From: Liolophura sinensis
Taxonomy: Eukaryota > Mollusca > Polyplacophora > Chitonida > Chitonidae
NCBI RefSeq assembly: GCF_032854445.1
Contig: NC_088295.1
Coordinates: forward strand, 60,305,249 to 60,369,248
Reading direction: 5' to 3'
DNA: 64,000 nt
Part shown: piece by piece, positions 1 through 64,000 of the stretch
Numbering within the stretch: the stretch's first letter is position 1
Layout of the letters: every line of letters begins with the position of its first letter
Position numbers and translations under genes: made by a program
Notes under the pieces: model-generated
What the model saw: the letters and a program-made list of their open reading frames with translations, nothing else
Told to the model about the DNA's origin: nothing
Databases searched by the model: none

Positions 1-1394
1 TATAAGAGGAGCTCTCATTGGTGAATACGTTCCAACATGTCTATTTAATTGTTTAACTTTTTTCTACTAACCCTGTTTGGCATTTGTCGAATTCTGTGTA
101 CACCCTAGTGCGAACACAATGCTACATTATACTAAAAAAATTTGAGTAGTTTAATTGAATCTCTCGGTGAAAATAATTGTGTGCATATCTTTGAAATTTG
201 GTGCTTAAAATGTTGTCATAATAAAAAAAAGTAGATTACAGTTGAAATATATATGACGTCCCATGATTCTCCCAAAATGAATTTCACGCTGATAAAACTG
301 CAGCAATACCCCTGGATAGACTTCTATCAGGATCTCTGGCACTCTCCTCTTAACTGTGCCTAATGCCCTTTAACTCGGTGGCCTAGTGGCTAGATATTTC
401 ATCGTGTTGAATAAAATCGCCAATTTGGTTATACAGATTGTGAACAGATGCAATCAAAACGCTACTGAGATACATATTTGGATTATCGACATATAAACTA
501 GCATGGTGCACGAGTTGGATACAGATATATTTCATTTGCTTCGACAATTCCTCGCGTCTTTCCACCATCAGTGAACACTGCTGACTGCTTGCATGAACCC
601 ATCATAATCTTTATCTTATTATATTCACTTAGTTCTTTATTTGTGGTTTGCGTTCAACGTTGTTTTGGAAATTGACTCTGCGATTATTGATCCGGAACGT
701 GCATTTTGATCTGCTGTTTTGCATAGGACTGTTTCAATGCCTAGATTCATACATCAAATCCCTGTGAAATCCTGAGAAGTTCAGCTCTGACGCGGAAACT
801 CTCAAGTGACCCTGTGGTCAGTATCTTGGACTGGTATTCGTATCTATACCTTAACACATTTCGGGAACTGGTAGAAGAGTGCGGCAGCTCATGGATCCAC
901 CTCAGGCCTTACAAGATCGTGGCCAAGCAGTCGACGACCTCAGGTTAAAGAGTTCTGGGAGGTTCTCCAGTCTGTGAAGAGAGGCTCTTACTCTTGTCAT
1001 GGATCTCATCCATTCTCCTGCCTCTCTCTTTCGTCCATGCTGTTTAATCTTAGATGCCTAACATGCAACATTTAACTTACATCTCAGTTACTCCACAGTT
1101 TGCTTCCATAATTTCATGAAGTGTCAGAAATTCAACGAAATCGTCAACGATCGCATCACTTGGTTTTTATCATGCTTAAATGATGTCAAATTAAAAAGGT
1201 GCCCAAATCGCACTGCTCTTTCCTGTGCGAAAAAGTTGAAGAATGACTGTACATGGGTATTCTTGACATCTTGCATGTAGTCTCTGCATAGCTCTCCTGT
1301 GTGTTACAGCGGAAACTTATCCGCCTTCAAAATGCTATAATGTCTATACAACTGGCTTATAATGTATGCTGTGCTGTCTTCGCTGTTTCTCCAG
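1..1394. other. 5' flank or intron upstream of the first aminopeptidase exon
   Basis: I see no convincing coding exon here. The aminopeptidase needs an upstream exon carrying a start codon and signal peptide and ending in phase 1. Either it lies here unrecognised or outside the window, or translation starts inside the stretch directly joined to the first exon: an ATG at 1340 gives a short hydrophobic leader reading into that exon. A tRNA-like stretch at about 371-397 resembles the head of a SINE but is too short to assign. Confidence 0.4.
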
Positions 1395-4300
1395 GATGCG
1401 TGCAAAAATGTCACGGCGTTCCGAAGGTTGAGGACCGAGAAACCTGTGCATCTGGATATTCTGGGGTAAGTTGCTTTCGACACGTACAGTATATGTACGT
1501 ATATATATATAGATATGTGTGTGTGTGCGGTTGTGCGTGACTTGTCAAAATGAAAGATGCGCTGTGCAGTACACTTCTACACCTCTTTTGCTTGTAAACC
1601 TAACATAATACGAATGCATTATGAAAACGCACTATGAAAAGGGTGTTTGAATTTTCAATGTTTACTTAGTTGTTCCTTTACCCGGGCAACAGCAGGATGT
1701 CTCTCAGTGTTTAACAAAGGCAAGCAAATATGCATGAATACTTAATTCAGCCTGGAAATGGAGCCGTCTCTGTTCGTGAATACATACATCTGGGTTGAAA
1801 ATGGAAGAGTGCTAGCTCTTGCCCTACATCTGACCTTGACTTACAAAGTGAATACCATTTGTTTTGTAATGTTCTGTGAATCTAGAATGTTGGTGGAAGT
1901 ATTTCAACACAGGGTTCAACACTTGATGTAGAACATCATACACATTGTACATATTCTCATAGGTTTTCCTTCTGATATTGATTCACAAAGCGAATGTTAA
2001 CAGGAACGTAACACCAAAGCAGAAAAGAAACACAATATTATAACACAATAAACAATATTGCGGCCATCAGATCTGGCATTTCTTTGTACCAGAACAAACT
2101 AAAATCTTTAATGATTTTGGATTAATGATTTTTGATTATCAAATCTTGAGACTGTCATCTCAGTGCTACATGAATGATGATTATCTATAAATGACATTTC
2201 AAATCAGTTTTCAGTGATGACAAACAATAATTTGTTTTTTGATTCATCAAGTTTGAAAAAAGTGACATCTTTCATTTTGACAAGTGAATACAAAACTAGA
2301 ATGATTTCATCCCGTCGAAATATTTCATGTCAACACCACCATTCCTCATCGGTTCATTAGGCTATTATTCATTTACTAAGTTTTATTGAATATGGCCGAG
2401 GTGTTTTGCAGAATTTGATTTCACAATGTTGTGGCAGAGGCAGAACATTTGACATTTCTAAAAGCTAAACTGGGCAAAACACAAAGACCTATTTCTGGCT
2501 TGATGTTAGTGACCTACATTCATGACAAAGTGACAGTGCAGGAATATCCGTGACACAAATGTTTCACGCGAACAAAGAAAGAACTTACAAATGATATGTT
2601 TGTATGATAGAGCATTTGGGGAGGGAATTTCCCCAACTGTCACTGTAGGGCCTCGATGACTAAAAGCGTTTAATAAAGCACGTATGGCTATTTACGCACT
2701 ACAACTTTTCTAGAAAATCTTTTGTCTTCCACCAGTATGGTGTGCATAGCCATACGTCACACGTAGGAAAGTTCGTTAGTTGTTTGTCAAAGTTTGGTGG
2801 TTTTCTCCCGCCACTCCGGTTTGATAAGTATGGTAGAAAGGATACCAGGGCTGTTCACATTCTACGACCAATAAACTAGAATGTGCATTATTTTGTTAAG
2901 GCCTAAGATGACACTGGATAGCAGCAAGAAAGAGGTTTATATCTCATAATCCTTACGTGGTAAGCACAACAGCTTGTGATACACTCAACATACAAAGTGT
3001 AGAAAACTTCAAAATAGATTGGACGGACAATGGTACCATTTCTTTTATAAAAGGAATGTTGAGAATATAAGGTGAATAAGCCCAATCGGCTTTTCAAGGG
3101 ATATCGGCGAGACAGGTGGTGGATCTCGCAAACTACCGCCGCTAAAAGACGTGATTTTACGCTAAATACCAGACGCCGTCGAGTCGACAGACAGATGTGT
3201 ATTCAATCTAGCAACTTTTGTACAATAACGTCTTTTATCAACGTTATTTTGGGAGAGCCTCCACCTGTCCCGCCGATATGTGCGTGAATTCGCGAGACCA
3301 ATGAAACGCCGACTGGGTGGTTATATTCTGCTTTTGAAACTAGGATAAAACTTAATAATAATACAACGAAAAGCTGTTTAGCTTAGAAGTAAGTCAATCT
3401 ATCAATCACCGTCACCGTATTATCCTGACATACCTCCTCATTGTATCTTATATCATGATGAATATATAGAAGTGCCAGGCGGGGGTAAACTAGCGACCCG
3501 CAAGAAATTATACTAACGAACTCTCCCATATATGTGACGTATATATATGCAAAATGACGAAAAACGTTGAACATACGTTGGACTGCTCAAACGGGCACGC
3601 GATCAGTCCTTGGGACTGAAAGGCAAGCTGATTTAATAACTACACCTCACAACTAGGCTGATCACAGGAAATAAGTAATGCACAACTGGTTGGATAATAA
3701 CTGCTTTAGGCTGAAAATGCTCTCCTGTAAAGCTGACACCATGATGGACTGGGTGGAAAATATTCCCGATTAAAGTTAGGTCTTTTTTTTGAGAAATGTT
3801 CCTCGTTAAAATGTTAGGTTCCAAATGCTTTAGGTTCCGAATGCTTTAGGTTCCGAATTGCTTTTTGTGGGATATGCCCCTCATTAAAACGTTAAAAAAA
3901 CCAGAGGAAATACAAACTGCAAGGCAGTGTGGTACAAACTGTCCACCTAACCTCAGTATTAATGGAAAAGATAACAGTCGTTACAACGATGGTGCGGAAT
4001 ATAAGGATGATAGATATCCCATAGAAAGGCATATCCAGGAGATAAATGTAGTTCAATTCAGGGAATTTTATCGCATAGTATACACAAAATGAAGTTTGCA
4101 TCAAAAGAAAGGCCATCAGACATTGTGCAAGAAAACAGCCTGTTTTCTATTTTAAGAATATTGCCAAACGAGTTGCGATCCGTTATAATATTATAGTATA
4201 CGGTGGCCTTTTGAGAGCAAAAACTTCCATGGGAGCTGAAGTGAAGTCTTATGGCATATTTTATCTCTATAAGGTTTAGAATCGCTACACGTCAAGTACC

Positions 4301-7300
4301 TATACATTTGGATTGACTGCATGCCATTATGTTCCATGTAACGAGCTATTTTGGTGGAAAAGATTCCTTATCGTGTCAGCTGGGCTCACTTTATAACACA
4401 CTGTTACCTTGGTCAGTTTTTGATAACTATTTTTATTCTAATGTAATTAATTTGAAGAGCTACTTGATTGTATGTTTGGTTGGTTACATCTACAGCCAGT
4501 CCCAGCTACCCGCGTTAACACGTCACAGAGGCTACAGAGACTGAGACAGCATCTCCGAAATAACAGTATCGACGCTTACATCATATCATCTGAAGATGCT
4601 CATGCGGTGAGTATGATCGAATACAATTTCAGATAATATCAATAAAACTGAAACAATTGGCAGCTAGGAATATCAGGATTGCACGCGTAACACGAAAAGA
4701 AGAAGATTCTAATCAGATTAAATATATCGTTTAAGTCAAGACAATTGAAGGCGGCTTCAGTTCAGGTGACTAGCCCTGGCCAGTGAGGGCGTGTGTTCAA
4801 ATCCAGCCATGGCAAGCTCGGCCTCATTAAGAGGTTTCGAATGTTCCTGGTAAACTCGTTTCCTAATCTGCCTTCAAATAGATGTAGCATTTATTAATTT
4901 ATTTATTTCCATATTTAAGAATTATAGTCTAGACAGTTAACATATTTGCTATGGACTCGGTACTTGACATTCAAGTTCCAGGTTAGAAACCTGTAGTGGT
5001 TTCATCCAGTTTTTTGGTAGGAAGAACAGTGCTATATCCAGAAAATTTAATCCTTATTTAGGATATAACCCTTCTTCTACACTGACATCTAACAGTATGT
5101 GTATACATGAACACCGGGCTTCTGGTGTCTTTGCTTACGCCATAACCAAAGTTTTAGGTGTATAGTTCTTTACACTTGTATCAATAACGAAAACTCCAAA
5201 TTGCTGTTTGTGTATTCTTGAGGGTAATAATTCTTACAATAATTCGCATCGAAAAGTGGGGTTGAAAAATAGCCTTGACACCTGCTGATAATGCTTAACT
5301 ACCTTTACCGCTTTTGAACGTAAAGCAACCATAAGGCTGTAGTAAGATATAGACATACACTCATATACACATAGCACTACATTTGCATTGAAAATTTACT
5401 GCATGTTCAAGATCTGCAGCTATTTGGTGTAGTCGTAGAGCTGTCATTCATAAAATGTCCACTGATAATAAATACTTTATTGTGACGTATGTGTTACACG
5501 TAATCTGTTTTAGAGCGAATATGTGTCCGATTATGACGCCAGGCGTGAATATATATCCGGTTTCTCGGGGTCAGCAGGTATGTGGCCGTGATTTCCCAAT
5601 CTACTGAACTGCTGCCGTTTCATACTCATTATATCACTGTCACCAACAGCGAATTTTGTACAAAAATCTAAACAACGCCAAGGTTAATGGGTTACGGTGA
5701 TGTAGCAGGGACTGATGACAGAAAAAAACGGAAATGCTTCTATTTCTGTAAATATACTCTGATGCATTTTCTCTTAAATACATGGCGTTCAGCATGAAGG
5801 GGATAGTGCAACGACTGGTTGACCCGTATCAGTATTATGGCTCGGGCGGGGCACCTTACTTACCTTCGGTAAGTCGTCGGTAAGCACTAGATAAAAGAGC
5901 GGTGGAAATCCGTCCTGCAACAAGGAGGCACATTACATACACCCTAAGGATTCCTTCGTCGTCATATGACTGAAAAAGTGTTGAGTACGACGTTAAACCC
6001 CAAGCACTCACTCACTCACTCTTAAATGCATTTTATATTTACATTCATTTCCTTTTTATCTAACGTTTACATAACATGATTCCAACGGACACCTGAACCA
6101 TTTTTATGAATGAAAAAAAAATGCTGATTATAGTTCCGCGCAAGGATATTTAGTGGTTACGCCAGGCCTGAACAAGCTCACGTGCGTCGCGCAAATTGGA
6201 AATGTTAAACGTGTCTAACGGAGGCAGCGATATAAAGTGAGCGTAGAGAACGGCGCATGGGTGTAAAGCGATGCCACCGCTTTGAACGCTGGGAAGAGGA
6301 TTTTTATTCATGGTCAAAAAGCAAGCCACATGAAAAACACAAACCATTGATTACTAGATTATGTTCATGGTTATTAAAAACCACGCGTCCTCCTGAATGA
6401 ATGAATGCATGACAGTCGATCAGTCAGTTAGTCTGTCATTTGGTTTCTTGTCACAGGCACTGCAGTGGTCACGGCCGATAAGGCAGCTTTATGGACAGAC
6501 GGCAGATATTTTCTGCAGGCAGACGAACAGCTGGATTGTAACTGGATACTAATGAAAGCTGGTACGTAAGTTTATGTGTTGTGTGTTGGTTTGATTATGA
6601 TTTAAAGACAAAGAAAACACTAAAATGACGAACATGTATGTATCAGATTAAAAAAAGTTTCTAAACGAGTATATTGGTTTTTAAATATCAAATTCTACGG
6701 TGGTCTGTAATGACCAACAGGGTATCACTTACGTCGCATCCATATTATTTGCTTCAAATAGTTCGTTTCAAAGTCCATTCGGTGAATATGCTCATAGATC
6801 TTTATCTAGGCTTACATGCATTTGAACGGTTAAATCTAGCAGTCCACCCGTGTTAGGGAACTAACATCCTTTTGTGACATCACTGGTTCCAGCATGGTCA
6901 AAAAGGCCACCGTAAAATCCAAAGTTTCGAATGTATTTTACTAGGTTGAAAAATTCTAAGAAATAAATCGAACTATTTTTATGGACAGTGTCTTTCACCT
7001 GACATACACCTTCCTTGAAGAGTGCGTCGACATATTTTATATCGGTTTATATTGCTGCCTCTGATAACCTAATCACAGTACACCGACGCCGTCGTAAAGG
7101 GAAAAAATCTCGAGTGAGGCGTAAAACGCCGATGAAATAAAAAAAAATACTGTATGTTGATAAAGGACCGTCCGGTACATGTATTTGGCCAGTCCCTTTA
7201 TAATAAAAAAGACTAAGAGTAAAACCATGCAGAGCAGTGACGATGTTGCCAGTAAGATGGGTCACAGGTTGCCCGTGAAGTCCGGCTTCTTGTTAAATTA

Positions 7301-10300
7301 CCTCGTTTAGTGTGCAGGCCTATGTCAAATTACAAGCTTTAGGAAGTTACAACGCCAGCACTTTGTAAACCTTCGGTATATGACCCAACTCGGATTTGAC
7401 CCCAGTGGCCACTTTTACAAAACTTAAATAAATTTTTCGTAAATTTTCTTGTAAATGACGTAACATTAGGGCACGATAACCTAGACAACGTCTTTTAAGA
7501 AAAAAAAAAAAATAACGAGAAATGTGAGTTATGAAGTTTTGTGAAAATGGTCCAGGTCTCCCGCTTCCAAATCGAAGACTCAGCGTACCATCTGCCATTG
7601 GAGTATGTTAATTTGTAGCCAGTACACCCAGTAGAGTTAAGTGTTAAAGGGCTTTAATCAAATGCTGTGATTTTCAATTTGTTTATGAATTTTTGAAAAT
7701 TATTTGTACTCTTATATAATCTCATTCATGGCCAATTTTATTTCACTGAAGATAATATGTATATATTAACTTCGCGCTGTGGAACCGTTACAAGTTTGAA
7801 TCATGCAAAGTCTGGAAGAAATGTAGTACAAAGAATGCTCGGTTAAACGATTCCACATCGACTTTATTTATTCATGGTGAAGTAATATACATGAAATCAG
7901 TGGACATATGACTGTTACAGGTCAGCCTAATGTTCCGACAACGTACGAGTGGCTGGAGAAAGAACTATCCAATGGCCAGGCCATCGGAGCAAGTTCTTAC
8001 AACAATCCCATTGGTGAGTATATAGTTAGAGCAACTCAGTCAATTTAAATAGGCTGTTGCATCGAGTTTAATGCACTTAATAATACATGGGCAATATAAC
8101 ACTCACTGTGTACAGAAAAAAATGTCTGTGTAATGTATTATCACCGTGTGACTTGCTGTGCGATGAAATAGAACGAATCTGCGAGTTTTGTAATAAGAAA
8201 TACCAGTGTACTGTAATTATTAGTTTTCCACACTGGTGGTGTAATGAAAAGAAAGTAGGTTATATGTAATAACGTGCATTATAACAGGTATATACATTAT
8301 ATGATGTTTATTTAAGTACTTAAGATAGAGGCTTCCGTGGCCTAGTGATTTGTCTGCCAGCGGATGGTCGTTGGTTTCCCTGGGGCTCTGCCCGGCTTCC
8401 TCCCCTATAATGCTGCATACCGTGGTAAAAGTGAAACATTCTTGAGTATGGCGTAAACCCAATAAAATAAACAAATTAATAGATAAATAAATAAATGAGC
8501 AAGTGCTTTAGAAAATTTCGCTCGAATAGGAAACGGGACAATTTACTGGAGCATCAAGACTTCATGCACAGCTCAACTCTTAAAATTATTAGTTTGTCAT
8601 TCGCATACGAGGCAAAGCTTCTTGTATCATCGCCTTGCTCTCTGTAATCTCAGTGCGAGAGCAGACGATTCCTTAAACAGACATGGGAACTTTAACAATA
8701 TACTAGTCATTCGATCTACTTTCCTGTCCTGGAAAATTACTGCATGTTAAGTCTGGATGTGCCATCCATGGTGTCCTTGCATAACAACAATCTTTTATTC
8801 CCAGGAAAATTGATTTCAAAGGGACAATGGCTGCCGGAAATACAGGAGTTACTGGACGCGGGCATACAGTTCAGACCGATTGACAACGACCTAGTCGATG
8901 CCATATGGACAACAGGTCGACCAGCGATACCAGCCGGACCCGTGGAGATCCATCCAATCTCTTTTGCAGGTTTGTTTTGTTTGTTTATTCACCATAAATT
9001 AGGTGACAATATGTAAGGGTTGATTCTAAGCACAAAGATGGCGGGAATAAAGTGTAATGTTCTAGCCCATTGAAACAATGGTATATCAGTGGTTATACAT
9101 GAATTCTTACATTACCCTTTTCCATATGAAAGAGCAATTCATTACAATTCATACGCATTCATGTTTTACCTTTTTAGTCAAAACTATTTTGATTGGTTTG
9201 GTCAGTTTCAGGGCTTTACAAAAAATATAATTTTATCAGTCTATACGGAATAATGCCTTCAGAATACGCTTGAATAAACACCTTGCAAACGTACGAAACG
9301 GTTGAAGAATTACAGTAGTACATTTAAGACGATTTTTTCAGTGGTATTGGGAGGATAAAGATTGAACACAATAAATGAGAGGTGTAAGACAAATCACTCA
9401 CGAGACGAAACAGCAATCTGGTCCTCGGATTTCATGTTTAAGATAGCAGTATTTATGGTATCCAGACAAAACAGTGCTATATGCATCATTGACGTCTACA
9501 GTTTTTTTTAAATAAAAAAGCCAGAAAAATGATCAATGCGTGTAAAGCTATAAGCTACGAAGTATGTGCACCTAAGAAAACCCACGACTATCCGAAGATT
9601 GCCTGTCTGATTTTGACCCAGGCCAACTATTTATATGGTGCACGAATGTATAGCTTTACAGTTTATGACAGTTTATTCAATAAGCACTATGCAAATAATG
9701 AAAAAAATAATGACGAAGTACCTTGAAATGATGTCAAACAAAGCGTGCAGCGCGCTCTTGAAGTGACGTGAAATGATGTAAAGCAAAGCATGTAGAGCGC
9801 TTTGAAGTGCTGTGAAATGATGTAAAGCAAAGCATGCAGCGCGCTCTTGAAGTGACGTGAAATGATGTAAAGCAAAGCATGTTGCGCGCTTTCAAGTGCC
9901 GTGAAATGATGTAAAACAAAGCATGCAGCGTGCTCTTGAAGTGCCGTGAAGTGATATAAAACAAAGCGTGCAGCGCGCTCTTGAAGTGCCGTGATGTGAT
10001 GTAAAACAAAACGTGCAGCGCGCTCTTGAAGTGCCGTGAAATGATGTAAAACAAAGCATGCAGCGCGCTCTTGAAATGACGTGAAATGATGTAAAACAAA
10101 GCATGCAGCGCGCTCTTGAAGTGCCGTGAAATGATGTAAAACAAAGCATGCAGCGCACCATAAAATATGTTTATGCAATAAAGTTCTCCTTTGTTACCTC
10201 AGGGAAAAACTGGTCGGAGAAAGTGGGCTTTGTTCGAAATCACTTGAGCGCGGCCAACGTAACTGCACTGGTGGTTACGGGTCTGGACGAAACTGCATGT

Positions 10301-13300
10301 GAGTAGAATAGATCTAAATACACCCTGATACAGTTAAGAGATATATTGCACATATGTATTCAGAGTTTACCCTTTAAAAGACGCCCGAGGGTCGTCGTTG
10401 ATCAAAGATAAAGTCACCCGCAAAGGTTTCAGTGAGATATCTTTTCAACAATCTGTGCATTCACCTTTTTCTGTCTCACGTTGTGGTTTGATTTATTTAT
10501 TTATTTCTCTGACTGGTGTTTTACGCCGTCTTGATGACTGTTCCACTTGTATGGTGGTGGCCAGCATTATGGTGGTAGGAAACTTGGTAGCAGTGGGGTG
10601 GAACCCACGACCATCCGCAGGTTGCTGCAGGCACGTTGTGGTTTGGCACATATACATGTTACGTTGTTTCATAGTATAGAGTTTCCTCTAAAGATAGCTG
10701 ATCATTATTTCCCCTCAACACAAAATACCAAACGTAAAAAAACTTAAAATAATAAAAAAACTCCATATGTTGTGCATTTTGGCCTTAAACGTGAAATATA
10801 AATAGCGCTGACTTATTGATTATAAATTTGTAAGACACATCATAAACTTGCTACCAATTCCGTTATCTATTTTGTCGAAAATGAAATGTGTTTGCATTAA
10901 TAATCTACATTTTCAGGGTTGTTTAATCTAAGAGGTGCAGATATTCCCTACAATCCGTTCTTCATATCGTATGCCATAGTCGAGATGGACAGAGTCAGGT
11001 ATGAATTAGCAAATTAATCATTATACGCAACAACAACAACGACAAAATTCGTCAAATGTAGCTGTTAAACGGTGATTGTAAATGTTGACTGTTTGAACTA
11101 ACAAGTGTTGAATTCGCATGCGTTAGTGTGGGTTGCATTACGTAAAGACGATCGCCAGTCAGTCCGTCTGAATGAGTGAGTGCTTGGGGTTTGTCGTCGT
11201 ACTTAGCAATTTTTCAGTCATATGAGGATGAAAGAATCTTTAGAGTGCATGTAATGTGCCTCCTTGTTGTAGGAGGACGGATTTCCACCGCTCTTTTATC
11301 TAATGCTACTTCTGAGACGACTTAGCGAAGGCAAGTAAGCCGCCCAGCCCGAGCCATTATACTGATACGGGTCAACCAGTTGTTGCACTATCTCCTTCAT
11401 GCTGAACGCCAGGCGAGGAAGTTACAACTTCCTCTGTTAAAGTCTTAAGTGTGACTCGACCCTGGATCTACCGCTCCCGAAGCGGAGTCAGTCCGTCTGT
11501 ACCACTTGTCCAGCACGTTGGTTCTACGCTTTACAGTCTAAGTGTATGGGTCTCATTTCATGTGGGTAAATATAATTTTGGAAACGATGTGGCGAGCATT
11601 ACCATTTTGTTGATAGTTGCCATGGCAACCAGAGGAAAAATTCACCTGTATTCACTCTGTGATTGGGCATATGACTTCGAGTTCGGGATACAAATCCCAA
11701 TTGCTTTGCAATTTTTTGGTGGATACATAAGTAGAAAAAGTGACAATGTATAGCGCTTCCATTTCTTCCGTTGCCATTAGTAACCGGATTGCCATTTTCA
11801 TTTTCTGTACTCTTGTGGTATTACTTATTATGTACTACTATAATTATTACTATGCCCCCACTGCTACTGCAATTGTTCAGTTTTACATGTGCAATTTTAA
11901 TATTTAACTGATGTATGTGTGACACCCGAAATTATTCATCCAAATATTCAAGTAATTTCTCTGAGGGTTTCCTATTAAAATGCTGGGGTATTCTTTTATA
12001 CGTTACACACGAATGTATTCGGGTATATGCTACGTTTACCTGAACCCTTTTGGAGTATATAAGCTGAAGAATAATATATCTTTTTTAAGTTATCAAGCTA
12101 ATTGTTATGTCATTGAAGGTTGTATTTGAGGGACCACTCGACCAAGCTAAGCAGTCAGGACTTGCAGACTCATCTGAATACTAACGCTGATGGCTCGTGT
12201 ACAGGCAAACAGGGCAACTGCGTTGAGGTATGGTACCACTCGGTTTAGATAGATTGAACTGTTACATTTATTTATTTGATTGATTGGTGTTTTACACCGT
12301 ACTGAAGAATATTACACTTATACTACAAGGTCGTGAGGGAAATCACGGTCAGACCCTCTTACGTAAGACCGAAGAGAGAGCCAGCATTTGTCGACAGCGT
12401 TCTGGAGAGGTTAACCTGTGTTGCGCTAGCATGCTGGCCACTTGGGGAGAACTGTTACATAAACACATTCATAATGAATTCATGTTAGAGATTACTCAGG
12501 TGTACAGTGTAAATGTTTACACTCTTGACAAACATAACAACATCATGTATCAAATCTAAGATTATGACATTTTTCTTAACAAGAAAGCGTTTACTTGTAT
12601 TTTCAGTTTGCCTCGTGTTTGGTTGAATGTGCTGCCCAAGAGAAAAGAGTAATGTTTGAAAGGAAACAGTAGTGGGTAAAGGAAATGTACTAGTGTATGT
12701 GAGGAAAGAGATTGTGTCTATAGGGGGGACAGAATAGGGTGAAAACAGTTAATATTTTTTGAAGAGAAGCAGATGTGAATGAAAGAAAAACTCTACATTT
12801 CGGCAGCAATAGTAGGTATAAACAAAAACAGTAATGAGAGAACGAAAACGATAATGAGAATACTTTTCAGTAATGAGAGAATGAAAATGAGAGTACTTTT
12901 CAGTAATGAGAGAAAGAAAATGATAATGAGAGTACTTTTCAGTGGTGAGAGAATGAAAATGAGAATGAAAGTACTTTTCAGTAATGAGAGGATGAAAATG
13001 AGAATGAAAGTACTTTTCAGTAATGAGAGAATGAGAAAGGGAATCGCAGGGAGTTAAAGCAAACAGTCTTGCTGTAAAGGAAATTGTAGTAAAAAGGAAA
13101 ACAGCAGCGAATAAAACAAAGACGAGTGGGTTGAAGAAAGAAAGTATCTATATTCAAGGAAACAAAGGTGTTTTAAAGGAAATAATGGTTCATGAAATAA
13201 CAATATTATGTTTGACAGTAATTGGTGGGATTTGATTTATTTCTTTAATTGGTGTTTGACGTCGTACCCAAGAATATTTCTCTTGTACGACAGCGGCCAG

Positions 13301-16300
13301 CATTATGGTGGGTGGAAACCGGGCAAAGCCCGGGGAAAACCCACGACCATCCGCAGGTTGCTGGCAGACCTTCCCAGGTTCGGCGGGAGAGGAAACTAGC
13401 ATGAGCTGGACTTGAACTCACAGCAACCGCAACTGTGAGAGCCTCCTGGGTTATTACGCTGCGCTAGCGCGCTAACTAACTGAGCCACAGAGGCCTCCAG
13501 TATTTGATGGGAAACAGTAGCACAAAGAACAATAGTGTCTAAAAGGAAATAACAGTGGATAGAAGAAATTGGCTGTGTTTGAAAATACTCATGTGTGAGT
13601 GAAACAATTCAGTAGCACTTGGAAGGAAAGGTAGAGAGAGAAAGCAGTAGTGTTTTAAGGAAACTAGAACCGCCTGCCGTTCCACGGCGTAAAATCACTG
13701 AAATTTTTGCTAATATTTCAGGTTAAAAATTATAATTCGATGAAAGCGGATGTTGCAGCCTTGGCGATGCAGTCTTCTACCAGGAAGATATGGATTAGTC
13801 ACAGTTGTAACTACGCCATTTATAACAGCATTGATCGGGTAAGTTCATTGGCTCTATAACCCCTTATGATAGTTTTATTTATTTGTTTATTTCATTGGTG
13901 GTTTACGCCGTTTTCAATAATATTTTGCTTATACGAGGCCGGCCGAAATTACCGTGAAAGGAAACCGGACAGAGGCCGGGGGAAACTGAAGACCATCTGC
14001 AGGTTGATACCAGACCTTCCTAGGAGACGTACCAGAGAGGAAGTCAGCACAAGCTTTATGATACAAGTACTCACCACTTGTTCATTCCATTATTTTAGGT
14101 GACGCTCATTGGTTATTGACGCAATCAAGGGCTCTCTGGAACAGTCCAAAAACCCGCTTTTGGTTATGGAATTAAACCCACAAATTAAAGGACAAAACCA
14201 ACGGCTTTTGACTGGATTTTAGTTCTTTCTAGACATAGCCCTGTACTGTCGTCAGACAGTATATGCTGGTATTAGTATCATGTTGTTCTTGTTCTGTCCA
14301 CATGCACCCACATGCGTCACTTCCGTTTTAGAGATTGGTTAACAAATCGCTTGTGTTAAAACTGGTTCAACAGGGCGCAGGTCTTAAAATGTTTATGAAA
14401 TCCAGTCAAAATTGGTTGGCTTCGTCCAGGGTCATTGACAGTTGGACCCGCTTGTTCGAAGCACGAAGCAAATAGTTTCTATTGTGGTAATCTGCAATGT
14501 AGACATCTTGCTGTCAATACAGCGAGGTGCACGTACCGTTACGGCTGACCCTGTAACTCGTTCAAGTGCGTTACCTCCCCTGTTCAGCCTAAATGTCAAG
14601 CATCTGGACTACGAGGTCCCAGTAACAAGAAGCTATCGAAGACATAAATCAGACGATGTCTTCACTTCAAGTCAGAACCGCACGCCCTCACAGAAATGTT
14701 AGACGACTATCGCATTACACTATAACATAGTTGTCTGAAGAAAGTTTCACAAAAGTTATTTAGAGTAGGGGCTGATCGTTTGTGAACACGAGAAGTTCTT
14801 AAAGGAAAGGGCCGTCATTAGTGCCTGTGGAACACGGCCAGACCGACTCAAAATCTGCATGATAGCTTTGGTTTATACTGTAAGTAGTTATTTGCGTTGT
14901 CATATTACTTTTGTCTCCCAGTATGTTTGTCTGCTAATGACTAGTTACAGTTTCCTCCCACCACAATGCTAACCGCCGTCGTATAAGTGAAATATTCTTG
15001 AGTATGGCGTAAAACACCAATCAGATAAATAAAAAAATATTGATCAGTTGCATGAAATATCATTTCATGACTATGTTATCCCAGCCATTGCCTGACACAA
15101 TGTCGCGTGGACAGCTTTTATGAGCACATGGTATATCCTATCATATTGCCTATTGGATGTTCTTTGTAAACTATATTGCCTTGAACCTGAAATTACTAGG
15201 ATAGGATAATATATGTCAAACAGAGTAGTCCATGGGCCAGACATTATATTGGTACCACCTGAGATGGCCAAACCTAATTAGTACTAACATGTTTATAGGG
15301 CCCTTAGAAGTAAAATAAGACATCATGGCCTTTCTGAAATGGTGGCTTTATCACGCATATTGATAAAGTATAAAATCACCTTATGACGTGTATAAAGCGT
15401 TGCGCAAATTACGGAGAGCAAGAGAAACGTCAGTATATCGTGAACTCTCAGTTAATAATGTAATGAGTCAATTTAAAAGATAATTCAGCTGTCCACATTT
15501 TGTCTATATTCCATGTACACTATTATCTGAATATTCAATTGACCTGTACATTTACATGTAAGATTTGCAAGGTATTCAGCTTAGTTGATAACAGTTAATC
15601 AACAGTTTACATGCCCAGGTGTGTAGATCTTTTCATTACATCATCATTACAGTGAGTTAAGGCCGATTAACTGAGGCAAGTAAACGTTAGTGTCATTTCC
15701 TTACCTGTGAGGAAATGACACTGAAAACTACAATGTCAGAGTAAACCTTTGATCAGATTCTTTGACCATCAGTCAAGAAAACTGGTAATTGAAAGTACCG
15801 CCAAACACTAAGATTAAGGACCAAATCATTCCGTAATACTCTTTGTAAAGTGTAAATGTCTACCTTGAAGTTAAAGACAAAAAAGAAACCAAGACAATAC
15901 ACACTATTATATTTTTCCAATTTTTACAACCTAGTAAATTGGGTTTAAACCACAGACCCCCACTGCGTGTCATTTTGAATTTACGAGTGATCTTTAAACT
16001 TGAAATCAACAGGTAAATGTTAACACAACCATGATAGAATGCTTTAAAATGTTACAATATATAAAATTTATGTCTTTTGTTGTTTTCTGACTGCAAAGAA
16101 AATTGCCGATGCAGCCCTTCTCATCCCTGTAGCTCGCCCCTTTCCCCAGCCAGACAGGGCTAAAATGTCATCTTTAATCAACAAATCTGCCATTATGTTT
16201 GAGAAGAATAGCTTAACTTAGTTAAGGAAGTGTTCCTAAAGGTAAACACTCTGTTCCTAAATTGATTTTGTGTTTCAAATAGCGCTGTTATTGTATGACT

Positions 16301-19300
16301 GTTTTGTATGGCAATATATAAGTTAGTACATTGCACAATAGGTACGTCCATTGAAGAGGGTATAACCCACACAAAGCTACCTATCTGCGAGGGCTATCAT
16401 ATCGAAACATAAACAAAAGATGTGAAATTTTGGGCCCTAGCCCATGGACTGCATAGGAATATGCTGGTTTTAGGTTTTTCTTCTTTGTCCTCTAATTGTC
16501 TCTGATTTCCTCTGATTGACCATTGAATTATTGATCTATATCACGGTTCTAATATGGAGCCTATCAAAATCAACCGTCTATGTATACAGGTTTTACCCTC
16601 AATCTGCTTTTCCGTTCAACAGACAAAAGCCTACCAGAAATCTTCACCTATTGCTCTTATGAAAGCAGTTAAGAATAGCGTTGAACGACAAGGCATGAAG
16701 AATTCGCACGTAAGTCAGCAATGCATTCTGGGGATTCTTTGACACACTAACTGATTGTCTGTTTTGAAAGTAAAGCAACTAACAATAAAAGCTTTACGTA
16801 TGTATGAAGCAAGCCAGTCGGTAAATATCTAATAACAGTTAGACACGTTTTCACATGGCTAAACTCGGAGGCTTAAGGACATCAACAGACCAAGGACTGT
16901 GTAGAAGACTTTTTTTTATATATCAGCCGCGATAGCAATACTTCGACATAAAACATTCAGCCGAAATTTCCAGAGGCCGTTAGTGCAGAATCCATACTTT
17001 CTAATGTCTTGCAACTGGTTAACATTTTTGCTAAAGGTGACACATAAATTATGGCGTTCAAATCTCATCGTGACGTATGCTAATTACATGAAATTTTCGA
17101 AAAGAATAAAACTATATAAATAATTGTATAATCATTTAAAATAAAGCAAACAGTTGCCAAGCTTGTCATATCCTTGTATGTTTTACCTGTCTGCATTCAC
17201 AGATCCGGGATGCCGTGGCCTTGATTTCGTTCATGCAGAGATTGGAAAAAGAGGTGAGAGAAACTAGAACAATTCCATTCTTTACATTCCAAAGAACATA
17301 AATTAGCCAAAAAATCATTTCCGGTAATAAATGTGACTTTTAAAGTGTTATCTGTCATGTTTTTGGGGTTTTACTTATAGACTGGAGAGGAAGAGGAATA
17401 TTTTTTTTAGCCCTGGACTAACCACTGGATATTTATTCGCATTAGCCACATGCTTAGTGATGTTCAGCCTTGACATCTATTTTGAGGGTTACCGCCCTTT
17501 GTTTGCGCGACAGCAAGTATACAGAGGTAACATTTCTATTTATGCATACATGCAATAATTTGGTTTATTTACATTTAGAAGTAAATTTAAAAATCATCAT
17601 TTCATAATAAAACATATAGTTGTAGGACTTCAACACATTGTTAGTCGGTTGTGGTAATCCGACCACGGAAACCGTAAGCAGCTCTACTTTTGTGAAATGG
17701 CTTAATCACCTTTTGCCCTGGCTTGCTTACATTTGTGGTCGAAATGAGCTTTAGCTGACTCAGCCGACTTTGCGACCTTAGGGGGATACGGAAGTCTTGC
17801 GAAAACGATCCGTGACCTATTTGAGTATCCAGGGTAATAGCTTTCTGGCGGAAGTCGATGACTAGGTTTTGTTACACTCTTCGTACAAAAGCTCTAACTG
17901 ATTAAAACAATATCTTAAAGGGGCTCATCCCCCATTAAAGGGACCATACATTTACAGAGACCGTACCAAAGAATGTGAGGAAAAAAATATCACAGATTGT
18001 GAGGGGAAAAATAATTGGGCGTTAATCAAATTAATTCTTTTTCATTTTGAATCTAAAACCCAAACTGTAACCTCTCAGAAAATACCTACCTCGCCAGTGT
18101 CCGATGTATTACAGCTTTCTATAAATCTCTAATTTAACCAGGACAAAAATGCTAATGTAAAAGTTGTCAAAAGTTTATAAAAATTTCTAACGTGGGCCGC
18201 TTTACGACTCTTAATTACATGGCGCACGTTGATGAGCTATGTGGTATATGGACTTATAAGCCACATATGCATGCATATTTCGGCTTCCTGGAACATAATA
18301 TACGCATTAGCTTGTCGGTGCCTATTTATGAGCTTTTTAGAATATGGTTTTTTATTTTATTTATTTGCTTGAAGGGTGTTTTGTGCCGTTTTTCACCTAT
18401 ATGTCTGTGAAAATATAATTTACAAAGTAAATTTCCTTCATCCAAAATACCTGGAACCGGACTGGAACCTGCGGTCCAATTTATCAAATGGTATAATCTT
18501 TTTGGGCAGCGAGTATTTGATATGTTAGCTTATGCGCAGCCCATGACGCACTTTGATATATATAATTACCAAATACTTACCAGTAACCAGTAAATATCTA
18601 TTTATTTATTTATTTGATTGGTGTTTTACGCCGTACTCAAGAATATTTCACTTATACGACGGCGGCCAACATTATAGTGGGTGGAAACCGGGTAGAGGCC
18701 GGGGGAAACCCACGACCATCCGCAGGCAGACCTTCCCACATACGGCCGGAGAGGAAGCCAGCATGAGCTGGACTTGAACTCACAGCGACCGCATTGGTTA
18801 GAGACTCCTGGGTCATTACGCTGCGCTAGCGCGCTAACGAACTGAGCCACGGAGGCCCCGCAAAATATCTAAACAACATGCTGTCATCATGGACGCTGTA
18901 CCAAATAAATACCCACCTTCTGAATTATGCCTCATCTTTGAAGCAGAGATGCACAAAGGTGGAATCAATCATAAAGTAGCGTATTATACTGAAGCAGGCG
19001 TAACATTTGCAAAAAACGTTTACAATCGTTTTAATCAGCATAAACTTCACTTTATTTTGTGTGTTTTTGTTTCATTTTTTTGAAACCAGGTTAAAGAGGG
19101 TAAACCGTGGACTGAAGTATCTGCCGCTATGGAGTTGAAGAAGTACAGAGAGTAAGTATTATTTGAAATATTCTGTTTTTTTTTGTTACAATGGAACACA
19201 TGGTTTTACCTCATACATGTCGATTATTGCTCTACATCAAAGAATGCAACAAATCAACTCCACTCGAACAAATGTAACGAATTACTGTTCTTTTTTTAAA

Positions 19301-22300
19301 ATGAAACATCACCAAAACGTAAAATTACTTGCTCTTTTCGATTTACATGACGAAGACACTATTTACGGCTTTCTATAAATCTCAAATTTAACCAGGACAA
19401 GAATAGCTTTGAAATAGGAAACCTTTAACGCCTCAAACATTCATTCCTGCCTTTATGATGACGTTTTGTGCGCCAACTGGTGACGTAGCACTCATGTTAT
19501 CCCAGAAAACAATGCTCAATCCAGCTTGGACCCGAGTCGCCAATGCTGCTGTTGTTGATTGAAAGACCATCTTTTGAATAACATAGCCTTGTAAAGGGCT
19601 TAACAACAGGCTTGTCTAGATTAAATCAACTTTCTTTAAAAAAAAAAGACACAAAAAACAAAAGCATGTTACATAAAAAATCGAATGTTCAAAGTGTTGT
19701 TTTATTCAGGAAGCAGGATTACATGAAGGGCCTGAGCTTCCCCAGTATATCTGGGTTTGGGTCTAACGGAGCCATCATCCATTACAAGCCCAGTAACGTC
19801 ACCGATCGAACAATTACTACAGAGGGCATGTACTTGTTGGACTCTGGTGGACAGTATTTGTAAGTACAAAGTTATCTCCCTTCTTTTAGTGATGCCCATT
19901 GAGTTCAATTTTCTTCGTTCTTGTTATACTGATGATGCTGTCTATCAAAAGTTCAAGTGAGCCAGCAGAAAACAAATAAGATTGCTTTGGGATTATTGTC
20001 ATCTATTGATATATGCAATAATGAAATGAATCACTGTAAATACTCTCTTGTTCGGTTTATTTTTCTTTAACGGAAGCTGTGTGGGTTCAAAAGATGAGAA
20101 TGTTAACTGTTCATATATATATGGCCAGGAAATTTCCTTCCATTATTGTTGTGGCGTTTCTTGTCTGTTTTTGTTTTGCATTTAGGGATGGAACTACAGA
20201 TGTCACTCGTACCTTTCATTTTGGAACTCCTACTGATTTTGAAAAGGTAACATCGTTTAAATAAGCATTACAACAAATGAAAAGTAATAGATGAAGAAAA
20301 AAATGTATTGTTAACGCCATCTGTCATCTCAAGAATACAATATTTGTGTTCATAACCTTTTTTCAATATAAAAAAGGCAAACGGTAAATAATTGTAGTTA
20401 TATTCTGAATTCATTACCAACTTTAGTCCAATGTATAGATCCATTGAAATAACATTTAAAAACATTTGATCAATTATTAAAAAAAATCGGCCATAAATGT
20501 ATTAAATGTTTGAATCATGTTGTAAATACTTTTATATGTTTCATAGGAGGCCTACACCCTGGTTCTAATGGGCGCAATAGACTTGGCTTTGTTGAAATGG
20601 CCAGCCGGGTTATACGGTAAGATACTCGAGAATGCCTTTAAGCAACGAGCAAATAAATAAATATGTGATAAGAGTGGAAGTCTTTATAACTGCATACAGT
20701 TCTGGTTCGATTGTGTCAGGGCTTATGTCAGGCAGTTTGCCAGGGGCGTGTATGTCGGCCAGTATGTTAGGCATGTCAAACAGTTCGACCTGGACCATCT
20801 TATGCTGGCTTCCTCTCCGGCCGTACGTGGGAAGGTCTGGCAGCAACCTGCGGATGGTCGTGGGTTTCCCCCGGGCTCTGCCCGGTTTCCACCCACCATA
20901 ATGCTGGCCGCCGTCGTATGAGTGAAATACTCTTGGGTACGACGTCAAACACCAATCAAAAAAAAAAAAAAAACCGGTTCGACCTGGACATATGTGATAG
21001 GCGAATTTATAAAGACTTAGTCTGGCTAAATTAAACCGAGTGCATGTATACAAGTCTGAGCGCATTTTGTGTTACAGATTTAGAACCTAAAAACAAAATT
21101 GAATATATATATATATATTCTATGAGAGGTACATATAATGTGAAAAGATGCAGTAAGCCATGCTGATAGTAAAGCATTCAGTAGTTTTGAGAGTGTAACC
21201 TTAAATGCATTGGATGTAGCAGTGGAACATACTACTTACTACTAAGTTCGCATGTGGGAAGGCCTTGCAGCAACCTGCGGATGGTCGTTGGCTTCCTCCG
21301 GGCTCTGCTCGGCATTCTCCCATCATAATGCTGGCCGCCGTCGTTTAAGTGAAATATTTTTGAGTACGGCGTGAAACAACAATCAAACAAATAATGAAAT
21401 AAATATTACATAACTCATTGTATTCTGAATTTTCAAGGACACGTGGACAGAGAAGTACATTTTAAAATTCTTGAATAAAGGTTAAAGATATTAACTATAA
21501 ACCATGCAATGGATCGAAAAGTTTCAGAATGAATATGTAAGAAAACTGTTTGGTTATGAGGATATAAGTTGCGTTATGAATATCATAGTTTTGGCACCAA
21601 CCTTAACTTGTATTTATATTCATGTATCTAAACCAGTACTAATATTTTAATGTGTTATGAATAATATTAGGTGTGCTGTGTTGATCAAGCACTAATACGG
21701 GCCCAGTGTTGATAAGTGTTTGTATTTCAATATCGAAATAAGTACGAGTATTAGACGTGTTATGTTGATCAGGCACTCATCTGACCCCAATTTTTGTGCT
21801 TGTTCAGGTTACTATACCACGAGGAGTATAGACACACGATGTGTTACATGAATCAACCCGAACTCATCTGTCTCCAGGCTTGATACTGTTACATTTCCTA
21901 ATGTTTATGTCAGTGACTGCTCTGTTCCAGGTCGTGATCTCGATGCGGTGACCCGGGCCCCTCTCTGGAAGGCAGGACTAATATACAACCACGGGACGGG
22001 ACACGGCATTGGCGCGTATCTCAGCGTCCACGAAGGTAAGAAAGTGGATACAGGTCATGTAATGCGAAATCCCGCTTCTCAACCTGAGGTCTGCCAGCAG
22101 TGGTTGTGGTTTCCCCCAGAGGTCAGCCCGGTTTCCAACCACCACAACCGCCTTTGCATGTGTGAAATAGTTTCGCCTTACATCACTTTAAGACGAAAGA
22201 AGGAAGTCGATAATGAGTAATAATTTCCAGCCTTCCTTGATGTTGTTGTGAAGCTACATCATTGTAACAATCGTTAAGCCGCCGGATAGAGCGCATGCAT

Positions 22301-24859
22301 CTGTGTGTATGTATATAACCCATCGAAGTCAACAATATCTATTCGCAATATTGATATGACTTTGTATGAAAAATGAAACACATATTTCTTATCAATTTGT
22401 AAACATTTAAGTCTTTTTGGATGAAAGAAATGAAAATAAGTTGTTCTTTCATCCTTCTTCATTTGAAAGAGAATGGTACAAATAATTTAGCTAATTGATA
22501 TATCACCATGATCGATCGCATAATGCCATGCACATAACATTAGGGGTAACTCAAGCTCCATGGATTAAATCTAATTGGCCAACTAACCTTTTTCAGGACC
22601 TGGCCGAATCTCTCTCGGTTACCGCGAGACAACCTATGAATCGAAGCTGTATGATGGCATGTTTTTCTCAGACGGTATGGTTTCACAAGTTGATTATTGA
22701 TTATTTTTATTTTCAAAACATTTCATCTTCATTGACTTTAATCTTCATAAGGAGGTATATCAGTCTTGTAGAATTTGAGCTTTTGAAAAAACGGACCTTC
22801 GATGGCCGATTGGTCCAGACTGCCTCAGAACAGACCTCTGTTCGACATCGCGAGTTCGATCCAGCTCTCGCTCGTTCACTCGGCTACAGCTTCATGTCAA
22901 GAGGTTTTCGGTTGTCTGTTGTTCGGGGAGCTTTCCTACTGTCATAAAACGTTATAAATGCCTAAAAGCCAGCATGTTACTATGTTACAACGTGTAATGA
23001 TTGTCTTCAAGTGCACAACACTTAAAGGCGTAAATATGACATAAGATAGCGGTATAGATTACAATATTTTGTAAACATTTTGTAAATTGCTAAACTTTCT
23101 AACATTATAAATGCCTTCCCTCCTCCAACACTGCCAAAATGGTGGATTCGACATTGTCAGTGTTATACATAACATTTCAGTTTTAACGGAACGTGGAAAA
23201 GATGTTTGAATAAAATATAACGGTTAAGTAAATTTTGAAGATGATAATCTTGTCTCTGTATTGCTTTTCGACGGAAACTTTCAGAACCGGGGTATTACGA
23301 AGATGGCAAATTTGGCGTCAGACTGGAGACCATTGTGGAAATTGTCTACGTCAGTACCAAGGTAAGACAAAGATCGATCCTTTGTCGGTTCCTATCCTGA
23401 AAGTGATTGGTATTGGGTGGCATGAGTATTATTTCAAGTACCGGTACCACTGGAATCTGCCACAGTTAACTGTACTAAACCGCACGAAGAGCTCGAACAA
23501 AGGCACAATACTGTGTCCGTCTTTATTAGGCTACAAGGTCAAAGCATAGGCCTGCCAGTCAATAACAGTCAAAGTATCGTTTCAAAAAAGTTGTCTTCAG
23601 TAGAGAGTTAACACTTTTATCTCTATAACTGTGATCGTAGGACTGTGAGACATAGTTTAATGTATAGTATAAAATATGGAATATAAAAACATTAAATTAA
23701 TGCAAGCATTAACAGACCTTTGATAATGACCTTCGTACTTTATCTGGTTACATTTTGCAGTATCAGTACAAGAATACAAAATTCCTCGGTTTCAACCCAA
23801 TCACTCTGGTGCCTTTTGAGCCTCATCTCATCAACGTACAGATGATGAGTGCTGAACAGGTAAGATTGCTGATGAATATGGAATCTTTATACCCGAGTCA
23901 CCCCATGGGGCCGTGACCTAGTGGTTAAAGGCAATCGCCTTTCAGTCTTCAAAACACATCAGACGAATCCGGATTCTCTGATATGCTTCTTGTATATATA
24001 ACCCTGGTGACAATTCACGTGATGTTTAACGTGATCTATCGTTCGACTGTTGATGACCACCAATGTGCATATCTGTACGTCCATCGTGGGAAAGTTCGTC
24101 ATTATATAAACTTGTCAAAGGTTGGTGGTTTCCCCTGGGTACTCCTCTGCCCATAAACCCGACTGCCATAAGTGGGAAATCCTTATGGCATTAAGCAGCC
24201 ATCAAATCTTCTATACAAGTATTACGTATAAAGGGATCGGATGATGCTCGATGATCGTTTTTTTTAGTGGATTTTTTTTGGTTTTAAAAATGTTTCCATT
24301 CTCATATCGAAAGCCATAACTGTTTTACAAGATGTCACAAATGCATGGAAAAAAATACTGCCAATGTATCGCTAAACGCCAATCATTCATTCAATTAGAT
24401 TTTAAAATATTGTCATGCGCTATCGCCGCTCGTGAAATCTGTCACTTATTCTGTCTTTGGTATCTTAGAGTAGACAATTATAATTCTTGGTCAACCAGGT
24501 TCACCACTCTACCATATGTTTTTTGGACGTTCTGTTTCTGGGACATATTACTACTGTAGTAGATCGTAAAATCCAATCCTCACACCATAGTTCAAATAAA
24601 CTGGGCGTATCTGTATCGACGGTTTGTATTGTTGTTTTTTTAGATCTCATGGCTCAATGCGTATCACAAGAAAGTGATGGATATTGTTGGAAAGAGGCTG
24701 AAGGACGAAGGTCTAACCGATGCCTATAAATGGGTGGAAGCACGAGTTAAACCTTATGAAATGCCGACCTTCCCATCATCACCCGCGACAACAGTTACGT
24801 GTTCTGTCTTTGTTGTCATGGTTACATCTGTACTGACACTATTCCAATGTTCTATGTAG
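1395..24859 (+). CDS. XPNPEP2: Membrane-type Xaa-Pro aminopeptidase (aminopeptidase P), 21 exons traced
   Basis: Metallopeptidase of family M24 that removes an N-terminal residue preceding proline; the vertebrate homologue is GPI-anchored at the cell surface. Exons: 1395-1465, 4496-4606, 5514-5577, 6457-6561, 7921-8013, 8805-8969, 10203-10298, 10917-10998, 12119-12227, 13722-13838, 16623-16709, 17203-17253, 19090-19151, 19710-19859, 20186-20246, 20547-20616, 21931-22035, 22597-22674, 23285-23361, 23761-23859, 24644-24859. All junctions are GT-AG and every phase matches, giving about 688 codons without the signal peptide, close to human XPNPEP2 (674 aa). Catalytic signatures are present: the His of AIIHYKP, both Asp ligands in [14 protein letters not shown], the His residues of NHGTGHGIG and LSVHE, the Glu of DEPGYY and the Glu of VRLE. 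The last exon ends in a hydrophobic segment ([17 protein letters not shown]) after a Ser/Pro/Thr stretch, as expected for a GPI signal. The first exon is Cys-rich and less certain. ATTAAA at 25596 is a possible polyadenylation signal. Confidence 0.9.
2735..2850 (+). repeat. Partial SINE, family 3
   Basis: Fragment sharing GGAAAGTTCGT, TGTTTGTCAAAG, TTGGTGGTTTTC and CACTCCGGTTT with the fuller copy at 23.9 kb. It lies in the first aminopeptidase intron. Confidence 0.45.
3074..3323. mobile_element. Near-palindromic foldback or MITE-like element
   Basis: The two halves are imperfect inverted repeats of each other. ATAAGCCCAATCGGC (about 3074) pairs with GCCGACTGGGTGGTTAT (about 3307), ATATCGGCGAGACAGGTGG (about 3101) pairs with CCACCTGTCCCGCCGATAT (about 3260), and CTAAAAGACGTGATTTTACG pairs with the TAACGTCTTTTATCAACG region near 3227. 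The whole 250 bp could fold into a long hairpin. It carries no transposase coding and sits in intron 1 of the aminopeptidase gene. Confidence 0.6.
5780..6029 (+). mobile_element. SINE, family 2 (truncated head)
   Basis: It matches the reverse complement of the full-length copy at 11171-11485: GGCGTTCAGCATGAAGG near the start, TTGACCCGTATCAGTAT in the middle, then CATATGACTGAAAAAGTG and a tail of repeated CACT. The tRNA-like head is missing. It lies in the intron between aminopeptidase exons 3 and 4. Confidence 0.7.
7078..7147 (+). repeat. SINE family 1 tail fragment
   Basis: Short diverged piece with GCCGTCGTAAAGG, CTCGAGTGAGGCGTAAAACG and an A-rich end, matching the 3' part of family 1. Confidence 0.4.
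8328..8493 (+). mobile_element. SINE, family 1, diverged copy with deleted head
   Basis: It begins with a tRNA-like GAGGCTTCCGTGGCCTAG box, jumps to GCCAGCGGATGGTCGTTGG, and ends with CATTCTTGAGTATGGCGTAA and an ATAAATAAATAAAT tail. Much of the head between the A box and the body has been lost. Confidence 0.65.
9722..10155. repeat. 45-bp minisatellite, about nine units
   Basis: Tandem units of about 45 bp (44-46) built around GCAGCGCGCTCTTGAAGTG, CGTGAAATGATGTAAA and CAAAGCAT. Because the unit length is a multiple of three and lacks stops on the - strand, three long - strand reading frames cross it; these are repeat artefacts. It ends about 50 bp before aminopeptidase exon 7 (10203). Confidence 0.9.
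10488..10633 (-). mobile_element. SINE, family 1, partial
   Basis: Reverse-oriented 3' two-thirds: T-rich tail complement, TTTTACGCCGTCTTGA, GGCCAGCATTATGGTGG and CCACGACCATCCGCAGGTTG. The tRNA-like head is absent. Intronic. Confidence 0.7.
11171..11485 (-). mobile_element. Full-length tRNA-derived SINE, family 2, with target site duplication
   Basis: A 315-bp element flanked by perfect 14-bp direct repeats AGTCAGTCCGTCTG at 11157-11170 and 11486-11499, the hallmark of target-primed insertion. Read on the - strand it starts with a tRNA-like head containing a B-box-like GGGTCGAGTC, has the conserved body (GGTTGACCCGTATCAGTAT; AAAGAGCGGTGGAAATCCG), and ends in CATATGACTGAAAAATTGC and a CACTCACTC tail. 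It lies in the intron between aminopeptidase exons 8 and 9. Confidence 0.85.
12262..12440 (-). repeat. Diverged SINE family 1 copy
   Basis: Starts with TTTATTTATTTGATTG, GGTGTTTTACACCGTACTGA and AGAATATTACACTTATAC, then diverges quickly. The right boundary is uncertain. Confidence 0.5.
12826..13045. repeat. Purine-rich 39-45 bp tandem repeat
   Basis: About five units of AGTAATGAGAGAATGAAAAT plus GAGAATGAAAGTACTTTTC, with internal length steps of 6 bp. An open + strand frame across it is a consequence of the in-frame unit length. Intronic, between aminopeptidase exons 9 and 10. Confidence 0.8.
13231..13498 (-). mobile_element. Full-length tRNA-derived SINE, family 1
   Basis: Reverse-oriented complete element. 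On the - strand it starts with a tRNA-like head (GGAGGCCTCTGTGGCTCAG A-box region, GCGCTAGCGCAGCG, B-box GTGAGTTCAAGTCC), then the body GCCAGCAACCTGCGGATGG and GCCCGGTTTCCACCC, and ends in GACGTCAAACACCAAT and an A-rich tail. Flanks are near-identical 15-mers (13216-13230 CAGTAATTGGTGGGA and 13498-13512 CAGTATTTGATGGGA, two mismatches), consistent with an aged target site duplication. Confidence 0.85.
13873..14063 (-). mobile_element. SINE, family 1, diverged
   Basis: Starts 35 bp after aminopeptidase exon 10 with TTTATTTATTTGTTTATTTC, then GGTTTACGCCGTTTTC, GGAAACCGGACAGAGGCCGG and GACCATCTGCAGGTTG. The head region is degraded. Confidence 0.7.
14930..15036 (+). repeat. SINE family 1, 3' fragment
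   Basis: Contains TTTCCTCCCACCACAATGCT, GCCGTCGTATAAGTGAAATA, TTCTTGAGTATGGCGTAAAA and CACCAATCAGATAAATAAA. The 5' part is missing. Confidence 0.7.
15689..15722. other. Perfect 13-bp stem hairpin
   Basis: AGTGTCATTTCCT (15689-15701) and AGGAAATGACACT (15710-15722) are exact reverse complements separated by 8 nt. It lies deep in the intron between aminopeptidase exons 10 and 11. No known regulatory family is recognised. Confidence 0.6.
18601..18860 (-). mobile_element. Full-length SINE, family 1, with target site duplication
   Basis: The best-preserved reverse-oriented copy. On the - strand: tRNA-like head with CCGTGGCTCAGTTCGTTAGC (A box) and GTGAGTTCAAGTCCAGC (B box), body ending GCGGATGGTCGTGGG, and tail TACGGCGTAAAACACC followed by AAATAAATAAATA. 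The 9-bp sequence AAATATCTA flanks it at 18592-18600 and 18863-18871. One body segment (the GTTGC of GCAGGTTGCTGGCAGACC) is deleted. It lies in the large intron between aminopeptidase exons 12 and 13. Confidence 0.9.
20805..20972 (+). mobile_element. SINE, family 1, 5'-truncated
   Basis: Begins ATGCTGGCTTCCTCTCCGG, runs through GCAGCAACCTGCGGATGGTC and CTCTGCCCGGTTTCCACCC, and ends in a pure poly-A run at about 20958-20972. Truncation at the 5' end is typical of reverse-transcribed elements. Confidence 0.8.
21249..21403 (+). mobile_element. SINE, family 1, 5'-truncated
   Basis: Contains GTGGGAAGGCCTTGCAGCAA, CTGCGGATGGTCGTTGG and GCTGGCCGCCGTCGTTTAAG, then an AAACAAATAATGAAATAAAT end. It lies in the intron before aminopeptidase exon 17. 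A much more diverged relative may sit at 22085-22200. Confidence 0.75.
23908..24212 (+). mobile_element. SINE, family 3, with tRNA-like head
   Basis: Starts GGGGCCGTGACCTAGTGGTT, a tRNA A-box-like segment, then a distinct middle (ACCACCAATGTGCATATCTG) and a 3' half with GGGAAAGTTCGTC, TTGTCAAAGGTTGGTGG, CCCATAAACCCGACTGCC and a GGCATTAAGC end. The 3' part resembles family 1, so families 1 and 3 look like relatives with different middles. It begins about 50 bp after aminopeptidase exon 20. Confidence 0.65.
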
Positions 24860-27240
24860 ATAGTACTTTTGTATCATTAGGTAGTGTTTCGGTTTCATCA
24901 CTTGCTGCGATTATAACATTTATATTTTTCGTCTCATATCAGTTTTTTTTTTGATTATAGTTTTTCAGTTTTAAAATACCGGTATTAACCATATATCAAC
25001 ATGTATATATTTCACTTTTTTCGTTATTTGGAAGTCAAAAGCTCAAAGGTCTGTTTTCGAAATACGTAATCGGCCTTACGCAAGTTAAAATCTAGATGCG
25101 AAATCAAAATGGCCTCTACTTAGTATGCAAATGTACCGTAATATATTTCTAGCTTTCTCTGTTGAGTTGCGAAATCAGTGCTGAAACTAATCAACCTGCT
25201 CTCAGTCAACATTTATATATGCCATAAAGCGTAGCTTTTTTGATGGCAAACCCAATGTGGAAAAACAAATTTTCTACACTCTCAATGCGCAGATGTGAAA
25301 ATAACAACATTTTCTAAGTGTTAACATGATACAAAATGTTAAATGCTGTGAAATACGATTTGCTGACACCATATAATGTCATGACGCGTAATGATTGATT
25401 TAAGATTTTTAAAAACATTTATAATGAAAAATCGCGTCATGAGGATGCGGAACAAGGCAACTAAACGTGTTCATTTAACATTCAGATAGTTTTAGATTAC
25501 AACATAAGTTTTACCGACACTTTGGAAAAAAGCGGTAATGTGACATATGTATGTTTTCTCTCCCCCACCACTGCGTAAATGTTGCATTTTACATTATTAA
25601 AGCTATATTTAACATTTAAGTTTTAACATTACCGAAGACATTGTCTACATGTGTTTCACTACAAAAGAGATGGGCTCCTAATTTACATCGCACTCCTACT
25701 AGGCATGTTGTTTTGACAAGCTCAGTTAAAATTATTCTGTTGCATTATCCGTTTTAAAGAGTGTAGCAATTTCCCTGATGATCAGAAAAATCTGCACGGC
25801 TTTTAATAAGCAATTAGTAACCCGGTTACATATCCATTGTTTACTCATGAATATGCTAAATGTATATGCTTGACACATTTTAAATATAACTGGTTATACA
25901 AAACTTGTTTTAGATGACAGGTAGATACTTACATAACCCATTTCGATGTCTTTGTGAGTAGTTAAATATTTTTTTGGATTTTTTTTATATTTGTCTATTT
26001 TATCTTTATGGTATATTCTTTTATATCTCGCCATTGTGGCTGTTGGGGTTCCAGGTCTCTCATGAGGTGTATCAAATCCAACTGTAAACGTGTCTGTGAT
26101 TCAGATGATGACAATAACAATAACGTTTTTAAAAGCTCAGTGATAGCATGTGACGGTTACACGTAAGCAAGTCATAAATATCCCATCTTCATTTAATCAA
26201 GCTAGCGATGCCCGTCCTCATAAACCATGATCTACTGAGCCATGAACTCTTCAAAGCCCTGAACGTTTCTTCATAAATATGCATGGTTCGGGCATAAACA
26301 CGCAAGTTAGATTCCACCTGAGTTACTGACACTGACAAGAGCTCACAACAACAAGGGATGTGGGTGAAATGAGAAGTATGCAGTTTATGGAATGAATTTA
26401 TTTCATACTAGACGTTGAACAACTCCCTGCATATCGGAGGGGTAAGAGTTATCGGGGGAACGGTCATTTTGAACCAAAAATATTTGTTTCAATAAAAGCA
26501 CATCGGTTACCGTTCATAGCACTGCCTATTCCTATTGTATAAGGTTGTGTCAATGAATAAATAGCAATTAGTACCTCGGTAAAGGAAATGCAGACTTATA
26601 AGGGACGATCACTGATTGGCTGAAAATGTTCTGGTAGAATTGCGCGGGCTACAATGTCATTGGCTGTCGAAAGAGGTTTCTGAAGACTTTCATATGTACA
26701 GTAAAGCAAAGGTGATTACGAAACATATATATAGCGAGTATCAAACATGCTGACAGGAAGATTTGTTACACAGAAGCAACCGGTTATTTCAGTAGCAACC
26801 ATGTGTGGCACTATTTGGTACACGGTTTCACAAAGCGCAATCAAATACGATGGCAACCTGCACTGTAATCTGTACGTCAGTAGGGCTAGGTCATGAGATG
26901 TGGCAAGGAATTTGTATCTCTTAGATAGGCTTAGTCATCGAGCTGTCATATATGTATTTCATTATTTTCAATGTTGTTGTTGTAGTTTTATCATACATTT
27001 ATTTTCATGTTTGTGTCTCTGCGACTGACTTCTGGCTGAAAGGTGCTTGTGATGTCACGTTAATAGCCTTCAAGGCAACGGACTGTTGATAGTTCTCTTC
27101 CTAAAATAAAGTATTTTACTCAGTGTTGGATGTTGACTTTATCTGTTTTGAATAAAGGCCCGCTGGTGATCTTTACTAAAGGTAAAAAAAACATTGAGAG
27201 GGAGCGGAATCTAGAAAAGTATTTCGTCCGAGGCTGGGAT

Positions 27241-27450
27241 TTATTTATGTATTTGATTGTTGTTTTACGCCATACTCAAAGTTTTATACGATGGCGTTCA
27301 GATCTGTTGGTAAATGAAACCGAAGTGCCCGTGGTAAACCACGAACCTTTGGCAAGTTACAGATGAACTTTCCCACATGTGACTTACAAAGGCAGACTTG
27401 TCACAAGTGGTGTTCAACGAACGATACGCTGCCTATAGTGTCATATGTAA
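27241..27450 (-). repeat. SINE, family 3, reverse copy
   Basis: Starts ATTTATGTATTTGATTG, GTTTTACGCCATACTC, then GTGCCCGTGGTAAACCACG, CTTTGGCAAGTTACAG and GAACTTTCCCACATGTGAC, matching other family 3 copies. Confidence 0.6.
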
Positions 27451-27555
27451 TCATCTTCAACCGACTGCTGTCAGGGTGGGACTGAGTCACGAACATTTCG
27501 TGTGTATGACAGATTGAAAGGTCAGCGTCTTAATTACGAGCCCATGACACGCGTG

Positions 27556-27797
27556 AGGTGCTGTTTGAGATGTGAGGCCACTGGAATGGAGGTGGGAGGT
27601 GCCGAGTAAGGTGCTGCGTGAGTTTTCCTGTGAGATGTGAGGTCATGAGAGGGGCGGTGGGAGGTGCCGAGTGAGGTGTTGCGCGAGGCACTGTTTTAAA
27701 TGTGAGGCCACGGGAAGGGCGGTTGGAGGTGCCAAGCAAGGTTCTCTGTCAGGTAATCTTTGATATATGAGGCCACGGGTTGGGCGGTGACAGGTGC
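27556..27797. repeat. GC-rich minisatellite, about 3.5 units of roughly 70 bp
   Basis: Repeats of GATGTGAGGCCACGGGAAGG, GGCGGTGGGAGGTGCCGAG and GAGGTGTTGCGCGAGGC. The composition is sharply more G-rich on the + strand than the flanks. Confidence 0.75.
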
Positions 27798-28446
27798 GTT
27801 CTGCTGTCCAAGAACACGTCGAGAAATTATAGAAAAGTTGTCAAAGATGATCAGTGTCCAGGCTAATGATGGTTGACCTTTGATCAGTTAAAGTCCGCAA
27901 TGTTTAACTCATGGGAACATTTTGCAAAGAGATATGTTGCAAAGTTACCAAACATGACTAAGTGTTACTTGTAGGCATTAGGTCTTAATAAATGGAAGAA
28001 ATGCATGAATGGGGTAATAGGTAACAGAGAACATTTTATTTATCTGTTTATTTATTTATTTTGTAAGTAACGTTGTATGCTCAAAAACTTTCCATTTATG
28101 CTTCGGCTGTCAGGTTTTTATGTAGAGTATACTTGGAATATACCATCGTCCTTCAAACTCCCAACCTCAAGATGTGTCTGAACTAGCCAGAGGTGTGAAT
28201 CAGCCAGGGCATGACCTCTGGAACATGCCATACATTTTCTGTCCAACATGAAAAGAGGATAATTCTCTCGTTTTGGAGTCTACATTACTTGTGACGTATG
28301 AAACGGTGTACGAAAAATATAACAGTAAATAACAAGATGTGTCCAAAGGGAGGCGTCAGGTTGTCAAAGCGGATAAAACTCAACACTGCATAAATTGTAC
28401 TTCGTCCTTCAAAAGGTCAGCAAAGAATCACTTCCTTATCGTCAAA

Positions 28447-31400
28447 TTAAGTGGTTTCCGCCACAACTATATCATAACTAGGTAAACTGTACAGTTCAAT
28501 ACCCTTTTGTGTATTTTCAATTACTGTATAGTCTTCACTAAAGTTCGATTTCGACTTCTGTGTATTCTTGGCTGGATATTGTACTGCCTTAGGTTGCTGA
28601 GCTGAACCTGTAGTTGTCGCCCCCTGTATCTTGTACCGACAGACGCCATACTTTGAACGCTCTTTGGGTTTGGCGCCTAGCGGAAGCATAAGCTGCGTAT
28701 ACGGTTTCTTTTCCAATGGATCGATGATCGATATGTCGTTCTGATCACGTTGCGGTAACTCTAAGGCAATGTAAGACGGACTCCGCTGTCCTAAGGTGTA
28801 ATCGTTTCTGTTGCGGTCCCTGCAAAACAAAGACAATTCATTTATAAATTGAAATATATAGGAATTTAAATCTTCCAATGAAGGGATGAATGATAAATAC
28901 ATCTTTGAACCGTATGGTGTATAATTTTTACGCGTTTCAAATAGTGTCGTCAGTTTGCGTTTGGCGAGTACGCCATATTGTATACCTTATGTAGATATAT
29001 GTTTTCCAGCCTTTCAGTTCTTGCTCTAATGTCTCTTGTAACATTTACTATATTAAAATAACTTCTGCGATCAGTAGTCTTAACCTGGGTTAATATCTGC
29101 CTAGAAAACTGAAAAAGTGCAATCCAAACGGTGCCACTGTCTGACGCTATTCAATTGTTGGACACCAAAAAAATACAAAAAATTAAAAACAAATAAAGAT
29201 ACATTCTTACCGCTTTCGCTTACAGTATATCATACAGCCGACGAGAACTACGACGACGAACACCCCACCAATGGACCCTCCGATTATCATACCTGTATAA
29301 TGGAACGAGATAACCATGCATGGAGCTGGGTAGACATCACAGTGAGGAGAGTGTTATACAACTTTGTAAGATAGATTAACTTGATTGGTGTTTACGCCGT
29401 ACTCAGGAATATTTCACATATTCGATGGCAACTAGCATTATCATGGAAGTAAAGCGGGCTATGGGATTGAAATCACGTCTGGGGACTGCCGGCACGGTTT
29501 TTAGAAAACAAAATAAATATATATCAACAACATCTGATGGAAAATAAATCATAATACATACATGATGATTCTGCTTAAATGTGCCTCTTGTAATGGGTTT
29601 GTTTCCGTCGTGAACTGTGAACTGAGCTGTCGTGATATATACATACAGAACTCATGGTCAAATTGAACACATGAAATAACTTGGATTTTTGGACTGAAAC
29701 ATGACTTTTAACATTGAATTCCATTTGCCTTCCGTTTTGAAGCTAAAAAGTTGTCTCTTTCATGTCGGAGTTCCCATTTGCATTCAGGGTTTCTCCACAC
29801 GAGTTCCTTGGTAACCAAAACGAAACCATAGCGTTTGCCCAGTATTTGTTGATCGAGAAGTGAGTAGTCCCAAATACTGTATACATATAGGGAAGCCTTA
29901 AAAACGTAAGCTAAAGACACCAAAAAAAAAAAAAAAACAACACAAAAACACAAAAACACAAAAACAAAAATAACGTAATGTGAAACGGCTCGAGAAAGTA
30001 CATTTATATCGTCAAATCGTCGAAAAACTTACTTACAGACGAGATATTTGTATTTGATTTTATAGCCGAGGTGATTAGCGTGCCAGCTGTCACCAATGTG
30101 GTTTAAGTCCAGGTCATGCTGGCCTCCTCTCCAGTCGTACGTGCATGGAAGGTCTGCCACTAACCTGCGGACGGTCGTGGGTTTCCTCGTACCATAATGC
30201 TAGCCGCTGTCGAATAAGTGAAATATTCTTGAGTACGGCTTAAAAGCACTAATCAAATAAATAAATAAATAAAACGATTGATAACCCGCATCAGCCGGTT
30301 TTTCAGCCTGGTTATCCTGTAATGTTAAGCTATGAAGTTTTCATTGTCAAATACAATAATGTGTAACCACACATACACAAATTAGTATTTTGTGTGTGTC
30401 AAAAAAGATAACAGCTTTGTGTGATATAGGCCAACATGTACTGGAGTGCGAGTAAGTTTAAGTAACCAGGGGATTTTCCATGCATGCGCCAATCTTGTGT
30501 ACTGTCATGCATAGTATGAAGGCTTCCAGTCCCTGATGTCGTCAGAATTCGGAAATAACGTCATCGATGAACACACAGAGAATTCCTGATTGATCGCTTA
30601 AAGCCAATTTTCCCTTCAAGAAGAAAGCTGAGATGCGTTTTCTGTACTTTTATATGTTTGGCAAAATCCTAAACTCCATCCAAGAAGTCAAAACCAAGCG
30701 TTTCATTTATTTCCTTTAAAACGATTCTTCCTTCTCTGGGAAAGCGCAGTTATACGTTTTCTACCTTCTGTGCGATAGATACTGTACGCCAAACAATCGT
30801 GGTCTTGATTGACAACTTATTTATACCAACGTGCAAGCTATACTGATTTTTACTTTTATTTATACTTTGTTTAACTTATTTTGCTTGCTTATAGAGTCAT
30901 GCAGGATGCACATTGAGGAATTTCATAAGCGTCAAATGAATGAGACCTCGGCTGAGGAGGTCATGCTTTCACAAATTTCACAAATCTGTGAATAGATACG
31001 AATTACCAAAACCTTTTCTTTTCCTCGGTATATACGAATCTCTTTGTCAAATTCCTATACTCATAAACCTGACCGCTGTCAAATTAGTAAAAAATATCTT
31101 AAATGAAATAAATATATCAATAGACTTCATCAGCGGAACATTTTTGAGTACAACGCACAATACCCTAATCAAATAAATCTTTGCAACCCGACCTTTATTA
31201 CAATTTTTATTTTCTAAATACATATGTGGAAAAAATTCGGAAAAATGTTACAAAAAGCGTGTCTTACCTATTATTGGATCATCTGGACGACTAGATAATG
31301 TCGTATTTGACATGCTGGACATTTGGCCTATAGGGCTCCAGAGCACTTCAGCTGTTTTGGCCACTCTGTTCATTTCTCGTGCACCGTCACTGTAACTCAG

Positions 31401-31459
31401 TCCAAGGGCAACATGACCTGGCTGTACATTAGACAAATTAAAGATCTTGCCGTTGCATA
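28447..31459 (-). CDS. Single-pass membrane protein with tyrosine-motif cytoplasmic tail (3' exons only)
   Basis: Three exons join in phase: 31268-31459 (ectodomain end), 29211-29292 (transmembrane) and 28447-28819 (cytoplasmic tail with stop). The first supplies a Cys, an NLS glycosylation sequon and an NTT sequon, and ends DDPIIG. The second encodes GGSIGGVFVVVVLVGC, a clear membrane span, then the stop-transfer KRKR. The third gives a tail of about 120 residues with YIAL, YTQL, YTVI and YDIV motifs, possible SH2-docking or endocytic signals. All junctions have GT-AG signals: donors GTAAGA and GTAAGAAT, acceptors TTATACAG and TTTTGCAG. An in-frame stop directly upstream of 31459 shows that more exons must precede it. 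I do not recognise the family. The layout (type I, short juxtamembrane, tyrosine tail) fits an adhesion or immune-type receptor, but that is inference. Confidence 0.65.
29377..29480 (-). repeat. Diverged SINE family 1 fragment
   Basis: TTGATTGGTGTTTACGCCGT and ACTCAGGAATATTTCACATA are followed by degraded body. It sits just upstream of the transmembrane exon of the - strand membrane protein. Confidence 0.6.
30065..30274 (+). mobile_element. SINE, family 1, head degraded
   Basis: Part of the tRNA-like head (GTGATTAGCGTGCCAGC and GTTTAAGTCCAGGTCATGC), the body (CTAACCTGCGGACGGTCGTG) and a tail AATAAATAAATAAATAAA are recognisable. It lies in an intron of the - strand membrane protein gene, antisense to it. 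Confidence 0.75.
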
Positions 31460-32486
31460 CTGGTGAAGTACATTATGGTTTCATGTGGTTCGCAAAAGGC
31501 CAGGCTAATATTGGATAATTACGTCAGAACAGACGGGGTCTTAATGGCGCTGGTAATCCCGTATTTAGCTTGGGTGCGATCACGTCAGCCAATTGTTCTC
31601 ACCAGACATCGCCACACGTTAAAGAGCGTGCCCAAAAGAACATAAGTTTAGCTAGTGACCCCTGTTTGACTTAGTCTGATGTAAGATACATGCTGGCTGG
31701 CTGTTGGATTAATACCCTTCGATATAAATATGGACCATTCACATTCACACTGGTCATTTGTGATGTATTACAGGGCTTGTTCTGTTTTGGTGGATTCTCT
31801 GGGAGATTTTCGACATGTATATAACGGTAGGAACTTTGAAGCCCCTGAATCTACACACTCAGAATTCGTTTGATTTTTTTTAAGCCGCATATACCAGAAT
31901 TTTTTGGAAACGAGAAAAATCTACGATGAAAAAAAAAAAGAAAAAAGAATGGGTGTCAATTTCACTGGACAATCTGTCTATGCGGTTCGGACCTGACCAA
32001 CCATATACAGGTTCGTGCGTTTCAAACCTGGATTCATTTAGCATATGACGCGACTCTTCGGAGAAATCATTATTAAAATGGCTGACCGACATATAACTGA
32101 CCGCATCAACGTAGGCGATATTATTTTAGGATTGCACACTGGTGTATCATAAGTTTACGGAATTCAACAGAAAGCAACTTATTATAACACGCATATGATC
32201 CACCAAACTACGCATGTTGTGAGCTTTTCCATTTACGGTCAGAAATAAAACCGGTGCTAAATCAGGTAAGACCAATACGAAAATCAGGCTGCCGATGTTG
32301 TGTTGGGTCAACTGCTTCGCTACGTACATGTATAGTTGTGTGACTCAATACTCCCGACCTTTTCCAATATCTAGATATATATGTACACCTTCTACAACAA
32401 TGCGACATACTTTTATGACGGCCTGCTTCAGCTATTTCCCAGCCGTCGGCCGACGTAAACAAAATGTCATACAAGAAATTCTTTAC

Positions 32487-32785
32487 CGTCCCCAGTGATA
32501 GAGATTTACAGCAGGCTTCTGCGAAACACCATAGTAACGGTTGAGGATTTTGATAATTCGGTCTCTAGTGACAATAACAATTAATTGACTGGAAGGTAGT
32601 TCAGCAGGTAGCTCTCGTGAGCAACAGTCTTTAGGCGCCGCCCAGTCCTGGAAATTCAAGCGATCGGGAAATTCGGTTGTCAAGACACGGCGATAGTCGG
32701 CCTGACTATCACATACTGATAACCAGATCTCTAATCTGCGACAATGTATGGTTGAACAGACCAGTCGAAGAGATCCAAATAACAA
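32487..32785 (-). CDS. Possible upstream exon of the membrane protein gene
   Basis: An open stretch of 99 codons plus 2 nt with a plausible acceptor (TTTTCCCTGAG) and donor (ACG|GTAAAG) and a protein-like composition including six cysteines (for example CSTIHC and DCCS). Its end phase (2) does not fit the exon at 31268-31459, which needs phase 1, so either another exon intervenes or this is chance. No family is recognised. Confidence 0.2.
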
Positions 32786-33538
32786 CTCAGGGAAAATAAT
32801 ATTTTCTTATCCGATTACCTCGCTTTAACCTTAAGAAAGCAAATCTAAAATGTTTGGCATAGCTCCAGGTGTCATGTTGTGCTATACCAGACATTGTTAG
32901 TGGCAGAGTGTTCTGACGGACTGGAATTTTTTTTTCTTATCCCCAAATAGAGCTAGATCGCTTGTTATGGTCACACGCATAAAGCACGACTAAAAGGCAT
33001 GAATTCCAAATCAACAAATGCTCATAGTACTTAGTATCCATCCAAAGCCATCAAACCAAAGAACTGTTTCGAAAACTGTACTGTTAGTGTACCACAAATC
33101 CAAGTAAATAAAAGCAAATAATTAAAATAACAGAACTGCCAACGGTTTCTGATGCGTTGCCATCGCTGAATGAGCTTATGCGAGTTATTTTATCCATTCT
33201 AGCTTTCCAACTTTCTGGTGTGTCACTTTGTTGAAAATCACAGTACATTGCATTATTTATCCTAAGTACCCTAGATCCATCTTGTGCAAATTCAACAATG
33301 CGTTTCTTTTTGGACACCCTATATTTACTGCATATATGATATTACATACTCTGCGGAAAGCTTGTCATGCAGAGTTCGAGAGACTGCTTTTTAGATTTAG
33401 ATTTTAATAATTTATAATGACCATCGCTGGCTGTTAGACTAATTCATTGCTTTCGCGACTGCTGATTACTCTCGTTCAGTATAGTGGGTTGTTGGAATTC
33501 ACCTCCCGCAATGTCCGTCAAATACGTCCAAAGGGGAC

Positions 33539-33632
33539 CTAGGAGCCTTTCACCGATGCCGTCGCTGGGAGTTTAAGTCCAGCTCATTACGCTGCGCTAG
33601 CGCGCCAACCAACAGAGCCGCGGAGGCCCCTT
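33539..33632. repeat. Head-to-head SINE family 1 fragment
   Basis: The left part is a + oriented B-box region (AGGAGCCTTTCACCGATG, GAGTTTAAGTCCAGCTCAT). It changes directly into a - oriented A-box region (TACGCTGCGCTAGCGCGCC, GAGCCGCGGAGGCCCC). The two halves meet around a shared CAT. Confidence 0.6.
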
Positions 33633-33659
33633 TGTAAATAGAGGAGTTATGTATATGTA

Positions 33660-33985
33660 TGTATGCTTGGGATTTAGTGTCGTTCTTAGCAATTTTCCAG
33701 TCATATGGCGACGAGGAGTCATTCGGTGTGTGTGCCTGTACTGTGTCTTCCAGGGCGAGTCCATGCCTCCAATGTGCTTCCGCCACTGAAGTATCATGCC
33801 GAAGACAGCAGACATGACACCCCAACCACTCACATCATACTGACACTGGGCCAACCAGTCTTGTTTCCTTGTTCTAACCTCTCAGTGCTGTCATTGTTAT
33901 GACCCGACCCGAGTTTGATCCCAGGGTTTCCCAACTTCGAGGCGGACGCTCTAACCATTAGGCCACGGAAGCGGTCCCACGCTTT
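33660..33985 (-). mobile_element. tRNA-derived SINE related to family 2
   Basis: On the - strand it starts with a tRNA-like head (CCGTGGCCTAATGGTTAGAG A box; GGGATCAAACTCGGGTC B box), has a middle with GTGTCAGTATGATGTGAG and GGTGTCATGTCTGCTG, and ends CATATGACTGGAAAATTGC, the same 3' end as family 2. Relatives with the same middle are at 38.3, 48.3 and 52.8 kb. Confidence 0.75.
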
Positions 33986-35456
33986 TGTAAAGCAACCATT
34001 TGTCAAGCGCTACATACAGTGTGCCTTCAAAACAAAACATGATAATGTGCTCGTAAGGAACACTAATGTCGTGTTTAATCTCCTATCACACTTTGATCTG
34101 ACATCGCGTAATTCATGAACTCAGGTATGTGGAAGACATGAAGCATCAACATACAAAACTCCTTGCTGTTAAAAAAATGCAAAAACAATTATCCTGTCGG
34201 TGAATAAAGTGCGTTATTATATGACGTGGTCTGCGACTGTAAGAAATTATAAGTATCATAATTCAAGAGTGAGGAACGACAATATTTGGGGTTACCTATT
34301 ACTCGTGTGTAATACAGCTAGCACAGTTCATTACGGTACTAATGTGAACAAATTTTGCTTTTGTGCTGATATCATTTACATTAATAATGTGGCGCTTTTT
34401 TTGGTGAAATATTAGTTTCAAAGTATTGTGATGACATTTTCAGAAATGTCAAAAATGTTCAGATTACTCAGGCTGTCAAATTGCACATGTTCATTTCAAT
34501 CTTTAGCAAATATTTTTTTGCCTTGCATCTGTCTCTAATGAACAGTCACCTGACCGACTGCCTGGCACAACGTGAACGGAAGTCGGCCAGCAGGACTCTC
34601 CTGTCCCAACACCACCTGAAGTAAGGCTGCACCAGCCTCCTGAGCAGGGAAGAAACACTCGAGAATTGACGTCACTTCCGGGTTCTTGTCAGCTCACGTG
34701 ATGTCAAGAGGACCGGCGTTAAAGAGGACTAAGGCGACGGAAGTTCCATTTGCTGAAATATTTAGAGGAAGAAACACTTTTTTTTAAGTTTATTTACTTT
34801 ATATAACTGAATGGGGCTTACCGCCGGTCAAGAATATTTATATATACTTATGTGACGGCGGTCGGTTTTATGGGCGGATGAACTTTTGTCAAGTATATGA
34901 CAGATTTTCACTCAGGGAACAACAGACAGAAATGGTCATACTATAGCTGTCGATCGCTTATTTTCCTCGTCCTGGACGTATTTATTATACATGTGCCGTA
35001 CAGTGTCATAATGGAAATAGAAACTTCTCCATGATGTGACGTACCGTACATCACGGCATCCTTCAGTAAATGTAACTGTTCACCAGGACGATTCATGTCC
35101 GCCCTGTCGTTAGGCTGGCTTTCGATCAGTTCACCTGAGAAAAAAGCGAGTTACAGGTACATGGTTAGTAAGGTCTCGTCCACCGGTGCGATTTGTCCTA
35201 TGGACTCGTCGAATGGAAATATACGACATTTCATACGATTTGTAGAATTCGACAAATGTGAATGCGGGTCATGAAGGAAAATTCCTTCTTATGTTCCTTC
35301 TACTAGGCGTGTTCCACGAGTCGATACGACACGTTGCACCGCGTGAATGCTGCATAAGAAAATGGAATAAAACACATGGTTTCCATCCCCAAGATAGCAA
35401 CATCATAATCATGGTAGCAACGCCGGGCGATTCGATAATCGGGTGGGGAAAGAGGT

Positions 35457-35554
35457 GTTACGAAGCGATGGTAGGCTACGGTGTTGCGAAGCGATGGCCG
35501 GATGCTGATGTCATAAATTCGCACAGTCGCAAAGTATGACCATCGCTTCGTAAC
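35457..35554. repeat. Inverted repeat with 15-bp perfect arms
   Basis: GTTACGAAGCGATGG (35457-35471) and CCATCGCTTCGTAAC (35540-35554) are exact complements. A further near copy GTTGCGAAGCGATGG lies between them at about 35483. Inside the decayed GH3 copy. Confidence 0.65.
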
Positions 35555-36039
35555 AACGCCCCCATACCGTTTGCCTCCTTTGCGCGGCGTGACAATAGCC
35601 CCCTCATGAAGTACCCATGTGCCTCTATCATCACCCCTTTATGTTACTTGTATCGACTACAGTTTCAATATAGCGACATTGATATAATGGCCATATCCAT
35701 TTTTCATATGTATCAGATTCTGGGTGTACACATAGATGCGTCGGTTTGAGTTTAATTTGATTTGTGCCTAAACCCACACGATGCGATATGTCGTACTTCG
35801 TCGAATTAGACAACTGGAATAAAATAGCAATAGCCACGTTCAGGCGATGAAATTTATCTAATGCTACAACCGCATGAAACAGCACATGTTCTGTTTTCAT
35901 TCAACTAGTCAAATTCGATGGGGATACGTCTTACAGCGCATGCGTCGCCCTTTACCTTTCGCTTTACAATTCACTGTAAATTTTTGTACAGAAATCTGGA
36001 ACGACACTTGGGTCAAGGTGATGAGACAGACAGTGATGC

Positions 36040-36530
36040 GGGAAGTAACTGCTGAGAAAAATACTCTCGAGGCTGTTTGCTCTTCGGAGTGACTTCGGTG
36101 AGATTTCTTCCTCTCAAAGCCGTGCCACAAATATCCGTGCGAGATATCAGCAATTTTTTTTTAAATTTGTTTTTTTTAATTTAGCCAGATTATCCTTGCT
36201 TGTATAATGTCAGGTCTTCGCCATCTAGTTCACGAATTAGCATATGCGATTTGCATATACGCCACTTTGCCGCCGCCTCAGGATCCATAACCTGGTCCAT
36301 GTGTTTTTTTTTGCGACATTTCGCTCTTAAGTGTTTCAGTTCGGCTTATAGCTCAGTGTCACATCATTTGGTGAGATCTGCCCCTAGCGAGTCTATAAAA
36401 TATCCAATATGCTAAATATCTGTGGCACGGCTTTCAGAGGAAGAAATCTCACCAAGAACACCTCGCAGATGAAGAGCCAATAGCCTGAGCAAACAGCCTC
36501 CAGAGTATTTTTTCTTAGCTGTTAGTTCTC
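36040..36530. mobile_element. Element with ~100-bp imperfect terminal inverted repeats
   Basis: The left arm (about 36040-36135) contains AAAAATACTCTCGAGGCTG, TTTGCTCTTCGG, GGTGAGATTTCTTCCTCTC and AAAGCCGTGCCACAAATAT. The right arm (about 36411-36530) holds the complements ATATCTGTGGCACGGCTTT, AGAGGAAGAAATCTCACC and CAGCCTCCAGAGTATTTTTT. The ~275-bp centre has no convincing coding. It lies between pseudogene exon relics 7 and 8, so it may have contributed to their disruption. It looks like a non-autonomous DNA transposon or foldback element; the class is not determined. Confidence 0.65.
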
Positions 36531-38106
36531 GTCTGGGGTAAACTTGATGAGGCTTAACCTTAACGTGTGCCGCACAGGCTCCAAAGGTCAAGCTAGTCTA
36601 GTGGTGGCAGTGATGTAAAAGGCAAGATAGAGGGAAAAACATGCGCTGTAAGGAGTATGTTCGACGGGTAGACTCGACATTTACACTTAAACACAGTTAA
36701 GTATTACACTTACACGTTGGGGATCAGTTTCACAGGTGCAAGAAACCCGAAAGCATGTGAAGTACAGATCTACACCGCCTGCAGAGCGAGCTTATTGTGA
36801 ATGCCACAATGGTGGGAGACAAGTGTACCTATGCCCCGTGGCACGCCTTTTGCCATTTCGGCCCGGAGAACTGCCGAGGGCGGGGAATTTTTGAGGGGGC
36901 CCTTTCCAGGGGTAGGGGGTGAATCAAGACTTCATGCACCGCAACCACTAAAAAATAATGTATTGGAGCGTTATGTAATTACAAGTTGACAACGGATACA
37001 GCTACTGTGCGGGAACATGCAGTGTAGCTCTAGTGGTATCCGGTTCGGTATAGGGTCGCGTATACATGAAGACCAATTACAATGTCCAAGACTACACCCT
37101 TAACTTCAGAAAACCGGGAAAGTATCTTGAAGAAATCATTCGCAGTGGTTATTTTTGAAGAAACTTCGGGGGTATAATTCATGTAAAGGTTAATCTCTTT
37201 CCTCAACATGAATTTAATTCAAACTGATAGGACTGACACGTGAACATAAGTCCATCCGATAACCTGCAAATCTCGCCCTAAAGCGTGATTTCGCTTCAAA
37301 TTACTGACGCAAAGATCGGAGTGTGACCGTTTCATTTGCTGGTGAATCGACAGCGTGGTCACCAAATAACTGTGTGGATTTGTTAGACATTGGACCAACT
37401 ACCTGAAAAAATGTCGCAGATAAGAAGCTATCTATCATATTGCTCCTCAGGTAATAAATTAAGATTTACCAAATGAGCCATGAGGGGTAAAACACTGTTT
37501 TTTGATAAAGGCAGAAAAAACAAGACTGATTCTTTAAGAGTCTTACAAGTATATATTCAATATAGGCGATATCTCTTGAAAAAAGGTTTAATGTTTGTGG
37601 GTTATCAAGCCTCCACTAAAAAAAGCAATACGTATTAGTTACTCACTGATAAAGTTCTGATATCGACATTTCTCTGCAAGGGAAGATAATTATTTCTGTT
37701 TTTCAGTAGTACGATTGACTTGATCGCCACTTCTCGTGAGATGGCCACGTGTTCGGGACTGTCAATAACGCTGATGTCAAGTTTGGTGTAAGGATTCATT
37801 TCCGGTGGGTCAAACTCGCCGAGCCTCATTCTAGTGTAGAATAGGGGCTTGACACTTCCCACTACCTTCTCCATGGACAGACTTCCGGAAGAAACGGCTA
37901 TTGCTATGACACAAGGATAAATAAGAGTAAGCATGATCTTTTCTGTTTTGTGGTGTAATTTATTTCCGGTTTAAATATTCTTGATAAAAATAAATGTGAA
38001 ATATTACATATTAATATAAACGTACAATATTACCTTGTGATGCGCGTTATACTTTTACACATAGGATATTTATCTATGAATCTCATTACTGAGGTGAATA
38101 TCATTA

Positions 38107-38313
38107 TCAGTCGCATATTTACTTCCAAAGTTGAAAGTCAGTCACAGATTTACTTCTGACGGTGAAAGTCAGTCACGTATTTACGTCTGAAGGCGAAGGT
38201 CAGTCACAGATTTACTTCCGAAGGTGAAAGTTAGTCACAAATTTACTTTCAAAGGTGAAATTCACTCACAGATTAACTTCCAATGTTGGAAGTTAGTCAT
38301 TGATCTACTTCCC
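38107..38313. repeat. ~37-bp tandem repeat, about six units
   Basis: Units of AGTCAGTCACAGATTTACTT plus CCGAAGGTGAA, moderately diverged. Next to pseudogene exon 5. Confidence 0.75.
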
Positions 38314-38329
38314 TAAATTCTGGGTCAGG

Positions 38330-38580
38330 TCATAACAAAGACTTCAGAATGGCACTTGTTGCTCCTCGCTTGGTGCTTTAAACGGAGAGGTTAGAGCACG
38401 GAAACAGGACAGACTGAACCGGTTTCAGTATGGTGTGACTAGGTAAGGTGTCATATCTGGTGTCTACGGCATGGTACTTCAATGGTGGAAGACACAGAGT
38501 ATATATATACACACCGAGTGACTCCTCGTCTTCATATGACTGAAAAATTGTTCAGTATGACGTAAAACCTCGAGCATATA
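38330..38580 (+). repeat. SINE related to family 2
   Basis: Contains CAGTATGGTGTGACTAGG, GGTGTCATATCTGGTGTC and CATATGACTGAAAAATTG followed by AGTATGACGTAAAACC. The head is degraded. Confidence 0.55.
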
Positions 38581-40805
38581 TACATGCATGTACATATTTT
38601 CACCAAGAAGGACATCGGACAAATGGCTTTATTAACATATTTTGTGAATCACCCATGTCCATATACATGTAATAGTCCACGTTCTGATGTCCCGACAGGT
38701 TTCAGGTTACATCCGGCGTTCACACAGGCTGCCACGGTCTGAACGCTGGTGTAAGTGTACTTGTGCCTTTTATGTACCCCTTCCACGGCACCCTCATCGC
38801 TAACGACGTACCCCGTGAAACCCCACTCCCATCGTAGTACGTCCCACAGCAGCTTCTTATTTGCACGTGTAGGAACGCCGTTTAGACTGCAAAGTTGCAG
38901 AGAATCGAAGTTAGTATACTAGTCAGGTTTTTACTTTAGCTCTCTACCCTCAAAGGTATTTTCTGTGTAATAGTCTAAGCAGTAGCCTATGGCGGATAAC
39001 AGTGGTGGACTTATCGGCGGTGAAGGCCCGAGTGATAAACAGTTTTCTTGGAAAATGGGCATGCTGTATATAAGGATATTTCTTCCACTGCTCGATCTGT
39101 TGATACAGTAAGTAGGTCTACTATATCATTTACAAGGAACCCCAGCGACTGTTTTAAAAGTCAGCAGATGCATGGCCCGTGTATTCTGGAGGGGTTTATT
39201 GGTGATTTTGAGCCCTATTAAATGTTTACAAAATTACAGTCAGATTGTTGTACAACTAGATTCATGATCAAATGTGAAACAAATGAAATGAAGCTAAACA
39301 TGAATGGGGCTGCATGATCGAGGCAACTAACTGTTGCTGGATTTTATGCTTCAATTTTGTAGCGGTGGCTTCTATGGTGAGAGAAGTGCTGACCTAGTTA
39401 TCGCGGATGTCAGAGGCAACACCTCTGCTTGAACACGGCGTTTAAATGCTATAAAAGAAAACTGAAAAAAACATCCCTTGTATGTGAGAAAGACAAATTC
39501 GTGAAATTTAAAAGAGCTTTAATATAGCTCTCATAAATTCAGAGAAAAAAATTACTGGGTATATCATAAGGTTTAATTAATTTAAACGTTGTTCGCTGAG
39601 TTTTAGTCTTCTCATTCTAACAAACCATCGGCATCCCTGATGAATTTAGCAGAGTCTGATATTTGTTATTTATAAACTGTTGACTAAGCGGTAAAATGAA
39701 CGACAAAAATGCGTTTGTATAATTTGAACAGCGTGACTAAGTAGGCCTAGGGTTTATTGGGGAGATGCATGTGCGCTTTTGGCGGAGACTGTATGCTGAT
39801 GTGCTTACTGTCTGACATAATTTGTGATACCGTGTTGAATATTACACGGCTTGTAAATCAACTGGTTTTACGTCTGTAGCGGTCCCTAAATGATACAGAC
39901 CTGTCCCACAATTAACATTGTGCGAAATGGCCCTCCGGCTACACGTAATTAAATTGTTGTAAACGATCTCACAATGATGTCTTATGCAGTAGTTCTGTGT
40001 TATCATATTTCACTTCGTGGAGTGAATGGGTAAAGGCTACGTCACAAGTCGCGCAACCTGACAGTAACGTGTATGATTGGATAAAATTCTCAAGATGACT
40101 ACCTCGATGCACACCAGCCATTTGTGCAGTATTGCCATTTTGTTGCACATGTTATTTGGTGAAATCTCATTAAAATTATAAAGTATGATATCTTTTAGAA
40201 AGCATGAGTAGCCTGCTTTCGATTGAAATATGTTTTAGCCAGGTGCTGTCTTTTCTTTTAAATCTGCAGAAAATAGATGCGACAAAACCAAAGAATGTCC
40301 TGTTGCTGATCCTCAGTCATCTATACCCTCACTTTATTCAAATTTAGTCCTGCAAAATCTCGTAATATCTCGCCGTGCCTGTCCCCCGGTAACGCGTTCA
40401 TGAAACGGAACAGAGGAAAAGTTTCGAATGCAACACCAACATTTACATACGCCTCTCACATGTCATTAACTCTTCGCCAATTAATTTACGGCGGGACGTC
40501 TTCCTGTTTCACTATTTAAAATATGGCACTTGGAGAAAAATTGGTGTTTGGGAAGAATAGTTTTGTGAGCCATGTGTCATAACAGCTGACAACAAAAGGA
40601 TTTCAGTGTTCTGAGGGGAACAGAGAACAACTACATATAGGTCGATGATTTGAACAGGCCCATGTAGTCATCAAGCTGTCAGATCCTTGATTTCTTCTAG
40701 GTTGTGGGATCACCCCTATATACTTTTGACTAACTAAGGCCATGGACGACCGAGAGTTCTTTAGATCACTAATTCTTGACAACCGTTATTCGCGTGTTCT
40801 AATTT

Positions 40806-40900
40806 ACATTTATTTGATTGGTGTTTTACGCCGTACTCAAGAATATTTAAATTATACCACTGGCGGCCATCATATTGGTGGGAGGAAACGAAGTGTGTAC
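40806..40900 (-). repeat. SINE family 1, 3' fragment
   Basis: TTTATTTGATTGGTGTTTTA, CGCCGTACTCAAGAATATTT and GGCGGCCATCATATTGGTGG; the rest is missing. Confidence 0.75.
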
Positions 40901-41562
40901 TTGTAAAAATTACATTAAGCGGTATGTCTCGTAAGACATGATGGTTTCTTCTGGGCACATTTCCGGTTTTCTCAACCCATGAATCTGTTTGATGCCATGT
41001 AAGTGAAATCTTCATTATTGGTGTTTACAATACTAAAGCCATGTACGTGCAGAACAGTCCACTACAGCGTTGGACTGGGCTATTGGATATCCGTTAGGAA
41101 TATTTGCCGTAACAGATCCGTTAGGATTTTCATGATTTAGATCATATAACAATTTTACAGGAATGATAAAATATACCTTGGCGTCAAAAGACGCTCTGCT
41201 TACAGGAATGTTGTCCGGATCACCGTGGACGTCAAAGTGTTTACATCCGGCGCTTGTCCTGATGTAACGTGGGTGATCACCCTGTAAACCTGTCACGAAA
41301 TGCTGAGCGTACAGGCCATTCATGAACGATCCTCGGTAGTCTTTCTCAGAGAAAGCCTATAACACAATTTTTGTACATCATTTCTCTCTGTGTACACTGA
41401 CTGACATGTTGCTTACACTACATGGAAGTGAATGATCACATACTTGACAAGGGTATTTATAAAGTACAAAAATTATTGGTGTGTGGAAGAAGAAAAGCAA
41501 TAAACACATTTTTGACAGGGATTGGGTTGGCTTCAAACAAAGACTTAATACGGTGCCTTATC

Positions 41563-42600
41563 ATGACGGAATACTCACCTGGTTTCTGCCCTACAGAGAT
41601 TGTCTCCTAATACTGATGATGGAACACTCACCTGGCTTCTGCTCCACAGCGGATGTCTCATGATAATGCTGACGGAATACTCACCTGGTTTCTGCCTCAC
41701 AGAGGATGTCTCATGATGTTGATAGGGGAATACCTACCTGGTTTCTGCTCCACAGCGGGTGTCTCATGATAATGCTGACGGAATGCTCACCTGGTTTCTG
41801 CCTCACAGAGGATGTCTCATGATGTTGATGGTGGAATACCTACTTGGTTTCTGCTCCACAGCGGATGTCTCATGATAATGCTGACGGAATGCTCACCTGG
41901 TTTCTGTCCCACAGTGGGTGCCCCATGATATTGATGACAGAATGCCCATATGGTTTCTGTCCCACAGTGGATGTCTCATGATAATGACGGGATAATCACA
42001 GGGTTCCGCCCCACAGAAGTTGTCTTATGATAATGCTGGCCAAATGCTCACCTGGTTTCTGTCCCACAGTGGGTGCCCCATGATATTGATGACAGAATGC
42101 CCATATGGTTTCTGTCCCACAGTGGATGTCTCATGATAATGACGGGATAATCACAGGGTTCCGCCCCACAGAAGTTGTCTTATGATAATGCTGGCCAAAT
42201 GCTCACCTGGTTACTGCCTCACAGAGGATGTCCCTTAATGTTGATGACGGAATACTTACTTGGCTTCTGCTCCAAAGTGGATGACTCGTGATGTTGATCA
42301 CGGAATACTCACCTGGTTTCTGCCTCACAGAGGATGTCTCATAATGTTGATTACGGAATACTCACTTTGGTTTCTGCTCCACAGAGGATGTCTCATGATA
42401 ATGACGGGATAATCACAGGGTTCCGCCCCATAGAAGTTGATTACTGCCTTCCAGAGGATGTCTCATAATGTTGATGACGGAATACTTACTTGGTTTCTGC
42501 TCCAAAGTGGATGACTCGTGATGTTGATCACGGAATACTCACCTGATTACTGCCTCGCAGAGGATGTCTCATAATGTTGATTACGGAATACTCACTTTGG
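41563..42600. repeat. Exon-2-derived minisatellite of the GH3 pseudogene
   Basis: About 19 tandem units of roughly 53 bp. On the - strand each unit reads CATGAGACATCCTCTGTGAG, GCAGAAACCAG and GTGAGTATTCCGTC, which is the 3' end of exon 2 plus its 5' splice site. Donor variants GTGAGT, GTGAGC, GTAGGT and GTAAGT occur. A block of several units (GGTTTCTGTCCCACAGTGG to CCCCACAGAAGTTGTC) is repeated at about 41900-42030 and 42055-42185, showing multi-unit duplication. The array abuts the exon 2 relic. Confidence 0.9.
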
Positions 42601-44629
42601 TTTCTGCCTCGCAGAGGATGTCTCATAATGTTGATGACGGGACTGAAGCAGCTCAGGCCTGTGTGTTTTCCGTAAATCCCAGCCTTGTAGTTGTTGTGCT
42701 TAGCTCTCGCCTCCACACGGGTTGTTTGCCCATTAGTGAATATCAAAGAGGGGCTGTTTTCTTGCAAGACAAAGAAAAAGCATTTCGATTTAAGCTATAT
42801 GATGTCGAGTACACTTAACTGCTGTTGTTGACCTCTAATAAAGTAAAATATGGTTATTTAATTATTTATGTAACTTAGGGAAATGGGAGTGGCATGAGTA
42901 AACCATCGCGTTGGGCAAAATACCTGACACACCTCCTGTCTTGTAAAGCCGCTGCTGAACCAGACCCCTCCCCGTCCTGACTTTCAGCATATGTGTATCA
43001 ATCAGTGTCAAATAACCAGGCGGCAATTGGCACAATAACATAAAGACTACAGGGTAGAGAGTAAAAGCACATCAACGACGACAGTGTGATAGTTGGCAAA
43101 TGGTCACATGTAACTCATGAAACACGACATCTTGTCCGTTTTTATTCTAACTGATCCCCTAAATGCTTAAATCATAGCGAAGTGCACGCGCACTAGCACT
43201 ATGGTTTAAGCAGAATTAGTTAAAAATATATGTCCAGTGATGACAACTGCAATATACTAGACGCCACTGAAACTCACGTACCTGAATGAGGCCGCCAGCC
43301 CAAGGGACTGCAGAAATGACGTAGCCAGTCCTGCTCTTACATCACCTCTCGAATACTCGGTGTCCCAATCGTACGGTTTTATGCCAATGGCGGGAGCCGG
43401 CTGAGTTTTGTCTATCTGGGGTACTATTTCATCCAGGGCGAGCCTGCTGACCAAGTCATTCGCACGTACTTCCCACGTTAGGGACACGTTCCTGAAAGGA
43501 TAGTCACAACGGCAGCCCAGCGCACACCAACACAACAACCTAGACAAAACGAACCGCCATACGTGCCAGAGTTAACGTCTTATTGTAACCACAGCGTTTT
43601 TGGAAACTGCTTCTATGTCAAATCGGTGAAAAGTTCAGTACCTTTCACGTAGGCCTAATACACACATATCTTAAAACTGTACAGATGTGATGCAAAAATG
43701 CACGCATATTTTTTCACTAATATTATATTTGTCGTCAAGGTTCATGCACTTGTCCCATATAATAGATAATCAGTGCACTGTGTTATAGTCTCGTAGAACA
43801 CTGTGTTTCGCGTTACCTTGGGGTCCACTGGGCAGTCTGGTATAAAAATGCGTACAACATCGATGATGTAAGGAAAATTCTGATTCGATTACAGGTGTCT
43901 GCACGTGAGATTATTTAAATTCGGGAGCAATAAATTGGGAAGTCGTGAGGCAAAGTTGCACGAAGTCATTTGTATGCTGCTGGTGTTGTTGTATTCGTTA
44001 TTTATGACTGTCTAATGGACGCCATGTTTGTGAAAGACAGTACGAAGTTTGGGGAGATTAGCAATGTCATTATCTTCACGAAGGCGTACTTTAATCTCTA
44101 GACTATTAAAGATTAGATATCAGAACGTGAATGCAAATGGTTACTACGAGACAGTGTTGTGGTAACTATATCCTCTCTTATTTCATCGGTATTAGTATAC
44201 ATGTAGTAAAACACGCTTATATAAAGTTCCCATCCTATCTTTCGAGTGACTCCCAACTGCCGTGCTCAAGAATATTCATCGGAGTATCCGGCGTAAACCA
44301 CTGTCCTTTGGCAAGTTACTGGCGAACTTATCCACGTTTTATATATTTTATATATTTTTATTTATTTGTTTCAATGATGTTTTCGGTGATTCGGAATCCT
44401 TAATCCTAATATATTGGTCTTTAATTTAATCCGTGGTTGTGAAGCTTTTCATTCGACTTGTTATACTTTGAAGTCTAAATTCGACTTTACCCAGTGTGCT
44501 GCGTTAAAAGTATTTGGACTTTGAGCTTTGAAAACTACAACTCTAAATGTTCTGCCAGCCCACTGTCAGGAATGGCTTCTGTCAATCAGACGCAAAATGA
44601 ATACAGCCAAACTTGTGATTAACTTAGAA

Positions 44630-44796
44630 GCTCTCCTGGCCGTACGTGGGAAGGCCTGCCAGCAACCTGCGGATGGTCGTGGGTTTCCCCCAGGCTCTGT
44701 CCGGTTTCTTCGCATCATAATGCTGGCCGCCGTCGTATAAGTGAAATATTCTTGAGTACGGCGTAAAACACCAATCAAATAAATAAATAAATAGAA
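44630..44796 (+). mobile_element. SINE, family 1, 5'-truncated
   Basis: CTCTCCTGGCCGTACGTGGG, CCAGCAACCTGCGGATGGTC, GCCGCCGTCGTATAAGTG and CACCAATCAAATAAATAAAT are all present and close to consensus, so a young copy. Between the two GH3 copies. Confidence 0.85.
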
Positions 44797-45245
44797 AACT
44801 CTCTACATAATTTTCTACATAATCCAGTCACTTCAGTGCTTTCATCATCCTGTCATTATTATAACCTCAACAAGTCACTAGTCATGTTCGAGCTCGGGAT
44901 ATTTTGCAGAATGCTGGGTTCAGCATCGTGTGTTTACAGAAGGAAAGTGCCTTGTCATGATCTGTTCTCTGAAAGGTCCAACTACCATCTGTATCCTAGA
45001 CTTCCACTCTTAGGCCCAGAAGTCAGACAGCCATGCCACCTGTCTGCGTGGCATCATTTCTATTGTCTGTCAGTCTAATGACTTTGAATATCCGAGGTTC
45101 TAAATAAAGAAAAGTCATTATCATTTTAACTATGACAAACTGAGCTGAACAATTCTGAGATAGGTAGTTTTTATCACTCCTTTAACCCTGTTGTCAGGCT
45201 CTATAACAGCTTCCATCTTTCCTTTTCTGATAGAAAAGCAGAAAT

Positions 45246-45383
45246 CTCCCGGTAAATAGCGACCTAAAAAGATTCAAGACGAGAGATTCATATTTGTGTA
45301 ATGTTTGCCAGGCTAAGGAGACCATCCATCATGTTTTACTGGTATGTTCGCGGTACACTGAGCAAAGAGAAATATATTTCTGA
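45246..45383 (+). pseudogene. LINE-type retrotransposon C-terminal fragment
   Basis: A 45-codon frame ending in a stop reads RFKTRDSYLCNVCQAKETI followed by HHVLLVCSRYTEQREIYF. The CxxC-x5-H(H)xxxxC arrangement with ETIHHVLLVC is the zinc-knuckle-like C-terminus common in non-LTR retrotransposon polyproteins. Upstream sequence from about 44.84 kb may belong to the same element but is frame-broken. Non-functional remnant. Confidence 0.6.
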
Positions 45384-46096
45384 TCTTGTAGACTATGGAA
45401 TGGTTAACCCAACTCTAAAAACTATGCTTGTCCACCGAAATATGTAAGTTTAGTTTTCATAGCTGTTGAGGATTATGTAGGATCTTTTTATAAGTAAGTC
45501 ACAGCATTGTGGGAGTAGTGCCTGAAACACCTATTATTGCCTTGGCGCAAATCATTCTATGGAATGGAGTCGACATGTAAGCTAATGTATGTATGAATAC
45601 GTGTATGCAAAATATGCCTAACATGAATGTGTTTTCTTTCATATATTTTGGATACCTTTCTTCATGTTCCCTAGAACCATACTCTTCGTTTTATAGTAAC
45701 TTTTCATAGGCTCTGGAATACTGGAATCAAATTTTTTCATTTTCACTTCCGCATTTTAAAAAGGTCTTGCCTTTGAAAAACGTTGGATAGCCTCAAATCA
45801 TTTTTGAGTATCGTGTTAGACAACAGTAAGACAAATAAATACATAAAATAAACTCATGTCGAAGTCCGCATATACAATGACTTGGTAGGTATACGTCTGT
45901 ACATAGACAGACCACTAGTTACAGACATTTTCAAGATCAACATATTAGTAAGTACATATATTATTCTCTAAAATAAGGGTTCTGCTCCACATTCCGTGAC
46001 CCAGGTAATAATAACATCGATATAAAATGCAAATATAATTACATGACAACTTGAAGACAGTAAGTTCTTTCTTTGTTGATTTACAGTGTGTAATTA

Positions 46097-49000
46097 TTAA
46101 AAACTGCCTAAATATTTCTGCCCTTTGATGACGAAGCTGGTTTGTAGAACATTAGAGCCGACAGATTTCCTCTGGTCAGGCTGTTGGCCTCCGGCGTACA
46201 CCATTATCTCACCTGTGGAAAAAATAATAATCAATATACTATAGTGGGGAAAAAATTCGCTAATAAATATATTTCGTAGTCTGTATGTACCAGACTTTAT
46301 TCATTTCTTTTAGCTTATGACAACTGCTCTTTTGACACTACACTATCTTGATTAACATTCCCCCCCGATAAGACTTGTGAGTATTTTACATGTGGAAGCT
46401 GTTTAATACCCAACACGTCATACAATATTGTTCGTCTCACATACTAAAACAACTTGAACACACATTTAGTGACAAGCATCCATTGGAACTGATATGGTTT
46501 ATTGTTTCTTATTTAGTATTAAAGTAAAACAGTTTTATCAGTCGACAAACCACTGAAGAATATTGCTATGACCAAAATATTTGTCTTCACCACTTGCAAA
46601 TGTTATGTTTGTCTCAATATTTTTTGCCTGAATTATGTATAAAAAAAACGTGTTATGTGTTTTCAAGGTAAACAGTATATTGTTACGCACTGGTTCAGGG
46701 TCACAATCTAGATGATAACACAAAACTTTGTCGAAATGTCTGTCGTTAGCGCTCACATGAGTGCATGAATATTTTAGCACTAGTAAAACAGCCTGGGTCT
46801 GTGCATCGAAAAAGGCATTCGTACACCAAGCGTCAACCAGTAGGGACGTTCCTTTTCAATAATCACAAGGACTCTGACTGTGAGGCTTAAGCTTCATGCC
46901 GTGAAACTATCAGCTAAAGAATGTCTAACGTTACCGCTCATATTAGTCCTGCAATAACTTTTGGCAATCTTTTCCAAATGGAGACAGTTAATTCTAAATT
47001 TTTCTGGCGGTCACCAAAATTGGGACGCCAAATAAGAGAATAAATGTGATACTTTCCTACAAGATATAAACTGTACTTATAGCCTTATCATTTGTTCAAT
47101 TTGAGTTTGTTAGAACCTAATCCGAATGTCAAATATTACTAAAACAATGCAATTTTTTTTTCTTTTGTTGGGATATTTGTCTGAGAAAAAAAAATACAGT
47201 CATATCCTTAATTACCTGGTTCAATGAAAAACTGTCCGGAAGTATCGTCCCACTGCGCCATCTGGTGAGCTTGGATCGTAAACTCGAGGGCTAGTTTTAC
47301 GTCAACCTCGTTTGGGGATAACTTTTCTATTCTATTAAAGGCCACTAACTGAAGTTTAGGCATGGGTGTACTGGCGTTAGACCAACTGATGTAAACCTGG
47401 ACGACCTGAATAAACAATAATGAAGGAAGAGGAAGTTTAAATATTAATAAGGAAGTAAGTATGATAGATGTGTTGTCACAAGTTGCGATGTGTTCACATT
47501 TCACACATGTAACCCACGTTTCAAGCAAAATAACACCTTCACTGAAAGGAAGAACAAAAAAAATTGTTTCCCCATATATCCGCCCTTTAAAAATAAACAC
47601 GTTAATATAGTAAAACGTTGAAAAAGTAATTCCCTCTGTCCCTTGCTTAACCATGCATGTCATGCCTTATAATTATGAGCATGGGTTAATAAAGTTGAAA
47701 AAAAAAAAACAAGAATGTTAAGAATGTCTGACATTCATTCTTTTGGCTGCAACCAGTATGGTAAAATTGGGGAACTGCACTGTAATGAGTGATCTATATT
47801 AAATATTATGAAAATCACAACCGGTCAAAACCAGCTATATACTGAACAATAAACAAAAAGAATGAAAAACTACATGAAAACTGACCTCATCACTGACGAC
47901 TTTTCCCGAGTTGTGGAGAGTGACGGCCACGGTTTGCTCCTGACCGGCCAGTATTGTGGAACTACCGAGACTGATATCTGTGTAAGTGAAGTTGGTATAG
48001 GACAGACCATAGCCGAACGGGTACAGGGGGTCTCCGGTAAAGTAACGGTAGGTACGCTCTGACATTGTGTAATTCGTAATCCCTGGGGTCTGGAAGAAAT
48101 CATGAAATCAAGAAACGTTCGTTCATTATAGTCAGCTGACCGATTAATTTCTCCAATAATTACAAGGACTATTATTTTTTTCTATAATTGTATTGTGATA
48201 ATAGCATTGCTGAATAAAATACCCCTGCAAACGTTTTCTCTTACTTCAACTTCCGTTTCAACATTATTTCGGTCTTTTCTGGATGGTGTCTCTGTAGAAT
48301 GTCACTCCCAGTGAGGCTTCCCTGGAAGACACCAGATATGACACCAAGATTACAGTAATACTGACTCTACGACGATCAGTGTACTACGTATACCTCTCAT
48401 GAAGATCGCATGCGATGATGTGCCAAAACTGGAATCGATCTGAACTATGACTCGCGAATCAACGAATCACCTGATTGACTGCCCGGTACCACGTGAACGG
48501 AAGTCGTCCAGCAGGACTCGCCACACCTTGGACCACCTGAAGCAAGGCTGCACCAGCCTCCTGGGCAGGGAAGAAACACTCGAGAATTGACGTAACATCC
48601 GGATTCTCATCCGCCCACGTAATGTCAAGAGGACCGGCGTTAAAGAGGACAAGGATCACGGGAGTTCCATTGGCTGAAATACATATTTACGTAAAGAAAA
48701 ATATGGTTTGACTGCGGAATACTGTAACCAGGCGAGATTTAGGTGTATGGGAAAAGATAAAGAAATGAAAATGTATGTACACATACTCCTGAAATCAAAA
48801 CGTCAAAATGGTCAAACAAATTAAAATTTTTCCGCTGCCCTTGTGAGCCAAGAGGTTTCATATGACTTATTGGTGACGCACGATCCACCGTTTTGTTCCT
48901 TCACTGCTAAACCTGACACAAGCCGTCATATTTGTGAACTATTCTTGAGTACGTCAAATAACCACGGGACAACCACGACCATCTTAGTGCGCCAAATAAA

Positions 49001-52000
49001 CTAAATATAGAAACTCCCAGCTCCGTGTTCATCTCTTGCCATTAACCTACCGTACTTCACGGCGTCCTGCAGCAACTGTAGCTGTTGACCAGGGAGATTC
49101 ATGTCAGCTCGGTCGTTAGCTTCGCTTTCGATGTCACTTCCTATGGAAAGGAAATTTAGTTATTGGTCCATGTTATTTAGCAGCTAGAGTCCATGTAAAT
49201 TCATTACACCCTCCCCCCCCCCCCCCCCCAACAAATGCATTCCAAAGTAAACGGTGGGCGACGCTTGTGTGGTGGTTTGTGCAGTTGAAGCGTTCGTTGA
49301 AGACCAATGTTCTCCCACCAATATGATGTTTATAGTTGTATGTGACTTGTGGGAAAGTTCGTCTGTAACATGCCAAAGGCCGGTGGTTTATGTCGGGCAC
49401 TTCGGTCTGCTCTGCCCATGAAACTAACCACTGTCGGATAAGTGGAGTATGGCACTTAAATAAATAAATACAAATTACTGCAAGATCATTTACCAGTCCC
49501 CAAGCAGACAATGACGAGTTGGGAACCAGAGATGACGGCCATGTCGGCGGGTTTGTAATCCGTACAAAACGGGGATGAACAGCCATTTGCCTGTCGGGTG
49601 TCGGGGCTGAGGGACTTCAGAGCGGCATAAGGGGTGATTATGTACTTTGAGGGGGAGGCTGCGGCATAGTCACCAAACAACTGCCTTCCGTCGTTGGACA
49701 TCGGACCTACAACCTGAAATACGAAAACCTTTGTGATCGACCAATGAGTTTATTGACAAACCTTATTGAAGCCAAGTGAGTGGATTGCATAGAAAGTTTA
49801 AAATTTTCAATGTTGAAGGTGTTAACATATTCATTAATCGTTTCGGATTTTTTTGGCGTACACATCCCTTTATGTAGCGTATGAACAAGTAACATTCAAG
49901 TTAGGTGTAAAAATGCAATATAGAAAACAATGAGCGTGGTCTCTCAAGATTTTCTGCCTGTACATGGCGGTTCCAAGCTGTGTAAAAACATATCGTTCTC
50001 TATACGGCTGGTGAACTACATCACAACTCTACAGAGCCAGTAACGTATTACAGAAAAGTACAAATAAGTAGTAACATAGCCGGACCGACTTGTTTTAGGC
50101 GGGTTACATTCCCACTGACTGTGTTCTTTGCTTAATGTCCCTTTCCGTTGTCTTAAGCGTGTTATTTGAAATTGCTCTTACAGCGATAGTTTTGATGTCG
50201 CCATTTCCTTTCAATGGCAGGAAGTTGTTGATATTTTTTAGAAGCACGATTGTCTGTACCGCAGCATCCCGCGAGATGGCCACGTGCAAGGGACTCTCGA
50301 TGACACTGAGATCAATTTTGGTGAAAGGGTTCATTTCCGGTGGGTCAAATTCGCCGAGCCTCATTCTGGTGTAAAACAGGGGTTTGACACTTTCTACTAC
50401 CTTCTCTGTCGTCAACATACCTTCTGACACGGCCTCAGCTTGAAGATAAAAGAGAAAAACTTTCATGACGGTTGCACAACAATTTTGGTTGACGAATTCC
50501 ACTTGTAACCTGGATAACAGCAACAATAAATTGCAAGTATGTTTTAACCATAAATTATTTCTAGGGTTCAGGATTTGTTTAATAATTCATTGACCAAAAT
50601 ATGAAAGAAAGGCTGTACGAGATAGATCTTTTCCCGAGAGAAAGCCACCATACTGTTGTTGTCCAGCAAACCACAGCTTTGTGTAGCACATACAGTTACA
50701 TTTCTTGGTTCTATGGGGGAGACAGATCACAACATTCTGTTTATTTGTTCAATGTCTCTCTGACCTCCGAAATGCTAACGATTTTCGACTTAATTTTTTT
50801 AACGGAATATATAATGCTACAGTCAGCAACCCACTATAAAAGATTCATAGGTCTAGAATTACTGAAAATACTGTGCTGCTGTCGCATGCAGCCTTTCTAA
50901 TACTCATCCTCCGCCTTTTTATTGCACATCATGCATTACTTTCGCTGCATCTTGGGGAAACTTCAAAGCAAAATGATTAGAGAAGTACAGAGGACGCGAT
51001 TCTCTTTCTTCATACTTTTTTTTACATTTTCTCATTCTTTCAAATCCCCACAATGGTTTATGCATTTTGGATGTAAAGTTATTAATGACTGGCCAAAGCC
51101 GAATTGTACCCATTTGCATATAGCTGTCGTTGTCCTGATGTGTTTCCAGTTCCAAGTTACATCCGGCGTTTACACAGACCGCCACAGTCTGGACGCTGGT
51201 GTTCGTGTAATGGTGGGCTCTAGCCACATTCTCCACCGCACTACCGTCGCTGACGACATAACCACTGAAACCCCACTCCCCACGCAACACGTCCGTCAGC
51301 AGCTTACTGTTGGCACAGGCGGGAATGCCGTTCAAGCTTCAAAAAATAGTTTAAGTCTGCTTTTAATATTTGAAGGGAAAATGGTATTTATTAAGCCAAT
51401 ACGCTTCACACAATTTGCTGTTTTAAGTCAGCCTTGGGTTTTCTCATCCTTTTTTGTATGGGACAGTCGGAGAACATAGCCATCAGCTGGTGAGCCATTT
51501 CTATACGGTCTGCTATGCAAAACATGTCACGCCTATATTCCACCCTCTAATTGGAACGCCAGCCCAAAATTCACAACCAGTGCACAGCTATGTGTTACCT
51601 TTCCTGGGCGGTGTACATGAGGGTAAAACTTGAAAAAAAGCGAGTCATGGTCATTTTTGTGACAACCGACAACCTAAAAAACTACCATGTGGGAGGGACG
51701 CGTACCTGTTGTAGCTGCACATTAAACTGAATGTTCCAGCTTCGACACACATCCTGAAGGCTGGAAGAAACGTCAGCCGCCAGTCCCTGTCCGTCACCTG
51801 TACAACAACAACAAAGACATCAATGATTTTTGTGGCAAAGATTTAAACGCGTCAGTTTTTGAAAACCGTGTGTTATCCTGTGATGACTGGTATTCAATGG
51901 ACATTTTCGTTAGCGAGTCTGTAAAAGCTTTTGAACAGGCAGCGACTCATATTCATTTAAAGGAGAAGAAAACTTAAAAACATGACACTATAGGCTTAAA

Positions 52001-55000
52001 AGGGCATATTTTTTTCTATCTGGTGGTGCCTGCCGCATAATTTTGCGATTTACCCTCGCCATACACGTAAAGCCTGAAAACGGCAAAGATGGCATAAATC
52101 GCTGAGTCCATCATGTCCTCCATCTTTAACAACCTGTAATTTATGCTGGGGGTGTGTTGCCTCTCAGCCAGTGAGAGTCGTTAAAACTGCCTGCTTGTTC
52201 GTGTAAACTCGGAACCCGATCGTCAAGCGGAAAAGGAACTGTACTGTTCGCTACCTTCTGGGAAGAAGAGTTCTACCGGAAATGTACGAACTGCACTTCG
52301 GCGGTTTAAGACGGCAATTCTCCTTCTAACACAGAAGACTTCAGGACTGGTTCTTAGGCAAAATGGAATCGCCCACAGCGGATTTTGGTGCTGACTTTAT
52401 TCATAATTTATCAACTTGAGGTACATATTAGAATTTTTTTATGGCATGCACCTGCGAGGAAATGAATACTCTTTTCAATGGTATTTGACTGATATTTAAA
52501 TTTTCTTCTCTTTTAATGTCATTTCTTATATGAGCTCCGATGAGTTAGTAATTTTCACAGATAAAGAACTTTCTAAGGCCTATTTTTCAAGGATTGATGC
52601 GTTGTTGTTGGAAATGAAACATTTAGGAATAATTGTTTCGCTGATGGAGTGTTCTGAGGTCATATTAACGCAGACAGTCAAGACTTTCAAGAGACTATTA
52701 CTAGAGCAACGATCTCCTCGGTGGCCTCAAAGTCGGGAGACCCGGATGAAATCCGGGCCGAATAATACCGATGACTTAAAAAAAATTCACTTAGCACTGT
52801 GGGGTTAAAGGAGGAAACATGACTGGTTGTACCAGTGTCAGTATAATGTGACTGGAGGCAGGGGTGTCGTCCTTTGTGTCTTCGGTAAGATCCTTCAGTG
52901 GCAGCAACGTTTTGGCGGATCTGCCACAGGGAGGCACCCAATAACTCCTTCTTGTCATATGACCCCAAGCATACACGTACAGAAACATACAGAAACAAGG
53001 ACTGTTTTGCAAAGCAAGCACTTCAGGGTGTCCGTTTTAAAATACAAAATGAAACAGTCGCCTATATTGTGGTCAGATAAAGCTTTGTTTCACGAGAGAA
53101 TGTGGCAGAACTTTACCTAAAAGATCACTCCATTCTTCTTTGAACTAGTTAACCTGTTACCTTCGCATTAAAAGAGCTTCTTTGAACGGGAATATTGTCC
53201 GGACCACCGTGGGCGTCAAAATGTTTACATCCGGCGCTTGCCCGGACGTAACGTGGATGATCTCCCTGTAAGCCGGCCACGAAATGCTGAGCGTACAGAC
53301 CATTCATGAACGGATCTTCACCATAGGTTTCCTGAAAAAAGGATCAAGGAATTGGGTTATATTAGTTATTATTTTTTGTTATGTTATGTTGTATCATCGA
53401 GGGATATGTCTCTATTCTACCTTTGGTTTCTCCTGATATAGATGGCTAATCAAGGCTAATCTTTCATGATGCTGGTAAAGGAATACTCACTTGGTGTCTG
53501 CCCTACAATAGGATATCTCATGAGGCTAGTAACTTGATGTCTGCCCACAGAGGATGAGGCAGGTAACCGATTACCCCACTAAAGTGGAAGTCGCACGAGA
53601 CTGGTAAAGGAATACTCACTTGGTGTCTGCCAAGAAAGGATGTCTCATGATGCTGGTAACGGAATACTCACTTGGTGTCTGCCCCACAGAGGATATCTCA
53701 TGAGGCTGGTAACGGAATACTCACTTGATGTCTGCCCCACAGAGGATGTCTCATGAGGCTGGTAACGGGGAATACTCACTTGGTGTCTGCCCCACTGAGG
53801 ATGTCTCATGATGCTGGAACGGAATGGTCAGTTGGTGTCTGCCAACAAAGGTTGTCTCATGAGGCTGATAACGGAATATGCAATTGGTGTCTGGCCCACT
53901 GATGATGTCTTATGATGCTGGTAACGGAATACTCACTTGGTGACTGCGCCACAGAGGATATGTCATGAGGCTGGTAACGGGAAATACTCACTTGATATCT
54001 GCCCCACAGAGGATATCTCATGAGACTGGTAACGGAATACTCTCTTGGTGTCCGTCTCATGAGGCTGGTAACGGGGAATACTTAGTTGGTGTCTGCCCCT
54101 CAGAGGATATCTCATGAGGCTGGTAACGGGGAATACTCACTTGGTGTCTGCCCCAAAGAGGATGTCTCGAGGCTGGTAACGGAATACTCACTTGGTGTCT
54201 GCCCCACAAAGGATATTTCATAAGACTGGTAACGGAATACTCGCTTGGTGTCTGCCCCACAGAGGATATCTCATGAGGATGGTAACGAGGAATACTCACC
54301 TGGTTTCTGCCCCACAAAAAAGCTCCTGATGGTAATGGGAGAATACTCACCTGCTTCCTGGCCCACAGAGGGTGTCTCCTGATAGGGATGAGAGAATACC
54401 CACCCGGTTTCTGCCCCACAGAGGGTGTCTCCTGATAGGGATGAGAAAATACCCACCTGGTTTCTGCCCCACAGAGGATGTCTCATGATGTTGATGACGG
54501 GACTGAAGCAGCTCAGGCCTGTGTGTTTTCCGTAAATCCCAGCCTTGGTATAGTTGTTGTGTTTAGCCCTTACTTCCACTGACGAAACCTCTGCTATCGT
54601 ATATACAAGTGATGGGCTGTGTGTTGAGGAGAGAAGATTGTCGTAAATGTAGTTAAGCCCAAACGGTTGTGGTCATTATTTGGGCAGAGCATAGTAAATT
54701 CAAGTAAATAAGAACAAATCATTTTATAGTATCAGGAGGCATTTGATCAAAAATACGTTAAAGTTAAGCCAATCTTAACTCTGAATATCAATCTCATCCT
54801 TATAGAAAATAAACGACACTTTATAGTCTGGACTATAGTTAATACCGGGTTTAAATCCTAAGAATTTTGTGCAACTGAGCCCTGATATCTCAACGTAACA
54901 GGCTTCAACGGACTGGAAAGTTATGGTCCGGCTTCCACCGCGGGATTGTGGAAGTGCATTTTCAGACGAAGCTCGTGTTTCCATGTTGAATTTTTACCTC

Positions 55001-55719
55001 GCAGGGTGGATGTACATGTACTGTAATTGCCTATAGTAAGAATTCTAACTGTTGTGCGTAATGGCTTCATTCTATGTCATGGTCGGATCACTGCAAAATT
55101 AATTATTTGAATTAGTTTCCAATTCAGCATGCTCGTGTTATGTAGGCGCAATGGCCTGCCTTTGCTGGTGTAAGCTTTCATATCCACATATTAGTCAGTA
55201 TTGGCCTCAAGCTTTAGACATATGATTGTCTGGATACTAAAATCGCATTTTTTCTATACCGTAACATTTAGTACCAGGCCGGGAAAACTATCATGCTGCC
55301 TCACTTGAATACTATGCCGGATATACGAGCCATGGCGCTACTCACCCAGGCACAGTATGCATGTACTGACACCATCGGTGCCTAGTGTGTAAGTATGGAA
55401 AGGGATTTCACTGAACGCACAGTACGTACTTGAACGATGCCGCCAGTCCAAGAGACTGGGGAAATGACGTGGCTACTCCCGCGTGCACGTCTCCCCTCAA
55501 ACACTCGGTATCCCAGTCGTACGGTTTTATATCAAAGCGGTCAATGGCGGGAGCTGGCTGAGTTTTGGCCATCTGGGGTACGATCTCATCCAGGGTGAGC
55601 CTGCTGACCAAGTCATTAACACGTACTTCCCACGGCAAGGAGACATTCCTGAACGGATAGTCACAACGGCAGTCCAGCACGCTGAACAACAACAACGCCC
55701 ACACAAATTGGGCCACCAT
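46097..55719 (-). CDS. GH3 beta-xylosidase-like glycosidase, complete, 12 exons, 739 aa
   Basis: Exons (5' to 3'): 55430-55719, 54457-54616, 53161-53331, 51706-51797, 51110-51336, 50182-50438, 49494-49713, 49051-49140, 48471-48673, 47886-48089, 47216-47405, 46097-46212. All are GT-AG, phases match, and the total is 2220 nt. The ATG at 55719 opens a signal peptide (MVAQFVWALLLFSVLDCRC). The GH3 barrel follows with PLWGRNQ then ETYGEDP, KHFD at 186-189 and GYVVSD with the expected nucleophile Asp268. The second domain has VVGPM, VCLGTG and IESEANDR (Glu477/479 near the expected acid/base), then GRLPFTWY. A fibronectin-III-like end starts around YPFGYGLSYTNF and closes at EIMVYAGGQQP. This is the two-domain-plus-FnIII layout of beta-xylosidases, which release xylose or related sugars from glycan ends; substrate is inferred only. 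Secretion or lysosomal delivery is likely. No inactivating change is visible. Confidence 0.93.
48290..48440 (-). repeat. SINE fragment related to family 2
   Basis: GAAGACACCAGATATGACAC and CAGTAATACTGACTCTACG match the middle of the element at 33.7 kb. It lies in the GH3 intron between exons 9 and 10. Confidence 0.5.
49213..49229. repeat. Poly-C run of 17
   Basis: An uninterrupted run of C (G on the coding strand) in a GH3 intron. The length may be unreliable because homopolymers are error-prone. Confidence 0.8.
49300..49470 (+). repeat. SINE, family 3
   Basis: Holds TGTGACTTGTGGGAAAGTTC, CATGCCAAAGGCCGGTGG, CTCTGCCCATGAAACTAACC and a TAAATAAATA tail. It ends about 25 bp before GH3 exon 7 begins (49494). 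Confidence 0.65.
52805..52985 (+). repeat. SINE fragment related to family 2
   Basis: CCAGTGTCAGTATAATGTGA, GGGGTGTCGTCCTTTG and CTTGTCATATGACCCCAAGC match the 33.7 kb element. Intronic, between GH3 exons 3 and 4. Confidence 0.55.
53478..54456. repeat. Exon-2-derived minisatellite with decoy 5' splice sites in the intact GH3 gene
   Basis: About 18 units of roughly 53 bp directly after the exon 2 donor. On the coding (-) strand a unit reads CATGAGACATCCTCTGTGGG, GCAGACACCAA, GTGAGTATTCC and GTTACCAGCCT. The first ~30 nt copy the end of exon 2 (which encodes MRHPLWGRNQ) and the next ~9 nt copy the splice donor. I count eleven exact GTGAGT copies between about 53485 and 54350. The genuine donor at 54456 reads GTGGGT, a weaker match to consensus than the decoys. 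Confidence 0.92.
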
Positions 55720-55832
55720 GATAGTGCGTCAAGGTGTTACTTCAACGGTTATCGAGACAGATAATATTGTTAACAATCAACGAACAATATGTGGAACACA
55801 TAATCTATATCTATGGTGGTCTATTATGGCTA

Positions 55833-56017
55833 TTAAAGGGATGCGGAATCGATTCTGATTGGCTAGTGAGAGAGATAGGCAAGTCCAGGCTATGCCTCGC
55901 CTAAGCTGATTTTTAGATACGGTACACTTATTCAAACGTGACCAAGGGTGCAAGATTTAACCCAGAAAAACCTATCTCAACTGTCAGCCAATCAGAGTCG
56001 ATTCTGCATCCCTTTAA
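55833..56017. mobile_element. TTAA-flanked MITE in the GH3 promoter region
   Basis: 185 bp bounded by TTAA at 55833-55836 and 56014-56017. Terminal inverted repeats of about 45 bp begin AGGGATGC and share GAATCGA and TCTGATTGGCT with their partner (AGCCAATCAGAGTCGATTC). TTAA target duplication is typical of piggyBac-type elements. It has no coding capacity and lies only about 115 bp upstream of the GH3 start codon, so it may contribute promoter or 5' leader sequence, including CCAAT-box-like ATTGG/CCAAT motifs in both arms. Confidence 0.75.
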
Positions 56018-57847
56018 ATCAGTGTATATCTGTGTTTTGTATCACGGCGTCATTTTGTACGTTTGCACAATGGCAGCACAATGGCTAAGGTAAATCTCAT
56101 CATTGTAAAAGAATACACTACAGTGAGTCGAACTACAGCAGAAACAACATTATGATATTTGGCAGTTGATAATACGTAAGTGGTGAACTGCGACCACCTG
56201 TCAGTTTACCCATAGCTAGTGAAGCTATTTAACACTTGGACCTTCATCGCCAAAATCCACAACTTTATCTGCCACAGGCTACTGCTTTGACTATAGCACG
56301 GAAAACACCTTCGGCGTAGAGAGCTAGAGTAAACGAGACGTCACCTTGCTGTCGATAATGGAGACGCACTGAAACTGTGTCAAGAGGAAGTAAGAATAAA
56401 CTTTTACTGGGTTGGAAAAAATGTAAAAAATATTTAATGCCAGTTTAAGATACTTTGAATGGTAGTCTTTCAGTGGACATAAACATTAGTCAGGTGCTGT
56501 CTTTCACTTTAATGCGGTGGCTTTGAGTTCAGGTTCAGCCAGTGCTGGCTTCGGCTCCAGTCGTACAGGGCTGTTAAGACCCAAATGCATAGAAAAGATA
56601 GACAGAAGGAAAGAAAGAAAGAAAGAAACAAACAAAAAATATAAGTTCACGTTCAACTATGACATCTTCTATCACTGAAGTGAAAAGTGTTCTTTTTTTG
56701 AGGATAATTGAATTTGCATTCAAGTTTGTAAAATGCGGCCATGATCTCTATTAGCAATTCAAAATGCAGTTGTCTAAATATAAATTTCACTTCTACTTAC
56801 TCATGGACGACTTTTTCAAAAATGAAAAGAATCTTTATGCTTTCATTGGTCAACCATAGATTCACAACCTTCGAGATTTATCAGATTTGTGTCGATATAT
56901 CAGTGTGATAAAGTATATACAATGATACTCACTTTACAAAGTGCCTACCTGGATCCCATTGTGACCTTCCTATATACCTTAATGTAATCCTTGCTCTTTG
57001 ACCGGGTCATGGTTTCCTACATGACGGTTTATTTATTTATTTATTTGATTGTGTCTAACGCCCCTTAAGAATTCTCGACTTACAAAACGGCGGTCAGCTT
57101 TTGTAATAAGATTTTTTTTTAAATAAATGAGCTGAAGAACCTGGGGTATACCACTGCCCGTGAGGTATACCATTATTCGTGGGGCATACCACTGTCCGTG
57201 GGGTATACCACTGTCTGAGATACTAGGCACCTGAGTGAATTTAGGCGCCAAAACAGACATTCGTATACTAGCTGTCAACCGAAATGGACGTTCCTGGTCA
57301 ATAATCGAAAGACCTGTTCCCAAAGCATAAAGTTCAACACAAACTAACAAAGAACTAGGAATGTATATAAAGTACGAAATTAAGACGGATTCATGCGAAG
57401 AGTTAACAATTTTTTAGTGTTGTTTGGAAAGACGCAAGGCATGGTCCAGGCTAACGCAGGAAATAGTAACCACGTTAGCTTTGATTACAACTGTTCATAT
57501 CTCCAAGGTGGTCAACATTCTGATTTAACGCGACGATTACACAGCCCCTGGCTTAAGCTGAACTAGACACAACTGTGGAGTAGAGCGCCAGAAATTGTGA
57601 ATATTGCGTCCATATTTACTTACAAGAGTACTATTGTCATTGTAAAATTTAAAAATCTAGAGTGAGGGTGTTGGATAGAATATCTTTGCTACACTAGATG
57701 TTGTAGTAATAACATGTGACCTTAACTAACAGAAAAAGATAATGTCCGTGTACAAATGCCGGTACAAGGTGTACCACCTGGACAGTTTTTGATAAGTACT
57801 ATATGTTTACCTTGTAAACATGGTACATTTGTTGTGTAAACATGTCG

Positions 57848-57905
57848 TATGGCTCAGTTGATTAGCGCTAGCACAGCGTAATGACCCAGGAGCCTCTCAC
57901 CGATG
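57848..57905 (+). repeat. SINE family 1 tRNA-like head only
   Basis: GTATGGCTCAGTTGATTAGC, GCTAGCACAGCGTAATGACC and AGGAGCCTCTCACCGATGC: head without body. It is not a functional tRNA gene; it lacks a B box and tRNA 3' half. Confidence 0.65.
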
Positions 57906-58257
57906 CATTGCATGCATACATATATCGTTGTCATTGATGAATGAATGTGCGCATTGTGCTATTTTACACAGTCCTGTTGTCATTACTTAATGTATCTTTA
58001 TCAATCTACCGTGTGAAGGCAGTCAAACGTACAATTGTGATGTTATATAGGTCAAGCAGGAGCAGGGCTTGCGTCAGTTGAAGGATTCCAAATATCTCAT
58101 GCTTATGAATGCACGTGCCGCATGTAACTCTTTTTGCTCATTAATAATGCATTTCTTTTTTGTTTATTCTTAGTTAATTTATGCAGGGAGGACATTTTTT
58201 GGGATGAATTCGTTATTAATTATATTACAACACATGTTTATACATATATATATCCGA

Positions 58258-58371
<114 letters not shown>

Positions 58372-58737
58372 GGATAAAAGGGTACTGTTCAAGTTCTCGG
58401 AAAGTAATATTTATACACTGATCGTGACAAATCCAGTACAAAGTAAGAAAGAAAATGCGAATATTATTATGTACGTTTAGCTAACAGTAATAACTGTTCA
58501 TGTTTTCTCACGGGAAATGCGCTGAATTGTTAAGGAGTAGGCCTACGCCGGGAACAGGTCGTGATCGAGCTAGGTCAGATGGGACGCGGGTTAAATCCTG
58601 GCCTTGGCCAAGCGGTTTTTGGTTTTCGTCGTTCTCTTTGTTCTTGGGGTCTTGGTGAGCTTAAACGGTCGATGACGCCTATGTGGACATTTGCAAAGTC
58701 TAAGGTTCGTTGCAAACCACTCGTCTTCCATCAATAC

Positions 58738-58910
58738 ATTTATTTATTTATATTTGAATGTTGCTAAACGTCATACTCAAGGAATGTTCACTTATACGAT
58801 GGGTTTTACGGGTGGAGGAAACCATTGAGAAGTTAATATCGAACTTTCCCACATGTGACATACTGATATGCACACCATGTTGGTAAAAGACCACGAGTTA
58901 AGCTCCACAA
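58738..58910 (-). repeat. SINE, family 3, reverse copy
   Basis: TTTATTTATTTATATTTGAA, CTTATACGATGGGTTTTACG, CGAACTTTCCCACATGTGAC and TGATATGCACACCATGTTGG match other family 3 copies. Confidence 0.65.
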
Positions 58911-60235
58911 ACGGCCACACGAGTCCGTCTACGGCTCTAATTCCTTGCCCAGGCGGGATGTTAGCTTCTCTGCATCTGCACTGAGATGAGAGTAGGGTGA
59001 GGTGGAGTGGGTTGGGTAAGGGGAGCAGGGTTCAGAGTGGCAGAGAAGGCACAGAACACGCGTAAATATATACATGTATATACCCGGACTCGGCAACATA
59101 AAGGGAAAGTATAAAGCATTCAATCTGAATTTCAGTTATGGGCGCGTATGCGACGCTGAACGTTTATTGCTTTTTGACACAAGACTTACTCACAAGCACT
59201 CGGACCTGAGCAGTTTTAAATATCAAAAGCTACAATGAATTTCTAGGTATTAGGTAGGACTACGTGTCATGGAAAAAAGTCCTAGTACAATCAGCATAAA
59301 CCTGATTTAATAACATTCCGAGCGAAACATATGTAGAAAATTTAAGTCATTCATAACACTGAAAATGCGTTGACGAATGTGAGGATCCGAGGACACAAAA
59401 ACGCGGAAAAACAACTTTAGAGGAATCTCCACTATGTGTTACTGTAGGGGTTGTTTCCTCTTATGTCTACATTGTGAAAGTAAAGGATGGGATCTGATTG
59501 GACAGTTCATATAATACTAACTCCAACTATAATTTTTTATGTTCACACTATGCCTTTTTTGTTACTTTTTATTAACTTAACGATTAACGATTTTGAAGGC
59601 CGGATATTATTGAGAGAGCTTTTGTTAATAAGGGGGCCGAGTCACTCGTTATCACCCCCTTTTCCGCCGCGCCTACAGCGTCCAGTGCCGAATTTAAAGT
59701 CGCACCGCATGTGTCATTGCCATTGAAACGGCCACGCCTCACACCACTAGATCACCTCCCGCTTCCACCAAAATAAATTTGTGTATCAGTTCGTCAGCAA
59801 ATGAGTGAGAAAATAGCTGACGTAGATCATGGACAACGCATGTATATATTTTCAAAAAATTTATTTATCTACTATAGTGTCTTTTCAGAAATATTTCAAA
59901 ACAATTGGTCTAAATTTTTTGATGTTCACACCTCATGTTCCCGAAAAGGTGATTTTTACAGTCCGTTTTGTTTTATCGTACATGTTGAGAACTTCATAAA
60001 TCATTTCTGATCTATTGACTGAAGAAAATTAACTAAAACTGCTAAATAGGTGGCATGATAAATCTTACATTCCACAACAAACTATGCATGTGTCAAATAA
60101 AATTGCTCAGATGACGACAAAAATATTATCGTCATGTATTAAGACTTTTGAGTAAAAAGTAAAGAAACCGGAAAATAAAAGTGGTTATTACGTGTAGGGT
60201 GAAGTAATGTATATAACTGTTATTATTTGTCTCAC

Positions 60236-60410
60236 CTGATGTCCATTGATCTTTTAAAAGCTCTTCTATAGGGATCTGTATAAATATTCGTGTCAATAAA
60301 ACTTATTGATTTCTGAGATGACCTAAGTCGGAGGAAACGTTGTAGTGAGAACCATGTACAAAAGCACTTTACAGAAACATTGCCTTTTTTATAGAAATCT
60401 GTGTTGAAAT
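60236..60410 (-). CDS. Orphan exon candidate
   Basis: 175 bp with a strong acceptor (TTTTTTTCGTTTGATAG), a strong donor (CAG|GTGAGA) and an open frame reading FNTDFYKKGNVSVKCF near its start and YTDPYRRAFKRSMD near its end. No family recognised and no matching neighbour exon found. In AT-rich DNA a 57-codon open stretch can occur by chance. Confidence 0.25.
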
Positions 60411-62092
60411 CTATCAAACGAAAAAAACCCACAGAATTTCGTGATGCTTATGTCATGTGGGAAACCTCGTAATATATATATATATATAGTCATTATAGTT
60501 CTATCATCTGTTTAAAATCTAATATGTTTTGCTAATCAGTTAATAAGGATTGACCTTAATTGGTCGCATGTTACGTGTTACCAAATTGGCCTTCTGAACA
60601 TCTTTTTGTATTGATTAGAACATTCCAGTATGATATTAAATCGGTTATATCTTTAATATCCCGTTTTCTCTTTCCACAGCTATATATGTCATACATCTTC
60701 ATTAGATATATGATAGATAGATATTTAAAACCCCGTCTTTAAATATTGTTATATGTATTTTATTATTTGTTCTTGAGCTTACCTGGTAAGTGTGAGACCT
60801 ACATTTTCCCCTCTGCGCACGTTATAGCCTGCACTGTAGTTTAGTCGAGCGTTTTCGAGGCTTCGGTGTTTGTGGGTTTCGTGTCATTGTACATAGAGTA
60901 TACAATCTGGAAATATGTGTCGGTGTTGTAAATATGTTTACCATCAAACCATCCAGAAACTTTTTTACGTTAGTCTATAAATATGAGTCTATACATCTGC
61001 ACGTAGCACTCTACCTAATTTTTTGAGACAGTTTTTTGGAGCTTGTAACGCTCACTGTGTGTTTGTGCTATTGCGTACACTTCAACTCAGTTTACCCTGA
61101 AAGTGACTTCGTGTATATTTCCGAGGAGTAAAACGTACATCGCCAGCTCAGCATCACGGACGCCAATGTCAACTCGTTCGCCCTGAAAAGTTACACCTTT
61201 ACAGGCAGTTAGGGATCAACCAAGGTCAACGTGCCCTGTCCACTACAGCTTGTCACTTATCGGACTGTCAGCTCTCGATTTGGGAATTCCTCTTAAGAGT
61301 TGATCCTATATATACGTGGGCTGACTTGCTGAATATTTCATCCGGATCTTGGCGCTGTCATCAGTAAAACACTATATTTTTTTGTAATTATTTGTATTGT
61401 TTTGTATATCATTGTCAGTTGTATTATTTGTCTAATTTGTTTAAATATATGTATTGAACTTACTCAAGCGTCTTCGTGTTTCTTTGTTTGATCATGTGTA
61501 CAGCCTGTCGCTGATCCGAGAGTTGAACAAGTCAGTTGTCTCTCATCGTTACTCTCGGGTACTGGTGTCATTACAAACATAATGAGCATATTCTCTCAGG
61601 CCTAAGAATAGTTTTGTCACGATATTCACCTACAGGCATTATGAATGAGACAAAGGGAATTCCAACCAAAGTCTGGTATGTCTTTGTGAGGACTTATTTT
61701 GCCCTTGAATGATTTATATAATCTTATCATATACAATCAGCACGAAAACACTAATCGATTTTATTTAAAGACATAGAGCACATTGTTAACCTAATATTTA
61801 TGTCATCCGCGTGATTTCGATACAATCGCCGACTGTATATTGCCTCTATAAAAGGTAGGCAATTTGGCGTTCTTACCAGACGATATCCTCGACTTGCACC
61901 CGACGACAACCCATTGAAGTTCTGTCTTCTACAAATTCCTTGTATAAGGTAAGCTATGATTTTCTTTTCTACATGTGATATTTTTACTGCATTGTTTTTA
62001 AGCGCCATACTATAGAATTTTTCGCGTAACCATTGCCAAATTATACTAGCGAACTTCTCTGCTGGTGACGTATTATAGAGGTGGAGGGCTAA

Positions 62093-64000
62093 GTTACCTT
62101 AGTCTGGTATTTCCCCGATTGTGAGTATCTTAGTCTGGTATTTCCCAGATCGTGAGTATCTTAGTCTGGTATTTCCTAGATTGTGAGTATCTTAGTCTGG
62201 TATTTCCTAGATTGTGAGTATCTTAGTCTGGTATTTCCCAGATTGTGAGTATCTTAGTCTGGTGTTTCCTAGATTGTGAGTATCTTAGTCTGGTATTTCC
62301 TAGACTGTGTTTTTCCCAGACTGTGAGTATCGTAATCTAGTATTTCCCCGATTGTAAGTATCTTAGTCTGGTATTTCTCAGATTGTGAATATCTTAGTCT
62401 GGTATTTCTCAGATTGTGAATATCTTAGTCTGGTATTTCTCAGATTGTGAGTTTCTTAGTCTGGTATTTCCCTGAGTGTGAGTATCTTAGTCTGGTATTT
62501 CCCAGATTGTGAATATCGTAGTCTGGTATTTCCTAGATTGTGAGTATCTTAGTCTGGTATTTCCTAGATTGTGAGTATCTTAGTCTGGTATTTCCTAGAT
62601 TGTGAGTATCTTAGTCTGGTATTTCCTAGACTGTGTTTTTCCCAGACTGTGAGTATCGTAATCTGGTATTTCCTAGATTGTGAGTATCTTAGTCTGGTGT
62701 TTCTCAGATTGTGAATATCTTAGTCTGGTATTTCCTAGATTGTGAGTATCTTAGTCTGGTATTTCTCAGATTGTGAATATCTTAGTCTGGTATTTCCCAG
62801 ATTGTGAGTATCTTAGTCTGGTATTTCCTAGATTGTGAGTATCTTAGTCTGGTATTTCCTAGACTGTGTTTTTCCCAGACTGTGAGTATCGTAATCTGGT
62901 ATTTCCCAGATTGTGAGTATCTTAGTCTGGTATTTCTCAGATTGTGAATATCTTAGTCTGGTATTTCTCAGATTGTGAGTATCTTAGTCTGGTATTTCTC
63001 AGATTGTGAATATCTTAGTCTGGTATTTCCCAGATTGTGAATATCTTAGCCTGGTATTTCTCAGATTGTGAGTATCTTAGTCTGGTATTTCTCAGATTGT
63101 GAATATCTTAGTCTGGTATTTCCCAGATTGTGAATATCTTAGTCTGGTATTTCTCAGATTGTGAGTATCATAGTCTGGTATTTCCCTGAGTGTGAGTATC
63201 TTAGTCTGGTATTTCCCAGATTGTGGGTATCTTAGTCTGGTATTTCCTAGATTGTGAGTATCTTAGTCTGGTGTTTCTCAGATTGTGAATATCTTAGTCT
63301 GGTATTTCCCTGATTGTGAGTATCTTAATCTGGTATTTCCCAGATTGTGAGTATCTTAGTCTGGTATTTCCTAGATTGTGAGTATCTTAGTCTGGTGTTT
63401 CTCAGATTGTGAATATCTTAGCCTGGTATTTCTCAGATTGTGAGTATCTTAGTCTGGTATTTCTCAGATTGTGAATATCTTAGTCTGGTATTTCCCAGAT
63501 TGTGAGTATCTTAGTCTGGTATTTCCTAGATTGTGAGTATCTTAGTCTGGTATTTCCTAGACTGTGTTTTTCCCAGACTGTGAGTATCGTAATCTGGTAT
63601 TTCCCAGATTGTGAGTATCTTAGTCTGGTATTTCTCAGATTGTGAATATCTTAGTCTGGTATTTCTCAGATTGTGAGTATCTTAGTCTGGTATTTCTCAG
63701 ATTGTGAATATCTTAGTCTGGTATTTCCCAGATTGTGAATATCTTAGCCTGGTATTTCTCAGATTGTGAGTATCTTAGTCTGGTATTTCTCAGATTGTGA
63801 ATATCTTAGTCTGGTATTTCCCAGATTGTGAATATCTTAGTCTGGTATTTCTCAGATTGTGAGTATCATAGTCTGGTATTTCCCTGAGTGTGAGTATCTT
63901 AGTCTGGTATTTCCCAGATTGTGGGTATCTTAGTCTGGTATTTCCTAGATTGTGAGTATCTTAGTCTGGTGTTTCTCAGATTGTGAATATCTTAGTCTGG
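62093..64000. repeat. 31-bp satellite-like tandem array, open at the window end
   Basis: Roughly 60 units of AGTATCTTAGTCTGG plus TATTTCCCAGATTGTG, with variants (TTCTCAG, TTCCTAG, GTGAATATC). A variant carrying an extra ACTGTGTTTTTCCCAG segment recurs near 62300, 62630, 62865 and 63560. A block from about 62.8 to 63.3 kb reappears 698 bp later with no difference that I can see, so a higher-order repeat has formed. No spacer sequences are present, so it is not a CRISPR. Confidence 0.95.

What the first reader, a model, noticed from the sequence alone, without database searches (positions are those of the whole stretch)
53478..54616. Minisatellite made from an exon end and its splice donor creates a ladder of decoy 5' splice sites
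Seen: the last ~30 nt of GH3 exon 2 plus about 9 nt of donor are repeated as ~53-bp units for about 1 kb, starting right at the real donor. Eleven units keep an exact GTGAGT, while the genuine donor is GTGGGT. Inference: U1 snRNP faces a field of equal or better donors downstream of the true one. Using any of them would extend exon 2, and because 53 is not a multiple of three, successive donors shift the frame. The array could cause alternative 3' extension of exon 2, slow or regulate intron 2 removal, or be tolerated through exon definition. Each unit also has a CAG before the exon-like part, so a ~34-nt micro-exon per unit is conceivable.
Basis: partly seen in the sequence, partly recalled or inferred. 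Interest (0 to 1): 0.8.

Follow-up and report, generated by a model that had tools for sequence, protein, structure and literature searches.

The report
Repeated splice donors after one exon
In this animal genome the end of a coding exon together with its splice donor has been copied about twenty times into the following intron, and arrays of similar build occur behind exons of some other genes, so the splicing machinery must pick one donor out of a ladder of similar ones.

Summary
The 53-bp unit is 44 nt of exon 2 plus the first 9 nt of the intron; the true exon end is unit 0, with 19 units and a partial one after it, and eleven exact GTGAGT. Two decoys beat the true donor; ten score lower. 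All 13 decoy positions tested give a premature stop. Paralogue B, 12 kb away, carries the same array at the same place. Seven other GH3 loci have this intron without an array, so an old intron grew. Exon 2's end was probably converted between A and B. Genome-wide, three spaced CAGGTGAGT words occur 673 times, against 28 for the reversed word; CAGGTAAGT shows less excess, 264 against 158. Of 18 testable arrays, 9 begin at what reads as a coding exon end, 6 of them with a family match, two of these below cut-off. Behind a diacylglycerol kinase exon, 102 decoys equal the real donor. Human CBS and ABCA7 have boundary VNTRs of this kind. Donor use was not testable: no RNA.

The parts
54457..54616 (-). 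Exon 2 of GH3 gene A (160 nt)
   Evidence: Homology to bacterial GH3; Pfam PF00933 for the exon 2 + 3 peptide, E 2.7e-10; acceptor ACACAG|C
54448..54500 (-). Unit 0: last 44 nt of exon 2 plus first 9 nt of intron 2, the true copy
   Evidence: wrap-around alignment
53459..54500 (-). Array A: unit 0, 19 further units of about 53 bp and a 23-nt partial unit
54451..54456 (-). True donor GTGGGT
   Evidence: exon 2/3 reading frame stays open through exon 3
54345..54350 (-). Decoy donor CAG|GTGAGT, stronger than the true donor
54294..54299 (-). Decoy donor CAG|GTGAGT, stronger than the true donor
53485..54191 (-). Span of the nine further GTGAGT decoys (CAA|GTGAGT at 54191, 54140, 53991, 53936, 53779, 53724, 53671, 53619, 53490)
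53161..53331 (-). Exon 3 of GH3 gene A
47211..55700 (-). GH3 gene A, extent of the exons found by homology (no full gene model was built)
   Evidence: Pfam Glyco_hydro_3 and Glyco_hydro_3_C on single exons
41563..42640 (-). Array B in paralogue B: same unit, same place, 19 units after the exon copy plus 7 nt
34537..43543 (-). GH3 paralogue B, with an in-frame stop near 34700 and an altered start of exon 3; probable pseudogene
54488..54547 (-). 60-nt tract identical to paralogue B (about 42628-42687), probable gene conversion

Best explanation
Array A is an exon-junction minisatellite. In an ancestor of the pair A/B, a 53-bp piece spanning the end of exon 2 and the donor was tandemly duplicated inside an already existing intron (origin: strongly supported). 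It grew by slippage or unequal exchange to about 20 units, so that the coding exon end is simply unit 0 of the array, and the exon 2/array region has been exchanged between A and B by conversion (supported). It is one case of a recurrent class in this genome: minisatellites whose first unit is a real exon end (supported by 9 of 18 testable arrays, 6 of them with a protein-family match). In splicing (inferred, no RNA): the exon-proximal donor is chosen mainly by position, through pairing with the upstream acceptor across a short exon and by being transcribed first; the decoys are tolerated, and leakage to them yields non-productive transcripts because all tested decoys of GH3 A give premature stops. 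The array is thus at most a mild sink for GH3 A mRNA.
For: Unit = 44 exon + 9 intron nt. Same intron without array in 7 of 7 other GH3 loci fetched, and A+B a supported clade, 99/97. An exact 155-bp duplication within array B (155 of 155) shows recent turnover. In the A/B comparison the arrays are the only extensive match outside blocks taken as exons; three short matches (100, 51 and 32 nt) were not assigned. Synonymous distance is 0.67 pooled over four other exon blocks (single blocks 0.34-1.07) but 0.16 in the last 90 nt of exon 2, with no change in the 46 nt before the array unit; a 60-nt identical run is reached in 16 of 100,000 shuffles of 1324 aligned columns. All 13 decoys give a stop. 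Class. Positional choice: in L072 the real donor and 102 decoys share the 9-mer.
Against: No transcript data, so donor choice is inference. Two decoys are stronger than the true donor in A and could be used. Local accessibility does not favour the true donor: 22nd percentile, with ten of the 12 GT decoys more accessible. In eight exon-linked arrays elsewhere the donor window is in the best-kept quarter of windows in five, which could mean that decoys matter there, although those arrays were chosen for intact donors. The class estimate rests on extrapolated listings and one control word, and CAGGTAAGT, which gave 14 of the 19 arrays held, is enriched only 1.7-fold over its reversed word.
Confidence: 0.7

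Rival explanations
1. Regulated poison ladder: the decoys, above all the two strong ones at 54350 and 54299, are used in some tissues, and array length sets the share of transcripts lost to nonsense-mediated decay.
For: Two decoys outscore the true donor; all decoys tested give premature stops, those at 54403, 54350 and 54299 within 25 nt after the junction with exon 3. In human ABCA7 one-unit retention and exon skipping occur beside such a VNTR; more CBS repeats are reported to go with lower CBS activity. In five of eight other exon-linked arrays the donor window is in the best-kept quarter (sample chosen for intact donors).
Against: In GH3 donor columns are not better kept than the rest of the unit: rank 13 of 48 and 38 of 48; in three of the eight other arrays they rank 18 of 48, 20 of 31 and 44 of 49. 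Nine of A's decoys lack the G before the donor.
Confidence: 0.15
2. U1 platform: repeated donor-like sites bind U1 snRNP without being spliced and support splicing of the first donor or suppress premature polyadenylation in the intron.
For: Dense consensus donors over about 1 kb; 103 in one array elsewhere. The U1 effect itself is recalled knowledge.
Against: No conservation of donor columns in GH3; seven paralogues do without.
Confidence: 0.08
3. Intron birth: the intron was created by tandem duplication of an AGGT-bearing exon piece.
For: The unit carries exon sequence and a donor, as that model needs (PMC4974935 abstract).
Against: The same intron position is present in 7 of 7 other paralogues fetched, without array, and the acceptor of exon 3 is not in a unit.
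Confidence: 0.02
4. Each unit acts as a small exon, giving transcripts with varying numbers of about 34-nt exons.
For: CAG lies before the exon-like part in many units, and some array AGs have as many pyrimidines upstream (13 of 16) as the real acceptor of exon 2 (real acceptors counted by me on the printed letters).
Against: Within a unit donor and CAG are about 19 nt apart; a stop lies in every read-through tested, although read-through is not the same as small-exon inclusion, which was not modelled.
Confidence: 0.05

Closest known systems
Human CBS 31-bp VNTR, c.1444_1467+7(16_21) (PMC2630376 passages; PMC5188458 passage)
   Same: By its notation the unit is 24 nt of exon end plus 7 nt of intron, at the exon 13/intron 13 boundary, with 16-21 copies; same build as 44 + 9 with about 20 copies. 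More repeats are reported to go with lower CBS activity.
   Different: PMC5188458 calls the CBS sequence non-coding, whereas GH3 exon 2 is coding; the GH3 array is shared by two paralogues; no polymorphism or activity data here.
Human ABCA7 intron 18 25-bp VNTR (PMC5954066 passages)
   Same: Array starts at the exon's own donor; use of a donor one unit downstream is reported, out of frame.
   Different: The unit starts with the GT, so it is intronic; length reaches about 427 copies. It resembles arrays L036, L070 and L071 more than GH3.
[quoted passage not shown]
   Same: Tandem duplication across an exon/intron boundary copies splice signals.
   Different: Here no new intron was made; an old one was enlarged.
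Internal tandem repeats altering human paralogue structure (PMC2812944 passages)
   Same: Minisatellite expansion changes exon/intron structure of duplicated genes.
   Different: Those changes include new introns by cryptic sites; not an exon-donor ladder as far as the passages show.

Membership tests
VNTR spanning an exon/5' splice-site boundary (CBS and ABCA7 type) | Tandem unit includes the authentic donor | tested here: met
   Unit 0 = exon end + donor
VNTR spanning an exon/5' splice-site boundary (CBS and ABCA7 type) | Unit includes exon sequence (CBS form) | tested here: met
   44 of 53 nt
VNTR spanning an exon/5' splice-site boundary (CBS and ABCA7 type) | Copy number varies among individuals | not testable with these tools
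   One assembly only; an exact 155-bp duplication in array B suggests recent change
VNTR spanning an exon/5' splice-site boundary (CBS and ABCA7 type) | Downstream repeat donors are used or alter splicing | not testable with these tools
   No RNA data
Intron gain by tandem duplication | Intron absent in relatives that lack the duplication | tested here: not met
   7 of 7 other GH3 loci fetched have the intron without array
Glycoside hydrolase family 3 (host gene) | GH3 N- and C-terminal domains | tested here: met
   PF00933 and PF01915 on single exons of A; 4 of 10 peptides given (6 of A, 4 of B) matched, 3 of A and 1 of B

The most novel reading that the evidence does not exclude
In this genome 5' splice junctions are preferred birthplaces of minisatellites, giving perhaps several tens to a hundred genes a ladder of donors in which the real one is sequence-identical to, or weaker than, many copies downstream, so that donor choice there is set by position and not by donor sequence.
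Probability: 0.3. Interest if true: 0.85.

Novelty: new member of a known kind. Interest (0 to 1): 0.6.

Why it matters
Arrays such as that behind the diacylglycerol kinase exon (L072: 37 of 44 nt of the unit are exon copy, 102 decoys with the real donor's 9-mer) are natural experiments in which local donor sequence is held nearly constant and only position varies. Counting junctions along such a ladder would measure directly how the spliceosome ranks donors by position, a question usually approached with designed reporters (general knowledge, no call). They also show a route by which coding sequence at an exon end is tied to a fast-evolving intron repeat: in GH3 the exon end is a unit of the array and has apparently been converted between paralogues.

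Tried and rejected
Intron birth by AGGT duplication: rejected, because seven of seven other paralogues fetched share the intron without the array. Selection on decoys: in GH3 the donor window is not better conserved than other windows; in eight other exon-linked arrays it ranks 18/48, 9/38, 2/39, 44/49, 5/38, 3/26, 20/31 and 5/44, that is, in the best quarter in five of eight, in a sample chosen for intact donors; left open, not shown. Structural hiding of decoys: local pairing does not favour the true donor. Other window minisatellites as exon-derived: consensus units of the 45-, 39-, 65-, two 31- and 19-bp arrays have no convincing match elsewhere in the window (best E 0.037). Identifying the organism by a repeat motif in papers: 0 papers. 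Naming the L063, L066 and L070 exons: no match in the searches made (L063 Pfam; L066 Pfam, PDB and NCBIfam; L070 Pfam, PDB and NCBIfam); they rest on open frames. The L065 exon has no Pfam or PDB match and only a weak NCBIfam match. A first version of the identical-run test joined columns across a gap (run of 71, 1 of 20,000 shuffles) and was replaced by the stricter one. A rotated-word control (GAGTCAGGT) and a second scrambled word did not complete, nor was a family search for all GH3 genes (not repeated), so GH3 loci too diverged for a DNA match may have been missed.

Full report
What is there. The window holds two GH3 genes on the minus strand, A (about 55.7-47.2 kb) and B (about 43.5-34.5 kb), found by comparison with six bacterial GH3 open frames; of ten exon peptides given to Pfam (six of A, four of B), three of A and one of B match Glyco_hydro_3 or Glyco_hydro_3_C. 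Exon 2 of A ends at 54457 in ...WGRNQ and exon 3 begins at 53331 with ETYGEDP...; in solved GH3 xylosidases this stretch is continuous. Intron 2 of A is 1125 nt, of which about 1 kb is the array.

Anatomy of the array. A wrap-around alignment with the 53-mer formed by the last 44 nt of exon 2 and GTGAGTATT covers 54500..53459 in A and 42640..41563 in B, with a few insertions inside units; each has unit 0 (the exon copy), 19 further units and a partial one. B's array consensus equals A's exon end + GTGAGTATT at 52 of 53 positions; A's consensus at 47 of 53. The unit is therefore wholly exon end plus donor. Array B ends with CCGTCAT, the first 7 nt of a unit, followed by unrelated sequence; this may be the short repeat that seeded the first duplication (inference).

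Donors. Eleven exact GTGAGT in A. In B five sites are CAG|GTGAGT. All 13 decoy positions tested in A (12 GT and one GC) lead to a stop: within 25 nt after the junction in exon 3 for the first three, inside the extension for the other ten. The donor hexamer is not the best kept part of the unit: rank 13 of 48 windows in A, 38 of 48 in B. Local accessibility does not favour the true donor: ten of the 12 GT decoys are more accessible.

History. Whole-genome search found further exon 2 copies; seven further GH3 loci were fetched (L017-L023). All seven have the intron at the same codon boundary, with lengths 139, 197, 591, 1191, 330, 1090 and 420 nt, no trace of their own exon end inside (best 18-21 of 44, against 37 and 41 in A and B) and no GTRAGT beyond the donor; tandem repeat searches of these loci gave no such array. 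A and B form a clade with 99/97 support. The array thus arose in the A/B lineage inside an old intron. Whether it predates the A/B duplication or was carried from one to the other by conversion cannot be told; both show the same junction of intron +9 to exon -44. Outside blocks taken as exons the arrays are the only extensive A/B match; three short matches (100, 51 and 32 nt) were not assigned. Over four other exon blocks (255 codons) the synonymous distance is 0.67 (single blocks 0.34 to 1.07), the non-synonymous 0.13; in the last 90 nt of exon 2 it is 0.16, and the 46 nt before the array unit show no change. The 60-nt identical run is reached in 16 of 100,000 shuffles of 1324 aligned columns from seven blocks. 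Conversion centred on the array region is the simplest reading. B has an in-frame stop and a changed start of exon 3 and is probably a pseudogene; of the four base changes by which B's unit 0 differs from the reference 53-mer, three are shared with its own first intronic unit. An exact 155-bp duplication in array B suggests that the array still changes.

Beyond this gene. The own genome (609 Mb) was searched for three CAGGTGAGT words 24-54 bp apart: 673 matches, against 28 for the reversed word; for CAGGTAAGT 264 against 158, a much weaker excess. Single words: 10,097 CAGGTGAGT against 2,731 reversed. The 28 control matches form 10 distinct arrays by my count of the listing; the 100 listed of the 673 CAGGTGAGT matches form 14 distinct arrays, so very roughly 90 in all if the rest cluster alike. 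Per word that is about 0.9% against 0.4%: suggestive of an excess, not proof, since it rests on one control word and an extrapolation from a partial listing. In a sample not chosen by motif (window plus seven paralogue loci, 128 kb; period 20-120, at least 3.5 copies), 3 of 7 minisatellites carry GTRAGT in the unit, two of them being A and B.

Nineteen arrays were held with flanks: five of the 14 arrays of the CAGGTGAGT listing and 14 of the 15 arrays of the CAGGTAAGT listing; the other flanks could not be fetched. L068 and L069 have similar units and are probably not independent. One flank (L044) was cut off, leaving 18. Nine begin at what reads as a coding exon end: L027 (SNF2-related, PF00176, 9e-6), L036 (alpha-L-fucosidase, PF01120, 5e-4, below its curated cut-off), L064 (GH31, 6e-13), L071 (MH2, 6e-11), L072 (diacylglycerol kinase accessory domain, 3.5e-10), L065 (deoxyribose-phosphate aldolase, TIGR00126, E 0.0023, below cut-off; no Pfam or PDB match), and L063, L066, L070 by open frame only (no family match). 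The exon share of the unit is 21 of 48 nt in L027, 32 of 39 in L064 (28 by eye), 9 of 49 in L065, 35 of 38 in L066, 37 of 44 in L072 and about 31 of 44 in L063 (by eye), but only 2-5 nt in L036, L070 and L071. The other nine (L028, L032, L035, L048, L049, L058, L067, L068, L069) show no recognised exon at the start; of these only L028, L067 and a piece of L048 were given to Pfam, without match. Because the word itself is enriched in real donors, a share of about half is also what random seeding would give; preferred seeding is not shown.

In these nine arrays the real donor is not better than the copies: the number of decoys with its 9-mer is 102 in L072, 25 in L036, 20 in L065, 18 in L027, 11 in L071 and 4 in L066; in L063 (GTAAAT), L064 (GTATGT) and L070 (GTAAGC) the real donor is further from consensus than the AGGTRAGT decoys (ranking by general knowledge). 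In seven of the nine the first stop comes within 30 nt after the real donor; in L036 it comes at +176, with one in-frame decoy at +75. In L064 the 39-nt units stay in frame and stop-free to +278 nt, so its decoys could lengthen the protein by 13 residues each. In eight of these arrays (L063 not analysed) the donor window ranks in the best-kept quarter of windows in five; the sample was chosen for intact donors, so this neither shows nor excludes selection. Unless transcripts of such genes are largely wasted, the spliceosome must favour the first donor by position (inference).

Comparison. Human CBS has a 31-bp VNTR written c.1444_1467+7(16_21), which by the notation is 24 exon + 7 intron nt in 16-21 copies (PMC2630376, passages), and a review states that more repeats go with lower CBS activity (PMC5188458, passage; the primary paper is not held). 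ABCA7 has a 25-bp VNTR starting at the exon 18 donor, and use of a donor one unit downstream is reported, giving an out-of-frame transcript (PMC5954066, passages). The GH3 array is a new member of this kind. I saw no description of it as a recurrent class in one genome in seven full-text searches, of which I saw listings and passages or the abstract of six papers; most subscription papers are not in that library, and one relevant paper, on human introns from tandem arrays (seen only in a reference list), is not held.

Verdict. Observation confirmed and extended; origin well supported; function open. The most likely effect is tolerated decoys with positional donor choice and some non-productive leakage. 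On rechecking, the odds of the small-exon reading were raised from 0.03 to 0.05, because some array AGs are as pyrimidine-rich upstream as the real acceptor of exon 2.

Noticed in passing
window 62098-64000 (+), runs off the end: 31-bp array TTTCCCAGATTGTGAGTATCTTAGTCTGGTA, whose consensus unit has a donor-like GTGAGTAT, about 150 bp downstream of a possible donor AAG|GTAAGC near 61949; the unit has no convincing match elsewhere in the window.
   Followed up: partly
G000:C3:23270000-23277000 (L072): 4.7-kb array of 107 units of 44 bp behind a diacylglycerol kinase exon; 103 units keep AGGTRAGT.
   Followed up: partly
L064 (G000:C1:26349500-26355500): GH31 exon followed by 39-nt units that stay in frame and stop-free to +278 nt, so decoy use could add 13-residue repeats.
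   Followed up: no
window 34537-43543 (-): GH3 paralogue B: in-frame stop near 34700 and changed exon 3 start, probable pseudogene.
   Followed up: partly
G000:C1 45.4, 60.3, 62.0 and 67.2 Mb: At least nine GH3 loci on one contig, partly in clusters.
   Followed up: partly
window 9715-10156, 12829-13034, 27551-27797, 38107-38312: Further minisatellites of 45, 39, 65 and 31 bp without GTRAGT in the consensus unit.
   Followed up: no
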